Assembly: GCF_002243515.1 (NCBI RefSeq)
Contig: NZ_CP022657.1
Span: forward strand, 2,347,001 to 2,411,000
Source of the DNA: Tumebacillus algifaecis
GTDB lineage: Bacteria; Bacillota; Bacilli; Tumebacillales; Tumebacillaceae
Direction: 5' to 3'
DNA: 64,000 nucleotides
Of this stretch, positions 1-64,000 are shown in pieces. The notes below the pieces were generated by a model. It was given only the letters and a program-made list of their open reading frames with translations. It had not been told where the DNA came from and ran no database searches. The translations under genes were made by a program, and so were the position numbers. Within the stretch, counting starts at the first letter, position 1. Every line of letters begins with the position of its first letter.

Positions 1-228
1 GCTGACAACTTCTTTGAACTCGGTGGGCACTCCCTGCTGGCGACGCAAATCATCTCCCGCGTGCGTCAAGAGTTTGGCTTGGAGCTTCCGTTGCTCGACC
101 TGCTAAAAGCACCGACGATCGGCGACTTTGCCAACTTGATCACCGCACGAAGCACGCAGATCGAAACAGATCGGGCACGGCCGAAGATCCAAAGCCGATC
201 CCGCGACGCTTACCGTCGCAAAAAGTAG
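1..228 (+). CDS. NRPS, C-terminal end only (last carrier domain)
   Basis: Only the last 75 residues of an upstream NRPS are in the window; the frame is open from base 1 to the TAG at 226-228. The visible part is a peptidyl-carrier (T) domain with the phosphopantetheine site [12 protein letters not shown], whose serine sits at about residue 11, followed by the usual helical end. No E or TE follows, so the chain must be passed on to the next protein, which starts 29 bp downstream. The last 16 residues are strongly basic (ending in SRDAYRRKK), which resembles a docking tail; the end of the 7554-residue NRPS in cluster 2 looks the same. It is surely NRPS, but its substrates cannot be known from this fragment. 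Confidence 0.95.
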
Positions 229-244
229 ACCTCATAACAGATTC

Positions 245-250
245 GGAGGA
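245..250 (+). promoter_or_regulatory. Ribosome binding site of the two-module NRPS
   Basis: GGAGGA lies seven bases before the ATG at 258 and fixes that start. The 29-bp gap to the upstream stop codon has no room for a promoter or terminator, so the gene is read as part of an operon entering from the left. Confidence 0.8.
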
Positions 251-257
251 ACGAGCT

Positions 258-3200
258 ATGTCAGAAACAACCCCAACTGACATTTTGCAAACTGAAGAGG
301 ATGTCTACCTCTTGCCCGCTTCGTTTTCGCAACAAAGGCTCTGGTTTATCGACCGATTGCTCTCCGAACATGCGCTCTACAACATACCGTTTGCAGTCCG
401 TTTTTCAGGATGTCTGCATCATCAGGCGCTGGAGGCGAGCATTCGAGAGATCATTTCGCGCCATGAGGTTTTACGCACGACATTCGATGTGGAAGCAGAA
501 CAATTGCTACAAGTCGTTTCGCCTTCCTCCCATTTTCAACTGCCGCTGGTCAAGCTGCCTCAGCTCCAGGCTGCCGAGTTAGAAACGATGGTCAAAGAGC
601 TGGCGAGCAATGAAGCGAACACTCCGTTCGATCTGCAAAAAGGGCCCTTGCTTCGCGCCCAACTGCTTCGCCTCAGTGCCGAAGACCACGTCCTGCTATT
701 CACCATGCATCACATTATCTCCGATGGCTGGTCATGTGGCGTGCTGATGCGCGAGTTGATCGCGCTGTACCGCGCGATCATAGCAGGGCAACCGTCTTCA
801 CTGCCCGACCTGCCGATCCAATATGGCGACTACGCAGTCTGGCAGCGCGAATATCTAGAAGGCGACGTTCAAGAGAAGCAAATGAGCTACTGGAAAGACC
901 AACTTTCCGACCTGACCGCGCTGCAGCTGCCGACCGACTTTCGACGTCCGCCCATGCAAACGTATCAGGGAGCGGCCGAAAGCTTTGAACTGTCTCAACA
1001 GGTTGTGTCCCAGCTTCGCGACTTGAGCCAACAGCAGGAAGTGACCTTATTCATGACGATGCTTGCCGCCTTTCAAGTCTTCCTTGCCCGCTATTGCGGG
1101 CAAGAAGACTTCGCGGTCGGCACTCCGATCGCCGGGCGCACCAGCGAGGAGCTGGAAGGACTGATCGGCTTTTTCGTCAACACGCTGGTGATGCGCGCCG
1201 ACCTGTCGGGCAACCCGACATTTGACGATGTGCTCGCGCGCGTCTGTGAGACGGCATCCCGAGCTTATGCACACCAAGATCTGCCGTTCGAACAACTCGT
1301 CAAAGAACTGCAACCGGAGCGCGACCTGAGTCGTTCTCCTTTGTTCCAAGTGCTGTTCGCCTTGCAGAATGCACCGCAAGGACACATCGAGTTGCCAGGT
1401 GTCACCATCAGCCCCGTCGAGTTCGATTACAACATGGTCAAATTTGACCTCTCCTTGCAACTGAACGAAAGCGATGGGCGCTTATGCGGAACTTTCAGCT
1501 ACAACACCGACCTATTCGGCAGAGAAACGATACGGCTGATGATCGACAGTTTCCAAACCTTGCTCGCAAGCCTCGCAAGCGACAGTTCGCAACGCTTATC
1601 CGATCTGACCCTCTTGTCGGACACACAGCGCCAGCAATTGCTGATCGACTGGAATGATACGTCTACCGCCTATCCGCAAGAGACGATCCATCGGTTGTTT
1701 GCCGCTCAAGCGGAACAAACGCCCGATCACATCGCCGTAACATTTGACGACGTCAAGGTGTCGTACCGAGAGCTGAACGAACACGCCAACCAGTTGGCCC
1801 ATTTTCTGAAAAAGCAAGGAGTTACTCCGCAAGCGCGCGTCGGTCTCTGCATGGAACGCTCGATCGAAATGATCATCTCCATGCTCGGGATTCTCAAGGC
1901 AGGCGCGGCTTATGTGCCGATCGACCCAGCCTACCCAGCCGATCGTTTGGCCTATCTGGCCCAAGACTCCACGGTCTCAGCGCTGTTGACACAGGCGCAT
2001 CTGTGCGAAAGATTGCCGACCAATCTGCAAAACCTGCTCCTGTGGGAGACGATCGTAGCAGACGTGTCTGGAGAAAGCAGGGAAGAGCCACGATCAGAAT
2101 CCGATCCGGAACAGCTCGCCTATGTCATGTACACCTCAGGCTCGACCGGTCTGCCCAAAGGTGTCTGCATCCCACATCGCGCGGTCATCCGGCTCGTCAA
2201 AGAGACCGACTATCTACCATTTGACGCACGACAGGTGTTCTTGCAATTCGCTTCGATCTCTTTTGATGCTGCCACGTTCGAAATCTGGGGCGCACTGCTC
2301 AACGGAGCACGTCTGGTCATCTATCCATCCGAACTGCCGACGCTGGCTGAACTCGGACGGGTGATACGTCAAGAAAACATCAGCGTACTGTGGCTGACCG
2401 CAGGTTTGTTCCATCAGATGATCGATGAACGCCTCGAAGACCTGTCCGGGCTCCATTTTCTGCTGGCAGGGGGGGACGCGCTCTCCGTCACACATGTGCA
2501 GAAAGCGCTCTCGCATCTGCCGAACACCAAGCTGATCAATGGCTACGGTCCGACCGAAAGCACTACGTTCGCCTGCACGCATCTGGTGTCGAGCTCAGAC
2601 GATCCCCAAAGGTCCGTACCGATCGGTCGCCCTATCACCAACACGACCGCATACGTGTTCGATGCGTTTCATCAGCTCGTACCACGCGGCGTGCCAGGTG
2701 AGCTTTACATCGGTGGAGACGGCTTGGCCTTGGGCTACCTGAACCGTCCTGACCTGACGGAGGAGCGATTTGTCGCCCATCCGTTTGCGAAAGGGAAGCG
2801 CTTGTACAAAACGGGTGACCTCGTGCGCTGGTTGCCAAACGGCACGCTCGAGTTTCTTGGCCGACTTGACAATCAAGTGAAAATCCGCGGCTTCCGCGTT
2901 GAACTCGGAGAAATCGAAGCGGCGCTCACCGAGCACCCATCTGTACGAGAGTCGGCTGTCATCGTCTGCGAAGACATGCCCGGCGACAAACGCCTCGCCG
3001 CCTACTTGACCGTCTTGCCATCCGAACCCTTGCCAGCAAGTGCCGTGCGCGCCTTTCTCAAAACACGATTGCCTGCGTACATGATTCCATCTGCCTTTGT
3101 CATCCTCGACACGTTGCCACTTAACGCCAACGGCAAAGTGGAGCGCCGCCTGCTGCCCAAACCTGAATTCATCCAGAACAGCGGGGAGTACACCGCACCG

Positions 3201-3420
3201 CGCAACGAAACGGAAACCTTGATCACAAAAGTCTGGTCGAACATTCTGCACATCGATAAGATCTCCGTTCACGACAACTTCTTTGAGCTTGGCGGACACT
3301 CGCTTTTGGCGATGCAAGCTGTGTCTCGGTTGAGTAGCGCGCTATACCTCGCACTGCCGCTGAAAAGCCTGTTCGAAGCCTCGACGCCAGCACAACTCGC
3401 CGAATGGATTGATCAGGTGA
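258..3420 (+). other. NRPS module C-A-T, predicted Val
   Basis: Aligned by eye to GrsA PheA, the pocket residues read D-A-F-W-L-G-G-T-F-K (FDAATF at the start, NGYGPTESTTFA at the end). This differs by one conservative change (I to L) from the well-known Val code DAFWIGGTFK. Val is therefore the best guess, with Ile or Leu less likely. Confidence 0.7.
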
Positions 3421-6400
3421 GCGCCGACCGGAACGATTGGCCAGCCCCTCCGCTGAGCAAAGCGACCCGCGATGGACGGTTGCCGATGTCATTCGCGCAA
3501 CAGCGACTCTGGCTTGTCGATCAGTTGCTGCCAGGATCTCCCGCCTACAACATTCCGTATGCGGTGCGTTTGGATGGGACGCTGAACCGTTCCGCACTCG
3601 AGGCGAGCATCGGCGAGATCATCTCGCGCCACGAAGTGTTGCGCACCACTTTTGCCGAACAAGACGGTGAACTGCAGCAGATCATCAAGCAATATCACCC
3701 CCAACCTCTGCTCAATACCGATCTGCGCAACTGGCCGGACGAAGCGCGCGAAGCCGAATTACAGCGCCTCGTGCAGGAGCATGGCGGGCGGCCCTTCGAT
3801 CTGGGTGCGGACAGTCTGATCCGCCTGCAATTGGTGCAGATGGCAGACGATCAACACGTCCTGCTGCTCAACATGCACCACATCATCTCCGACGGATGGT
3901 CGATGGGTGTCTTCACGGAGGAACTCTGCAAACTGTATACAGCACAGATCAGAGGGGAGAAGTCGCCGCTGTCCGAATTGCCGCTTCAATATGCCGACTA
4001 TGCGGCGTGGCAGCGAGATTGGCTCCAAGGCGAAGTCCTCGCACGTCAGGTGAGCTACTGGAAGGAGCAACTCAGCGCCCTCCCAGTGCTGGAACTGCCG
4101 ACCGACCGTCCGCGCCCCGCCGTCCAGACGTACAACGGGGCGAACGAAACGTTCGCACTGACCCGTGAGCTCTCAGAAGCGCTGCTCATGCTGAGCAAAC
4201 GCCACAACGTCACGCTGTTCATGACCTTGCTGTGCGCCTTCCAAACCCTGCTCGCACGCTACAGCGGCCAAGACGACATCCCTGTCGGTACTCCGATCGC
4301 TGGGCGCAACCGTCAGGAGACGGAAGGACTGATCGGCTTTTTCGTCAACACGCTCGTCCTGCGCACCGACCTCTCCGGCAATCCGACTTTTGCCGAATTG
4401 CTCGCCCGTGTTCGCGAGCGGACGCTCGACGCGTACGCACACCAAGAAGTGCCTTTTGAAAAATTGGTGCAGGAATTGCAGCCGGAGCGTGACCGAAGCC
4501 GCTCACCGTTGTTCCAAGTGATGTTTCTGTTGCAAAACACTCCGCAAGCAACTGTCAACCTGCCTGATCTGTCCTTGTCGAACTTCGAATTTGACCGTCC
4601 TGTGTCCAAATTTGATCTGTCGCTCGGTCTCTCCGAGGCAGAGGATGGCATAATCGGCACCTTAACCTATAACACCGACCTGTTCGAGCAAGCGACCATC
4701 CAGCGCATGATCATGCATTTCACCAACTTGCTACGAGCGTTCTCCGACAATCCAGAACTCAAGGTCTTACAAGCGCCACTGCTCACGGCGCAGGAACGTC
4801 ATCAACTGCTCTTCGAGTGGAACGACACAGCAAAAGAGGAGCAGACAAGCTTCTGCATCCAGCACCTGTTCGAAGCGCAGGTCGAGAAAACGCCAGATGC
4901 GACCGCGCTCGTTTTTGCAGATACCGCCTGGACGTACGACGAGCTGAACAAGCGCGCAAACCGTCTGGCCCATCTGTTGCAGGCAAAAGGGGTCGGTCCT
5001 GAAGTCATCGTCGGCATTTTGGTCGAGCGATCTCCCGAGATGGTGCTGGCCGCTCTGGCGGTGCTCAAAGCAGGGGGAGCCTATCTGCCGCTCGACCCGA
5101 GCTACCCGCAAGCGCGCCTGAATTATATGGTGCAAGATGCCCAACCGCATCTACTGCTTGCCCACAGAGCGCTGAACGGGAGCTTGCCCACCTATGAAGG
5201 CGAAGTGCTGTGGCTCGACGATGAGCCACACGCGTTGAACGACCGCTCAGAACAAAACTTGGAACATTCGGCAACTCCGGACTCGCTTGCCTATGTCACG
5301 TACACATCCGGTTCGACGGGCAACCCGAAAGGCGTGCTCTCCACGCATCGAGGGGCTGTCAACTATCTGCGCTACATCGCGGACCGCTACGCCCTCACGT
5401 CGGAGGACACCGTGTTGCAACTGGCCTCCTTCTCTTTTGACGCCTCCGTGCGCGATCTGATCGGACCGTTGTTGACCGGAGCAAAAGTTGTCATCGTGCC
5501 CGACGAAGTGGCCAAGCACCCGCCCGCATTGCTCGAACAGCTCGAAACGCGGCAGGTTACGGCGATCCTCAGCATCGTGCCTACATTGCTTCACGCGCTG
5601 ACAAAAGCAGCATCGGAGGCAGGAAGCCGCTTCCCGAACGTGCGCCTCGCGCTGGTGAGCGGCGAAGTCCTGTACGGCTATGTGGTTCAACAAGCGCAAC
5701 AAGTGTTTGGCGCTGAAGTGCTGGTCGTCAACCAGTACGGACCGACCGAATGCACGATGACGTCCACCTACCATCCGATTCGCGGCCAGGCGAGCGAGCG
5801 CACGACGATGCTGGCAGGCCGTCCGATCCCCGGCAATCGCCTGTACGTGCTCGACGCTTTTCTAGAACCGGTGCCACTCGGTGTAGCAGGTGAAGTTTAT
5901 CTGGGCGGTGCAGGCGTTACACGCGGTTATCTGAAGCAGCCGGAGTTGACCGCTGAAAAATTTATCGCGAGCCCATTTCTTCATGGGGAGCGGCTGTACC
6001 GAACGGGGGATAAGGCACGCCTGCTGGCCGATGGCAACCTCGAGTTTCTCGGACGGTTGGACAACCAGATCAAGCTACGCGGTCTGCGCATCGAACTTGA
6101 CGAGATCCAAGCCACGCTGTCTACACACCCAGAGGTGCGCGAATCACTGGTCATCCTCGGTGCCGACGCAGGAGGTGAACAACGCCTGATCGCCTACGTC
6201 GTACCGAAAGTGGGAGGCGAGCTAAGCGTCCATAACCTACGCATCTTTTTGAAAGAAAAACTGCCGGAATACATGATTCCCACAGCCTTTGTGACGCTCG
6301 CGAAACTGCCGCTGACACCAAATGGCAAGATCGACCGCCGCGCCTTGCCCGTTCCAGCTCAAGCGTCAACTGTTGAATATGTCGCACCGCGCTCGCCGAT

Positions 6401-6650
6401 CGAAGAGACGGTCTGCGCCATCTGGAGCGAAGTGCTAAACGTCGAACGGGTTGGCATCCATGACAACTTCTTTGAACTTGGCGGCCACTCGCTGCTCGCC
6501 ACACAGATCATCTCGCGAATCAATGCGGCCTTCCAACTGAAAATCTCCTTGCAAAGCCTGTTTCAGGCGCACACGGTCGAATCGCTGTCAGCGATCATCG
6601 AAACCTCGCTGTTTGAAGAAATTTTAAATCTGGATGACGGAGGTATTTGA
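258..6650 (+). CDS. Two-module NRPS, C-A-T-C-A-T
   Basis: This 2130-residue cytoplasmic synthetase adds two residues to a peptide received from the upstream NRPS. Domains in order: C1 about 20-450 (HHIISDGWS near 150), A1 about 475-990 (YTSGSTGLPKG near 624), T1 with [12 protein letters not shown] near 1007, C2 about 1073-1500 (HHIISDGWS near 1207), A2 about 1530-2040 (YTSGSTGNPKG near 1682), T2 with [12 protein letters not shown] near 2068. Both C domains start with the SFxQQRLW signature of LCL domains and no E domain is present, so two L-residues are expected. The N-terminus has an acidic stretch (QTEEDVY) right before C1 and could dock to the basic tail of the preceding protein. The C-terminus is acidic (EEILNLDD). 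The stop codon abuts the next start, so the two proteins are very likely translated together. Confidence 0.97.
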   Translation: MSETTPTDILQTEEDVYLLPASFSQQRLWFIDRLLSEHALYNIPFAVRFSGCLHHQALEASIREIISRHEVLRTTFDVEAEQLLQVVSPSSHFQLPLVKLPQLQAAELETMVKELASNEANTPFDLQKGPLLRAQLLRLSAEDHVLLFTMHHIISDGWSCGVLMRELIALYRAIIAGQPSSLPDLPIQYGDYAVWQREYLEGDVQEKQMSYWKDQLSDLTALQLPTDFRRPPMQTYQGAAESFELSQQVVSQLRDLSQQQEVTLFMTMLAAFQVFLARYCGQEDFAVGTPIAGRTSEELEGLIGFFVNTLVMRADLSGNPTFDDVLARVCETASRAYAHQDLPFEQLVKELQPERDLSRSPLFQVLFALQNAPQGHIELPGVTISPVEFDYNMVKFDLSLQLNESDGRLCGTFSYNTDLFGRETIRLMIDSFQTLLASLASDSSQRLSDLTLLSDTQRQQLLIDWNDTSTAYPQETIHRLFAAQAEQTPDHIAVTFDDVKVSYRELNEHANQLAHFLKKQGVTPQARVGLCMERSIEMIISMLGILKAGAAYVPIDPAYPADRLAYLAQDSTVSALLTQAHLCERLPTNLQNLLLWETIVADVSGESREEPRSESDPEQLAYVMYTSGSTGLPKGVCIPHRAVIRLVKETDYLPFDARQVFLQFASISFDAATFEIWGALLNGARLVIYPSELPTLAELGRVIRQENISVLWLTAGLFHQMIDERLEDLSGLHFLLAGGDALSVTHVQKALSHLPNTKLINGYGPTESTTFACTHLVSSSDDPQRSVPIGRPITNTTAYVFDAFHQLVPRGVPGELYIGGDGLALGYLNRPDLTEERFVAHPFAKGKRLYKTGDLVRWLPNGTLEFLGRLDNQVKIRGFRVELGEIEAALTEHPSVRESAVIVCEDMPGDKRLAAYLTVLPSEPLPASAVRAFLKTRLPAYMIPSAFVILDTLPLNANGKVERRLLPKPEFIQNSGEYTAPRNETETLITKVWSNILHIDKISVHDNFFELGGHSLLAMQAVSRLSSALYLALPLKSLFEASTPAQLAEWIDQVSADRNDWPAPPLSKATRDGRLPMSFAQQRLWLVDQLLPGSPAYNIPYAVRLDGTLNRSALEASIGEIISRHEVLRTTFAEQDGELQQIIKQYHPQPLLNTDLRNWPDEAREAELQRLVQEHGGRPFDLGADSLIRLQLVQMADDQHVLLLNMHHIISDGWSMGVFTEELCKLYTAQIRGEKSPLSELPLQYADYAAWQRDWLQGEVLARQVSYWKEQLSALPVLELPTDRPRPAVQTYNGANETFALTRELSEALLMLSKRHNVTLFMTLLCAFQTLLARYSGQDDIPVGTPIAGRNRQETEGLIGFFVNTLVLRTDLSGNPTFAELLARVRERTLDAYAHQEVPFEKLVQELQPERDRSRSPLFQVMFLLQNTPQATVNLPDLSLSNFEFDRPVSKFDLSLGLSEAEDGIIGTLTYNTDLFEQATIQRMIMHFTNLLRAFSDNPELKVLQAPLLTAQERHQLLFEWNDTAKEEQTSFCIQHLFEAQVEKTPDATALVFADTAWTYDELNKRANRLAHLLQAKGVGPEVIVGILVERSPEMVLAALAVLKAGGAYLPLDPSYPQARLNYMVQDAQPHLLLAHRALNGSLPTYEGEVLWLDDEPHALNDRSEQNLEHSATPDSLAYVTYTSGSTGNPKGVLSTHRGAVNYLRYIADRYALTSEDTVLQLASFSFDASVRDLIGPLLTGAKVVIVPDEVAKHPPALLEQLETRQVTAILSIVPTLLHALTKAASEAGSRFPNVRLALVSGEVLYGYVVQQAQQVFGAEVLVVNQYGPTECTMTSTYHPIRGQASERTTMLAGRPIPGNRLYVLDAFLEPVPLGVAGEVYLGGAGVTRGYLKQPELTAEKFIASPFLHGERLYRTGDKARLLADGNLEFLGRLDNQIKLRGLRIELDEIQATLSTHPEVRESLVILGADAGGEQRLIAYVVPKVGGELSVHNLRIFLKEKLPEYMIPTAFVTLAKLPLTPNGKIDRRALPVPAQASTVEYVAPRSPIEETVCAIWSEVLNVERVGIHDNFFELGGHSLLATQIISRINAAFQLKISLQSLFQAHTVESLSAIIETSLFEEILNLDDGGI
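3421..6650 (+). other. NRPS module C-A-T, unassigned code DARLLSQMTK
   Basis: The A domain carries FDASVR, ILSIVPTLL, LVSGEVL and NQYGPTECTMTS, giving the code D-A-R-L-L-S-Q-M-T-K. I do not recognise this code. The same ten residues occur in the last A domain of the window (61561-64000), so the residue is probably used by both clusters. Confidence 0.6.
6639..6644 (+). promoter_or_regulatory. RBS that decides a TTG start
   Basis: GGAGGT lies inside the end of the upstream NRPS gene, six bases before TTG at 6651. The upstream TGA (6648-6650) directly touches this TTG. The spacing supports TTG as start and points to translational coupling that keeps the two partner proteins in step. Confidence 0.75.
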
Positions 6651-9600
6651 TTGGATACGAAAGCTGGATTCTGGGATCGCATGTCAAAACTTTCGCCGGA
6701 ACAACGCGCTGTGCTGGAAAAACGCTTGCAGGCGGCGCAAACACCAACCCAAGCGCTAGAATTGATCCCCAGACGGAGCGGTGAGGGGCCACTGCCTCTC
6801 TCCTTTGCTCAACAACGGCTCTGGGTGCTCGACCAGCTCGACCAAGGTACGACCGCCTACAACATGCCGTTCGCAGTGCGCCTGAGCGGATTCTTGGACG
6901 TTCTCGCTTTAGAAGCGACGCTCAACACGATCATCGCGCGCCACGCAACACTGCGCACGAAGTTTGCCAAAGGGGAGGATGACGGACAACCGATGCAGTT
7001 GATCGCAAGTGAACTGCACCTGCCGCTTGCCTTTATCGATCTCCAACACCTCTCGCAGGCAGAACAAGAGGCGGAAACGAAAAGGCGTCTGATCGCTGAG
7101 ACGAAGACGCCTTTTGATCTGAGCCAAGGCCCGCTGATTCGTTTCTCTTTACTGCAACTCGGCACAAGCGAGCAGATCTTGCTGCTCAGCATGCATCACA
7201 TCATCTCCGACGCTTGGTCGATCGGCGTCGTTTTTCTAAAAGAGTTTGCCGAGCTGTACGGCGTCCTTTCCACCGGACGACCGTCACAGCTCGCCGAACT
7301 GCAAATTCAGTATGCCGATTACGCAGCCTGGCAACGCCAGCGCTTGGCAGGCAGTATGTTTGATGAGCAAGTGTCTTACTGGAAGCGACAGTTGGCCGAT
7401 CTGCCCGCCTTACAGGTGCCAACCGACCGTCCCCGTCCACCTGTTCTGACACACAACGGTGCCCAAGAGCGATTCACGCTGAACAACGAGTTGACCGAAA
7501 CTTTGCAAACGCTCTCCAACCGTATCGGCGCTTCGTTGTTCATGACCTTATTGGCCGCATTTCAAGTCATATTGTCACGCTACACAGGACAGGAGGACTT
7601 TGCGGTCGGCACGCCGATCGCTGGACGAACGAGCAAAGAGACAGAAGCATTGATCGGGTTCTTCGTCGGGACTTTGGTGATGCGCGCCGATCTGACAGAC
7701 AACCCGACATTCGAAGAATTGATCGAACGCGTGAAAAAGACGGCCCTGCAAGCGTACGATCATCAAGACGTTCCGTTCGATCAGTTGGTCAACGAGTTGC
7801 AGGTAGAGCGCGACATGAGCCGTTCGCCCTTGGTTCAAGTGATGTTCACTTTGCAAAATGCGCCGCTGACCTCTGTCGAACTGCCCGGATTGACGATTTC
7901 CGCACTGAGTCTGGAAAGCATCACCGCCAAATTTGACCTCGAGCTTCTGTTCCACGAATCGCCAGACGGGCTGGTCGGCCATTTGAAATACAACACCGAT
8001 CTGTTTGAACGGGACACGATCGCACGCTTCACCAGCCACCTGCAGACACTCTTGCAAGCTGTTGCAGGCAACCCCACCTGCCCAGTGGCCGACTTGCCGC
8101 TCATGCCACAATCGGAGCGAGAACGGCTTCTCACAATCGGAAGCGGGAGGCAAGCGGCGCACGAACCTGCACCACTCTGCGCACACGATCTGGTTGCCAA
8201 ACAAGCACAGCGCACGCCTGATCGAATCGCTGTGATCTTTGAGGAGCAACGGCTGACCTATCGCGAGCTAGATCTCCGTGCCAATCAGGTCGCGCACTAC
8301 CTGCGCGCGCTGGGAGCTGGCCCCGATACGCTGATCGGCCTGTATGTAGAGCGTTCGGCAGACCTCGCGATCGCACTGCTCGGGATCTTCAAAGCGGGGG
8401 CCGCCTACGTTCCGATCGACACGGCCTACCCCCGTGAACGCGTTGCTTTGATCCTTGAAGACACTGCGGCACCGTTGCTGCTCACACAGTCCGCTCTGTT
8501 GGAACAATTGCCGGAACACAATGCGACAACGGTTTGCCTTGACACGGAGCGGGCCGTGATCGCCGAACAGCCACACACAGCACCTGACAGCGGCGTAAGG
8601 CCGGAACACCTCGCCTACATGATCTACACGTCCGGCTCTACGGGGCGACCGAAGGCGGTCATGGTCGAACATCGCAACCTGGTCAGCGTGCTGTTGACCT
8701 CGCAACAAGAATTCGGGTTTCAAACGGGCGATACCATGCCGTGGATCGCCTCGGCCGCTTTTGACATCGCGCTGTTCGAGCTGCTCAATCCGCTGCTCTG
8801 CGGAGGCACATCTGTCGTCTTGACCAAAGATCATGTGTTGGACATCGAGCGTTTGGTCGACGATCTGCAGACCTACACGGCGCTCCACACCGTCCCAAGC
8901 CTGATGCGTCAGATCGTCGAGGGCATCCGCGCGACTGGCATCCCGTCTGCCGCTTATCGCGCACTGCGTCTGATCTTCATCGGCGGCGATGCGGTGCCGC
9001 CCGATTTGCTGACCGCGATGTATGAAGTGTTTCAAGACGCGCAGATTCATGTGCTCTACGGCCCGACAGAAGGCACGATCATCTGTTCACAATTTGCAGT
9101 TCCGCGCGATATTGCGCTCAACCGCTTGCAGATCGGCACGCCGCTACAACACGCCACACTTCGGGTCTGTGATTCGGCCAGGCGCATGCAACCGATCGGC
9201 GTTCCCGGCGAACTGTTGATCGGGGGCCGGGGAGTCACTCGCGGCTATTTCCGTCAAGCGGAACTGACACGCGACAAATTCACCACACTTGAGGGACAAC
9301 GCTGGTACAAGACGGGCGACCTCGTGCGCTGGCACGTGGATGGCACGTTAGAATTTCTGGGCCGCATCGACCATCAAGTGAAGATTCGCGGCTTTCGCAT
9401 CGAGTTGGGCGAGATCGAATCGGTCTTGGCGCAGCACGAATCGCTTCAGCAAACGCTGGTCACCGTCCTCGAAGGCGAGGGGGGAGACAAGCAACTGATC
9501 GCTTATGTCGTGCCAGAAGCAGGGCAGGAGCTCGCCTTGGAAGATGTGCGCGGCCACTTGCGCGAACGTCTGCCCGAATACATGATTCCGGCCGGGTTTG

Positions 9601-11270
9601 TCGTGCTCGACGCGATGCCGCTCAACGCAAACGGTAAAATCGACCGCAAACAACTGCCTGCACCACAGTTGGCACGTGCGCACACGAGCGAGGCCTACAC
9701 CGCGCCGCGCACTGCGACCGAGCAGGTGCTAGCTGAGATCTGGTCTTCCGTGCTGCACAGGGAGCGCGTCGGCATTCATGACAATTTTTTTGCGCTTGGC
9801 GGCGATTCCATTTTAAGCATTCAAATTGTCCACCGCGCCAACCGACAAGGTATCCGCCTGAAGCCGAAAGACCTCTTCCAAAACCAGACGATCGCGCGCT
9901 TGGCAGCAGTGGCAAGGATCGCAAACGATGAGGTCACGCTGGCCGATCAAGGGCTCGTGACCGGATCGGTCTTGCTGACGCCCGTTCAACGCTGGTTTTT
10001 CGACCAACAGTTTGCAGACCCGCATCACTTCAACATGTCGCTGTTGTTTGAACTGCGCGAACCGCTCGACAAAGTGGCGATGCGCGACGTGATCGACCAC
10101 CTGCTGCGCCATCATGACGCACTGCGACTTCGGTTTGTCCGTGAAGCGGACGAGTGGAAGCAGTTCACAGCAACAGCAGGGGACGTGCCGTTCACCGAAG
10201 TCGATTTTTCAGACGTGCCAGAAGCGGAACAGGACACAGTGTTTACCGCGATGGCCACGACATGGCAGGAGAGCCTCGATCTGTCTGCCGGACCGTTGGT
10301 TCGCTTCGTGCATGCGACATTTGGCGGCGAACGCAACGAGCGCTTGTCGATCCTCGTGCATCATCTGCTCATCGACGGAGTATCGTGGCGAATTTTGCTG
10401 CAAGACTTGGAGACCGCTTATGAACAGCGCATCGGAAGACACGCCATACAACTGCCACCGAAGACGACTTCCTTCCAACAATGGGCGGCGCTCCTGTCGG
10501 CACATGCTCAGTCCGATTCCCTGTTGCAGGAAAAAGCGTATTGGCAAAACATGCTCCAAGTGAACGTCACTGCGCTGCCAAAAGACCGGACAGATGGTGA
10601 AAACCTGACCGGGAGCGCCGACACCGTCTCGGTCCTGCTCAGCACAGCAGAAACGCTGCGGCTGTTACAAGACGCGCCCAAAGCGTATCGCACCCAGATC
10701 AATGACTTGCTGCTCACCGCTTGGGCGGAAGCGTTCCGCGCCTGGACAGGAGAGCGCTCTCTGCTATTGATGATGGAAAGTCATGGCCGCGAGGAGCAAT
10801 TCGAACATGTTGACACCTCGCGCACCGTCGGCTGGTTCACCGCCTCCTATCCACTGCTTGTGCAACTTCCGGCCACTAAAGAGCTCGGAAGCGCCGTGCA
10901 AACGGTCAAAGAACTGGTGCGCGCCGTGCCCCACCGGGGGATCGGCTTCGGGCTTTTGTCACCCGCGCTTCCTGACGGCACGCTCCCTGAAGTGTCATAC
11001 AACTACCTCGGCCAATTCGACCAAGCGGGCACGTCCGATACGCATGCGCGTTTTATTCTTTCCAGTGCACCAAACGGGGCCAACAAAAGCACGCGTATGA
11101 AGCGAACGCACCTGTTGGAGATCAACGGTGTCGTGTCGGGCGGGCAACTGCGGATGAGCGTGACCTTTTCGCATCAAGTGCACGATCGCACCACGATCGA
11201 GCGTCTGGCTCATTCGTTCCTTCAGGAACTGCAGGCGATTATCGCGCAATGCGCGTCGGCAACCGACGTC
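6651..11270 (+). other. NRPS module C-A-T-E, D-residue, code DIFHFGLIIK
   Basis: The pocket reads D-I-F-H-F-G-L-I-I-K (FDIALF, LHTVPSLM, FIGGDAV, LYGPTEGTII). I cannot match it to a known substrate. The E domain has the HHxxxDGVSWRIL and NYLGQF signatures and should give the D-form. The C domain motif is HHIISDAWS, with Ala where Gly is usual. Confidence 0.65.
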
Positions 11271-14200
11271 ACCTACACGCCGTCCGACTTTCCACTCGCC
11301 AACGTCGCACAGAGCGAATTGAACATGCTGATCGCTCGACTTGACGATCAAGGGGTTAAGGCAGAGCAGTTGGAACAGATGTACCCGCTTTCTCCGCTGC
11401 AACAGGGGATGCTCTATCACAGCCTGCTCGATGAAGCATCGGGTGTGTATGTGACACAGGTCAAGGCCGCGCTGCAAGGCGATTTAAACCTTGTGGCGCT
11501 ACAAAGCGCGTGGCAGAGCGTCATGAAACGCCATCCCATCTTGCGCACATCTTTCCAAACGCTCGGCGGACGCGATCCGCTGCAAATGGTTCTGCAGGAA
11601 GTCGAGATGCCGCTGACCCTGCTCGATTGGCAAAACGATAGCCAAACTCAGCAAGAAGCGGCGTTCGAAATCTTCCTAAAAAGCGACCAAGCGCAAGGGT
11701 TCGATCTGTCAAAAGCTCCGCTGATGCGACTGACGATCATTCGCACCGCCGTGGACAAATACCGCTTGGTCTGGACGTCACACCATATTTTGCTCGACGG
11801 TTGGTCGATGCAACATGTATTCCAAGAAGTTTTCACCCTCTACGGCTCGCATGCGACGGGTCACGAACGGCAACTTGTCCAGCCTCGCCCATATGGCGAC
11901 TTTATCGAGTGGCTCGGCGCGCAAGATCTCGAAGCGGCCCAGGCATACTGGCAAGAGCGCATGCATGGATTTTCCGAACCGACCCTGCTCGGCGTCGAAC
12001 GCCAAACGACGTGGTTGCCGGCAGGGGAGCAGCAGTTTGAAGAACAGCGCGCTGCGCTGTCCGAGTCGGAAACGCTCGCCCTCCATCACCTCGCCAAAAA
12101 GCACCAACTGACATTGAACACGCTGGTGCAAGGCGCGTGGATGATCGTGCTCCACCGTTACAGCGGTGCAGAAGATGTCGCTTTTGGTGCGACCGTCTCC
12201 GGCCGTCCCGCCGAACTGTCTGGGGTGGAAGAGATGGTCGGTTTGTTCATCAACACACTACCTGTTCGTTCACAGCTCACAGCAACATCGGAGGTGCTCC
12301 ATTGTCTGCAAAATTTGCAGGCTATGCAAACGGAAGTGCGCGACTACGAGTACACTCCGCTCAGCCTCGTGCAAGCGTGGAGCGGCTTGCCACGCGATCT
12401 GCCGTTGTTCCATTCGATCTTGGTCTTTGAGAACTACCCGATGAATCAAGAGATGGCTGATGGCGTAGGCGAAGTTGGCTCCTTGCAGATCACCGAGATG
12501 AGCACAGGTGAGCTCAGCCACTATCCGTTGACACTCGGCGTTGCTCCAGGCAAACGTCTCGCGGTGAAAATGGCTTATGACCGCCTGCGCTACGAAGATC
12601 GTACGATTACGCTGTTGCTCGGCCACCTGCTGACCGTCCTGACCAACCTGTTGACACACCCGAAGCAGCGCGTTCAAGACGTTCCGATGCTGACGAGTGG
12701 GGAACTTGCTCAGCTCGAAATATGGGGTGACGCGAATCTGCAGACCGCGCCGTTTGTCAGCACCCACCGCCGCTTCGAAGCACAAGCGGCCCAAACCCCC
12801 GATGCGATCGCCGTGCAGACTGACGAAAGCACGTTGACCTACTTTGAATTGAACGCCCGCGCCAACTGCCTCGCCCGTCATCTGCAATCGCTCGGTGTCG
12901 GTGCGGAAGTGCGCGTGCTCCTGCTTGTCGAACGCTCTGTCGAACTGGTCGTCGCCGTGCTCGGGATTCTCAAAGCGGGCGGGGCGTACGTACCGCTCGA
13001 CACCTCGTTTCCAGAAGAGCGCATGAAGCTGATTCTCGACGACGTCAGCGCCGATGTGCTCGTCACCCAAGCATCACTCGCTGACAAACTTCCTGCACAA
13101 AATGGGCGCATCGTCCGCCTTGACACCGATGCTGTCGAGATCAATAAACAAGCGGCGGACAACCTGCCGACCGATGCCAATCCTAACGATCTGGCCTACA
13201 TGATCTACACCTCCGGCTCCACAGGACGGCCGAAAGCGGTGATGGTCGAACAGTACAACTTGATCAGCGTGTTGCAGGCCAGCCAAACAGCATTTCGCTT
13301 CTCAGAAGGCGATGTGATGCCGTGGATCGCCTCGGTCGCATTTGATATTGCACTGTTTGAACTGCTCAATCCACTGCTCAGCGGCGGAACTTCGGTCCTG
13401 CTGACTCGCGACGAGGTGCTCGATCTGCCGAAGTTAACAGCGCGCATGCATGCTTTTTCGATGATTCATACCGTGCCGAGCCTGATGCGGCAAATTGTGC
13501 AAACGATAGAAGAGGCGGCGATCCCCTCGGAAACGTTCGACAACCTGCGCGCGATCTTCATCGGTGGCGATGCGGTGCCGCCCGATCTGCTCGGCACGAT
13601 GCACAGCCTGTTCCGCAATGCCCAGATTCACATCCTCTACGGTCCGACAGAAGGCACGATCATCTGTTCGAGTTTTGCGGTGCCGCGTGATCTGCAGATC
13701 GACAAGTTCTACATCGGCCGTGCACTGCCGCACGCACAGCTGCGCATTTGCGATCGAAAGCAACAGATCGCGCCGCTCGGCGTGCCTGGGGAACTGCTCA
13801 TCGGCGGACCTGGAGTTAGCCGCGGCTACTACCTCCAAGCAGAGTTGACGCAGGAAAAATACCTCGAGCAGGACGGTGTTCGCTGGTACCGTACGGGCGA
13901 TCTGGTACGCTACACCACAGATGGAACGATCGAATTCCTCGGTCGTCTCGACAACCAAGTCAAGATTCGCGGGTTCCGCATCGAACTTGGCGAAGTCGAA
14001 ACCGCGTTGAACACTTTAGCCGGTATCCACGAAGCGGTCGTGGTCACCGCGACAAGCAAAGCGGGCGAAAAACGCCTCGTCGCCTATGTTGTAGCCCAAG
14101 ACGACTCAAAGCTGAACGGAGCGGCATTGCGTGAAGCGCTCAACCTACGTTTGCCCGACTATATGATTCCATCCGCCTTCGTCATGCTCGACCGCTTGCC

Positions 14201-17200
14201 TTTGAATCAAAACGGTAAAGTGGACCGTCGCGCCTTGCCGACACCCGATGCTTCGCTTTGGGAAAATTCGGACCGCGATGCGCGGACGCGCACTCCGTTA
14301 GAAGAGATCATCGGCGGGATTTGGGCCGACGTCCTAGGTCGCCAGCAGGTCAGCATGAACGAGAACTTCTTTGATGCGGGCGGGCATTCATTGCTCGTCA
14401 CACAAGTAGTGACACGTATCAATGAAGTTTTCGGCCTCCAGATGCAATTGCGCGCGCTGTTCGAAGCACCGACGATCACCGAGTTCAGCAAACGGGTGCA
14501 TGCGCAACAACAAGTTTCGCAACAACGGGCGATCCCACCGATCGAAACGATCTCCCGGGCTGGGGAACTGCCACTGTCCTTCGCACAGCAACGCCTGTGG
14601 ATCGTCGATCATCTAAACCCAGGCACTACCGTCTACAACATGCCATTTGCCGTGCGGTTAGTCGGCGAGTTGAATCGACCAGCGCTGGAACGAACGCTCA
14701 CCGAGATCGTTCGCCGTCACGAAGCGCTGCGCACCTCGTATGAAAACAAAGGCGGGCAAGCGGTGCAACAAATCGCCCCGCCATATGCGATCCACTTGCC
14801 TGTAGTCGAGTTGAGCGGGGAAGACGCAAGCGAGCAAGAAGCGGCTGCGAAACAGTATGTGGAACAGGAAGCGTCCACACCGTTTGATCTCGCCAAAGGC
14901 CCACTTCTGCGCTGTTCGTTACTAAAACTTGATTCGACTGTCCACGTGCTGGTGTTGAATCTGCACCATATCGTATCAGACGGGTGGTCGATGGGCGTTT
15001 TCCTGCAAGAGGTCGCCACGCTTTATGGGGCGTATCAGCTCGATCAGCCCTCGCCGCTTGCAGATCTTCTGGTGCAGTACGCCGACTTTGCCGCTTGGCA
15101 GCGCGATTGGTTGCAAGGGGAGGTGTATGACGAGCAGTTCTCCTATTGGAAAGCGCAACTGAGCGGAGAAATGCACGTGCTGCAACTGCCGACAGACCGC
15201 CCGCGCCCTCCGATCCAGACGCATCGCGGAGCGACCGTTTCGTTTCATCTGACAAGGGAGACGGTCCAGCGCCTGCGACACCTGTCCCGCCAAGCGGGCG
15301 CTACGATGTTCATGACCTTGCTCGCCGCCTACCAAGTGCTACTCATGCGCTACAGCAACCAAGAGGACATCGCCGTGGGCACGCCCATCGCTGGCCGCAA
15401 CTGCATAGAGACCGAGAACATGATCGGCTTTTTCGTCAACACGCTGGTGATGCGCACCGATCTCTCCGGCAATCCGACGTTCGAGCAATTGCTCAGCCGC
15501 GTGCGTGAAACGGCGCTCGGCGCCTATGCCCATCAAGATCTCCCATTCGAAAAATTGGTCGCCGCGCTACAACCGGAGCGTGACGCTTCCCGTTCACCAC
15601 TGTTCCAAACGCTGTTCAACCTCCAGCCGCACAGCACAGGTGATAGCGTCAAACTGCCCGGCTTGGCAGTTAAACCGCTGGAATTCGACCACGCCACCGT
15701 CAAATTTGACCTCGAACTGTCGATCGAAGATTGGGGTGATACGCTGGTCGGGCGCTTCAACTACAACATCGACCTGTTCGAAAGCGCGACGATCGCGCGT
15801 ATGATCACCCATTTCCAAACGTTGCTCGAAGCGGTGACTACCGATCCGACCCTTCCGATCGGACTCGCACCGTTGATGTCCACCGAAGAACAAGAACACA
15901 TGCTCCGCCAAGGACAAGGCAAAAAGGTCGCGTATGCCGATCTGTGCATCCATCAACTGTTTGAAGCACAAGCAGCAAAGACACCTGAACACATCGCAGT
16001 CCTCGCAGAACAAGGGACGATGACCTACCGCGAACTGAATGAGCGCGCCAACCAAATCGCCCATCGCCTGCAGCAGATCGGCGTCGGTAGTGAATCTCTG
16101 GTCGGTATCTTCATGACGCGCACACCGCAGATGATCGCCGCGATGCTCGGAGTGCTCAAAGCGGGCGGGGCCTATGTGCCGCTCGATCCGACCTATCCGC
16201 AAGAGCGTATTTTGTTCATGATGAACGACACCAAGATGGCCGTCCTGCTGTCTGAACAGCATCTGCTCAACGAATTGCCACCGTACGAAGTGGAAACGAT
16301 TTGCTTACCTCTGGTCGAGACAGATACGGCAGACGATTTGGTCGTTCAGGCAACCTCGCGCAATCTGGCCTATGTGATCTACACATCCGGCTCGACAGGT
16401 CGTCCAAAAGGCGTTGCCGTCGAACACCGCAGCGCCGCGACGATGATCCAGTGGGCACTGGAAGAATACGCGGCAGAAGATTTTGCTGGCGTGCTGTTCT
16501 CCACTTCCATCTGCTTCGATCTCTCCGTGTACGAGTTGTTCGTCACGTTGGCGGCAGGCGGCAAAGTGATCCTCGCGGAAAGCGCGCTCCAACTGCCGCA
16601 GCTCGCCGCAAAAGACGAAGTGACGCTGATCAACACCGTTCCGTCCGCCATCACCGAACTGCTGCGCATTGACGCCATTCCCGATTCTGTTCGTTCGGTC
16701 AACCTTGCAGGTGAGGCCCTGCCTTTGCATCTGGTGCAGCGGTTATACGCACTCAAGACGGTGCAAAAGGTTTACAACCTGTACGGCCCGTCTGAGGACA
16801 CGACCTACTCGACGTACCGTTTAATCGAACGAGATACCGCAACCGCACCGACGATCGGACGACCACTTGCCAACACAGACTTCTATCTGCTCGACGAACA
16901 CAAGCAACTCGTACCGCTCGGCGTGTCCGGCCAACTCTATTTGACAGGCGACGGCTTGGCGCGCGGCTATCTGGGACGGAGCGATCTGACTGCCGAGAAG
17001 TTTATCCCCAACCCGTTCCAGAACGATCCGAATGGAAGAATGTATGCGACAGGTGACGTAGCTCGCTTGTTACCAGACGGCAACTTGGAGTACCTCGGGC
17101 GCATCGATCACCAAGTCAAAGTGCGCGGATACCGCATCGAACTGGGCGAGATCGAAGCCATGCTCGTTCGCCATCCCTCGGTGCAGGCAGCGCTCGCCAT

Positions 17201-20200
17201 CGTGCGAGAAGACCTGCCGGGTAGCAAGCGCATCGTCGCTTATCTCGTGGCCGATCCCGCAAACATTGATCAGGCAAAGTTGCGCTCCCTGCTGAAAGCA
17301 CAATTGCCAGACTACATGATCCCGTCCGCCTTTGTGATGTTGGACGCTTTCCCGCTCACCAGCAACGGCAAGATCGACCGCAAAGCGTTGCCCGCTCCCG
17401 ACTCTGGACGGGAAATGGCCGACCGTTATGAAGCGCCGCGCAACGAGACAGAAGAGGCGTTAGCAGAGATCTGGTCAAAAGTCTTGCGAGTGGAGCGCAT
17501 TGGGATACATGACAACTACTTTTCACTCGGTGGAGACTCCATTCTTTCGATTCAAATTTTGCACCTCGCGACACAGCGCGGCATTCGCTTCACGCCGAAA
17601 GATCTGTTCCAGTACCAGACGATCGCCGAGCTGTCACAAGTGGTCAGCAGCGGCGCAACACTCCTCTCGGCCGAACAGGGGTTGGTGACTGGTGATGTCT
17701 TGCTGACGCCAGTGCAACATTGGTTCCTCGACCGATTGCCGGAAGACGCGCATCACTTTAACTTGCCGCTCCTGCTGATCCTGAAAGAGCGGGCGGAGGA
17801 AGCGCTGTTGCGCGATGTGATCAAACGGTTGCTGGAACATCACGACGCGCTGCGCATGCGTTATCTCAAGCAAGCAGATGGCTGGCAACAGTTCAACGAT
17901 GGCCTGAGCGAAGAGGTTCCACTGGTGACGGTCGATCTGTCCCACATACCGCGGCACGAGCAGGAAGAATCGTTCAAATTGATCGCCGACCATTACCAAG
18001 CAGGGCTTGATTTGGACGGTCACCTGTTTCAGGCGGTGCTCTTCCATTTCGGAGCGGATCGTCCGCAACGTCTGTTGCTCATCGTGCACCATCTGATCGT
18101 CGATGGCGTCTCCTGGCGCATTTTGCTGGAAGATTTGGAAACGCTCTATAGCCAGGCTCTGCGTGGCGAGCAGATGCAACTGCCGCTAAAGACCACTTCC
18201 TTCCGAGAGTGGGCAGCCCGCCTGTGCGAAGCGGCGCAGAGCGATGTGATCGCGAACGAAAGAACGCACTGGTTGCGACTGGCCAAAATCACGCCTCCAG
18301 CAATACCCTTCGACCACACGGGTGACCAAAATACGGTGGACTCGGCTCACACCGTCTCCGTGCTACTAACCCGCGATGAGACAATACGGTTGTTGCAGGA
18401 AGTGCCCAAAGCATACAACACGCAAATCAACGACCTGTTGCTGACCGCCCTGATTCGAGCATTCGCAAATTGGACAGGGGAGAGCACATTGCTTGTGAAC
18501 TTTGAAGGTCACGGGCGAGAAAACATCATTGACGGCGTTGATCTCTCCCGTACTGTGGGCTGGTTCACTTCTATGTACCCGGTTTGCTTGCAACTGCCAG
18601 CGCACCAAACGCCGGGCGACGCGATCAAAGCGGTCAAGGAGCAGTTGCGCACCGTTCCGAACAAAGGGACCAGCTTTGGCATGTTGCGCTATTTGCATCC
18701 AGATACGAGCGTACAACAGGCGCTGGCAGCCCTCCCGACGCCCGAGATTTCGTTCAATTACCTCGGTCAGTTCGATGCAGGTACAACCTCGGCAGACACG
18801 ATGTTCCAACTGTCAGGCCAGCAGAGCGGTAGCGCACACAGCAAACGCATGAAGCGCGACCATCTGCTCGACATCACCGCACTGATCGCAGGAGACCAAT
18901 TGCGCCTGAACATGATCTACTCGACGCATCTGCACAACGCCGAGACGATCGAACAAGTGGCCGCCGCCTTCCTCGACGAACTGCGCACCTTGATCGCACA
19001 CTGTCTGACGCCAGAAGCAGGTGGGTACACACCATCCGATTTCCCGGAAGCGCGGGTGCTGCAAGTCGAACTCGATCAATTTATGAACCGCTTGGGCGAC
19101 CGACAGGCCGATCTTGAGCAATTGTATGAACTTTCGCCGCTTCAACAAGGGATGCTGTACCACAGCTTGCTCGCTTCGAACCAAGGGGTATATGTCACAC
19201 AATTGAACCTGACTGTGCAAGGCCCACTCCATGCGGACGCGTTGCAGAGCGCTTGGAACAGCGTCCTTGAGCGCCATCCGATCCTGCGCACAGCATTTTT
19301 CTGGGACGAATCGTCAAAACCGTTGCAAGCGGTGTTCCGCAACCTGTCTCTGCCGCTTACGGTGCTCGATTGGCGCGACTTGACGTCAGAACAGCAAGAG
19401 CAGTCTTTGCACGAGTTCTTGCGCGAAGACGTTCGGCACGGTTTTGACTTGACCGCGGCGCCGCTGATGCGCATCGCCCTGATTCGGATGAAGGAACAGG
19501 AACAGCGCCTGATCTGGACGTCTCATCACCTGCTGCTCGACGGCTGGTCAACTTCGATCGTGTTCGCAGAGATGTTTGCCGCCTATCAAGCGAGTGGCCA
19601 AGGTGAGCCCCTACCACAGAGATCGCCTCGTCCGTATCGTGAGTTTGTCGCTTGGCTGCAAGTGCAAGACGAGCAAGCGGCAGAGCGTTACTGGCGCGAA
19701 CGACTTGCCGGATTTATCGCTCCGACCAGCCTACGTATCGAAACGCACCGTAGCGAATTACGGGCAGGGGAGAGACGGTTTACGGAGCAAAAAATGCGGC
19801 TCTCGGCCGATCTTACCCAGTCCTTACAGAGTTTTGGCAAACAGCATCGACTGACTTTGAACACGATCTTGCAAGGCGCTTGGGCTCTGTTGCTAAGCCG
19901 ATACAGTGGGGAAGACGATGTCGTGTTCGGCACGACCGTCTCTGGCCGCCCGACCGATCTCGCAGGGGTAGACAAAATGGTTGGCATGTTTATAAACACG
20001 TTGCCGATCCGCCAAAATCTGCTGGGAACAACGCCTCTCGTCTCGTATCTGCAAGCCTTGCAATCGCAACAGACCGAACTGCGTCAATTCGAATATTCGC
20101 CGCTTTTAGACGTACAAGCTTGGAGCGACGTGCCGCGCGGAGTCCCTTTGTTCGAGACGATCTTCGTGTTTGAGAACTATCCCGCCGACGAAAAAGCGGC

Positions 20201-23150
20201 CGAATCGATTGACAGCGCGGCAGATCTCAAGATCACCGCCGCTGCGACAAGCGAACTGACCAACTACCCGATCACCGTCATCGTCGTTCCCGGTCAGCAA
20301 ATCGGCGTGAAGCTCGCCTACGACCGCCTGCGCTATGACGATGACAGCATCGAACGGATGGCGCTGCATCTCGAGACCTTGCTCACCCAGATGCTGCAAG
20401 GCGCCGAGCATCCGGTGCAATCGCTTCGTATTCTCTCACCACAAGAAGAAGCACTGCTGCACGATTGGAATGACAATCTGCGCCCCTACCCGCATCATCT
20501 GTGCGCACACGAGCTGTTCGATCAGCAAGCGCGCCAAACACCCGAACGCATCGCGCTGGTCTGCGCAGGGGAGAGCTTGACCTACCGTGAATTGCAAGTA
20601 GCCTCCAACCGCTTAGCGCGCCAATTACAAGCACAGGGCGTCGCACCAGGTCTGTTTGTCGGCTACTATGGCGAACGCACGCTCGATTGGGCGGTCGCCG
20701 TGCTCGCGATCTTCAAGGCGGGCGGCATCTACGTCCCGCTCGATCCGAAATACCCACAGGACCGTTTGGCATTCATGATCGAAGACACCAAGCCACAAGT
20801 GATGCTGACCTTCCGCAGATTTGTCGATCAAATGCCAACCCACCAAGCGCAGATCATCTGCCTTGATGATGCAGTAGCGTTCGTCGAAAAGCAGTGCGAT
20901 TCAGTACCTGACTACGCGGTCACTCCTGATGATCGCGCATACGTCATCTTCACCTCCGGCTCGACCGGGCGCCCGAAAGGCGCGATGGTCGAGCACAAAG
21001 GGATGCTCAACCATCTGCTGGCAAAAGTTGACGAACTTGCCGTCACCGCAGAAGATCGCATCGCCCAGAACGCTTCGCAATGTGTTGACATTTCGATCTG
21101 GCAGTTGCTAACCGCTTGGATGGTCGGGGCTAGTACGCACGTGTTGCCAGATGAAATCGCGTTCGATCCGAGCAACCAACTCGACGAAATGCATCGGTCA
21201 CGCCTGACGATTGTCGAGACCGTTCCCTCCCTGCTACGCGCGATGATCGACGAGATCGCGTTGCGCGATCCGGACCGGCCAGATCTGAGTGCGTTGCGCT
21301 GGATGATTCCAAACGGGGAAGTCCTGCCGCCTGAACTCTGCCACAAATGGCTGGATCACTATCCGGATGCATGGCTGATCAACGCATATGGTCCGACCGA
21401 ATGCTCCGACGACGTCACACACCATTTCATCAGCGAACCGCCGAGCGATCAGGTAACCAACATCTCAATCGGCCGCGTGATTCCAAACATGAAATTGTAC
21501 GTGCTAGATAAGTCGATGCAAGCGGTGCCGATCGGCATACCTGGTGAACTGCACATCGGCGGCATCGGTGTCGGACCTGGCTATCTCAATGATCCAGACA
21601 AAACGGCGAAGTCATTCCTGCCAGACTTCATCTCCGGTCAACCGAACGCGCGCCTGTACAAAACGGGCGACCTGGTGCGTTTCCGTCCGGACGGATTGCT
21701 CGAATTTTTGGGCCGCATCGACAACCAAGTGAAGATCCGTGGGTTCCGCATCGAGATCGGTGAGATCGAATCGGTCCTTTCGAACCACGAATCGATCGAA
21801 GAAGCGGTTGTCATTGCACGTGAGGACACACCGGGTGACAAGCGTCTCGCTGCTTACCTGATCGCCAAGCCCGATTGTGCGATCGATATAACCGCCCTGC
21901 GCGAGTACACCCAAAGCAAGTTGCCAGCACATATGGTGCCGACCGCCTTTGTCAGCATGGATGCCCTGCCGTTGACTGCAAACGGCAAGATCAACCGTCG
22001 CGCATTGCCTCAACCTGATGACAATGATGTCGCCCGCAAAAGTGAATACCTCCCACCGCGCGACGAGACCGAACACCGCCTCGCGCAGATCTGGTCGCAA
22101 CTGCTCGGTCTTTCCGAGGTCGGAATTCAAGACAACTTCTTTGCTCTCGGCGGACACTCACTGCTCGCCGTGCGACTGATGTCAGAAATCCAAACGCAGT
22201 TTGGGCAAAAATTGGCGTTGCAAACGCTCTACCAAGGCGGCACGATCGAGCACTTGGCCGATGCATTGCAGCAAACGGACGAAAAACTTCTGCCAACGTC
22301 CCTCGTCGAAGTGCAGAAAGGCAACACTGCCAATCAAGCACTGTTCCTCGTGCACGCCGGCGGTGGCATGGTGCACGCGTATGTCGAACTGGCTCGCCAA
22401 CTCGGTGCCGAACACACCGTCTACGGACTTCAAGCACAAGGCGTAGAGGAAGGACAAGTACCGCTGACCTCGATCGAAGCGATGGCGGCGCACTACCTGG
22501 AAGCGATTCGCTGTGTGCAGCCAAACGGCCCGTATCTGCTCGGCGGATGGTCGCTGGGCGGTGTGATCGCTTACGAAATGGCACGCCAACTCCGCGCGCA
22601 AGGAGATGTTACCAGCGATGTGTTCCTGCTCGACACGGCGATGCCGACTTGGCAAAAAGATCGCCAGCAACAGGACGAAAAAAGTTTTGCCTTGATGTTT
22701 GCCACGAACTGGGCTCGTCAATTGGGAGAAGACCTGTCCGAATTGATCGCCAAACGCGAGCAATTGAGCGAAGCGCAGATTCTCGACGCAATCTTCGAGC
22801 AGGGCAGAGTGCGCCAAATTTTCCCGCCCGATTTCGATCTGGCTGCGGTGCTGCGCGGCTACCAAGTTTTTAAACACAACATCATGGCCCAACAAAACTA
22901 CAGTCCACAGCCGTATGATGGCCACCTGACACTGCTGATCGCACAGGAAAGCGCCAGCCAATTCATCGCGATGCAAGAGGTCGGCTACGTGCTCGACACG
23001 ACGCTCGGCTGGGGAGAGATCGCACCAAACGTGAGCACACATGAGGTAGCAGGGGAGCATAGCACGCTGATGGAACAGCCTGCCGTTCAAGGTGTGGCGA
23101 GCTGTCTCCGGCTGTGCCTGCAAGAGTTGGAGCAAGCGACTCAAAAATAA
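6651..23150 (+). CDS. Terminal NRPS, four modules, two epimerases, thioesterase
   Basis: This 5499-residue protein completes and releases the cluster 1 peptide. The N-terminus (LSPEQRAVLEKRL) is a helical leader often found before NRPS C domains. Module 1: C 45-480, A 510-1000, T near 1043 (LGGDSI), E 1100-1540 (HHLLIDGVSW near 1237). Module 2: C 1560-2000 (HHILLDGWS), A 2040-2530, T near 2570. Module 3: C 2640-3070, A 3100-3590, T near 3620 (LGGDSI), E 3680-4120 (HHLIVDGVSW). Module 4: C 4160-4590, A 4617-5120, T near 5160, TE 5227-5495. The two C domains after the E domains start with LSPLQQGMLYHS, typical of DCL domains, which fits their D-configured donors. Both T domains before E have the LGGDS form expected for epimerase partners. 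TTG start, directly after the upstream stop. An exporter gene follows. Confidence 0.97.
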   Translation: MDTKAGFWDRMSKLSPEQRAVLEKRLQAAQTPTQALELIPRRSGEGPLPLSFAQQRLWVLDQLDQGTTAYNMPFAVRLSGFLDVLALEATLNTIIARHATLRTKFAKGEDDGQPMQLIASELHLPLAFIDLQHLSQAEQEAETKRRLIAETKTPFDLSQGPLIRFSLLQLGTSEQILLLSMHHIISDAWSIGVVFLKEFAELYGVLSTGRPSQLAELQIQYADYAAWQRQRLAGSMFDEQVSYWKRQLADLPALQVPTDRPRPPVLTHNGAQERFTLNNELTETLQTLSNRIGASLFMTLLAAFQVILSRYTGQEDFAVGTPIAGRTSKETEALIGFFVGTLVMRADLTDNPTFEELIERVKKTALQAYDHQDVPFDQLVNELQVERDMSRSPLVQVMFTLQNAPLTSVELPGLTISALSLESITAKFDLELLFHESPDGLVGHLKYNTDLFERDTIARFTSHLQTLLQAVAGNPTCPVADLPLMPQSERERLLTIGSGRQAAHEPAPLCAHDLVAKQAQRTPDRIAVIFEEQRLTYRELDLRANQVAHYLRALGAGPDTLIGLYVERSADLAIALLGIFKAGAAYVPIDTAYPRERVALILEDTAAPLLLTQSALLEQLPEHNATTVCLDTERAVIAEQPHTAPDSGVRPEHLAYMIYTSGSTGRPKAVMVEHRNLVSVLLTSQQEFGFQTGDTMPWIASAAFDIALFELLNPLLCGGTSVVLTKDHVLDIERLVDDLQTYTALHTVPSLMRQIVEGIRATGIPSAAYRALRLIFIGGDAVPPDLLTAMYEVFQDAQIHVLYGPTEGTIICSQFAVPRDIALNRLQIGTPLQHATLRVCDSARRMQPIGVPGELLIGGRGVTRGYFRQAELTRDKFTTLEGQRWYKTGDLVRWHVDGTLEFLGRIDHQVKIRGFRIELGEIESVLAQHESLQQTLVTVLEGEGGDKQLIAYVVPEAGQELALEDVRGHLRERLPEYMIPAGFVVLDAMPLNANGKIDRKQLPAPQLARAHTSEAYTAPRTATEQVLAEIWSSVLHRERVGIHDNFFALGGDSILSIQIVHRANRQGIRLKPKDLFQNQTIARLAAVARIANDEVTLADQGLVTGSVLLTPVQRWFFDQQFADPHHFNMSLLFELREPLDKVAMRDVIDHLLRHHDALRLRFVREADEWKQFTATAGDVPFTEVDFSDVPEAEQDTVFTAMATTWQESLDLSAGPLVRFVHATFGGERNERLSILVHHLLIDGVSWRILLQDLETAYEQRIGRHAIQLPPKTTSFQQWAALLSAHAQSDSLLQEKAYWQNMLQVNVTALPKDRTDGENLTGSADTVSVLLSTAETLRLLQDAPKAYRTQINDLLLTAWAEAFRAWTGERSLLLMMESHGREEQFEHVDTSRTVGWFTASYPLLVQLPATKELGSAVQTVKELVRAVPHRGIGFGLLSPALPDGTLPEVSYNYLGQFDQAGTSDTHARFILSSAPNGANKSTRMKRTHLLEINGVVSGGQLRMSVTFSHQVHDRTTIERLAHSFLQELQAIIAQCASATDVTYTPSDFPLANVAQSELNMLIARLDDQGVKAEQLEQMYPLSPLQQGMLYHSLLDEASGVYVTQVKAALQGDLNLVALQSAWQSVMKRHPILRTSFQTLGGRDPLQMVLQEVEMPLTLLDWQNDSQTQQEAAFEIFLKSDQAQGFDLSKAPLMRLTIIRTAVDKYRLVWTSHHILLDGWSMQHVFQEVFTLYGSHATGHERQLVQPRPYGDFIEWLGAQDLEAAQAYWQERMHGFSEPTLLGVERQTTWLPAGEQQFEEQRAALSESETLALHHLAKKHQLTLNTLVQGAWMIVLHRYSGAEDVAFGATVSGRPAELSGVEEMVGLFINTLPVRSQLTATSEVLHCLQNLQAMQTEVRDYEYTPLSLVQAWSGLPRDLPLFHSILVFENYPMNQEMADGVGEVGSLQITEMSTGELSHYPLTLGVAPGKRLAVKMAYDRLRYEDRTITLLLGHLLTVLTNLLTHPKQRVQDVPMLTSGELAQLEIWGDANLQTAPFVSTHRRFEAQAAQTPDAIAVQTDESTLTYFELNARANCLARHLQSLGVGAEVRVLLLVERSVELVVAVLGILKAGGAYVPLDTSFPEERMKLILDDVSADVLVTQASLADKLPAQNGRIVRLDTDAVEINKQAADNLPTDANPNDLAYMIYTSGSTGRPKAVMVEQYNLISVLQASQTAFRFSEGDVMPWIASVAFDIALFELLNPLLSGGTSVLLTRDEVLDLPKLTARMHAFSMIHTVPSLMRQIVQTIEEAAIPSETFDNLRAIFIGGDAVPPDLLGTMHSLFRNAQIHILYGPTEGTIICSSFAVPRDLQIDKFYIGRALPHAQLRICDRKQQIAPLGVPGELLIGGPGVSRGYYLQAELTQEKYLEQDGVRWYRTGDLVRYTTDGTIEFLGRLDNQVKIRGFRIELGEVETALNTLAGIHEAVVVTATSKAGEKRLVAYVVAQDDSKLNGAALREALNLRLPDYMIPSAFVMLDRLPLNQNGKVDRRALPTPDASLWENSDRDARTRTPLEEIIGGIWADVLGRQQVSMNENFFDAGGHSLLVTQVVTRINEVFGLQMQLRALFEAPTITEFSKRVHAQQQVSQQRAIPPIETISRAGELPLSFAQQRLWIVDHLNPGTTVYNMPFAVRLVGELNRPALERTLTEIVRRHEALRTSYENKGGQAVQQIAPPYAIHLPVVELSGEDASEQEAAAKQYVEQEASTPFDLAKGPLLRCSLLKLDSTVHVLVLNLHHIVSDGWSMGVFLQEVATLYGAYQLDQPSPLADLLVQYADFAAWQRDWLQGEVYDEQFSYWKAQLSGEMHVLQLPTDRPRPPIQTHRGATVSFHLTRETVQRLRHLSRQAGATMFMTLLAAYQVLLMRYSNQEDIAVGTPIAGRNCIETENMIGFFVNTLVMRTDLSGNPTFEQLLSRVRETALGAYAHQDLPFEKLVAALQPERDASRSPLFQTLFNLQPHSTGDSVKLPGLAVKPLEFDHATVKFDLELSIEDWGDTLVGRFNYNIDLFESATIARMITHFQTLLEAVTTDPTLPIGLAPLMSTEEQEHMLRQGQGKKVAYADLCIHQLFEAQAAKTPEHIAVLAEQGTMTYRELNERANQIAHRLQQIGVGSESLVGIFMTRTPQMIAAMLGVLKAGGAYVPLDPTYPQERILFMMNDTKMAVLLSEQHLLNELPPYEVETICLPLVETDTADDLVVQATSRNLAYVIYTSGSTGRPKGVAVEHRSAATMIQWALEEYAAEDFAGVLFSTSICFDLSVYELFVTLAAGGKVILAESALQLPQLAAKDEVTLINTVPSAITELLRIDAIPDSVRSVNLAGEALPLHLVQRLYALKTVQKVYNLYGPSEDTTYSTYRLIERDTATAPTIGRPLANTDFYLLDEHKQLVPLGVSGQLYLTGDGLARGYLGRSDLTAEKFIPNPFQNDPNGRMYATGDVARLLPDGNLEYLGRIDHQVKVRGYRIELGEIEAMLVRHPSVQAALAIVREDLPGSKRIVAYLVADPANIDQAKLRSLLKAQLPDYMIPSAFVMLDAFPLTSNGKIDRKALPAPDSGREMADRYEAPRNETEEALAEIWSKVLRVERIGIHDNYFSLGGDSILSIQILHLATQRGIRFTPKDLFQYQTIAELSQVVSSGATLLSAEQGLVTGDVLLTPVQHWFLDRLPEDAHHFNLPLLLILKERAEEALLRDVIKRLLEHHDALRMRYLKQADGWQQFNDGLSEEVPLVTVDLSHIPRHEQEESFKLIADHYQAGLDLDGHLFQAVLFHFGADRPQRLLLIVHHLIVDGVSWRILLEDLETLYSQALRGEQMQLPLKTTSFREWAARLCEAAQSDVIANERTHWLRLAKITPPAIPFDHTGDQNTVDSAHTVSVLLTRDETIRLLQEVPKAYNTQINDLLLTALIRAFANWTGESTLLVNFEGHGRENIIDGVDLSRTVGWFTSMYPVCLQLPAHQTPGDAIKAVKEQLRTVPNKGTSFGMLRYLHPDTSVQQALAALPTPEISFNYLGQFDAGTTSADTMFQLSGQQSGSAHSKRMKRDHLLDITALIAGDQLRLNMIYSTHLHNAETIEQVAAAFLDELRTLIAHCLTPEAGGYTPSDFPEARVLQVELDQFMNRLGDRQADLEQLYELSPLQQGMLYHSLLASNQGVYVTQLNLTVQGPLHADALQSAWNSVLERHPILRTAFFWDESSKPLQAVFRNLSLPLTVLDWRDLTSEQQEQSLHEFLREDVRHGFDLTAAPLMRIALIRMKEQEQRLIWTSHHLLLDGWSTSIVFAEMFAAYQASGQGEPLPQRSPRPYREFVAWLQVQDEQAAERYWRERLAGFIAPTSLRIETHRSELRAGERRFTEQKMRLSADLTQSLQSFGKQHRLTLNTILQGAWALLLSRYSGEDDVVFGTTVSGRPTDLAGVDKMVGMFINTLPIRQNLLGTTPLVSYLQALQSQQTELRQFEYSPLLDVQAWSDVPRGVPLFETIFVFENYPADEKAAESIDSAADLKITAAATSELTNYPITVIVVPGQQIGVKLAYDRLRYDDDSIERMALHLETLLTQMLQGAEHPVQSLRILSPQEEALLHDWNDNLRPYPHHLCAHELFDQQARQTPERIALVCAGESLTYRELQVASNRLARQLQAQGVAPGLFVGYYGERTLDWAVAVLAIFKAGGIYVPLDPKYPQDRLAFMIEDTKPQVMLTFRRFVDQMPTHQAQIICLDDAVAFVEKQCDSVPDYAVTPDDRAYVIFTSGSTGRPKGAMVEHKGMLNHLLAKVDELAVTAEDRIAQNASQCVDISIWQLLTAWMVGASTHVLPDEIAFDPSNQLDEMHRSRLTIVETVPSLLRAMIDEIALRDPDRPDLSALRWMIPNGEVLPPELCHKWLDHYPDAWLINAYGPTECSDDVTHHFISEPPSDQVTNISIGRVIPNMKLYVLDKSMQAVPIGIPGELHIGGIGVGPGYLNDPDKTAKSFLPDFISGQPNARLYKTGDLVRFRPDGLLEFLGRIDNQVKIRGFRIEIGEIESVLSNHESIEEAVVIAREDTPGDKRLAAYLIAKPDCAIDITALREYTQSKLPAHMVPTAFVSMDALPLTANGKINRRALPQPDDNDVARKSEYLPPRDETEHRLAQIWSQLLGLSEVGIQDNFFALGGHSLLAVRLMSEIQTQFGQKLALQTLYQGGTIEHLADALQQTDEKLLPTSLVEVQKGNTANQALFLVHAGGGMVHAYVELARQLGAEHTVYGLQAQGVEEGQVPLTSIEAMAAHYLEAIRCVQPNGPYLLGGWSLGGVIAYEMARQLRAQGDVTSDVFLLDTAMPTWQKDRQQQDEKSFALMFATNWARQLGEDLSELIAKREQLSEAQILDAIFEQGRVRQIFPPDFDLAAVLRGYQVFKHNIMAQQNYSPQPYDGHLTLLIAQESASQFIAMQEVGYVLDTTLGWGEIAPNVSTHEVAGEHSTLMEQPAVQGVASCLRLCLQELEQATQK
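11271..14520 (+). other. NRPS module DCL-A-T, code DIFHFGLIIK
   Basis: The A domain has the same ten-residue code as the preceding module, so the product should contain the same residue twice, first D then L. The T domain reads ENFFDAGGHSLL, with Ala in place of the usual Leu before GGHS; the carrier serine is intact. Confidence 0.65.
14521..19015 (+). other. NRPS module C-A-T-E, predicted D-Ala
   Basis: The pocket reads D-L-Y-N-N-A-L-T-Y-K (FDLSVY, INTVPSAI, NLAGEAL, LYGPSEDTTYS). It is one residue from DLFNNALTYK, a code associated with Ala in fengycin-type synthetases. The YGPSE form instead of YGPTE fits that clade. A complete E domain follows, so D-Ala is likely; Ser or Gly cannot be excluded by eye. 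Confidence 0.5.
19016..22325 (+). other. NRPS module DCL-A-T, last residue, possibly basic
   Basis: The pocket reads D-I-W-E-I-N-A-D-D-K (VDISIW, IVETVPSLL, IPNGEVL, AYGPTECSDD). No exact match is known to me. Three acidic pocket positions beyond Asp235 suggest a positively charged side chain such as Orn, Lys, Arg or Dab; this is inference from charge only. Confidence 0.45.
22326..23147 (+). other. Type I thioesterase (TE) domain
   Basis: About 270 residues with the alpha/beta-hydrolase fold order: LFLVHAGGG oxyanion loop, GGWSLGG nucleophile elbow near residue 5298 of the protein, LLDTAMP with the likely catalytic Asp, and GEHSTLM with the likely catalytic His near the end. It releases the peptide by hydrolysis or ring closure; sequence alone does not say which. 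Confidence 0.93.
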
Positions 23151-23154
23151 ATTG

Positions 23155-23187
23155 CCCCCAGACTATGACCACTCATAGTCCGAGGGG
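23155..23187 (+). repeat. Hairpin between terminal NRPS and exporter
   Basis: GACTATGA (23161-23168) and TCATAGTC (23173-23180) form a perfect 8-bp stem with a CCAC loop, extended by CCCC/GGGG after a small internal bulge. No T-run follows, so it is not a classic terminator. It may stabilise the mRNA or tune expression of the exporter relative to the NRPS. Confidence 0.55.
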
Positions 23188-23212
23188 CCAACCAAGAAAG
23201 GGTGAACTGCTC

Positions 23213-24508
23213 ATGTCGTCACCTTTATTCGTCCCGCTGAAAAACCGTTCCTATCGCATGTTATGGACGGGAGATCTGCTCTCCAGCTTTGGCAACTGGC
23301 TCGATCTGACCGCCTTGATCGTGTTGCTTGTCTACCACTGGCAACTCGGGCCGAACGAAACGGCAATCTTGATGCTGACCTTAGGTGTACCGATGGTCTT
23401 CCTCGGCCCTATGCTCAGCGTCTATGTTGACCGTTTGCCACTGCGAGGATTGATGCTCATCTGCATCGGCATCCGCGTCCTGTTGATCACAGGCTTACTT
23501 TTCGTGCCCAACTTCTATCTGCTGTTGCCGCTCGTGTTTCTGCGCTCGGCGATCGGGACGCTGTTCTTTCCAGCACGTCAAGCGATGATTCGCCATATCG
23601 TCCCGCTCGAACAAATTCCGGGCGCGATCTCTCTGGGTCAAATGACGATGTCGCTGACGATGATCGTCGCGCCAGCAATCGGAGGCGCACTAGTGACTGT
23701 GATCGGGCCTAGAAGCCTATTTGGAATTGAAGCAGTGTTGATGGCACTTTCACTCCTGTTCATCTGGCAGCTTCCAACGATCCCTCGCAAACAAACTTCC
23801 GCCCAACCAGCTTCGATTGACGATACTGAAGCCGTACAAGCAAAACGCTCGTTCTGGAACGATTTAAAGGAAGGGTTCGCACACATTTTCACCGTGCGAA
23901 TTTTGACAGTCGGGCTGACGCTGATCACGATCGGCATGTTTCTCGTCTACCTATACGACGGACTGCTGGCGATATGGGCCAAAGAACAGGGCATTGTCGA
24001 ATCGGGCTATGGCACCCTGATGAGCGTGATCGGTGTTGGCAGTGTGACAGGCGCACTACTGGCAGGGCAATTTCCGCGGTGGCGCAAATCGCCGCTCACT
24101 TTGATCGCAATTGTCGGCATGCTGGCAGGCGGGCTGAACATGTTGATCGGCCTCGGGGGTCTACACGTCGTGCAGTTCCCGCTGGTGATCTGGGCGATCA
24201 TTTTCCTGTTCTTCGGACTGTTTGGAGCCGCCGCGACTGTGCCGTTCGGTTACATTTTGCAGACCGAAACACCGAAAGAGCTGATCGGACGCGTATCAAG
24301 CGTTTCCAGTTCCATGCAGAGCGCAGCCACGCTGCTCGCACCGACAATCGGAGCGACCTTTGCCAACCTGTACGGCACAGGCAGCGTATTCTTCGGCTCA
24401 GGAGCGTTCATGCTCGTCTTGGCGCTACTGACCCTGCTGTTGATGCGCCTGATCAAAGGAGACCAATCCAAACGGACACCGGTCGCCACGTCCAGCAGTT
24501 ACAGATAG
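23213..24508 (+). CDS. MFS drug/peptide exporter (MFS_3 / DHA3-like)
   Basis: This 431-residue integral membrane protein has about 12 hydrophobic segments and a central hydrophilic loop near residues 195-220. The N-terminus SYRMLWTGDLLSSFGNWL and the loop after the second helix (YVDRLPLRGLM) resemble the MFS_3 group that includes MefA-like macrolide exporters and EntS. An in-frame ATG exists at 23114 inside the NRPS gene, but ATG 23213 is preferred: it has AAAGGGTG eight bases upstream and starts just before the first conserved block. It lies 62 bp after the NRPS stop and before a terminator, so it is probably the last gene of cluster 1 and likely exports, or gives self-resistance to, its peptide. 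The substrate is inferred from position only. Confidence 0.88.
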   Translation: MSSPLFVPLKNRSYRMLWTGDLLSSFGNWLDLTALIVLLVYHWQLGPNETAILMLTLGVPMVFLGPMLSVYVDRLPLRGLMLICIGIRVLLITGLLFVPNFYLLLPLVFLRSAIGTLFFPARQAMIRHIVPLEQIPGAISLGQMTMSLTMIVAPAIGGALVTVIGPRSLFGIEAVLMALSLLFIWQLPTIPRKQTSAQPASIDDTEAVQAKRSFWNDLKEGFAHIFTVRILTVGLTLITIGMFLVYLYDGLLAIWAKEQGIVESGYGTLMSVIGVGSVTGALLAGQFPRWRKSPLTLIAIVGMLAGGLNMLIGLGGLHVVQFPLVIWAIIFLFFGLFGAAATVPFGYILQTETPKELIGRVSSVSSSMQSAATLLAPTIGATFANLYGTGSVFFGSGAFMLVLALLTLLLMRLIKGDQSKRTPVATSSSYR

Positions 24509-24579
24509 GGCTTCGAACTGGAATCGGCTGCACGACAGCAACTTTTGCAAAGATTTGAAAGGGAAGACGTGATCATAAC

Positions 24580-24629
24580 GATGGGAGCAAAAAAGAGGCA
24601 TCGATCCTTGCCCCTTTTTTGCTCCCATC
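24580..24629. terminator. Bidirectional rho-independent terminator
   Basis: Two 21-base arms (24580-24600 and 24609-24629) pair with a single mismatch around an 8-base loop. Each arm carries GGGAGC next to an A6 or T6 run. It lies between two convergent genes, the MFS exporter and gerC, and can serve both. Confidence 0.85.
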
Positions 24630-24636
24630 TTTCAGT

Positions 24637-25809
24637 TCAATACACTTTTTTCCCGTAGTACACTTTTTTCCCGTATTGAACGATATCTATTTTCACGTTC
24701 ACATCGTGTAGTGAATCGGCAGTTAGCTTCAATTCCCCCTGTTTGGAAAACTGTCTCCATAACTTTTGATGATGACGATACAAGACATCTAATAGATTGA
24801 GCACATCTGCGTCAAGATCAATCCCGGCCTGAAACGTGGTCATCACCTGCTTTTTCACATTCTCACTTGCCGCTCTTTTTATTTCTTCCTCACTCATACA
24901 CCCCATAATTTGTGTAATGTGTCCTTTAAGTTTAATATCAATTGAAAATCGAAGCTCACCTTCACTGACGAACGGTTTTATTTTCATTTTCGGTTTCATA
25001 ATGACAACGGTGAAGATTTTATCTTCGCCTAATGAGATCGGGAGCGGTGCGCGTACCAGTTCACGGTTGAGCCAAAGTAGACCGCGCGATTGTAAATACG
25101 TCATTTTTCCCACCCATTTATCCCCGATCACCACACTGTATCCATCAAATAGCATCACTCGATACTTCTTTTTCTCATCAAACCATTTGCTTTTATCAGT
25201 CCCGAGACTCGGGATGATCAACGTGTGCATCGGTTCCCGCATCATAGCTGTAAATCGATGCAGCCGATAAGGAAGCACCGGATAGGAATCCTGTTTGTTC
25301 ATATCGCTCGGATCTCCCAATTTCGAGTAGACAGGGGAGGGATCGAAAACGTGCGTAGCGAGCAACAGATCTTCGATCCGCTCATCGGTCGTGTACACCC
25401 AAAATGTAGGTCGAATCTCCCCATAGCGCTGTAAGAGGTCGATCACCTCATTCACCCCTTTTTTTGCAGCCGCTTCGGTGAAGACGAGCGAACTGATATG
25501 GCTCCAAAACAAGCGGCGCTGCAAGGTGTGATACAAATCGAAGATCGCTAGGTTGAACGTTTTCCCGATCCCTTTGCCCACATAGATTGGGGCTGCGTTT
25601 TCCGATTGACCCGCACCTTCCGTTTTGCTGATACTCGTAAAATTGGGTATTTGCACATAAAGGATATAGTTGCCGTCCTGATAATCGACCCCAAGCGAAA
25701 GAACATAGGTTAAATGCTCGAGCGACTTGTAGCTCCAACAGCCGGACAGCGACACCGAGGCGACCAGCAGGAGGAGAATCCCGATCGATCTTCGTTTACG
25801 TTTCATCAT
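24637..25809 (-). CDS. gerC: Ger(x)C family germination lipoprotein
   Basis: The 390-residue protein is the lipoprotein (C) subunit of a nutrient germinant receptor, anchored on the outer face of the spore inner membrane. It starts with a basic, hydrophobic signal peptide and the lipobox LSGC with Cys at residue 24, followed by WSYKSLEHLTYVLSLGVDY, typical of the family. The start overlaps the end of gerA by 14 bp and has an AAGGAAGGGAG site upstream; a second ATG directly follows the first, so either may be used. It is the last gene of the gerB-gerA-gerC operon. Its last residues repeat YGKKVY twice because of an 18-bp tandem duplication next to the stop. The receptor's germinant cannot be told from sequence. 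Confidence 0.93.
   Translation of the reverse strand: MMKRKRRSIGILLLLVASVSLSGCWSYKSLEHLTYVLSLGVDYQDGNYILYVQIPNFTSISKTEGAGQSENAAPIYVGKGIGKTFNLAIFDLYHTLQRRLFWSHISSLVFTEAAAKKGVNEVIDLLQRYGEIRPTFWVYTTDERIEDLLLATHVFDPSPVYSKLGDPSDMNKQDSYPVLPYRLHRFTAMMREPMHTLIIPSLGTDKSKWFDEKKKYRVMLFDGYSVVIGDKWVGKMTYLQSRGLLWLNRELVRAPLPISLGEDKIFTVVIMKPKMKIKPFVSEGELRFSIDIKLKGHITQIMGCMSEEEIKRAASENVKKQVMTTFQAGIDLDADVLNLLDVLYRHHQKLWRQFSKQGELKLTADSLHDVNVKIDIVQYGKKVYYGKKVY
24640..24674 (-). repeat. 18-bp tandem duplication at the gerC 3' end
   Basis: The block TACACTTTTTTCCCGTAG occurs once in full and is followed by a copy of its first 17 bases. It adds six residues in frame (YGKKVYYGKKVY) right before the stop. It looks like a recent replication slip. 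Confidence 0.8.
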
Positions 25810-27337
25810 CCGCGCTCCCTTCCTTGGTAGCGTCTAGCGGATGCAGAAATTCAGGACGCTTCCAGACTCTAGCTTGAGGTTCCCGCATGAAGAACAGAAA
25901 GAAATCTTTCCAACTAAAAGCAGAGACCGGTGTGAGATAGGAAATCCCAAATGATCTGATGTTCGCCATATAGACGTAGATCACAAACATCCCGACAAAA
26001 AATCCAAACAGCCCAAGGAAAGAAGACAGTATCATGATCAGCAATCGCAAAATCGAGACCGCACCGGCCAACGACTGATTGATCAAGGTAAACGTGGTGA
26101 CGGCCGTTGTTCCGGCCACCACGAGCAAGGAGGGGGAGGCGATCCCTGACCGGATGGCCGCATCCCCGATGATCAACCCGCCGACCACCGCCAGAGTTTG
26201 CCCGATCTTACTAGGTAAACGGACGCCCGCTTCTCGAAACAGCTCGAACAGCAGGAGCATCAGGAACGCCTCAAGGGGGATCGTAAACGGAATTCCTTTG
26301 CGAGCTAACAGCAAGGTCGCAAGCAGGCTGAGCGGAATCTGATCCTGATGGTAGCTTGTGATCGCCACATAAAAGCCGGGCAGGAGCACGGCGACAAACA
26401 GCCCGATGATTCGAAGTATCCGTTCAAACGAGGCATAAATATAATTGGTATGCATGTCTTCCGCAGCTTTTAGCATTAAAAATAGGTTGCATGGAGCGAT
26501 CAGCGAGGTTGGAACTCCGTCGATGATCAGAACAAATCGACCTTTGAGCACCGATTCGACTACATAATCCGGCCGCCCTGTATAATCCATCTGCGGAAAG
26601 ATCGAGAATTTGGCAGAGATGATCCGCTCTTCGATCTGCGTTGAGCTGTAAATGCTTTCTGCATCGATCTTGTTAAGCTTTTCACGAACCTCTTTGATCG
26701 ACTCCGGCCTTGCAATGTCCTCGATGTAGAGCAAGGCGACTTGTGTCTGACTGCGTGTTCCCAGGCGAAAATACTCCGTTCGGAGTGAATTTGTCTTGAG
26801 ACGTTTGCGAACCAGCGCAATGTTGACCGACAGTTCTTCAGTAAAACCATCGCGCGGTCCTTTTACGGAGACTTCGCTGTTCGTCTCAGACGGTTCCCGG
26901 TTCGGCAGGTCGGCCACGTCCAGAAGAAAAGCGGTCGCAACACCGTTGATCAAAACGGCCACTTTCCCCTCAAATACCGGAGCGATCACTTCTTCTAGCA
27001 CCTTCACACTTTGCACAGACGAGTATTGCCAAGCGGCTATCACTCGTTCTTGATTGGAGGTCTCGGGAACAATCGTTTGCAGCACCCTGCCCAGACTCGG
27101 AATCACTTGCTGATTGATCAGATCCACTTTGCAGACACCTGGGCAATAGACGAGCAGAACAGAGCGCGGCGCCTGTTTGGTAGGCAAGATCAGCGATTTG
27201 ATCTGCACGTCTTCACATGCTTGGAACGTATCTCGTAACCACGCTTCATTGGCTGACAATTTGTTTTGAATCGGTGACCTGTGATCACCCGATTGAAGGT
27301 CCTGCCTCGTTTTATTGATAGGACTCGCCCCCTTCAT
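25796..27337 (-). CDS. gerA: GerA family spore germination protein
   Basis: At 513 residues this is the A subunit of a nutrient germinant receptor in the spore inner membrane. The N-terminal half (to about residue 290) is soluble and holds the family blocks LLVYCPGVCKVDLI and PQMDYTGRPDYVVESVLKGRFVLIIDGVP. The C-terminal half has several membrane segments, including LPGFYVAITSYHQDQIPLSL and the IGDAAIRSGIASPSLLVVAGTT block, and ends in a charged cytoplasmic tail. Length is normal for the family. The ATG at 27337 has no clear Shine-Dalgarno site and lies inside the end of gerB (26-bp overlap), so translation is probably coupled. The last 14 bp overlap gerC. Confidence 0.95.
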   Translation of the reverse strand: MKGASPINKTRQDLQSGDHRSPIQNKLSANEAWLRDTFQACEDVQIKSLILPTKQAPRSVLLVYCPGVCKVDLINQQVIPSLGRVLQTIVPETSNQERVIAAWQYSSVQSVKVLEEVIAPVFEGKVAVLINGVATAFLLDVADLPNREPSETNSEVSVKGPRDGFTEELSVNIALVRKRLKTNSLRTEYFRLGTRSQTQVALLYIEDIARPESIKEVREKLNKIDAESIYSSTQIEERIISAKFSIFPQMDYTGRPDYVVESVLKGRFVLIIDGVPTSLIAPCNLFLMLKAAEDMHTNYIYASFERILRIIGLFVAVLLPGFYVAITSYHQDQIPLSLLATLLLARKGIPFTIPLEAFLMLLLFELFREAGVRLPSKIGQTLAVVGGLIIGDAAIRSGIASPSLLVVAGTTAVTTFTLINQSLAGAVSILRLLIMILSSFLGLFGFFVGMFVIYVYMANIRSFGISYLTPVSAFSWKDFFLFFMREPQARVWKRPEFLHPLDATKEGSADDET

Positions 27338-28412
27338 TCGGTCGTTTCAGAAAGCACAGGAACAAGAGCACCAACGTGAGCACGATCACAAACCAGAGGT
27401 TGTAGGGAAGGAGAAAGTTCGTGATCAACGACAGATATTGAGCGTCTTCAAACGGAAGGAGTAAAACTACGATCAATATGGCCACAACAATACTGATCGT
27501 GAGCAGACGCTGTTTCCGTCCCGAGATTTGAAGAATTTCCGGAATCAGATAGATCGCCAGAGCTGTCCGGACGAAACTCCCAACCATCCATTGAAAGACG
27601 GAGAGAAAATCAACATGTTCAAAAATGCGGGACAGGGAGACGATTCGCCATTCCTCGGAAGCCGGATAGCGCAAAGTGCCGCCTTCGTCAGGCCCAAACT
27701 CGGCAATCGCACCGGTTAGTGGCCCTAGCATCAGTATGACTGAATATCCTGCCAGCAAGAAGAGCCGACCTTTTTTGGCCTTTTTTTTCAAATGATGCTG
27801 AAGCAAGAGCAAGATTGCGAGTTCGGACAGTCCGGACGCAGCAGGGATCATACCTTTCATGACAGGAGTTATCCCATGCTCCAGCATTGGAAAAAGAAGA
27901 TCATAATGCTTGTTGGGAATATTGGCGAACATTACAAAAAAGCCAAACAAGATGACAAACGGTAGCAACAATCCATTGGTGATGGCGATCACACGAAGAC
28001 CCAAAAACGCTGGATACGCACAGAGCAGAGTAAAGATGACAACCAACACCGGCTTGGGTGTCAAATACAAGTACATGAGGGCAAGCCAGGTGGTCGTATC
28101 CTGAATCGTGCTGTACGCGATCACAAACATTTGTATGAGAAAAATGAAAGTCAGTGGAATGGAAAGCAATGGACCGGCTTTTTGTTTCACCCATTGCAGC
28201 AGGTGCTGCTGGCCGCTTTTCTTCATAATCAGGTACAAGCAGGGAATCCAGAGCATCAAAAGCGCCCCGGACACCAAGACAGAGAGCCAAGCGTCCCGTC
28301 CTGCGCTGCGCAGCAGAACAGGGGTCACCATGACGTGTAGATTGATACCAACAAACGAAATAAGGATCATCGAAGCTTGCAATACATTGATTTCCCCCTG
28401 CGACCGACTCAT
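27312..28412 (-). CDS. gerB: GerB family germination permease-like protein
   Basis: This 366-residue membrane protein of the APC superfamily (GerAB/GerBB/YndE group) has about ten hydrophobic helices and forms the B subunit, thought to bind the nutrient germinant. The sequence after the start, GEINVLQASMILISFVG, matches the usual position of the first helix. A TTG further upstream (28463) would add 17 residues, but ATG 28412 is preferred: it has a G-rich site (GGGGGG) five bases upstream and matches family N-termini. It is the first gene of a B-A-C operon, unlike the A-B-C order of the Bacillus subtilis gerA operon. The expected forespore (sigma-G) promoter should lie upstream, but I do not see a convincing match. 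Confidence 0.93.
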   Translation of the reverse strand: MSRSQGEINVLQASMILISFVGINLHVMVTPVLLRSAGRDAWLSVLVSGALLMLWIPCLYLIMKKSGQQHLLQWVKQKAGPLLSIPLTFIFLIQMFVIAYSTIQDTTTWLALMYLYLTPKPVLVVIFTLLCAYPAFLGLRVIAITNGLLLPFVILFGFFVMFANIPNKHYDLLFPMLEHGITPVMKGMIPAASGLSELAILLLLQHHLKKKAKKGRLFLLAGYSVILMLGPLTGAIAEFGPDEGGTLRYPASEEWRIVSLSRIFEHVDFLSVFQWMVGSFVRTALAIYLIPEILQISGRKQRLLTISIVVAILIVVLLLPFEDAQYLSLITNFLLPYNLWFVIVLTLVLLFLCFLKRPNEGGESYQ

Positions 28413-28463
28413 CAGATCCCCCCACTGACTTTTCCCTAGGATGTGCAGGAACTTCCAATTCAA

Positions 28464-28721
28464 TTAGTGCTTCTTTCCATCTCTACAAAATACAGAATGA
28501 CCGCAAAGTCCTACGGTCTACGAACACCATGAGAAGAGGAAAAGCGTCACAGTTTCTTTAGTTTGATAGCTGTTATCTTCGTGATCATGGAACGTACAAA
28601 AATGATCGTGCTTGGCAAAACACGCACTTCAAGTGATTGACCAATGTTTGAACTGTACAATTTCACATGTTATGACTGTTTATTGTCAGTCGGAGAAGTC
28701 GTTTGGAGAGCATTGATTATT
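28464..28721. other. Intergenic spacer upstream of gerB
   Basis: No convincing reading frame, RNA gene or clear promoter was seen. The gerB promoter should lie at the left end, reading leftward. A TACAAT hexamer near 28660 has no good -35 partner at the right distance. Confidence 0.5.
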
Positions 28722-28770
28722 TAAAGAAGGATTGTTCTGTCATACATTTTGACAGAACAATCCTTCTTTA
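28722..28770. repeat. Perfect 21-bp inverted repeat, 7-base loop
   Basis: The left arm (28722-28742, starting TAAAGAAGGATTG) is the exact reverse complement of the right arm (28750-28770), with loop TACATTT. No gene ends next to it and no T-run follows. A degenerate copy of the right arm (16 of 21 identical) lies exactly 30 bp further on at 28780-28800. The layout looks like a mobile-element end or a small palindromic repeat rather than a terminator. Confidence 0.8.
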
Positions 28771-28779
28771 ACGTTTCTG

Positions 28780-28800
28780 TGACAAGATTATCCTTCTATA
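28780..28800 (+). repeat. Degenerate direct copy of the inverted-repeat arm
   Basis: TGACA and ATCCTTCT are shared in register with the arm at 28750-28770 (16 of 21 bases). It ends exactly where the restriction-subunit remnant begins, so it may mark an insertion or deletion junction. Confidence 0.55.
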
Positions 28801-28801
28801 A

Positions 28802-29113
28802 CGGACTAATGAGAAACGCGCTATCTTCTTTAAGCGAGTTTTGCCACTGCTTGAATTCGGAAGGGAACGAGTGGGGATCGACCTTTCCAAAGTTGTGCTG
28901 ACACACCACAAGTTAAAAAACCAAGGCAAGCGCAACTTGCAACTCGGCGTAGGCGAGGCTGTGAAACTGAAACCACTCACCGACACGGGGAATGGCGATG
29001 TCAAATCGAACAGCGAAACTTCGGAGCCAATGATCCGCAAGATCGAAGGAATGCGCCTTGCAGACATCGATGCTGCCATCCGCGTTTTTTATATGTTGCC
29101 TCATCGGTCATAA
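28802..29113 (+). pseudogene. Remnant of a type I restriction R subunit (HsdR) C-terminus
   Basis: An open frame of about 103 codons runs between a TAA at 28799 and a TAA at 29111. The translation includes LLEFGRERVGIDLSKVVLTH, HHKLKNQGKRNLQL and VKLKPLTDTGNGDV. From memory these match the C-terminal helical part of HsdR-type restriction subunits, with the pattern L-T-H-H-x-L then L-x-P-L-T-x-x-G-x-G. About 900 upstream residues are missing, the frame has no good start or Shine-Dalgarno site (a TTG at 28841 is possible), and its last 40 residues do not look like the family. No HsdM or HsdS gene is nearby. It is best read as a broken fragment left by a rearrangement. The family call is from recognition without a search; the gene being non-functional is more certain than the family. 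Confidence 0.55.
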
Positions 29114-29287
29114 AATAGTAGAGGTAGAAAGTTCACTAATAAATATATCCGTTCATAGAAAATAAATTTATTCAAAGTAATAGGAGGAATATTGAAACAA
29201 CTTATGGAACTACATCCAAGAAGATGTTTGTATTTCTTCCTAAAGATGTATTGATCGTAATTATTTGGAGTTTGGAGGAACCCATTT
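29114..29287 (+). promoter_or_regulatory. AT-rich leader upstream of the lipopeptide NRPS
   Basis: The block is much more AT-rich than its surroundings and should hold the cluster 2 promoter. It contains a 12-bp palindrome AATAAATTTATT (29161-29172), then a strong AGGAGGAA (29182-29189) that serves a 20-codon ORF and not the NRPS. I cannot place a -35/-10 pair with confidence. Confidence 0.45.
29192..29254 (+). CDS. Possible 20-residue leader peptide
   Basis: TTG at 29192 follows AGGAGGAA with short spacing and opens a 20-codon frame (starting MKQLMELHPRR) that stops with TGA 33 bp before the NRPS start. An internal ATG at 29204 is an alternative. No known peptide is recognised. A strong ribosome site ahead of a tiny ORF upstream of a 22.7-kb gene could be a translational control leader, or simply decay of an older gene start. 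Confidence 0.3.
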   Translation: MKQLMELHPRRCLYFFLKMY

Positions 29288-31360
29288 ATGAAAACTTCAA
29301 TCCCGATCTTTTCTACTCTACCCGAACTTTTGCAAACTAGAGCGCACCTTTCTCCAGAAAAACTTGCCTATTCATTTCTAACAACAGACGGAGACGAGGA
29401 GACGGTTACTTATCAAGAGCTCGATCGAAATGCGCGCATGCTTGCTGCCACGCTTCAAGAGCATTCGCCAGGCGAGCGTGTGTTGTTGCTCTACCCGCCT
29501 GGTCTTTCCTATATACGTGCTTTTTTTGGATGTTTATACGCCGGATTGGTGCCAGTCCCAGCCTATCCGCCGCGTACAAACGGTCATCTCGACCGATTGC
29601 AGGCGATCATTCACGATTCACAAGCCAAACTCGCATTGACAACCCCCTCGATTCTAAACGGAATCGAGCTGCAGCAATCTAACTTTCGCGAACTGCAAGA
29701 CATCGAGTGGATCGTCACCTCGTCATGGGAGGGGAGCGGTTCGACCGGCTGGCGACCACCTGCTGTTGACGGGGACAGCCTTGCGTTTCTTCAATATACA
29801 TCCGGCTCAACAGCCTTGCCGAAAGGTGTGATGCTGACACATCACAACCTGTTGCACAATCTACAAGCGATCGAGAACAGTTTCGAAACGAATGAGGCAA
29901 GCCGCTGTGTGATCTGGCTGCCTCCTTATCATGATATGGGATTGATCGGGGGAATCCTCCAACCCTTGTACACAGGATACCCGGTCACGCTGATGGCACC
30001 TGTCGATTTTATTCAACGACCCTATTTTTGGTTGCAGACGATCTCTCGACTAGGTGGGACGGTGAGCGGTGGGCCGAACTTTGCCTACGATCTTTGCGTG
30101 CAAAAAATCACACCTGAACAACGAGATACATTAGATCTCAGCACGTGGAAAGTCGCATTTACAGGCGCAGAGCCAGTTCGCTCCGAGACACTGGACAGAT
30201 TTGCTGACTTTTTCGCTCCCTGTGGATTTCAACGGGAAGCTTTTTACCCGTGCTATGGGTTGGCCGAAGGGACTCTGTTTGTAACTGGCGGACGAATCGA
30301 AGAAGCACCTGTCATCCAACCATTCAATGCTGATCTTTTGCAACAGGGTCGTGCATCCAAAGTCGAGCCTGTGTTTGAGCATGCCCAAACATTGGTGAGC
30401 AGTGGTCGACTTACTGATGGTCAACAAAGTATTGTGATCGCATCCCCTGATACTCTCTCTTTGTGTTCAGAAGGTGAAGTAGGCGAGATCTGGGTAAAGA
30501 GTCCCAGTGTCGCTCAAGGGTATTGGAACCGTAGAGAGCAGACGGAAGAGGTGTTTCATGCCTTCCTGACAGATACGGGAGATGGCCCCTTCCTCCGCAC
30601 AGGCGATCTTGGATTTGCCCAAGATCAAGAGTTATTCGTGACGGGACGACTGAAAGACCTGGTCATCATTCGAGGTCGCAACTATTATCCGCAGGATCTT
30701 GAGTTTTGTGTTCAGAAGAGCCATCAAGCCGTTCATAACAACAACGGTGCCGCTTTCTCCATCGAATTGGATGGGGAAGAGAAGCTGGTCATCGTGCAAG
30801 AGGTGGAGCGTCAATACCGCAGATCAAACCTGCAACCGGTTCTTGACCTGATTCGACAGTCGATAGCAGAAGAGTATCAACTACAGGTGCATGAAATCGT
30901 TCTGATCAAGCCGGTCAGCATCCCCAAGACTTCCAGCGGAAAAGTACAGCGACATCTCTGCCGAGCACGTTATTTGAACAATACGTTAGATGTTCTCTGT
31001 ACAGATGGTTCCCAATCTGAACTGTTGAAGCTCGACCAAATTCAAGAGGAGAGACCCGATCAGTCCCTCGCAGATCCGCAAGGTTGGATCACCGATGCGC
31101 CTGAGCAACGACTGGAAAAGGTCAGATCGCACCTTCAAGCCCAGTTGGCGCAGCTGTTGCGGATGACATCCGCTCATCCTCCGTCAGATCGCCCGATCAG
31201 TCAGTTTGGACTTGATTCGCTGGTAGCTGTCCAATTCAAGGATGAGATTCAGGGTGCCTTTGGAGTTTCACTCCAACTTTCGCAACTGCTGTCAGGGCCA
31301 ACCCTCGATCAATTGGCACTTTCGATCATCGAGAACCGCAGTGCTGCAGATCTTGAGGAG
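29288..31360 (+). other. Loading module: fatty acyl-AMP ligase and ACP
   Basis: The FAAL has LPPYHDMGLIGGILQPLYTG, YGLAEGTLF and GRNYYPQDLE, all typical of long-chain FAALs that acylate an ACP without CoA. The P-loop reads TSGSTALPKG, with Ala replacing the usual second Gly. Chain length of the fatty acid cannot be read. Together with the following starter C domain this makes the product a lipopeptide. Confidence 0.92.
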
Positions 31361-34300
31361 ACGGGGATCGCTCCCGATAACAATGAGCTCACAGGCGAAA
31401 CAACAGGACTTTCGTATGGCGAGCAGTCCCTTTTCTTCTTGCAGAACATGCATCCTGAAGATACTGCGTACAACATCGCCAGAGCAGCAAAGGTGAGCGG
31501 CGCTTTTGATGTGGACGCTTGGCATCGTGCCATCCTTCAGTTGACGAAGCGACACCCACAACTTCGCACCCGGTACACATTGCAAGACGGGATGCCAGTT
31601 CGAGCGATACAGGAAACGGCAGAAGTGGGATGGCTCTATCAGGATGCTCAAGCTTGGTCAGAAGTTGAGCTCCAAGATCGAATGATCACCGAATCGCATC
31701 GTCCGTTCGACTTAGAAAATGATTGTTTGTTGCGAACTTGCATCTGGAAACGTTCAGAAACGGAGCACATTCTTTTGCTCATCGCTCATCACATCATTGT
31801 CGATTTTAACTCGTTCGGCGTGATGGTTCAGGATCTGCAAACCTTGTATCAAGCAGAGATCCGACTTTCTTCAGATGCGACCGAGGCCTCTTCCAGCCTA
31901 GGCTACGGCGGCTACGAAAGCTTTGTGCGAAAACAGATGGCGTTGCTTCAGAGCGCTGAAGGCGAACGCCAACGTCAATATTGGCATCGCAAATTAGGGG
32001 GGGAGTTGCCCGTACTTCAGATGCCATCCGCTCATGCTCGCCCTGCGATACAGACCTATAAAGGCGCTGCCAGTTTGTTTCAACTGTCTGCAGACGTCTC
32101 GGCGGGGGTGCGCCGACTCGCACTTGAGCATGGCATGACGATTTACAGCACGCTCCTCGCCGCATTTCAAGCCATTTTACATCGCTACACAGGTCAAGAT
32201 GATCTGCTGATCGGCTCTCCGACATCGATCATTGAAAGTGCACATGAAGTTTCCGATATCGGTTATTATGTAAACCCGGTCGTCATTCGAACCGACTTCA
32301 AAGCTGACCCGACCGTTCGAGAACTGCTCGGACAGGTTCGCCAACATGTTCTCGAAGCGCTCGATCATGCCGAATATCCATTCGCTCTCTTGGTCGAAGA
32401 CTTACAACCAGAGCGCGACCTAAGTTTCCCTCCGCTCTTTCAGGCGATGTTTACCTACCAACGCTCTCAATTGCCCGAGCTGAAGGAGTTGACCGCTTTT
32501 TCGCTCGGTATGAAGGGGGGCAGTTTCAATCTAGGTCAGCTTGCTTTCGAGTCGCTTCCGCTTCAGCAAAATCATGCTGGGTTCGATCTGTCCTTGGCGA
32601 TGGCAGAGGTGGAGGGGACTCTCGCTGGACGGTTTGAGTATAATACCGATCTTTTCAGCGACGAGTTGATCGAGCGATTGATTGAGCATTTCAAAACTTT
32701 GCTCGCAGCTTTTGTTACTTCTCCCGATCGTTTGGTCGCTGAACTTCCCCTGCTGACCGAATCTGAATGGCAGCAGCAGTTGATCGACTGGAACCGGTCG
32801 ACTTGCGATTTTCCTGAAGTTTTGTCTGTTCACAGATTATTTGAAGAACAGGTAAGACGAACACCTGATCGGATCGCCGTCTCATTTGATGATGTGTCGC
32901 TGACGTATCAACAGTTGGATGAGCTTGCGAACCGGCGTGCAGATCAGCTTCTCGCATTAGGTATCGAAAAGGAAACGTTGGTCGGTCTGTACTTAAATCG
33001 ATCCCATGAGCTGATCGTCTCCATTCTTGCGATCTGGAAAGCGGGTGGGGCCTATGTTCCGCTCGATCCGTCACATCCTCAGGAACGTGTGATATTTACC
33101 CTGCAGGATGCGCGTGCCGCTGTGCTCGTCACAGAGTCCAGTCTGCTCAGCACCTGGATGGATGAGATCGAACAGGTACTATGCATCGATGTAGATCGCA
33201 AGGATCAGCAGATGATCGATCGTCAGGTGCACCCACAATCCCACCCACATCAGCTGGCCTATGTGATCTACACGTCCGGCTCAACAGGACAGCCAAAAGG
33301 GGTACAGATCGAACATCGCTCGCTGACCAACCTGCTGTTTTCTCTTCAAAACAAGCTCTCATTTAGCGAACGCGACGTGCTGGTCGCTGTGACGACGATC
33401 ACATTCGATATCTCGACGGTAGATCTGTTCTTGCCGCTGATCACCGGAGCACAGGTTGTGGTGGCAAATTCAGATCAGGTGGCAGATGCCCGCCTGCTCG
33501 CGCAGCTGTTGCAAGAAAAGAACGCGACTGTTCTCCAAGCGACGCCAGCAACATGGTATCAGCTGATCAATTCTGGCTGGCAAGGGAAGCAAGATCTGCT
33601 GGTGATGTCAGGCGGAGAGAGCATGCCGCGAGCGCTCGCCGATGATCTCCTCATGCGCAGCCGAGAGGTTTGGAATTTGTACGGCCCGACCGAAACGACA
33701 GTCTATGCTACGGGAGGGCGTGTTGGAGCACAGGGGACGGTGTTGATCGGAGAAGCGCTCGACAATGTAGAGGCGTATGTGTTGGATGCGCACTTGCAAC
33801 CGGTGCCGCTCGGTGCAAAAGGTGAACTTTATGTCGGAGGGGTCTGCTTAGCACGCGGATATTTGAATCGCCTCGAACTGACGGCCGAAAAGTTCATTCC
33901 ACACCCTTTCTCTTCCAGTGATGAAGCGCGTCTGTACAAGACAGGCGACATCGCTCGGTATCAGGCTGATGGAAACCTGGAAATTCTCGGCAGGGTGGAC
34001 AATCAAGTTAAAGTGCGCGGGTATCGCATTGAGCTAGGCGAAATCGAAGCGACCCTCACCGAGCATCAAGAGGTGAAACAAGCGGCGATCATCGTCACCG
34101 ACGCTGGTGATGGAGATGTGCGGTTGATCGGCTTTGTCACAATGAAGTTTGCCGTGACAGCTACGACACTGAAACGCAAGGAGTTACGCCATTTTCTGAA
34201 GAGCCGATTGCCAGACTACATGGTGCCTGCCCACTTGGTCATCTTGGAAGAGATGCCGCTTACCACCAGCGGGAAAGTGGATCGCAAAGCATTGAAAGTA

Positions 34301-37300
34301 CCAGATGAGTATTACGCTGAGCAGGCAGGAGTTGTCCAGCTCGACACCGAGACGGAAAAAATCGTCGCAGAGATCTGGTCGAAAGTCCTGCGAGTGGAGC
34401 AACTCGGAGCGCAAAGCAACTTTTTTGAACTCGGCGGTCACTCCTTGTTAGCGACTCAGGTGACGACGCGCATGCAAGACGCGTTCGGACTCACCATCCC
34501 GCTTCGCCAGCTGTTCGAATGTCCGACTGTCGCTGAGATGGCAAGCTGGATCGAGGGTGCGACTCAGGAAGCACCGAACGATCTGTCGAAACATCGACTC
34601 CTCACCCCGATCTCTCGTGCGGGAGAACTACCGATGTCATACGCTCAACAACGTCTTTGGACGTTAGATCGCCTGATCGACGATCCAGCTGCATACAACA
34701 TGCCGTTTGCGATCCGCTTGCAGGGGAACTTAAAAGAAGCAGCATTGGAACAAAGTTTATCGTTGATCGTCAACCGGCATGAGGCGCTTCGAACAACGTT
34801 TGCTGAAGTGGATGGTGCTCCCATTCAGATGATCGCACCTCCCGCTCCTGTCTTGGTCATGAAAAGAGATCTGAGCAACGATTCGAGCGCGGAACGAGAA
34901 TTGACGCTTGAACGTCTGTTGCAGGAAGTAGCAGGGCTTGCGTTCGACCTGCAAAGCGGCCCTTTGATTCGTTTTTGCTTAGTCAAAACAGCCGATCAGG
35001 AACATGTGCTGATCATCAACATGCATCATATCATCGCGGACGGTTGGTCTATCGTATTGTTCCGTGAGGAGTTTGTTGCAAGCTACAGCGCGCTCGCCGA
35101 AGGGCGCTCACCAGATTTGGCAGAACTGTCACTTCAGTATGCAGACTTTGCAAGTTGGCAGCGAGACTGGTTGCAAGGGAGCGTTTTGGAAGAGCAGTTA
35201 AACTATTGGAATCAACAGTTAGCAGGCACGCTGCCAACGCTTGAACTACCGATCGATCATCAGCGACCCGCCTTGCAAACACAGCGCGGAAAAGTAGAGC
35301 GATTCACACTTTCTGAAGAATTGACTGTACGTTTGCGAGCTTTGAGCAGTGAGCATGGGGTGACGATGTTCATGACATTGCTCTCCGCGTTCAATCTGTT
35401 GCTCGCACGCTACTCTGGCACTCCTGACATCTGTGTCGGGACCCCGATTGCAGGTCGTCATCATCGAGAAGTTGAGCCGATGATCGGACTGTTCGTCAAC
35501 ACCTTGGTGATCCGAACCGACCTGTCGGAGAATCTGACGTTTGCCGAACTGCTCAGCCGCGTGCGGGAGACGGCGCTCAACGCATTCGCACATCAGGATG
35601 TTCCGTTCGAAAAATTGGTGGAAGTTCTAGTGCCGACGCGCGACCTGAGCAGAACACCGTTGTTTCAGGTCATGTTCGACCTGCAAGAGGACATCCTTAC
35701 AAAAATCGAACTGCCCGATCTCGCCTTGACCCCGATCGAGTTTGACAGCGAGCATGCCAAATTTGATCTAACGCTTGCGATGGTCGATCGCGAAAGACAG
35801 CTTAGCGGCAGTTTCGAATACAATGCTGACCTTTTCGAATCGGCGACCATCAAACGGATGCTCGTCCATTTTGAGCAGTTGCTCTGCTCGATCACCGAGC
35901 GGTCTACCGAGCGGATCTCCGCTCTTTCGATGCTCACCTCGAACGAAAGAAGCACCTTGAGCGCGTATGGGAGTGGCGTAAAACGAGCAATCCCTCAGCA
36001 CCTGTGCGTTCATCAGCTATTTGAAGCACAGGCCGAAAAAACACCTGACTCGAAAGCGATCGAATGGAAGTCTGGTTCGCTCAGCTACAAAGAACTGAAC
36101 AGAAGAGCCAATCAGCTTGCACATGCGCTGATCAGAGCGGGCGTTCGAGTCGATCAGCCTGTCGGTCTATGCGTTGCGCGCTCTCCCGAGATGATCATCG
36201 GCATGCTGGGGATCATGAAAGCTGGCGGCGCCTATCTGCCGCTCGATCCTGCCTATCCCGCGCAACGGATCACCTACATGCTTGAAGATGCGGATGCGGA
36301 CGTGTTGCTCACACAGTCAGGTTGCATCCCCGCGAATGTGCAGGGACGAACGGTGTTTCTGCTCGATGCGGATCACGATCGATTCGATCAAGAATGCGAG
36401 GAGAATCCAGCTACAGATGTTCGCTCTGACCATCTGTGCTACATCATCTATACATCTGGTTCGACAGGGGCTCCCAAAGGTGTGGAGATTGAACATCGCA
36501 ACGTGGTCAATCATAACCTTGCAATCGCTGAGGAATACTCGTTGCAGCCTCATGACCGTGTCCTGCAATTTTCCTCGATCTCCTTTGACATCGCAGTCGA
36601 AGAGATCTTCCCGACTTTGGTGACAGGGGGGACGCTTTACATTCGTGATGAAGAGATGCTCACCACAGCAGAACGCTTCTTGCGTGAGATCGATGAGAGA
36701 AAGTTGAGCGTCCTGAACTTGCCGACCGCCTTTTGGTCAAGCTGGACGCATGAGCTTGCAGAACTTGGTGCAAAGCTTCCCGAGTCGCTTCGACTGATGA
36801 TCGTCGGCGGGGAAAAAGCATCTCCTGAAGCGCTGACCACCTGGCAGCGGATCGCACCCGAAATCGATTGGATCAACGCTTATGGCCCAACCGAAACGAC
36901 TGTCACCGCAACCTTATTTCGATCCAAAGGCAGTTCGACTAGGCTCGGCTCCATTCCGATCGGCAGACCGATTGCAAATCTAGAAGCGCACATTTTGGAT
37001 GCACATCTTCAACCTGTTCCAATCGGAGTGGTTGGCGAATTGTATTTGAGCGGCGCAGGTGTCGCACGCGGCTATCGCGATCGCCCTGAGCTGACAGCTT
37101 CCGTCTTTCTTAACAGTCCCTTCCACGAAGAGGGAAGCGCACGCCTCTATAAGACAGGAGATCTCGTTCGCTGGCTCAGGGACGGTCAATTGGAGTATGT
37201 CGGAAGAGTGGATGATCAAGTCAAAATCCGCGGATTTCGGATTGAGGCTGGGGAGATCGAATCATGCCTTGAACAACTGCCGACCATTCAAGAGGCGATC

Positions 37301-40300
37301 GTACTTCCCGTGGAGGAGATCCCGGGCAACCCACGCCTGATCGCCTACTTGGTCACATCAGATCGATTCGATGAGCAAGAGGTCGTTGCGAGCCTTAAGG
37401 CATCACTGCCCGATTACATGATTCCGTCCGCGTGGGTCACGCTCGACAAATTTCCGCTGTTGCCAAACGGAAAGGTGGATCGACGTGCACTTGCAAGCAT
37501 CCAATCGACAGCTCCAGACCGGTTGACAGAAGTTGTTCCCCGAACCGAGATGGAACAGCAATTAGCTTCCGTTTGGGAAAAAGTATTGCGGCGCGACTCA
37601 GTCGGAATTCATCAGAACTACTTTGAACTTGGCGGCGATTCGATTCTGAGCATCCAGCTCGCCTCTCGCGCAGCTGCTCAGGGCATTCATCTGTCGCCCA
37701 AAGATCTCTTTCAACATCCGACGATCGCTCAACTTGCTCAGGTCGCCAAGTGGGCAAATGAGAAGGGGACTGATGCGGAGGAGGAACCGACTGCTGGCCC
37801 CGCTCCGCTTACGCCAATTCAACGCTGGTTCTTCGAGCTGCACCATGAGTCGCCACACCAATGGAACATGCCGCTGCTGGTAGATCTAAAAGTCCCACTC
37901 GATCTGCAGGTGCTGAAGGAATCTCTGCGAGCGCTCTTCTTGCATCATGATGCATTGCGCATGCGCATCGTCCAAACGGAACGCGGTTGGGAGCAACAGT
38001 TTGACGAGTCGATCGGCGACGTGCCCTTCGAACGCCTCGATCTCACCAATCTCTCAGCGGATGAGGAAGAAGCGGTGTGGAGAGCAGAAGTGGTGAAGTG
38101 GCAGGAAAGCTTGAATCTGTTTACCGGCCCGATCGCACGATTTGTCTACTTGGACAGAGGGGAAAACAGATCGCATCGCCTTTTCTGCTTGGTTCATCAC
38201 CTCGCTGTCGACGGAGTCTCTTGGCGGATCTTGCTCGAAGACCTCGAGCGCATCTATGAGCAATTGTTGCACGGTGAAGCGGTTCGGCTGCTTAGAAAAA
38301 CGACGTCTGTGCAACGGTGGGCACGAGTCTTAGCGCAACGTGCACAGGAAGTGGAGATGGAAAAGGAGCTGACCTATTGGCTGGATCAAAACGTTGCAGC
38401 CGATCCACTGCCTGTAGATGATTCAGCTGGGCGCAACACGTACTCGTCACTGCGTCGCAAACGAATGTTCCTCGATCCAGCAAGCACTCGCGCATTGTTG
38501 CAGGAAGCGCCTCGAGCGTTTCGGACCAGTGTGCAAGACTTGTTGGTAACCGCTTTGGCTCAAACGATTGCTGACTGGACCAAAGGGGAGCACGTCTCGC
38601 TTGAGCTGGAGGGACATGGGCGCGAAGAGCTGTTCGAACATGCAAACCTTTCGCGCACTGTCGGCTGGTTCACCGCCACCTATCCGATCCACCTCCATCT
38701 TCAGAACCCTGATGATCCTGCCGATTCGCTAAAGCGGGTCAAGGAACAGCTTCGCTCAGTTCCACGCGGAGGTGTCGGATATGGTCTGCTCCGGTTCATC
38801 GGCCGGGAAGAGGGGAGAAGCGCTTTGCGCAAGGCCCCACAGCCGCAAGTGTTATTCAACTATCATGGGCAGACAGACATGCAGTTCGACTCTTCCAATC
38901 TTTTTGCACTTTCAGCTGAGGAAGTGGTGGCGTCCCACGGCGCGGACAACCTGAGGAGCCATCTGTTGGAGATCAACGGAGCGATTGTGGATCACCGTCT
39001 GCAACTCGATTGGGAGTACAGCGATCAGTTCCATTCGGCCGATACGATCGAGCTGCTGGTGAACTCGTTCTACGACCATCTGCAAAAATTGATCCAACTC
39101 TGCTTCTCTCCAGAAGGTCGAGGGCGAACACCCTCCGACTATCCGAACGCTGAACTTGATCAGGAAAGGCTCGATCGCTTCTTGTCACAACTTGAGTCAC
39201 GTGGATTCCCCCTCGAAAACATCGAGGATCTTTATCCGCTATCCCCGATGCAGCAAGGAATGCTCTATCATTCCAACCTCGTCGAAGAAAAGGGGATGTA
39301 CCTCGTGCAGATGACGCTACATCTGCGCGGGAACTTAAAAGTTGATGTGTTGGAACGCGCTTGGCAATGGGTGGTTGATCGTCACACGATCCTCCGCACC
39401 AGCTTTCATTGGCAATCGCTTCAGGTACCACTTCAAGTTGTACATCAACAGGTTCCAATCACCATTAGGAGCTTGCAGGAAGATGAACATCAACAGGTTG
39501 TACAACAGTTTCTGGACGAAGAGCGCACAGTCGGATTCGACCTTTCGAGTGCGCCTCTCTGCCGCTTGACTTTGGCCGAGATTGACAGCGAGCAATCTAA
39601 ACTGATCTTCACTTCCCACCATCTGGTTTCAGATGGATGGTCTTTGCCTTTGATTTTTCAAGAGCTCTTTGCCGCGTATGTAGCTTTCGATCAGGAGCAA
39701 CTGCCGCAGCAACCAACCGCGCTACCTTTTGTTCGCTATATCGCTTGGTTACAACAGCAAGAGTTGCAGTCTGCTGAGAATTTCTGGCGCGGCTATCTTG
39801 ACGGATTCAGCACACCTTTGCGTTTGGGCATTCGCAAGCGAGGGACGGAACAAACGTTGCCTTCCTCGCTACCTCAAGAACAACATGCCGCCTTATCCAC
39901 CTCTGTGACCGAACAGCTTGTGCGCATGTCCAAACAACAGCAGCTTACCCTCAACACGATCGTACAAGGTGCTTGGTCGATCCTGTTGAGCCGATACAGT
40001 GGAAACGATGATGTTTTGTTTGGTGCCACCTTTGCTGGTCGACCTGCCGATCTGCTCGGATCTGACGAGATGGTCGGTCTCTTCATCGGCACGTTGCCGA
40101 TCCGGGTTCAGATCGAATCGACACAAGCTGTGCTTCCCTACCTACGGGCTCTACAACAAAGGCAGTCTGAGGTGCGCGAATATGAGTATACTCCGCTGGT
40201 CGACATTCAAAAGTGGAGCGAAGTTTCTCACGGACAAGCTTTATTCGATACGATTTTCGTCTTCGAAAATTACCCGATGGATCGGTCGCTGACCGAAAAT

Positions 40301-43300
40301 GTCGGAGGTCTGTTGGTTGAAGAGATCATGTCAGAAGAGTGGAACAACTACCCGCTCACACTGACTGTTGTACCTGGTAGCAAACTGATGCTGAAAGCCA
40401 TGTACGATCAAAGTTTGTATGACGATCGAGACATCGAACGGCTGTTGGTGCACTTGAGCACGCTGATCGAACAGATCGTCTCTCAACCTGAGCAAACGAT
40501 CGGAAAGATGCCGATGCTCACAGCGGAAGAGGTCAACCAACAGCTGGTCGAATGGAATGATCGCAGTTGGATGTCCACCTCGGACCTGTCGATCTTGCGT
40601 TTGATTGAGGAGCAGGCGGAGCGAACGCCTGACCGCACTGCGATCCAGTTCGGTCAAGAGCGGCTGACCTACCGCGAAGTCACTCAGCGTGTCGACGCCC
40701 GTGCTCAACAGCTGCGCGCGCTGGGTGTCACGCGTGATGCGCTAGTCGGGCTCTACCTGAACCGCTCGCACGAATGGGTCATCTCCATCCTCGCCATCTG
40801 GAAAGCGGGAGGCGCCTATGTACCGCTCGACCCCGCACATCCGGTCGAACGCGTGACACGGTGCCTGCAGGATGCACAGCCGGCCGTGCTGCTCACCGAG
40901 AGCAAACTGGTCGAACCTTGGATGAACGAAATGAATCATCTGCTCTGCGTCGATTCATCTGCTGAATTGCGCGCAAATGACCAACCTGTTTGGGAGGCGA
41001 TCAAGTCTGAGCAACCCGCCTATGTGATCTACACTTCAGGTTCTACCGGCGTGCCCAAAGGGGTGCAAATCGAGCATCGCTCGTTGACCGATTTTCTGTT
41101 GACGATGCATCAACGCCTGTCGTTCTCTGAGCGGGAAGTGCTGGTCTCCGTGACGACGATCTCCTTTGACATCTCGATTCTTGAGCTGTTCTTGCCGCTG
41201 ATCTCCGGCGCTCAAGTGGTCATCGCAGAAGCGGAAGTGGCGGCCGATGGGAAACGATTGGGACAGCTCTTAGAAGCGGCGCAGGCGACCGTTCTTCAAG
41301 CGACCCCTGCGACTTGGTATTTGTTGATCCACGCTGGTTGGCTAGGGAAGCACGACCTACGCGCCCTCTGTGGCGGGGAGAACCTGCCTCGCGATCTGGC
41401 CGACGACCTGCTCGCGCGCGTCGGAGAAGTGTGGAACCTGTACGGGCCGACCGAAGCGACCGTCTGGGCGACAGCCGGGAAGGTGGCGCTCTCCGAGCCA
41501 GTGTCGGTCGGTCGCCCTCTGGAGCATGTGGAGACCTATGTGTTGGACGTCAGCCTGCAACCGTTGCCAGTAGGTGTCGTCGGTGAGCTATATCTGGGCG
41601 GTTCCTGCTTGGCAACCGGCTACCGAAACGCTCCGGAGTTGACAGCAAACGCGTTCATTCCGCATCCATTCGCATCCGAGCCAGCATCCCGCCTCTACAA
41701 GACGGGCGACTTGGCACGCTACCTGCCTGACGGATCGCTTGAGATTCTCGGGCGCACCGATCATCAGGTCAAAGTGCGCGGCTTCCGCATCGAACTGGGC
41801 GAGATTGAGGAAGTGCTGTTGCAACACCCCGAGGTGCACCGAGCGGTGGTCGTCGTGCAGGATGCGGCAGTGGGGGACAAGCGCTTGATCGCCTATTTTG
41901 TCCAAGCGGCTGATCAGCCTTCGGTCGAGTCGGGTGAACTCAGAAGATTTCTCAAACAGCGCTTGCCCGACTATATGGTGCCCTCTGCGTTTGTCAGCCT
42001 GACTCAGCTTCCGCTGACACCAAACGGCAAAGTCGATCGCAAAGCACTGCCACAGCCTGCTGAATTCGCGAGCGCCGAGAGGGCCTATGTTGCGGCGCGC
42101 ACCGAGACGGAGACGATGCTGAGCCAGCTGTGGTCAAGCGTGTTGCGCAACAAGCGCATCGGCATGCACGACAATTTCTTCGAGCTTGGCGGACACTCCC
42201 TGCTGGCGACACAGGCGGTCGCTTTGATGCAGGAAAAGATGGGGATCGATCTTCCGCTCCGCACTCTGTTTGAACATCCGACAGTGGCCGAGTTTGCCGC
42301 TTGGATCGAAGAGCGGACAGCGACGGGGAATCACTCGTTCGCTGTAGTACCCCAACTGCCGATCGCTCGACCGTCCAAGCTTCCGCTCTCGTTCGCCCAG
42401 CAGCGCCTATGGATGCTCGACCAGCTGTTGCCCGACCGAGCAGCGTACAACATGCCGTTTGCGGTGCGGATGGAAGGTGCGCTCGACCTTGCCGCACTTG
42501 AGCTTTCCTTGCATGAGATCATCTGCAGACATGAGATCTTGCGCACAACTTTTGCCGAGCAAGCGGGAGAGCCGATCCAGGTGATTCACGCACCGCAGCA
42601 AGAAACCCTGTTGGTGATCGACCTGTCCGATCGAGCAGATGGCGAGCGGAAGGAAAGACTCGAACAGCTCATCGCCGAGGAGGAGAAGCGGGCGTTCGAC
42701 CTGCAGGTCGGCCCCTTGTTACGCCAGAAGCTGGTGCGCTTAGGCGAATTTGAGCACGTTTTATTGATGACCTTCCATCACATCATCTTCGATGCTTGGT
42801 CGATCGCTCTGTTTGTCGAGGAACTGGTCTCGCTCTACGAAGCTGCGCACGAGCAGACTCTGGCACAACTGCCCAAGATGGAGCTTCAATATGCAGACTT
42901 TACGCTCTGGCAGCGCGACTGGTTGCAAGCGGACGTGATGGAGGAGCAGATCCAATATTGGAAACAGCAGTTTCATGGTGAGATTCCGATCTTGCAACTG
43001 GCGACCGACAGGCCACGTCCTGCCGTTCAAAGCGCGCGTGGGGCGGCGGAGCGGTTGGTGCTGGATGAAGAACTGACCGCAGCGCTGCGATCGTTCTCGC
43101 AGGAGCATGAGCTCACGCTCTACATGACACTGCTCGGAGCGTTCTACATCCTGCTGTATCGGTACACTGGCCAAGAGGACCTCGTCGTCGGCACACCGAT
43201 CGCCGGTCGCCGACACAGGCATGCAGAAAAGCTGGTCGGTCTGTTCGTGAACACGCTTCCGCTCCGGCTCGACCTGGCGGGAGCGCCGACTGGTGAAGAG

Positions 43301-46300
43301 GTGTTTGAGCGCGTGCGCCAGATGATGCTCGGTGCCTACAGCCATCAGGACGTTCCCTTTGAGCGGCTGGTCGAGGAGTTGCAACCGACGCGAGACATGA
43401 GCCGGAGCCCTCTGTTCCAAGTGATGTTCGGCCTGCAAAGCACGCAGTTGACCGAGCAAAAGCTCACCGGATTGACCTTGAACCTGATCGACAAGGAAAC
43501 GCCGTTCGCCAAGTTCGACCTGAACCTAGTGCTGCTCGAAGAAGGAGGGACGGTGAGCGGCTGGTGGGAGTATAACGCCGATCTGTTCGATCGCCAGACC
43601 ATCCAGCGGATGATGCTGCACTACCAACAGTTGTTGCGTTCGCTTCTAGAAGGATCGACCTCCCAACCTGAGCAAGCGATCGGAAAGCTGCCAATGCTCA
43701 CAGTGGAAGAGGTCAACCAACAGCTGGTCGAATGGAATAATCGCAGTTGGATGTCCAACTCGGACCTGTCGGTCCTGCACTTGATTGAGGAACAGGCGGA
43801 GCGAACGCCTGACCGCACTGCGATCCAGTTCGGTCAAGAGCGGCTGACCTACCGCGAAGTAACTCAGCGCGTTGCCGCTCGTGCTCAACAGCTGCGCGCG
43901 CTGGGTGTCACGCGTGATGCGCTGGTCGGGCTCTACCTGAACCGCTCGCACGAATGGGTCATCTCCATCCTCGCCATCTGGAAAGCGGGAGGCGCCTATG
44001 TACCGCTCGACCCCGCACATCCGGTCGAACGCGTGACTCGTTGCTTGCAGGATGCACAGCCGGCCGTACTGCTCACCGAGAGCAAGCTGGTCGAACCTTG
44101 GATGAACGAAATGAAACATCTGCTCTGCGTCGATTCAGCTGTTGAAGTGCGCGCAAATGACCAACCTGTTTGGGAGGCGATCAAGTCTGAGCAACCCGCC
44201 TATGTGATCTACACTTCAGGTTCTACCGGCGTGCCCAAAGGGGTACAGATCGAGCATCGCTCGTTGACCGATTTTCTGTTGACGATACAGCAACGTCTGT
44301 CGTTCTCTGAGCGGGAAGTGCTGGTCTCCGTGACGACGATCTCCTTTGACATCTCGATTCTTGAGCTGTTCTTGCCGCTGATCTCCGGCGCTCAAGTGGT
44401 CATCGCAGAAGCGGAAGTGGCGGCCGATGGGAAACGATTGGGACAGCTCTTAGAAGCGGCGCAGGCGACCGTTCTTCAAGCGACCCCTGCGACTTGGTAT
44501 TTGTTGATCCACGCTGGTTGGCTAGGGAAGCACGACCTACGCGCCCTCTGTGGCGGGGAGAACCTGCCTCGCGATCTGGCCGACGACCTGCTCACGCGCG
44601 TCGGAGAAGTGTGGAACCTGTACGGGCCGACCGAAGCGACCGTCTGGGCGACAGCCGGGAAGGTGGCGCTCTCCGAGCCAGTGTCGGTCGGTCGTCCTCT
44701 GGAGCATGTGGAAACCTATGTGTTGGACGCCAGCCTGCAGCCGTTGCCTGTAGGTGCTGTCGGTGAGCTTTATCTGGGCGGTTCCTGCTTGGCGACCGGC
44801 TACCGAAACGCCGCGGAATTGACAGCGAAAGCGTTCCTTCCGCATCCTTTCGCATCCGGGCCAGCATCCCGCCTCTACAAGACGGGCGACTTAGCACGCT
44901 ACCTGCCTGACGGATCGCTTGAAATTCTCGGGCGTATCGATCATCAGGTCAAAGTGCGCGGCTTCCGCATCGAACTGGGCGAGATTGAGGAAGTGCTGTC
45001 GCAACACCCCGAGGTGCACCGAGCGGTGGTCGTCGTGCAGGATGCGGAAGTGGGGGACAAGCGGTTGATCGCCTATTTTGTCCAAACGGCTGATCAGCCT
45101 TCGGTCGAGTCGGGTGAACTCCGAAGATTTCTCAAACAGCGCTTGCCCGACTATATGGTGCCCTCTGCGTTTGTCAGCCTGACTCAGCTTCCGCTGACAC
45201 CATCCGGCAAAGTCGATCGCAAAGCACTACCACAGCCTGCTGATTTCGTGAGCGCCGAGAGGGCCTATGTTGCGCCGCGCACGGAGACGGAGACGATGCT
45301 GACCCAGTTGTGGTCAAGCGTGTTGCGCGTCGATCGCATCGGCATGCACGACAATTTCTTCGAGCTAGGCGGACACTCTTTGCTGGCGACACAGGCGGTC
45401 GCTTTGATGCAGGAGAAGATGAGGATCGATCTTCCGCTCCGCGCCCTGTTTGAACATCCGACGGTGGCCGAGTTTGCCGCTTGGATCGAAGAGCGGACAG
45501 CGACGGGGGACCTCTCGTTCGCTGTGCTACCTCAACTGCCGATCGCTCGACCGTCCAAGCTTCCGCTCTCGTTCGCCCAACAGCGCCTGTGGATGCTCGA
45601 CCAGCTGTTGCCTGACCGAGCAGCGTACAACATGCCGTTTGCGGTGCGGATGGAAGGTGCGCTCGACCTTGCTGCACTTGAGCTTTCCTTGCATGAGATC
45701 ATCTGCAGACATGAGATCTTGCGCACAACTTTTGCCGAGCAAGCGGGAGAGCCGATCCAAGTGATCCACGCACCGCAGCCAGAAACCCTGGCGGTGATCG
45801 ACCTGTCCGATCGAGCAGATGGCGAGCGGAAGGAAAGACTCGAACAGCTCATCACCGAGGAGGAGAAGCGAGCGTTCGACCTGCAGGTCGGCCCCTTGTT
45901 ACGCCGGACGCTGGTGCGCATGGGCGAAGAGGAGCACGTTTTATTGATGACCTTCCATCACATCATCTTCGATGCTTGGTCGATCGCTCTGTTTGTCGAG
46001 GAACTGGTCTCGCTCTACGAGGCTGCGCACGAGCAGACTCTGGCACAACTGCCCAAGATGGAGCTTCAATATGCAGACTTTACGCTCTGGCAGCGCGACT
46101 GGTTGCAAGCGGACGTGATGGAGGAGCAGATCCAATATTGGAAACAGCAGTTTCATGGTGAGATTCCGATCTTGCAACTGGCGACCGACAGACCACGTCC
46201 TGCCATTCAAAGCGCGCGTGGGGCGGCGGAGCGGTTGGTGCTGGATGAAGAGCTGACCGCAGCGCTTCGCTCGTTCTCCCACGAGCATGAGCTCACGCTC

Positions 46301-49300
46301 TTCATGACACTACTCGGAGCGTTCTACATCCTGCTGTATCGGTACAGCGGTCAAGAGGACCTCGTGATCGGCACACCGATTGCCGGCCGCCGGCACAGGC
46401 ATGCAGAAAAGCTGATCGGCCTGTTCGTGAACACGCTTCCGCTCCGGCTCGACCTGTCGGGAGCGCCGACCGGCGCAGAGTTGTTCGAGCGCGTGCGCCA
46501 GATGATGCTCGGTGCCTACAGCCATCAGGACGTGCCCTTTGAGAGACTGGTCGAGGAGTTGCAACCGACACGAGACATGAGCCGGAGCCCGCTGTTCCAA
46601 GTGATGTTCGGTTTGCAAAGCACGCAGCTGACCGAGCAGAAACTCTCCGGATTGAACTTGAACTTGATCGACAAGGAAACGCCTTTTGCGAAGTTCGACC
46701 TGAACCTAGTGCTGCTCGAAGAAGGAGGAAAGGTGAGCGGCTGGTGGGAGTATAACGCCGATCTGTTCGATCGCACGACCATCCAGCGGATGATGCAGCA
46801 CTACGAACAGTTGTTGCGTTCGATTCTGAACGGACCTGTGTCTGAAATTTCTCGCCTGCCGCTCTTGGCAGCATCAGAACGAGCACGATTGCTACAACTG
46901 CCGCACCCAGCAGAGATGCGTCGCTCATCCGAACAGACCCTGCATCAGCAGTTTGAAGCGATGGTGGAACGGACGCCCGACCGCGTTGCGCTCGTCTTCG
47001 AGTCGAACTCCCTGACCTATCGGGAGCTGAACGAGCGAGCCAACCGGGTCGCCGCCCATCTGCTGTCGCTCGGGGTACAGCCCAACACGCTTGTCGGCCT
47101 CTGCACCGAGCGATCGCTGGAGCTGGTCATCGGCCTGCTCGCCATCCTCAAGGCAGGCGGTGCATACGTCCCGCTCGATCCTGCCTATCCGGCCGATCGA
47201 CTCGCGTTCCTGCTTCAGGATGCCAGCCTTTCGATCCTGCTGACGCAACAGCATCTGCGCAATACGCTTCCTGCTCATCGCGCACAGGTCGTCTGTCTGG
47301 ATGATCACGCTCTGTTCGCCTCCGCGAGCGCTGACAATCTGCACAGCGCCGCGACGGCAGAAAGCATCGCCTATGTGATCTACACGTCCGGATCGACCGG
47401 ACAGCCCAAAGGCGTGCCGATTCCGCATGCGAACGTCATCCGCCTGTTCACTTCGACTGCGCACTGGTTCCCGTTTGCAGAAGACGATGTCTGGACGCTC
47501 TTCCACTCCTTCTCGTTCGACTTCTCGGTCTGGGAGCTGTGGGGCGCGCTCTTGCACGGAGGGAAAGCGGTCATCGTGCCCTACTGGATCAGCCGCTCGC
47601 CCGAAGCGTTCCTGCACCTGCTCGCCTCCGAGCGGGTGACGGTGCTCAACCAAACGCCTTCCGCCTTCCGTCAGCTCATGCAAGCGGAAGCGGCACAATC
47701 GGACCGGCAAGCGCTGTCCCTGCGCTGGGTGATCTTCGGCGGCGAAGCGCTCGATCTGCCCGCGCTGCGCCCTTGGTTCGATCGGCACGGCGACCAGAGC
47801 CCGCAGTTGATCAACATGTATGGCATAACCGAGACGACCGTCCACGTCACCTACCGCCCCTTGAAGCGGGAAGATGCGCTGCGCGCAAACAGCGTGATCG
47901 GACATCCGATCCCCGACCTTGAGGTGTACGTGCTTGACCCGCATCTGGAGCCGGTGCCAATCGGCGTAGCGGGTGAGCTATATGTGAGCGGGGCAGGGGT
48001 AGCCCCTGGCTACCTCCACCGGCCGGAGCTGACCGCCGAGCGGTTCCTGCACCATCCGTTCCGCGCCGAAGCGCAAGCTCGCCTCTACAAGACGGGCGAT
48101 CTGGCGCGGCGCCTGCCGAGCGGAGAGTTGGAATATCTCGGACGGATCGACCACCAAGTGAAGATCAGAGGGTTTCGCATCGAACTGGGGGAGATCGAAT
48201 CGATGATCGGCCACCACCCGGGCGTGCGCGAAACGGCCGTGCTGGTGCGCGAAGATCGGGCGGACGACAAGCAGATCGTCGCCTATGTGGTCACCCATGT
48301 CGGTACCGAACTGCAGCCGAGCGATCTACTCTCTCATTGCAAAGAGCGCTTGCCAGACTACATGGTTCCAGCCGCCTTCGTGCTGCTTGACGCTCTGCCG
48401 CTCACACACAACGGCAAGCTGGATCGCAATGCTTTGCCCGCACCGATTGGGCAGCAGAAAGATCGCACAATTCGCTCGCAGCCGGAGAGTGCTACCGAAA
48501 TCGCGATTTCTGAAATTTGGAAGGAAGTGCTCGGAGTCGAACAGATCGATCGCGAAGACAATTTCTTTGACCTTGGCGGACATTCGCTGCGAGCTACTCA
48601 AGCGGTCTCGAGAATCGGTGCAACACTCGGGATCAAACTATCGCTTCGCACCTTGTTCGAAACTCCAACTCTACGGCTTCTGGCCGAAGAGGTTCAACAC
48701 CAGCAGATGAAGGAGATGCCAGTTTCAACCCAAGCGATCTGTCAGCAGTCCCGGATCGGGGAGATTCCACTCTCCTTTGCACAGGAGCGACTATGGGTTC
48801 TCGATCGTCTGATGCCAGGCAACACCGCATACAACATCCCGTTTGCACTCTCGATGATCGGCGAGCTGGATGATGAGGCACTCGAGTGGAGTATCAACGA
48901 GATCATTAAGCGGCATGAGATTCTGCGCACCACCTTGCATCAGGTCGAAAGCAGCGCAGTTCAACGCATCGCAAAACCAGATTGGCAACGCTTGACTCGC
49001 ACCGACCTGCGCAGCCTCTCGTCCGCCGATTGGGAACGGGAAGTGAGTGCGCGTCTTCAAGCGGAGACAGAGCGAGTGTTCGATCTGACCGCAGGACCGT
49101 TGCTATACGTCGAGCTCCTGCAACGCGCATCTGACGATCATGCGCTTGTGATCAACATGCACCATATCATCTCAGACGGCTGGTCGATCGGTCTGCTCGT
49201 GCAGGAGATAGGCGCGCTGTATACAGCCTATGTAGAAGGTCAGACGTCTCCGCTCGCCGACTTGTCGATTCAGTACGCAGATTATGCGATCTGGCAGCGC

Positions 49301-51952
49301 GAATGGCTCGCTGGACAGCGGTGGGACGAGCAGTTGTCCTACTGGAAGACACAGCTCGGCGGGTCACTACCAGCTCTGCAATTGCCAACCGATCATCCGC
49401 GTCCACCTGTACAATCCTATCGCGGTGCTTCCTTTGCTTTTGCGATCGACAAAGTGGTTGTCGAAGCGCTTGAAGCGATCGGCAAAAGTCACAGTGCGAC
49501 GCTGTTTATGACCTTGTTCAGCGTTTTCCAAACGCTGTTGTACCGCTATACAGGCCAGGAGGACCTCGTTGTAGGCACTCCGATCGCCGGGCGTCAGCAG
49601 CAAGAAACGGAAGGATTGATCGGATTTTTTGTCAACACGCTGGTCATGCGCACCGACCTGTCAGCGCGGCAGACATTTGTCGAACTGCTAGCTCAAGTCC
49701 GCCAAACGGCGCTCGACGCTTACACGCATCAGGATATTCCGTTCGAAAAACTGGTAGCCGAGCTCCAGCCGATCCGCGATCGAAGCAGATCCCCGCTGTT
49801 TCAAGCGATGTTCGCACTGCAAAGCGCATCGCAGGCATGTTTATCACTTCCAGGGCTTGCCATCCAGCAGATCGAAGGAGCGACGACGACAGCCAAATTC
49901 GATCTGTCCGTAACCTTCGAAGAGAGTGAACAAGGGCTGAACGGACATCTCGAATACAGCACCGATCTTTTCGAGGCCAGTACGATTGCTCGCATGGCAG
50001 ACCATCTGGTGACGCTGATGAACAGCGTGATTGAAAATCCAAACACACCGGTGTCTGAACTGCAGATGGTAACAGAAGCGGAGAAGAGGCTGTTTAGCGA
50101 ATGGAATGGTGAACTGCCATCACCAGCAGATCAATGTGTGCACCGCCTGTTTGAATCACAGGTGATCCGCACGCCAGATCGCATCGCGGTCGAACATGAA
50201 GGGAATGAACTCAGTTACCGTGAGCTCAATGCGCGCGCCAACCAATTGGCTCGACATCTGCAGGCGCTCGGTGTTGGGCCGGAGATGCCCGTCACCTTCT
50301 GCCTGGATCGGTCACTCGATCTGGTGATCGCCCAACTTGCCATTCTCAAAGCGGGCGGAGCATACGTGCCGATCGATCCGAACAATCCGCCGGAGCGAAC
50401 TGCGTTCATCCTGCAGGATACGAATGCGTTGGTGATGGTTGCACACTCCCATCTAATCCGAGAGCTGCCCAACCTGCCGGCTCAACTCGTCTGTCTCGAT
50501 CAAGATGAGGATGTGCTGTCAGCCTACTCTGGCGAAGATGTGAGCAGCGATGTGCGTCCAGATCATCTTGCTTATCTGATCTACACATCTGGATCGACTG
50601 GCCGGCCGAAAGCTGTCGCCGTCGAACATCGAAACGTGCTCTCCACTTTGCTCATCGCCCAAGAGCAATTCGTGTTCCGAGAAAGCGATGTGATCATGTG
50701 GACTTCATCCGCTGCGTTTGACATTTCGCAATTCGAACTGTGGAGCACTCTGTTTGTTGGGGGTCGCATCCTCTTGCTCTCTCGGGATCATATCTTAAAC
50801 ATTGACCGCATGATCGTGGATCTGACACGTGCCACCGTGGTAAATTTCGTACCAAACTTGATGAGACGCGTCATCGAAGCTACGAAATCTGCGATTCAAG
50901 AGGGGACGCGATTTGACAACTTGCGCTACCTGTTCATCGGCGGAGACGCAGTCCCCCCACAGATGTTAGTAGAGACGAATCAAACCTTTCCGCGCACAGA
51001 CACGTATGTGCTCTATGGTCCGACGGAGGCTTCAATCTTCGCCACCAGTCATCTGGCCAAGCGCGGGGAAGAGGGGGATCGGATTTTGATCGGCAAGCGT
51101 TGCTTGAACGCTCAGCTCTACATCTGTGATCCGTTCGACCAAGAGGTCCCGCTCGGAGTGCCGGGTGAACTTCAGATCGGCGGACTTGGGGTTGCTCGAG
51201 AATACTTCGGTCGAGAGGAATTGACAGCAGAAAAATTCGTTACGGTCGATGGACAAAGACGCTACAAGACGGGCGACCTTGTGCGCTACCTACCAGACGG
51301 GTCGATCGAGTTTCTCGGACGCATCGACGGACAGGTCAAGATTCGCGGGTTCCGTATCGAGATCGGCGAGATCGAAGCGGCATTGACTCAACAGCCTGAC
51401 ATTGTGGATGCCGTTGTGCAAGTACATGAGACCGCAGCGGGGGAGAAGCGGTTGATCGCCTATGTGGCAAGATCAGAGGAAGGAAAGTTGGATGTGCGCT
51501 CCTTGCGTCACGAATTGCAGAAACGACTGCCCGATTATATGATTCCTGCTCGGTTCATCCAACTGGAAGCACTGCCTTTGAACCCGAATGGAAAAGTGGA
51601 CCGAAAAGCTCTGCAGACACTTGAATGGCCCGCCATGGATAGCGAGGATTTTGCGCAGCCAAGCACTCCGACCGAAACAAAAGTGGCCGCCATCGTCGCC
51701 AACTTGCTCAGCCTGCAGCAGATCGGCGTGCATGACAACTTCTTTGAGCTCGGTGGCCACTCGCTGCTCGCCATGCAGGCGATCGCGGAGATTCGCGCCG
51801 AGCTGAAGGTAGAAGTGCCGTTGTCTGCGCTGTTTGAAGCACCGAGCATAGCGGAGCTGTCCGCCATGATCGACATTTTGCTCAACGAGACTCCGCAGCA
51901 AGAATCGAGCATCAAGCGAGCTTCTCGCTCCGCACATGCGCGGAGACGATAG
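29288..51952 (+). CDS. Lipo-initiating NRPS: FAAL-ACP plus six modules
   Basis: This 7554-residue protein starts and extends a lipopeptide. A fatty acyl-AMP ligase (residues 1-580; YTSGSTALPKG near 169, LPPYHDMGLIGG near 212) loads a fatty acid on an ACP (FGLDSLVAVQ near 641). Six modules follow: C-A-T (700-1755), C-A-T-E (1775-3275), C-A-T (3315-4345), C-A-T (4360-5405), C-A-T (5420-6470), C-A-T (6490-7520). Predicted residues: Gly-like, D-X, Gly, Gly, Thr, X. The third C starts with LSPMQQGMLYHS, the DCL form expected after an E domain. A GGAGGAA site (29274-29280) precedes the ATG. Modules 3 and 4 contain a near-identical 3.18-kb tandem duplication. The last 15 residues are very basic (ending AHARRR), and no TE is present, so the chain passes to the next NRPS, whose gene starts 29 bp later. 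Confidence 0.97.
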   Translation: MKTSIPIFSTLPELLQTRAHLSPEKLAYSFLTTDGDEETVTYQELDRNARMLAATLQEHSPGERVLLLYPPGLSYIRAFFGCLYAGLVPVPAYPPRTNGHLDRLQAIIHDSQAKLALTTPSILNGIELQQSNFRELQDIEWIVTSSWEGSGSTGWRPPAVDGDSLAFLQYTSGSTALPKGVMLTHHNLLHNLQAIENSFETNEASRCVIWLPPYHDMGLIGGILQPLYTGYPVTLMAPVDFIQRPYFWLQTISRLGGTVSGGPNFAYDLCVQKITPEQRDTLDLSTWKVAFTGAEPVRSETLDRFADFFAPCGFQREAFYPCYGLAEGTLFVTGGRIEEAPVIQPFNADLLQQGRASKVEPVFEHAQTLVSSGRLTDGQQSIVIASPDTLSLCSEGEVGEIWVKSPSVAQGYWNRREQTEEVFHAFLTDTGDGPFLRTGDLGFAQDQELFVTGRLKDLVIIRGRNYYPQDLEFCVQKSHQAVHNNNGAAFSIELDGEEKLVIVQEVERQYRRSNLQPVLDLIRQSIAEEYQLQVHEIVLIKPVSIPKTSSGKVQRHLCRARYLNNTLDVLCTDGSQSELLKLDQIQEERPDQSLADPQGWITDAPEQRLEKVRSHLQAQLAQLLRMTSAHPPSDRPISQFGLDSLVAVQFKDEIQGAFGVSLQLSQLLSGPTLDQLALSIIENRSAADLEETGIAPDNNELTGETTGLSYGEQSLFFLQNMHPEDTAYNIARAAKVSGAFDVDAWHRAILQLTKRHPQLRTRYTLQDGMPVRAIQETAEVGWLYQDAQAWSEVELQDRMITESHRPFDLENDCLLRTCIWKRSETEHILLLIAHHIIVDFNSFGVMVQDLQTLYQAEIRLSSDATEASSSLGYGGYESFVRKQMALLQSAEGERQRQYWHRKLGGELPVLQMPSAHARPAIQTYKGAASLFQLSADVSAGVRRLALEHGMTIYSTLLAAFQAILHRYTGQDDLLIGSPTSIIESAHEVSDIGYYVNPVVIRTDFKADPTVRELLGQVRQHVLEALDHAEYPFALLVEDLQPERDLSFPPLFQAMFTYQRSQLPELKELTAFSLGMKGGSFNLGQLAFESLPLQQNHAGFDLSLAMAEVEGTLAGRFEYNTDLFSDELIERLIEHFKTLLAAFVTSPDRLVAELPLLTESEWQQQLIDWNRSTCDFPEVLSVHRLFEEQVRRTPDRIAVSFDDVSLTYQQLDELANRRADQLLALGIEKETLVGLYLNRSHELIVSILAIWKAGGAYVPLDPSHPQERVIFTLQDARAAVLVTESSLLSTWMDEIEQVLCIDVDRKDQQMIDRQVHPQSHPHQLAYVIYTSGSTGQPKGVQIEHRSLTNLLFSLQNKLSFSERDVLVAVTTITFDISTVDLFLPLITGAQVVVANSDQVADARLLAQLLQEKNATVLQATPATWYQLINSGWQGKQDLLVMSGGESMPRALADDLLMRSREVWNLYGPTETTVYATGGRVGAQGTVLIGEALDNVEAYVLDAHLQPVPLGAKGELYVGGVCLARGYLNRLELTAEKFIPHPFSSSDEARLYKTGDIARYQADGNLEILGRVDNQVKVRGYRIELGEIEATLTEHQEVKQAAIIVTDAGDGDVRLIGFVTMKFAVTATTLKRKELRHFLKSRLPDYMVPAHLVILEEMPLTTSGKVDRKALKVPDEYYAEQAGVVQLDTETEKIVAEIWSKVLRVEQLGAQSNFFELGGHSLLATQVTTRMQDAFGLTIPLRQLFECPTVAEMASWIEGATQEAPNDLSKHRLLTPISRAGELPMSYAQQRLWTLDRLIDDPAAYNMPFAIRLQGNLKEAALEQSLSLIVNRHEALRTTFAEVDGAPIQMIAPPAPVLVMKRDLSNDSSAERELTLERLLQEVAGLAFDLQSGPLIRFCLVKTADQEHVLIINMHHIIADGWSIVLFREEFVASYSALAEGRSPDLAELSLQYADFASWQRDWLQGSVLEEQLNYWNQQLAGTLPTLELPIDHQRPALQTQRGKVERFTLSEELTVRLRALSSEHGVTMFMTLLSAFNLLLARYSGTPDICVGTPIAGRHHREVEPMIGLFVNTLVIRTDLSENLTFAELLSRVRETALNAFAHQDVPFEKLVEVLVPTRDLSRTPLFQVMFDLQEDILTKIELPDLALTPIEFDSEHAKFDLTLAMVDRERQLSGSFEYNADLFESATIKRMLVHFEQLLCSITERSTERISALSMLTSNERSTLSAYGSGVKRAIPQHLCVHQLFEAQAEKTPDSKAIEWKSGSLSYKELNRRANQLAHALIRAGVRVDQPVGLCVARSPEMIIGMLGIMKAGGAYLPLDPAYPAQRITYMLEDADADVLLTQSGCIPANVQGRTVFLLDADHDRFDQECEENPATDVRSDHLCYIIYTSGSTGAPKGVEIEHRNVVNHNLAIAEEYSLQPHDRVLQFSSISFDIAVEEIFPTLVTGGTLYIRDEEMLTTAERFLREIDERKLSVLNLPTAFWSSWTHELAELGAKLPESLRLMIVGGEKASPEALTTWQRIAPEIDWINAYGPTETTVTATLFRSKGSSTRLGSIPIGRPIANLEAHILDAHLQPVPIGVVGELYLSGAGVARGYRDRPELTASVFLNSPFHEEGSARLYKTGDLVRWLRDGQLEYVGRVDDQVKIRGFRIEAGEIESCLEQLPTIQEAIVLPVEEIPGNPRLIAYLVTSDRFDEQEVVASLKASLPDYMIPSAWVTLDKFPLLPNGKVDRRALASIQSTAPDRLTEVVPRTEMEQQLASVWEKVLRRDSVGIHQNYFELGGDSILSIQLASRAAAQGIHLSPKDLFQHPTIAQLAQVAKWANEKGTDAEEEPTAGPAPLTPIQRWFFELHHESPHQWNMPLLVDLKVPLDLQVLKESLRALFLHHDALRMRIVQTERGWEQQFDESIGDVPFERLDLTNLSADEEEAVWRAEVVKWQESLNLFTGPIARFVYLDRGENRSHRLFCLVHHLAVDGVSWRILLEDLERIYEQLLHGEAVRLLRKTTSVQRWARVLAQRAQEVEMEKELTYWLDQNVAADPLPVDDSAGRNTYSSLRRKRMFLDPASTRALLQEAPRAFRTSVQDLLVTALAQTIADWTKGEHVSLELEGHGREELFEHANLSRTVGWFTATYPIHLHLQNPDDPADSLKRVKEQLRSVPRGGVGYGLLRFIGREEGRSALRKAPQPQVLFNYHGQTDMQFDSSNLFALSAEEVVASHGADNLRSHLLEINGAIVDHRLQLDWEYSDQFHSADTIELLVNSFYDHLQKLIQLCFSPEGRGRTPSDYPNAELDQERLDRFLSQLESRGFPLENIEDLYPLSPMQQGMLYHSNLVEEKGMYLVQMTLHLRGNLKVDVLERAWQWVVDRHTILRTSFHWQSLQVPLQVVHQQVPITIRSLQEDEHQQVVQQFLDEERTVGFDLSSAPLCRLTLAEIDSEQSKLIFTSHHLVSDGWSLPLIFQELFAAYVAFDQEQLPQQPTALPFVRYIAWLQQQELQSAENFWRGYLDGFSTPLRLGIRKRGTEQTLPSSLPQEQHAALSTSVTEQLVRMSKQQQLTLNTIVQGAWSILLSRYSGNDDVLFGATFAGRPADLLGSDEMVGLFIGTLPIRVQIESTQAVLPYLRALQQRQSEVREYEYTPLVDIQKWSEVSHGQALFDTIFVFENYPMDRSLTENVGGLLVEEIMSEEWNNYPLTLTVVPGSKLMLKAMYDQSLYDDRDIERLLVHLSTLIEQIVSQPEQTIGKMPMLTAEEVNQQLVEWNDRSWMSTSDLSILRLIEEQAERTPDRTAIQFGQERLTYREVTQRVDARAQQLRALGVTRDALVGLYLNRSHEWVISILAIWKAGGAYVPLDPAHPVERVTRCLQDAQPAVLLTESKLVEPWMNEMNHLLCVDSSAELRANDQPVWEAIKSEQPAYVIYTSGSTGVPKGVQIEHRSLTDFLLTMHQRLSFSEREVLVSVTTISFDISILELFLPLISGAQVVIAEAEVAADGKRLGQLLEAAQATVLQATPATWYLLIHAGWLGKHDLRALCGGENLPRDLADDLLARVGEVWNLYGPTEATVWATAGKVALSEPVSVGRPLEHVETYVLDVSLQPLPVGVVGELYLGGSCLATGYRNAPELTANAFIPHPFASEPASRLYKTGDLARYLPDGSLEILGRTDHQVKVRGFRIELGEIEEVLLQHPEVHRAVVVVQDAAVGDKRLIAYFVQAADQPSVESGELRRFLKQRLPDYMVPSAFVSLTQLPLTPNGKVDRKALPQPAEFASAERAYVAARTETETMLSQLWSSVLRNKRIGMHDNFFELGGHSLLATQAVALMQEKMGIDLPLRTLFEHPTVAEFAAWIEERTATGNHSFAVVPQLPIARPSKLPLSFAQQRLWMLDQLLPDRAAYNMPFAVRMEGALDLAALELSLHEIICRHEILRTTFAEQAGEPIQVIHAPQQETLLVIDLSDRADGERKERLEQLIAEEEKRAFDLQVGPLLRQKLVRLGEFEHVLLMTFHHIIFDAWSIALFVEELVSLYEAAHEQTLAQLPKMELQYADFTLWQRDWLQADVMEEQIQYWKQQFHGEIPILQLATDRPRPAVQSARGAAERLVLDEELTAALRSFSQEHELTLYMTLLGAFYILLYRYTGQEDLVVGTPIAGRRHRHAEKLVGLFVNTLPLRLDLAGAPTGEEVFERVRQMMLGAYSHQDVPFERLVEELQPTRDMSRSPLFQVMFGLQSTQLTEQKLTGLTLNLIDKETPFAKFDLNLVLLEEGGTVSGWWEYNADLFDRQTIQRMMLHYQQLLRSLLEGSTSQPEQAIGKLPMLTVEEVNQQLVEWNNRSWMSNSDLSVLHLIEEQAERTPDRTAIQFGQERLTYREVTQRVAARAQQLRALGVTRDALVGLYLNRSHEWVISILAIWKAGGAYVPLDPAHPVERVTRCLQDAQPAVLLTESKLVEPWMNEMKHLLCVDSAVEVRANDQPVWEAIKSEQPAYVIYTSGSTGVPKGVQIEHRSLTDFLLTIQQRLSFSEREVLVSVTTISFDISILELFLPLISGAQVVIAEAEVAADGKRLGQLLEAAQATVLQATPATWYLLIHAGWLGKHDLRALCGGENLPRDLADDLLTRVGEVWNLYGPTEATVWATAGKVALSEPVSVGRPLEHVETYVLDASLQPLPVGAVGELYLGGSCLATGYRNAAELTAKAFLPHPFASGPASRLYKTGDLARYLPDGSLEILGRIDHQVKVRGFRIELGEIEEVLSQHPEVHRAVVVVQDAEVGDKRLIAYFVQTADQPSVESGELRRFLKQRLPDYMVPSAFVSLTQLPLTPSGKVDRKALPQPADFVSAERAYVAPRTETETMLTQLWSSVLRVDRIGMHDNFFELGGHSLLATQAVALMQEKMRIDLPLRALFEHPTVAEFAAWIEERTATGDLSFAVLPQLPIARPSKLPLSFAQQRLWMLDQLLPDRAAYNMPFAVRMEGALDLAALELSLHEIICRHEILRTTFAEQAGEPIQVIHAPQPETLAVIDLSDRADGERKERLEQLITEEEKRAFDLQVGPLLRRTLVRMGEEEHVLLMTFHHIIFDAWSIALFVEELVSLYEAAHEQTLAQLPKMELQYADFTLWQRDWLQADVMEEQIQYWKQQFHGEIPILQLATDRPRPAIQSARGAAERLVLDEELTAALRSFSHEHELTLFMTLLGAFYILLYRYSGQEDLVIGTPIAGRRHRHAEKLIGLFVNTLPLRLDLSGAPTGAELFERVRQMMLGAYSHQDVPFERLVEELQPTRDMSRSPLFQVMFGLQSTQLTEQKLSGLNLNLIDKETPFAKFDLNLVLLEEGGKVSGWWEYNADLFDRTTIQRMMQHYEQLLRSILNGPVSEISRLPLLAASERARLLQLPHPAEMRRSSEQTLHQQFEAMVERTPDRVALVFESNSLTYRELNERANRVAAHLLSLGVQPNTLVGLCTERSLELVIGLLAILKAGGAYVPLDPAYPADRLAFLLQDASLSILLTQQHLRNTLPAHRAQVVCLDDHALFASASADNLHSAATAESIAYVIYTSGSTGQPKGVPIPHANVIRLFTSTAHWFPFAEDDVWTLFHSFSFDFSVWELWGALLHGGKAVIVPYWISRSPEAFLHLLASERVTVLNQTPSAFRQLMQAEAAQSDRQALSLRWVIFGGEALDLPALRPWFDRHGDQSPQLINMYGITETTVHVTYRPLKREDALRANSVIGHPIPDLEVYVLDPHLEPVPIGVAGELYVSGAGVAPGYLHRPELTAERFLHHPFRAEAQARLYKTGDLARRLPSGELEYLGRIDHQVKIRGFRIELGEIESMIGHHPGVRETAVLVREDRADDKQIVAYVVTHVGTELQPSDLLSHCKERLPDYMVPAAFVLLDALPLTHNGKLDRNALPAPIGQQKDRTIRSQPESATEIAISEIWKEVLGVEQIDREDNFFDLGGHSLRATQAVSRIGATLGIKLSLRTLFETPTLRLLAEEVQHQQMKEMPVSTQAICQQSRIGEIPLSFAQERLWVLDRLMPGNTAYNIPFALSMIGELDDEALEWSINEIIKRHEILRTTLHQVESSAVQRIAKPDWQRLTRTDLRSLSSADWEREVSARLQAETERVFDLTAGPLLYVELLQRASDDHALVINMHHIISDGWSIGLLVQEIGALYTAYVEGQTSPLADLSIQYADYAIWQREWLAGQRWDEQLSYWKTQLGGSLPALQLPTDHPRPPVQSYRGASFAFAIDKVVVEALEAIGKSHSATLFMTLFSVFQTLLYRYTGQEDLVVGTPIAGRQQQETEGLIGFFVNTLVMRTDLSARQTFVELLAQVRQTALDAYTHQDIPFEKLVAELQPIRDRSRSPLFQAMFALQSASQACLSLPGLAIQQIEGATTTAKFDLSVTFEESEQGLNGHLEYSTDLFEASTIARMADHLVTLMNSVIENPNTPVSELQMVTEAEKRLFSEWNGELPSPADQCVHRLFESQVIRTPDRIAVEHEGNELSYRELNARANQLARHLQALGVGPEMPVTFCLDRSLDLVIAQLAILKAGGAYVPIDPNNPPERTAFILQDTNALVMVAHSHLIRELPNLPAQLVCLDQDEDVLSAYSGEDVSSDVRPDHLAYLIYTSGSTGRPKAVAVEHRNVLSTLLIAQEQFVFRESDVIMWTSSAAFDISQFELWSTLFVGGRILLLSRDHILNIDRMIVDLTRATVVNFVPNLMRRVIEATKSAIQEGTRFDNLRYLFIGGDAVPPQMLVETNQTFPRTDTYVLYGPTEASIFATSHLAKRGEEGDRILIGKRCLNAQLYICDPFDQEVPLGVPGELQIGGLGVAREYFGREELTAEKFVTVDGQRRYKTGDLVRYLPDGSIEFLGRIDGQVKIRGFRIEIGEIEAALTQQPDIVDAVVQVHETAAGEKRLIAYVARSEEGKLDVRSLRHELQKRLPDYMIPARFIQLEALPLNPNGKVDRKALQTLEWPAMDSEDFAQPSTPTETKVAAIVANLLSLQQIGVHDNFFELGGHSLLAMQAIAEIRAELKVEVPLSALFEAPSIAELSAMIDILLNETPQQESSIKRASRSAHARRR
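31361..34560 (+). other. Starter C-A-T module, Gly-like code
   Basis: The C domain motif is HHIIVDFNS, with Phe where Gly is usual; this fits a domain that takes an acyl donor. The pocket reads D-I-V-Q-M-G-L-V-Y-K, seven of ten identical to the DILQLGLVWK code found later in this protein. A small residue (Gly or Ala) is likely. Confidence 0.5.
34561..39110 (+). other. NRPS module C-A-T-E, D-residue, code DIENIGAVTK
   Basis: The pocket (FDIAVE, LNLPTAF, IVGGEK, AYGPTETTVT) has no match that I know. The T domain is of the LGGDSI type and the E domain has HHLAVDGVSWRIL. Its later motif reads FNYHGQ instead of the usual FNYLGQ. The residue should be D. Confidence 0.6.
39111..42330 (+). other. 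NRPS module DCL-A-T, predicted Gly
   Basis: The pocket D-I-L-Q-L-G-L-V-W-K differs by one residue from the Gly code DILQLGLIWK. The C domain (HHLVSDGWS) is the DCL type, in line with the E domain just before it. Confidence 0.7.
40484..43647 (+). repeat. Tandem A-T-C duplication, unit 1
   Basis: This unit and the next are in register with a period of exactly 3180 bp (1060 codons). The unit runs from the C-A linker (QPEQTIGKMPML) through A3, T3 and C4 to the end of C4. Bases 41117-41413 are identical to 44297-44593, which points to a recent duplication or gene conversion. Confidence 0.92.
42331..45510 (+). other. NRPS module C-A-T, predicted Gly (duplicate)
   Basis: Same pocket code as the module before (DILQLGLVWK), with a 297-bp stretch of the A domain identical at the nucleotide level. 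The C domain motif is HHIIFDAWS, with Ala for Gly. Confidence 0.7.
43664..46827 (+). repeat. Tandem A-T-C duplication, unit 2
   Basis: Second copy, from the C-A linker (QPEQAIGKLPML) through A4, T4 and C5. Similarity ends abruptly where C5 gives way to the Thr-type A domain, and starts abruptly in the linker before unit 1, so both breakpoints lie in the C-A linker. Confidence 0.92.
45511..48700 (+). other. NRPS module C-A-T, predicted Thr
   Basis: The pocket D-F-W-N-I-G-M-V-H-K (FDFSVW, LNQTPSAF, IFGGEAL, MYGITETTVH) is exactly the canonical Thr code. Thr here could give the hydroxyl for later lactone closure. Its C domain is nearly identical to that of the preceding module (HHIIFDAWS). Confidence 0.88.
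48701..51952 (+). other. NRPS module C-A-T, code DIFNFGLIFK
   Basis: The pocket (FDISQF, VNFVPNLM, FIGGDAV, LYGPTEASIF) is closely related to the DIFHFGLIIK code of two cluster 1 modules. The substrate is unknown. The module ends in the basic C-terminal tail. Confidence 0.6.
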
Positions 51953-51968
51953 ATCGAACCATGTTTAG

Positions 51969-51975
51969 AAAGGAG
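51969..51975 (+). promoter_or_regulatory. RBS that fixes the start of the next NRPS
   Basis: AAAGGAG (continuing AAG) lies six bases before ATG 51982. An in-frame ATG at 51961 lies upstream of this site and has no Shine-Dalgarno sequence of its own. Confidence 0.8.
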
Positions 51976-51981
51976 AAGCAG

Positions 51982-54900
51982 ATGACAAACGTACCTGGAC
52001 AAGAGTATCTCACAGAGAGTGAGGAGCAGACGGACTCAGAAGTGTACGTATTCCCCGCTTCCTTCGCCCAACAGCGCTTGTGGATACTCGAGCAATGGAT
52101 GCAGGGGAGTACAGTGTATACGATGCCGTTTGTAGTGCGGCTCGAAGGGCGACTACACTTGGACGCTTGGATCGATAGCTTTCGGGAGATCCAAGCCCGT
52201 CATGAAACGCTTCGCACCACATTTGAAATGGAGGATGGGCAACTGATGCAGGTGGTTGCCCCCTCTGCTCCTTTCGATTTTCAGATCGAAAATGTGATGG
52301 GAATGTCAGAAAACGAACAGGAACAACAGGTGCAAAAGTATGTGGCCGAACAGTTGGAGATGCCTTTTGACTTAGAAAGTGGCCCACTGTGGCGCGCAAG
52401 CCTGATTCGCCTCAAGGAAGAGAGCAATCTGTTTGTTTTGACGATGCACCATATCATCTCCGACGGCTGGTCGATCGGGGTGTTACTGAACGAATTAGCT
52501 GTACTTTATGAAGCATTCGTACACGATCGACCTTCGCCATTACCAGAACTTGAGATCCAATATGTCGACTACACCCTCTGGCAACAGGAATCATTGACGG
52601 ATGAAGTTTTGGAGAAACAACTGTCCTATTGGCGAGAACAACTCGGCTCAGAAGCTCCTGCTCTACAATTGCTCACAGATCGCCCGCGTCCAGCCGTTCA
52701 GACTCATGCTGGAGCCGCTGTGTCCTTTTTAGTGGAGGAAGAGCTCTTCACAGACCTGCAAGCACTCAGCACGCAAAGCGGGACAACCCTCTACATGACA
52801 TTGCTCGCCGCATTTCAAGCGCTATTGCATCGCTACTCCGGGCAGGAAGAGGTCCGGGTCGGCACTCCGATCGCCGGACGAGATCGGAAGGAGACAGCCG
52901 GGCTAATCGGCTTCTTTGTCAACACGCTCGTCATGAATGCCGATTTCTCAGATGACCCTACTTTTCTCGACTTGCTGGCACGAGTGCGGCAAACGGTCTT
53001 GGGAGCATTTGCCCATCAAAACGTTCCGTTTGAGAAATTGGTCGAAGAGCTGCGACCAGACCGCGATGCGAGCCGAACCCCATTGTTTCAGACGATGTTC
53101 AGCTTGCAGACGGCACCTGTAGGGGAATTGAAATTGTCAGGACTGACCATCATTCCTCTCGATTTCGATTTCAAAATCGCAAAATTTGACCTGAACGTAA
53201 CGATGACCGAGTACGACAATACGCTCGGAGGAACGATCGAATACAACACAGATCTGTTCGACGCTGCCACGATCGAGCGAATGATCGATCATCTGAAAAC
53301 GCTGCTCAAAGCGATCACTCGGGCTCCACAAACAAACATTTCGAAACTGCCCCTGCTGACAAACGAGGAGAGACAACATCTTCTGGCAGTCGGAAATCGA
53401 ATGGCCGTATACGAGCGCACAACCATTGTCGAGCTGTTCGAAGCGCAGGTCTCTCGCTTAAAAGATCGGATCGCGATCTCGCAAGAAGGCATTGAATTGA
53501 CGTATGAAGAGCTGAACAGCAGGGCCAACCGACTCGCACGCCGTTTGCAACAGCACCACACAGGTCCAAACGTGATCATTGGAATCTGTGCCGAGCGGAC
53601 GATCGAGATGATCGTGGGATTGATCGCCATCCTGAAAACGGGGAGCGCCTATCTGCCGCTCGATCCGTCTCATCCGGTCGAGCGCATCACCTCGACGATC
53701 GAAGATGCGCAGATCTCAACGTTGGTCACCCATCAGCATCTGCTCGCCACCTTGCCCGAGCAGAATGTGAAGACAATCCTGTTCGAAGCGGCAGATGAGG
53801 AGCAAAGCGAACAAAATCTAGGAATCTCGATCTCGCCAGATCACCTGGCCTACGTGATCTACACATCAGGATCGACCGGCAAACCAAAAGGCGCATTGCT
53901 CACGCACTACAACGTGGCTCGACTATTCGATCGTCAACAGTTCTGGTTCGACTGTGATGAGCAGGACGTGTGGACACTGTTCCACTCGTTTGCGTTCGAT
54001 TTTTCGGTCTGGGAGATGTGGGGAGCGCTCCTCTTCGGCGGAAAGCTGGTGATCGTCCCGCACTGGATCAGCCGTTCTCCGCATGCGTTTTTCCAACTGC
54101 TCGTGGAGGAAAAAGTGACGATGCTCTCACAAACTCCATCCGCGTTTCGACAATTGATCCAAGCAGAGCAGGAGATGAAAACGGCGGGAGACCTTTCTTT
54201 GCGACAGGTTTTTTTCGGAGGAGAGAGGCTCGACTACGAGATCTTGCGACCGTGGTTTGATCGGCACGGCGACCGATCGCCGCAGTTGACCAATCTATAC
54301 GGCATCACAGAAACAACCGTTCACGCCACTTACCGCCCGCTGCGGAAAGAAGATCTGGAGCAAACAGCGGGGAGCGTGATCGGCCGTCCGCTCTCCGATA
54401 CGAGAATCTATGTCTTAGACGACCATCTTCAGCCAGTTCCCATCGGCTTACCAGGCGAACTGTACATAGGTGGGGCAGGGGTTGGGCTCGGGTATCTGAA
54501 CCGGGCGGAACTCACGCAGGAGCGCTTTATTCGCGATCCATTCTGCGCAGATCGGAGTGAGATTTTGTACCGCTCTGGGGACGCGGCTCGCCTGTTGCCA
54601 ACAGGTGAATTAGAATACCTCGGCCGTTTGGATACGCAGGTCAAGATACGCGGCTTCCGCATCGAGCTCGGCGAGATCACCTCGGTGATCAATCAGCACC
54701 CCGATGTGCTTGAATCGACTGTGATCGTGCGCGAAGATCAGCCTGGCGACCTGCGCATCGCCGCCTATGTGGTGATGCAGCCATCCGCACAACTCGATGT
54801 GCAGAACTTGCTCTCGTTTGTGAAAATCAGGATTCCTGCCTACATGGTACCGTCAGCTTTCGTCGCGCTCGATCAATTTCCACTCACTCCAAACGGCAAG

Positions 54901-55190
54901 GTGGATCGTCGAGCGCTTCCAGCACCCGATGCAAACCTTTTGCGAATGCAACGTCAATTTGTCGCACCATCCACCTCGATCGAGCGAGCGTTGACCGACA
55001 TCTGGTCTGAAGTGCTCAATATCGAAGAGATCGGTGTGAGCGACAACTTCTTTGATCTCGGCGGCCACTCGCTCTTGGCCACACAGGTGAGCGCCCGCTT
55101 GGGACAACAGTTGCACCTCCAGCTTCCGTTGCGCGATCTTTTTGAAAAGCCGACGATTGCCGAACTGGCCGCTCACATCGAGCGGCTCCA
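51982..55190 (+). other. NRPS module C-A-T, Thr-like
   Basis: The pocket reads D-F-W-S-F-G-L-V-H-K (FDFSVW, LSQTPSAF, FFGGERL, LYGITETTVH). It shares D-F-W, G and V-H-K with the Thr code DFWNIGMVHK and has the same YGITE variant as the Thr domain at 45511-48700. Thr or a related hydroxy/amino residue is likely. Confidence 0.5.
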
Positions 55191-58100
55191 AGAAGGAGGG
55201 AAGCGAGCAGGGGAAAGCCCGGTCGAACAGATCCCCGTGCGAAGCCAAGATGCAGAGCTTCCACTTTCTTTTGCGCAACAAAGACTGTGGTTGTTAGACC
55301 AACTTCAGGATGAGACGACCGCCTATTCGATGCCATTTGCACTCAAGCTGAGCGGCAAACTCCACGTGGACAAGCTCTTCCAGAGCCTTTGGGAGATGAT
55401 CGAACGCCATGAAGTGTTGCGAACGCGATTTGCAGAAGTGAATGATGCGCCCATCCAAGTGATCGATCCACCATCGAGAACCCCATTCACTGTTGTCGAT
55501 TTGCGCGGCCTTCCTTCACAGCAGCAGCTGATCGAACGAGACCGACTTCTGCAAGCGGAGGCGAACACCCCTTTTGATCTGAAAGCTGGCCCTTTGTTCC
55601 GCTGTTCATTGCTCCATGTGGAGGAGGCGGAATGGGTATTGCTTCTCAACATGCACCACGCGATTTCTGATGGCTGGTCGATCTCGATCTTTGTTGAGGA
55701 GATGACCACCCTCTACAAATCCTTCACAGCAGGAAAAGGTTCGCCGCTCTCACCCTTGTCGATCCAGTTTGCAGACTATGCGATCTGGCAGCACAACCGG
55801 CTTCAACAAGGGGTGCTCGCCGAACAGATGTCCTATTGGAAGGAACGATTGAGCGGCGAATTGCCCGTACTCCAGCTTCCGACAGACTACCCGATCACTA
55901 CGGGAGAGACGACGGGGGACTATGAGGACTTGCAGTTGACAGTTGAGCTGACCGCCCGATTGCATGAGCTTTCCAAGCGAAGCGGTGCAACGATGTTCAT
56001 GACGGTCGTAAGCGCGCTCCAACTCCTGCTGTCCCGACATACTGGACAAGATGACCTGATGATCGGGAGTCCGATCGCCGGCAGACACCACCAACAGACG
56101 GAAGGTCTGATCGGACTGTTTCTGAACACGTTGGTCCTCCGCTCCGATCTGTCGGGCGATCCAACGTTTGAAGAACTGCTCGGGCGAGTGCGGGAAACGA
56201 CGCTCAGCGCGTATGCGAATGCTGAAGTTCCGTTCGAAAAACTGGTCGAAGAACTTCAACCAGAACGACATCTCTATCGCAATCCGCTGTTCGATGTGCT
56301 CATCAACTACCAAAATACACCGCAAGCGGTGATCGAGCTTGACAGCCTGACCATTCAGACTTTGGAGACGACTGAGCAGGAGACAAAGTTTTGGCTCTCA
56401 CTGTTTCTCTATGAACAAAACGATTCGCTGCAGATGCGCATGTTGTATCGCAAGAGCTTGTTTTCAAGCGCAAGGGTGGCAGAATGGATGCAGCAGTTGG
56501 TCCACTTGCTCGAACAGGTGGCAGATGACCCCGCCGCTCAGCTCAGCAGCTACTCTTTAGTGACCGAAAAGTCACGCCAACTCTTGCCCGATCCACTGCA
56601 GCCGCTGGAAAAAATCGCTTTCCAGCCAGTGTCTGACCAGTTTCGCTCGATTGCGGTCTCCCTTCCAGAGCAGATTGCGGTGCGTCAAGGAGGCCGATCG
56701 CATCCCTATCAGGAGCTGGCGACACGAGCTGACAGTCTCGCCGATGCTCTGCTTCAAATGGGCATCAAGCGGGGGGATGTCGTCGCAGTGATCGGAGGTC
56801 GAAGTTTTGGGCTGATCGCTACCATGCTCGGCGTGATGATCAGTGGTGGAACGCTCTTGCTGATCGACCGAGCGCTGCCTGAGGCGAGAAGGAAATCGAT
56901 GCTCGACCAGGCGGACGTAAAGTTCGTCTGCAAGTTGGACAAACACATTTGTACGACCTCTGAGTCGCACATGACGCTCGAAGTTGATCCGAAGACAGGG
57001 GAACCGCTCCATCCGATTCTGCAGCGCGAGGGAATGATACTCGAAGTTCAGCCGATCGCTCCGTCCGACCCAGCCTATATCTTTTTCACATCGGGAACGA
57101 CAGGAACACCGAAAGGCGTGCTCGGCAATCATAACGGACTGAGCCATTTTCTCCTCTGGCAAAAAGATTGTTTTGACATCAAGCCATCCGATCGAATGGC
57201 ACAATTGATCCACCTTTCGTTCGATCCAGTGTTGCGCGATATCTTTTTGCCGTTGATCAGCGGTGCTACGCTCTGCCTGCCAGATCAGGAAGAAGAGCTC
57301 GGCACAGATGAACTGCTGCGATGGATCGAAAGGGAGCAGATCACCGTGCTCAACACCGTTCCATCGGTAGCGAGTGTTTGGGTGACAAATCCTCCCCCAG
57401 ATGTATCGCTTCGAACCCTGCGCTGGTTGTTTACCGCGGGGGAGCCGCTGTCAGTCGCGTTGGTCACACGCTTACGAGAGACCTTCCCGCAGATGGGGAA
57501 CATCGTCAACCTGTACGGACCGACGGAGACAACGTTGGCAAAATGCTTCTACATCGTGCCCGAAGAACCGACGCAAAGCATCCAGCCAGTCGGTCGAGCA
57601 CTGCCACAAGCTCAAGCGCTGGTGTTAAACGTTCGTGGTCAGCTCTGTGGCATCGGCGAGCAAGGTGAAGTGGTCATTCGAACACCATATCGCACAAACG
57701 GATACCTACTCGACAGCGCCGATCATACCGAGCGGTTTCGCCCCAATCATTGGACGTTCGATGAGAGCGATCTCTTGTACTACACCGGAGACATCGGACG
57801 CTATCGCCCTGACGGTGCGCTCGAATTGCTCGGACGGCTTGATGATCAAGTGAAGATCCGTGGCGTCCGCATCCAACTGAGCGAGATCTCCAGCACATTG
57901 GCAAGGCATCCTGCCGTGCAAGCCTGCGCCGTGCTGGACTGGAAGGAAGGGGAGCGCGCGCAGCTTGCCGCCTATGCGGTGATCCAGCCTGAAACCAACG
58001 TCGGCGAACGAGACCTGCGTGCCTTTTTGGAACAGGAGCTGCCGTTGGCGATGGTGCCGAATGCGTTCAAGCTCCTCGACGAGCTTCCCTTGACAGCAAA

Positions 58101-61100
58101 CGGGAAAGTCGATCGCTCCCGACTTCCGCGCCCGAGGACGAGCGATGGGGCAAGTGAAACTTTCGTGGCACCGCGCACACCGCTTGAACGGGAGATCGCT
58201 TCGATCTGGTCGGAGCTGTTAAATGTAGAGCAGGTTGGCATCCATGATCATTTCTTCGCACTTGGCGGACATTCGTTGCTCGCCACGCAAATGATCTCTC
58301 GAATGCGTCGCTCACTGAAAGTGGAGATCTCCCTGCGCTCGCTGTTTGAACGACCTACGGTCGCCAGCTTCGCTGCCTTGATCTCAGCTCAAGTCCAGAC
58401 AGGGCTTGACGAGCGAGATTGGACGATCCCGATCATCGAACGAACAGAAAAGTTGCCGCTCTCATATGCGCAGCGTCGCATGTGGCTCTTGGAGCAGATG
58501 ACCGGAAGTAGCCCAGTATATACCATCCCGATCCTGCTTGAAGTAGACGGTGCTCTGGACGTACAGGTTGCCGAACGCTGTCTCCAAGTGATCGTTTCAC
58601 GTCACGAATCCTTGCGAACTCTGTTCAGGTTTGAGTCTGGAGATGGGGTGCAGATCATTCTTCCTCAGCTCTCCATTCCGCTGCACCTGCAAAAGTTTCA
58701 AGCTGAGGAACAGGCGATGAGCTGGCTGCAAGCGGAGTCGAGCCAAGCGTTCGACCTCGCAGAAGGCCCGCTGCTTCGCGCTTATGCCGCGGTGCTTTCA
58801 CCAGAACAACAAATCTTGATGATCACCATGCATCACATCATCTCCGACATTTGGTCGATCCATATTTTCGTCCAAGAGTTTGTCGAGCTCTATCGATCAT
58901 TTGCGGAGGGCCAAGCCGCCAATTTGCCTGAACTATCTGTCCAATATGCCGATTACGCGATGTGGCAAACCGGACATCTGGAAGGGAGTCAGCTGGTCGA
59001 ACAGCTCGAATATTGGAAAGGGCAGCTTGCGGGCGAACTACCTGTCTTGCAGTTGCCGACAGATCGTCCTCGCCCCTCGACTCGCACCTACCGCGGTGGC
59101 AATGTGTCGTTCAGGGTGACGGGCGAACGAAAAGAGGCGCTGCTCTCGTTGGGTCAGGAGATGGGAACTTCGCTCTACATGACGTTGCTCGCGGTCTACA
59201 AGACTTTGCTCTACCGCTACTCAGGTCAGGACGACATTTTGGTCGGCTCTCCAATCGCAGGTCGCGGACGGGAGGAGATCGAGCATCTGATCGGATTTTT
59301 TGTCAACACGCTCGTCTTGCGCACCGATCTTTCTGATGATCCGACATTTGCCGAACTGTTGGTGCGCGTCAAAAAGATCGCGCTAGATGCTTTTGCACAT
59401 CAAGATCTTCCTTTCGATCGGTTGGTGCAAGAGGTGGTGACTGAGCGCAACCCGAGCATCTCACCTTTGTTTCAAACGATGTTCATGTTGCAAAATCATC
59501 CGCAAAACGTGTCGGAGCTACAAGGACTTTCTTTCAAAAGAAGAGAGTTGGATGCTGATGGGGCAAAGTTCGACCTCACCTTGACCTTTGTTGAACAACC
59601 GGATGGTCTGTACGGGACGTTCGAGTACAATTCGGACATCTTTGACGCTTCGACGATTGAGCGCATGGTGCAACATCTGCACGTATTGCTTGCTGCAGTG
59701 AGTCGAGATCCTGATCAACCGATCTCCCAGATCGACATACTGCCAGCAGAAGAGCGCCATCAACTGCTTTCCTTATGGAACCAGACCCAAACTGAATATC
59801 CTGCTGACAAGTCGATTCATCAGCTGTTTGATGAGCAAGTGGCCCTCACCCCAGACCGTGTTGCGGTGAGCTTCCGGGATCAGCATCTCACCTATCTCGA
59901 ATTGAACGAACGGGCAAATCGCTTGGCTGCTTATCTGGTCAGGAAAGGCGTTGATCGACAGGCATTTGTCGGACTTTCTCTGGAGCGCTCACTGGAGATG
60001 GTGATCGCATTGCTTGCGATCTTAAAAGCGGGCGGCACGTATGTGCCGATCGATCCCCATGATCCGATCGAGCGAAAAGCGAGCATTCTGCAGGATGCTG
60101 GTGTGGAACTTGTGATCACAAACGAAAAGTGGACGCATGATCTTTCCGATCGCTTGACGAACCCACCGCGCTGGATCTGCCTTGATCTCGATTCATCCAA
60201 GATCGCAGCCGAAAGCGCAGTTCATCGATCCTGCGATGTGCCGAGCGAAAGCCTTGCCTATTTGGTCTATACGTCCGGTTCGACAGGCATCCCCAAGGGA
60301 GTTGCCGTTTCGCACCGCGCCGTCCTGCGGCTTGTCCTCAACACCGAATATGTCCGTTTTTCTTCGGAGGAGGTATTTCTGCAATTTGCCCCAATCGCAT
60401 TCGATGCTTCGACCTTCGAGCTGTGGGGGAGTTTGCTGCACGGGGCAAGGCTCGTCCTCTTCCCAGAGCGCCGCGCCTCGCTCACCGAGCTAGCCAATGT
60501 GATTCGCCGGGAGCGGGTGAGCACGATGTTTTTGACCACCGCGCTTTTTCATCAGATGGTCGAAGAAGAGGCGGAGGCGTTTCGAGAAGTTCGTCAACTG
60601 CTGGTAGGGGGAGAGGTACTCTCACCCGCTCATCTGAACAAGCTGCGAAACCGGGCGCCAGGTTGTCAGTTTATCCATGTTTACGGTCCAACCGAGAGCA
60701 CGACATTTGCCACCAGCTATCCGGTCGATCAAGATTTCATCGGCCGTACCGTTCCGATCGGCCGACCGATTGCGAACACGACCGCCTATGTGCTGGACTC
60801 ACATCTTCAACCTGTGCCGATCGGTGTGCAGGGCGAGCTCTACATCGGTGGGAACGGGTTAGCGCAGGGCTATCTCAATCGCCCAGATTTGACAGAACGC
60901 GCATTCCTGCCACATCCGTTTCTCGGCGATCGAGAGGATCGTCTCTACCGGACGGGAGATATCGTTCGCTACCTGCCGGATGGAAATCTTGAGTTCTGTG
61001 GACGAGTTGACCACCAGATCAAAATCAGAGGCTTTCGGATTGAACCGGGCGAGATCGAGACGGTGTTGAGCCAGCACCCCGCTTTGCAGGAGCAGATCGT

Positions 61101-64000
61101 CATCGCAAGAGAGGCTGCCCCCGGAAACAAAGTGCTCGTCGCCTATGTAGTGCTGCGCGACAAAGAGCTGTGCACCTCCCAAGAGTTGCGCGAGTTTCTA
61201 CAAGAGCGGCTTCCTGAGCAGATGATTCCACACGCTTTTGTTCTGCTGGATGCACTGCCGTTGACAAGCAATGGGAAGGTTGATCGCAAAGCTTTGCCAG
61301 AGCCAGATTGGAGCGTGGTCGGCAATTCTGGTTATATCGCGCCTGCGACGCCGCTCGAAGAGATACTCTGCGGGATCTGGTCAGACGTGTTACAAGCTGA
61401 CTCGATCGGAACGCAGGATGACTTCTTCGAACGCGGTGGACATTCTCTGTCTGCCACACAGGTCATCGCTCGAATCAAGACCGCCTTCGGGGTTGAGATT
61501 CCGCTTCGCGCTCTGTTCGAAGCGCCGACCGTCGCGAAACTGTCCGAACATCTCGGCCATCTGGGGACAGCGGGCGCTCCAACTGCTCCGATTCAAGCGC
61601 ACTTACGGTCGGATGATCGCAATCTCTTCCCGTTGTCGTTTGCACAGCAGCGGCTGTGGGTGGTCGATCAACTGGTCGCAGATCGGTCTGTCTACAACAT
61701 TCCGTTCGCTGTTCGACTTGACGGGAAGCTCGATCTTCTCGCCTTGGAAAGCGTTTTGAACCTGATCGTCCTTCGTCATGAAACGCTGCGCACGCGCATC
61801 GTGGAACGAGGAGGGCAACCGATGCAAGACGTTGTGCCTCACCGAGTCAGAGCGCTCCCGATCATCGATCTGACCCATCTGTCAGAATCGGAGCGTGAAG
61901 ACGAGCTGCTGCGACTCGCTCGTCAAGATCGAGAGACCGCATTTGATCTGCGAGGTGAGGAGCTCCTGTTCCGCTTTTCACTGCTCAAAATGGCAAAGGA
62001 TGATCACGTTCTGCTGCTCAACATGCACCACATCATCTCCGATGGCTGGTCGATCTCGATCTTCACATCGGAGTTGACCGCGCTCTACCAAGCGGAGATC
62101 GGCGGTGAAAAACCTGCACTTCAAGAGCTGCCGATTCAGTATGCAGACTTTGCGGTCTGGCAGAGAGAACAGTTGCAGGAAGCTGAGATGGAACGCCAGC
62201 TGACCTACTGGAAAAAGCGTTTGAGCGGTCTGAATCCTTTAGAACTGCCAACCGACAGGGCGCGTCCAAGCGTTCAAAAGCAGAGCGGGGCGGTCGTACA
62301 TTTCAACCTGTCGTCCGACCTTTCCAAGGGACTGCACGCGATCTCTCGGCGCTATGGGGTCACGCTGTACATGACGCTCTTAGCCGGATTCCAGGCACTT
62401 CTCGCTCGCTATAGCGGGCAGGATGATATCAGTGTCGGCACGCCGATCGCCGGTCGGACCCATCAACAAACGGAAAGCTTGATCGGATTCTTTTTGAACA
62501 CGCTGGTCATGCGAACCGAGTTTGACGACAGCCTGACGATTGCAGAATTGCTCGACCGCGTTCGAGAGGTCACATTGGGAGCCTATGCACACCAAGATCT
62601 TCCGTTTGAACGGTTGGTTCAAGAGATCCAACCGGATCGTGACCTCAGCCGCACTCCGCTCTTCCAAACGATGTTCCTGTTGCAAAACATGCCGCGAGCG
62701 GACATCGAATTGCCAGATCTCACCTTGCGCACCGTTCAGATGGACAGTGAGGTGGCAAAATTTGATCTGACCTTGACGATGGAAGAGCGGGACGACTCGA
62801 TCTTTGGAGCGATGACGTACAGCACTGAGCTGTTTGATGAATCGACCGTTCTGCGCATGATCTCGCATCTGCAGATCTTGTTGCAGGAGATCGTGAACAA
62901 CCAGGAACAGCCGATCAGCGAAATCGCATTGGTCAGCGAGGAAGATCGTCAACAGTTGCAAAGCGGATGGCGAGCGGAAGTGATCGACTACGGTCCAGAC
63001 CGCTGCCTGCACCAGCTGTTCGAGCACCAATCGAAACTCACCCCGGATGCTCCTGCCTTGATGTACCGAGGTGAGAGGATGACCTATCGGGAGCTAAACG
63101 CGCGCGCAAACTCGCTTGCTCACACACTTCAGCAGCAGGGAGTCGGGCCGGAGGTGATCGTCGGACTCTGCTTTGAGCGTTCGTTCGAAATGGTGATCGC
63201 GACGCTCGCCGTTCTGAAGGCGGGTGGTGCTTATCTGCCACTCGACCCGGCGTACCCACAAAGTCGCTTGGCATATATGCTTTCTGACGCGATACCGCTG
63301 TTGCTGCTCACACAGAGATCGCTCAAGGAGACGTTGCCACCATGCGATCAGAATGTATGGTGTTTGGATGACGCGCCGGAGCTCTGGTCCGGTCGAGAAG
63401 AAGACCTAGACTGTCAAGCATCGATCGACAATCTTGCGTACATCACCTATACATCCGGTTCTACCGGTCATCCAAAAGGTGTGCTTGCCGAGCATCGCGG
63501 CGCGGTCAATTACCTGCGTTACGTGCAAAAAACATACGGAATCAGCATCGAAGATCGCGTGTTACAGGTAGCCTCCTATTCGTTTGATGCGTCTGTGCGC
63601 GATCTGCTCGGACCGCTGCTTGCCGGAGCTTGTGTCGTGCTGACACCGAATGAAGATGCGAAGCATATGCCCGCATTGCTTCAACATATGAGCGACCATC
63701 AGATCACCTGTGTGTTGAGCGTCGTTCCAACCCTGCTTCAAGCATTGATCCAAGCAAAGCGTGAGTCGGATGCATCGACCGATTCACTGCGCTTGATCTT
63801 AGTCAGCGGGGAAGTATTATACGGATCTCTCGTGCGTCAAGCGTATCGATCATTTGGCCCGCAGGTTCAACTGGTCAACCAATACGGGCCCACCGAATGC
63901 ACGATGACATCGACCTATCAACTGCTCACGACAAAAGAGGCCGAGCGATCAACAATAGTAGCGGGACGACCGATTCCGAACAGCCAGCTCTATGTGTTGG
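51982..64000 (+). CDS. NRPS, at least four modules, runs off the window
   Basis: The frame is open for 4006 codons to the window edge. Order: C 25-460 (HHIISDGWS near 156), A 483-1000, T near 1022; C 1090-1525 (HHAISDGWS), divergent A 1545-2050, T near 2088; C 2157-2590 (HHIISDIWS near 2284), A 2611-3110, T near 3146 (FFERGGHSLS); C 3217-3650 (HHIISDGWS), A from 3675, cut off. All C domains have LCL-type starts and no E is seen. The N-terminus is acidic before C1 (TESEEQTDSEVY) and resembles that of the two-module NRPS in cluster 1, as expected for a protein that docks to a basic tail. It continues the lipopeptide begun by the 7554-residue protein. Confidence 0.96.
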   Translation, partial: MTNVPGQEYLTESEEQTDSEVYVFPASFAQQRLWILEQWMQGSTVYTMPFVVRLEGRLHLDAWIDSFREIQARHETLRTTFEMEDGQLMQVVAPSAPFDFQIENVMGMSENEQEQQVQKYVAEQLEMPFDLESGPLWRASLIRLKEESNLFVLTMHHIISDGWSIGVLLNELAVLYEAFVHDRPSPLPELEIQYVDYTLWQQESLTDEVLEKQLSYWREQLGSEAPALQLLTDRPRPAVQTHAGAAVSFLVEEELFTDLQALSTQSGTTLYMTLLAAFQALLHRYSGQEEVRVGTPIAGRDRKETAGLIGFFVNTLVMNADFSDDPTFLDLLARVRQTVLGAFAHQNVPFEKLVEELRPDRDASRTPLFQTMFSLQTAPVGELKLSGLTIIPLDFDFKIAKFDLNVTMTEYDNTLGGTIEYNTDLFDAATIERMIDHLKTLLKAITRAPQTNISKLPLLTNEERQHLLAVGNRMAVYERTTIVELFEAQVSRLKDRIAISQEGIELTYEELNSRANRLARRLQQHHTGPNVIIGICAERTIEMIVGLIAILKTGSAYLPLDPSHPVERITSTIEDAQISTLVTHQHLLATLPEQNVKTILFEAADEEQSEQNLGISISPDHLAYVIYTSGSTGKPKGALLTHYNVARLFDRQQFWFDCDEQDVWTLFHSFAFDFSVWEMWGALLFGGKLVIVPHWISRSPHAFFQLLVEEKVTMLSQTPSAFRQLIQAEQEMKTAGDLSLRQVFFGGERLDYEILRPWFDRHGDRSPQLTNLYGITETTVHATYRPLRKEDLEQTAGSVIGRPLSDTRIYVLDDHLQPVPIGLPGELYIGGAGVGLGYLNRAELTQERFIRDPFCADRSEILYRSGDAARLLPTGELEYLGRLDTQVKIRGFRIELGEITSVINQHPDVLESTVIVREDQPGDLRIAAYVVMQPSAQLDVQNLLSFVKIRIPAYMVPSAFVALDQFPLTPNGKVDRRALPAPDANLLRMQRQFVAPSTSIERALTDIWSEVLNIEEIGVSDNFFDLGGHSLLATQVSARLGQQLHLQLPLRDLFEKPTIAELAAHIERLQEGGKRAGESPVEQIPVRSQDAELPLSFAQQRLWLLDQLQDETTAYSMPFALKLSGKLHVDKLFQSLWEMIERHEVLRTRFAEVNDAPIQVIDPPSRTPFTVVDLRGLPSQQQLIERDRLLQAEANTPFDLKAGPLFRCSLLHVEEAEWVLLLNMHHAISDGWSISIFVEEMTTLYKSFTAGKGSPLSPLSIQFADYAIWQHNRLQQGVLAEQMSYWKERLSGELPVLQLPTDYPITTGETTGDYEDLQLTVELTARLHELSKRSGATMFMTVVSALQLLLSRHTGQDDLMIGSPIAGRHHQQTEGLIGLFLNTLVLRSDLSGDPTFEELLGRVRETTLSAYANAEVPFEKLVEELQPERHLYRNPLFDVLINYQNTPQAVIELDSLTIQTLETTEQETKFWLSLFLYEQNDSLQMRMLYRKSLFSSARVAEWMQQLVHLLEQVADDPAAQLSSYSLVTEKSRQLLPDPLQPLEKIAFQPVSDQFRSIAVSLPEQIAVRQGGRSHPYQELATRADSLADALLQMGIKRGDVVAVIGGRSFGLIATMLGVMISGGTLLLIDRALPEARRKSMLDQADVKFVCKLDKHICTTSESHMTLEVDPKTGEPLHPILQREGMILEVQPIAPSDPAYIFFTSGTTGTPKGVLGNHNGLSHFLLWQKDCFDIKPSDRMAQLIHLSFDPVLRDIFLPLISGATLCLPDQEEELGTDELLRWIEREQITVLNTVPSVASVWVTNPPPDVSLRTLRWLFTAGEPLSVALVTRLRETFPQMGNIVNLYGPTETTLAKCFYIVPEEPTQSIQPVGRALPQAQALVLNVRGQLCGIGEQGEVVIRTPYRTNGYLLDSADHTERFRPNHWTFDESDLLYYTGDIGRYRPDGALELLGRLDDQVKIRGVRIQLSEISSTLARHPAVQACAVLDWKEGERAQLAAYAVIQPETNVGERDLRAFLEQELPLAMVPNAFKLLDELPLTANGKVDRSRLPRPRTSDGASETFVAPRTPLEREIASIWSELLNVEQVGIHDHFFALGGHSLLATQMISRMRRSLKVEISLRSLFERPTVASFAALISAQVQTGLDERDWTIPIIERTEKLPLSYAQRRMWLLEQMTGSSPVYTIPILLEVDGALDVQVAERCLQVIVSRHESLRTLFRFESGDGVQIILPQLSIPLHLQKFQAEEQAMSWLQAESSQAFDLAEGPLLRAYAAVLSPEQQILMITMHHIISDIWSIHIFVQEFVELYRSFAEGQAANLPELSVQYADYAMWQTGHLEGSQLVEQLEYWKGQLAGELPVLQLPTDRPRPSTRTYRGGNVSFRVTGERKEALLSLGQEMGTSLYMTLLAVYKTLLYRYSGQDDILVGSPIAGRGREEIEHLIGFFVNTLVLRTDLSDDPTFAELLVRVKKIALDAFAHQDLPFDRLVQEVVTERNPSISPLFQTMFMLQNHPQNVSELQGLSFKRRELDADGAKFDLTLTFVEQPDGLYGTFEYNSDIFDASTIERMVQHLHVLLAAVSRDPDQPISQIDILPAEERHQLLSLWNQTQTEYPADKSIHQLFDEQVALTPDRVAVSFRDQHLTYLELNERANRLAAYLVRKGVDRQAFVGLSLERSLEMVIALLAILKAGGTYVPIDPHDPIERKASILQDAGVELVITNEKWTHDLSDRLTNPPRWICLDLDSSKIAAESAVHRSCDVPSESLAYLVYTSGSTGIPKGVAVSHRAVLRLVLNTEYVRFSSEEVFLQFAPIAFDASTFELWGSLLHGARLVLFPERRASLTELANVIRRERVSTMFLTTALFHQMVEEEAEAFREVRQLLVGGEVLSPAHLNKLRNRAPGCQFIHVYGPTESTTFATSYPVDQDFIGRTVPIGRPIANTTAYVLDSHLQPVPIGVQGELYIGGNGLAQGYLNRPDLTERAFLPHPFLGDREDRLYRTGDIVRYLPDGNLEFCGRVDHQIKIRGFRIEPGEIETVLSQHPALQEQIVIAREAAPGNKVLVAYVVLRDKELCTSQELREFLQERLPEQMIPHAFVLLDALPLTSNGKVDRKALPEPDWSVVGNSGYIAPATPLEEILCGIWSDVLQADSIGTQDDFFERGGHSLSATQVIARIKTAFGVEIPLRALFEAPTVAKLSEHLGHLGTAGAPTAPIQAHLRSDDRNLFPLSFAQQRLWVVDQLVADRSVYNIPFAVRLDGKLDLLALESVLNLIVLRHETLRTRIVERGGQPMQDVVPHRVRALPIIDLTHLSESEREDELLRLARQDRETAFDLRGEELLFRFSLLKMAKDDHVLLLNMHHIISDGWSISIFTSELTALYQAEIGGEKPALQELPIQYADFAVWQREQLQEAEMERQLTYWKKRLSGLNPLELPTDRARPSVQKQSGAVVHFNLSSDLSKGLHAISRRYGVTLYMTLLAGFQALLARYSGQDDISVGTPIAGRTHQQTESLIGFFLNTLVMRTEFDDSLTIAELLDRVREVTLGAYAHQDLPFERLVQEIQPDRDLSRTPLFQTMFLLQNMPRADIELPDLTLRTVQMDSEVAKFDLTLTMEERDDSIFGAMTYSTELFDESTVLRMISHLQILLQEIVNNQEQPISEIALVSEEDRQQLQSGWRAEVIDYGPDRCLHQLFEHQSKLTPDAPALMYRGERMTYRELNARANSLAHTLQQQGVGPEVIVGLCFERSFEMVIATLAVLKAGGAYLPLDPAYPQSRLAYMLSDAIPLLLLTQRSLKETLPPCDQNVWCLDDAPELWSGREEDLDCQASIDNLAYITYTSGSTGHPKGVLAEHRGAVNYLRYVQKTYGISIEDRVLQVASYSFDASVRDLLGPLLAGACVVLTPNEDAKHMPALLQHMSDHQITCVLSVVPTLLQALIQAKRESDASTDSLRLILVSGEVLYGSLVRQAYRSFGPQVQLVNQYGPTECTMTSTYQLLTTKEAERSTIVAGRPIPNSQLYVL
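55191..58390 (+). other. NRPS module C-A-T with a divergent A domain
   Basis: The A domain starts without the usual HxLFExQ block and has FFTSGTTGTPKG, SFDPVLRDIFLPL and YTGDIGRYRPDG. The pocket reads D-P-R-N-F-A-L-L-A-K, with Pro at position 236. Lys517 is present (TANGKVD) and the core motifs are intact, so it should be active. The substrate is unknown and might not be a standard amino acid. Confidence 0.6.
58391..61560 (+). other. NRPS module C-A-T, aliphatic (Ile/Val)
   Basis: The pocket reads D-A-F-F-L-G-V-T-F-K (FDASTF, MFLTTALF, LVGGEVL, VYGPTESTTF), in the Val/Ile family. The C domain motif is HHIISDIWS (Ile for Gly) and the T site is FFERGGHSLS (Arg for Leu); the carrier serine is intact. 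Confidence 0.55.
61561..64000 (+). other. NRPS module C-A-(T), code DARLLSQMTK, truncated by window
   Basis: The A domain has FDASVR, VLSVVPTLL, LVSGEVL and NQYGPTECTMTS. The ten pocket residues equal those of the second module of the two-module NRPS in cluster 1 (Lys517 assumed). The window ends soon after the A5 motif. Confidence 0.6.

Follow-up and report, generated by a model that had tools for sequence, protein, structure and literature searches.

Growth of nonribosomal peptide synthetase (NRPS) assembly lines by tandem module duplication is an already known route. As set out in the accessible portions of the respective articles, fungal ferrichrome synthetases are a proposed case of tandem A-T-C duplication (Bushley et al. 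2008, PMC2644324), duplications of Leu modules have been put forward for Pseudomonas lipopeptide synthetases (PMC9948697), and internal recombination keeps duplicated modules alike through concerted evolution (Medema et al. 2014, PMC4256081); module duplication has also been proposed in more general terms. Baunach et al. 2021 (PMC8097286) described recombination inside NRPS genes and from one such gene to another, with one A-T-C-A exchange; their accessible text covers mostly exchanges of the A core with the C-A linker kept native and argues from natural recombination that acceptor filtering by C domains is weak. In engineering, the exchange unit (XU) is reported to be cut at W]-[NATE (PMC8362031), under the rule that the acceptor site of the upstream C domain should match the downstream A domain (PMC8362031, PMC11546977). 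Two current questions in NRPS engineering are how assembly lines acquire modules and whether the incoming residue is screened by C domains. No report of the base-level junction of a natural A-T-C duplication was found in the literature searched, which lacked most subscription papers.

The pair of modules described here, from Tumebacillus algifaecis, is a new and well-resolved example of this route, young enough for the join to be read at close to base-pair resolution. It lies in a window of 64,000 nucleotides (contig NZ_CP022657.1, positions 2,347,001 to 2,411,000; GC 55%) from a single-contig genome of 4.52 Mb that is rich in NRPS genes, the domain matches listed numbering at least 111 for condensation, 129 for AMP-binding and 150 for carrier domains, the first figure being a lower bound that lacks the E-like and C domains just 5' of the repeat. 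Like the ferrichrome synthetases, this gene contains whole A-T-C units multiplied in tandem, but the fungal duplications were, in the accessible part of that study, inferred from old domain phylogenies (PMC2644324), whereas the Tumebacillus event is young, bacterial and has breakpoints placed to about a dozen bases. With the Pseudomonas synthetases it shares adjacent near-identical modules adding one lipopeptide residue, here by prediction; the Pseudomonas duplications were inferred from A-domain similarity and from predecessor and successor clusters, without breakpoint detail in the portion of the report available (PMC9948697). The gene appears to begin with a FAAL-like domain, and an E-like domain probably precedes the C domain upstream of the repeat (Table 1).

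Table 1. Features of the repeat locus (window positions) and near-identical adjacent tracts listed from three congeneric genomes (positions in the genomes named).
Feature	Position	Strand	Basis or remark
NRPS gene, 7554 aa; N-terminal acyl/AMP-ligase-like domain, T, C-A-T, C-A-T, E-like, C, [A-T-C], [A-T-C], A-T, C-A-T	29288..51952	+	ORF and domain matches
C domain 5' of repeat, outside repeated unit	39233..40480	+	HMM map; identity begins after it; end set at start of repeat tract (HMM match extends to 40540)
Copy 1 of A-T-C unit	40484..43647	+	Self-comparison, alignment, Pfam, codon analysis
Copy 1 Pfam limits	A 40607-41623; T 42122-42307; C 42377-43711	+	
W of WND (WNATE-equivalent) motif	40553..40555	+	24 residues 3' of breakpoint
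Identical 297-base stretch, copy 1	41117..41413	+	Most of A-domain pocket
Junction between copies	43648..43660	+	Linker HMM; C-A linker with 4-residue insertion
Copy 2 of A-T-C unit	43661..46827	+	Self-comparison, alignment, Pfam, codon analysis
Copy 2 Pfam limits	A 43787-44803; T 45299-45487; C 45557-46894	+	
Identical 297-base stretch, copy 2 partner	44297..44593	+	
Next-module A domain (predicted Thr), near-identical tract	46936..48438	+	90.8% identical to A elsewhere
Next-module A domain 3' of repeat, Pfam limits	46952-48016	+	
C-A-T tract ending within T	G001:C2 458484-461496		93% of period
A-T tract	G000 2191402-2193315		Pair 2191402/2194600
A-T tract	G001:C1 791597-793544		
Tract from 70 residues before the C-domain end, across A, into T	G002 4958470-4960390		
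Tract from 69 residues before the C-domain end into A sub-domain	G002 4948965-4950555		
Tract within A	G001:C1 958727-959615		
Tract within A	G001:C1 259966-261064		

The preliminary description had proposed an in-frame tandem repeat with a period of 3180 bases, an A-T-C rather than C-A-T unit, and breakpoints in C-A linkers at both ends, all of which were borne out. Self-comparison at an offset of 3180 gave identities of 0.75-1.00 in 60-base windows across 40461-43640 and 0.12-0.43 elsewhere in 38001-50540, so that identity falls at both ends of the tract as anticipated. The segments 40484-43647 and 43664-46827 align without gaps over 3164 bases at 95.2% identity, and a blastn search of 709 kb of the same genome (the window plus NRPS regions) returned for the unit one pair of 3168 bp at 95.17%. 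Adjacent in-frame copies are thus alike over 3168 of the 3180 bases of the period (99.6%), and Pfam domain positions place both edges between C and A, which makes A-T-C the repeated unit. The Pfam search found five condensation-type stretches within 38501-50500, and the A, T and C core motifs searched for were found in both copies, including the C motif HHIIFDA, of which the HHxxxDA variant occurs in 9 of the 111 listed C domains of this genome.

Over 3162 bases (1054 codons) the copies differ at 152 positions, distributed 40, 28 and 84 over the first, second and third codon positions, and at 60 amino acids (NG86 dN 0.029, dS 0.119). The resulting dN/dS of ~0.24 indicates that both copies look to be under protein-level constraint. 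The gain had been called recent, which holds in a relative sense alone (dS 0.12). Later gene conversion would lead to an underestimate of the age of the copies. Such conversion is suggested by the differences themselves, which are overdispersed (variance/mean 1.86 in 100-base bins), and by the 297-base identical stretch across the substrate pocket, a feature of the preliminary description that was recovered in full. This is the longest identical run between the copies and was reached in 1 of 20000 codon-position-preserving shuffles; it is longer than the divergence allows, silent sites included, as expected of gene conversion after duplication, and selection on the DNA could also act. The run corresponds to residues 3944-4042 and contains six of the ten A-code positions, with positions 322, 330, 331 and 517 outside it. 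The accessible account of concerted evolution by Medema et al. (PMC4256081) fits this identical pocket stretch, their examples being whole clusters and ours one pair.

The C-terminal lobe of the copy-1 C domain is more divergent from its twin (dS 0.24); the possibility that it is an imported patch was rejected, the listed matches other than the twin being short (37-104 bases, 83-95%). When the 60 protein differences were polarised against 15 distant homologs per region, the linker and A region favoured copy 1 at 16 sites and copy 2 at nine (four ties), and the T-C region favoured copy 1 at 10 and copy 2 at 17 (four ties), a weak hint, on which we do not rely, that copy-1 C may have changed more than copy-2 C.

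The join between the copies was characterized with an HMM of C-A linkers, trained on those of three genomes after the three that border the repeat had been set aside. Both outer linkers fit this model without insertion, and the middle linker carries one 4-residue insertion, which implies that the join is shifted by 12 bases from homologous register. Among 371 linkers (114, 134 and 123 in the three genomes; each between near-full-length C and A matches at most 80 residues apart), the net length change across model positions 36-50 was zero in 367, +1 in one, -8 and -15 in two, and +4 in one, the last being the linker between the copies. A length that is constant in 367 of the 371 linkers examined is therefore broken here by four residues. 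The flanks of the repeat share an imperfect GT.TCT.AA match in the repeat register (8/13, best of 31 registers), and the junction bases match neither outer flank well; as the bases before GT.TCT.AA fit neither flank, they may stem from a short filler or have changed since.

The natural unit, an A-T-C with both ends in C-A linkers, has the composition of the engineered XU cut in the same linker (PMC8362031, PMC11546977, in the parts accessible). The preliminary description had gone further and equated the breakpoint with the XU fusion point; the linker is the same but the point is not. The breakpoint falls at residue 3732 and the W of the WND motif at residue 3756, so that in both copies the W lies 24 residues after the breakpoint, and in the linker model the insertion is at position 41 and the W at position 65. 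Unlike the XU as described in those sources (PMC8362031, PMC11546977), the natural join thus lies 24 residues before W]-[NATE, has four extra residues and, by prediction, breaks the acceptor rule for copy-1 C. It also differs from the exchanges in the accessible text of Baunach et al. (PMC8097286), in that the C-A linker is the breakpoint and the module number changes.

Substrate predictions were made from the A codes. Both copies carry DILQLGLVWK, identical at nine of ten positions to DILQLGLIWK, which we take to be a Gly code, and the A code of the next module, DFWNIGMVHK, presumably specifies Thr. Both repeat A domains are therefore likely to activate Gly, and the enzyme probably adds one extra glycine, as the preliminary description had expected of a Gly-Gly pair. 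It had also held that the duplicated C keeps its acceptor-side partner, and the A codes speak against this: copy-1 C precedes a predicted Gly module and its copy-2 twin a predicted Thr module, so that by prediction copy-1 C would be without its acceptor-side partner. The placement of copy-1 C before a Gly module is the new pairing, whichever copy is older, and is a predicted mismatch under the XU acceptor rule. The ancestral acceptor partner of this C domain is itself uncertain, since the next-module A domain took part in a recent exchange: it shares 90.8% identity with the final A domain of a different gene (genome positions 2422902-2424404). Near-identical and non-adjacent, this pair (G000 2393936/2422902) sits beside the repeat, and either member could be the recent import.

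We consider it probable (roughly 0.8) that an ancestral ...C-[A-T-C]-A... segment was duplicated in tandem inside one NRPS gene. The join would have been illegitimate, unequal crossing-over or slippage having brought together two C-A linker starts 12 bases out of register, rather than a crossover at aligned homologous positions, and copy-1 C followed by copy-2 A would be the sole new domain pairing. The enzyme would then load Gly twice, its lipopeptide-like product having gained one Gly; copy-1 C, whose twin is sited before the downstream (now predicted Thr) module, would have to accept Gly, and gene conversion would afterwards have kept the A pockets identical. We advance only tentatively, as somewhat less than an even prospect, the broader proposal that the slip-joined duplication works despite its 4-residue scar and the move of a C domain from a Thr to a Gly acceptor, such that assembly lines could grow without either C acceptor gatekeeping or an exact linker length, both pockets being fixed afterwards by gene conversion. 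If the product carries Gly-Gly, this would be direct evidence that such a join, with its one new C-A pairing, is tolerated.

An alternative is that the module number stayed unchanged and that gene conversion or a double crossover homogenized two older modules that had been different. The mosaic within the pair (297 identical bases and overdispersion) is conversion-like, and six of the eight near-identical neighbour tracts listed in the genus are partial, the pattern expected from conversion. A conversion tract, however, would need to begin and end at matching module positions purely by chance (3168 of 3180 bases), whereas tandem duplication necessarily yields a similar tract as long as the period, and conversion does not account for a 4-residue scar exactly between the copies. 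Because the tract fills the period, the middle linker has gained four residues and the outer linkers are normal, slipped-join tandem duplication fits better, and we regard the alternative as unlikely.

Acquisition of an A-T-C unit from a different gene or strain and its insertion beside the homolog, instead of copying in place, would be in keeping with the A-domain exchange with another gene directly 3' of the repeat. We nevertheless hold it to be very improbable, for the 709 kb searched with blastn contain no third copy at 80% identity or above over at least 250 bases, and the best matches in two congeners and in 79 loci of other genomes are distant. An assembly artefact, in which the assembler doubled one copy or set two alleles side by side, is hardly credible, because 152 scattered, codon-biased differences with a third-position excess and a dN/dS of 0.24 separate the copies; the middle linker is also unlike both outer linkers, and the genome is a single contig.

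Relatives of the locus, including a one-module-shorter form, were sought at several levels. DNA searches with the repeat and its flanks in 60 relatives (two of them congeners) and in the genome itself found no ortholog or shorter form, and the first 6.7 kb of the gene found no ortholog in the genus (three genomes, including its own). Across the NRPS stretches of the three genomes, no cross-genome block of at least 900 bases at 75% identity or above fell at this gene. The best identity listed in a protein search of 481 relatives (best 80 matches, 79 distinct loci; records very near this genome may be omitted) was 49%. As no close relative of the gene was found in the two congeners, the single-copy ancestor was not seen. 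A survey of 106 loci, a non-random sample of 27 from relatives of this genome and 79 chosen by similarity, contained six repeats in five loci; mapping of the three loci whose repeats are a module apart revealed no full-module copy, the repeats of the other two, L112 and L121, being more widely spaced.

Near-identical neighbours are present elsewhere in the genus. From the 60 longest matches listed (at least 731 bases) across 2.06 Mb of NRPS stretches in three congeneric genomes, at least eight adjacent pairs at 89% identity or above were recovered at spacings of 3.1-3.3 kb, with lengths of 889 to 3168 bases; the G001 and G002 regions came from lower-bound lists of condensation domains, and some may be missing. 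Further listed pairs at this spacing were 76-84% identical. Non-adjacent near-identical pairs were also among the matches listed. The repeat described here is the only full A-T-C among the eight listed tracts, the other seven filling 29-93% of their period (six partial, one C-A-T; Table 1). The earlier suggestion that nature can use the A-T-C unit thus stands for this locus and once more in the genus, with A-T-C as one natural unit among several.

This second case lies in a congener (G001:C1 956955-963131), where two tandem A-T-C units, with 85.6% similarity between their A domains and 77.7% between their C domains, have one A-T-C as their counterpart in a sister species, G002. The two G001 A domains are 81.5% and 78.5% identical to the one G002 A domain and each C is 77.0% identical to the one G002 C, a comparison that excludes a 261-base G002 fragment scoring higher through its shortness. 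The flanks of the locus match between the species (C upstream 81.9%, A downstream 82.5%), and the next module in G001 (C 953784, A 952686) has a G002 counterpart at 67% or less, the 261-base fragment aside, so one module here seems also to have been replaced. As this locus shows, module number in the genus does change in A-T-C phase, here through either a gain in G001 or a loss in G002. Between the G001 copies, the C-A linker marks a step in similarity, from 0.62-0.65 before it to 0.67-0.83 after it, with a drop to 0.61 at a distance of one period, and the repeat is older than that in the window. A patch inside its A domain is mostly 0.93-0.97 similar, and this more similar A core within an older repeat fits the concerted-evolution model in the accessible text of Medema et al. 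(PMC4256081).

Directly downstream of the tandem A-T-C repeat, the A domain of a predicted Thr module closely matches the final A domain encoded by a second gene in the same genome, with one edge of the similarity in the C-A linker and the other ahead of T. This likeness is read as an A-domain exchange between genes. Elsewhere in the genome that carries the repeat, a separate NRPS gene holds another adjacent near-identical pair, comprising A-T only.

NRPS tracts compared within and between genomes (G001 and G002, congeners; L-numbers, NRPS loci)
Feature	Location	Counterpart	Identity
A domain after the repeat	window 46936-48438	genome 2422902-2424404	90.8%
Adjacent A-T pair	genome 2191402-2193315	genome 2194600-2196513	95.7%
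19 kb of NRPS genes	genome 2550436-2569423	G001:C1 517012-536000	94%
7.8 kb block (L177, L178)	G001:C1 316690-331017	offset 6530	87%
About 14 kb, four C-A pairs	G001:C1 264402-278502	G002:C1 3714985-3715179	
Matching assembly lines (L192, L193, L164, L165)	G001:C1 943065-969755	G002:C1 4391824-4415291	
Partial tract, Ktedonobacter	L080 7842-10119		
Partial tract, Competibacteraceae MAG	L090 6310-8048		
Partial tract, Chamaesiphon	L055 166-1914		

Between congeners, the matching assembly lines differed by one A-T-C unit, and one module also seems to have been replaced. The flanks of the 14 kb stretch of G001 were nearly adjacent in G002. The 19 kb block shared with G001 possibly reflects recent transfer; it is one of 15 cross-genome blocks listed out of 33, and the remaining 14 of these were at 83-86%. 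Within G001, the recurring block spanned about two modules and may mean that the adjacent NRPS genes there arose by duplication of an entire gene. The partial tracts from other genomes, likewise adjacent and near-identical, covered T-C, C-A, and fragments of A and of A-T.
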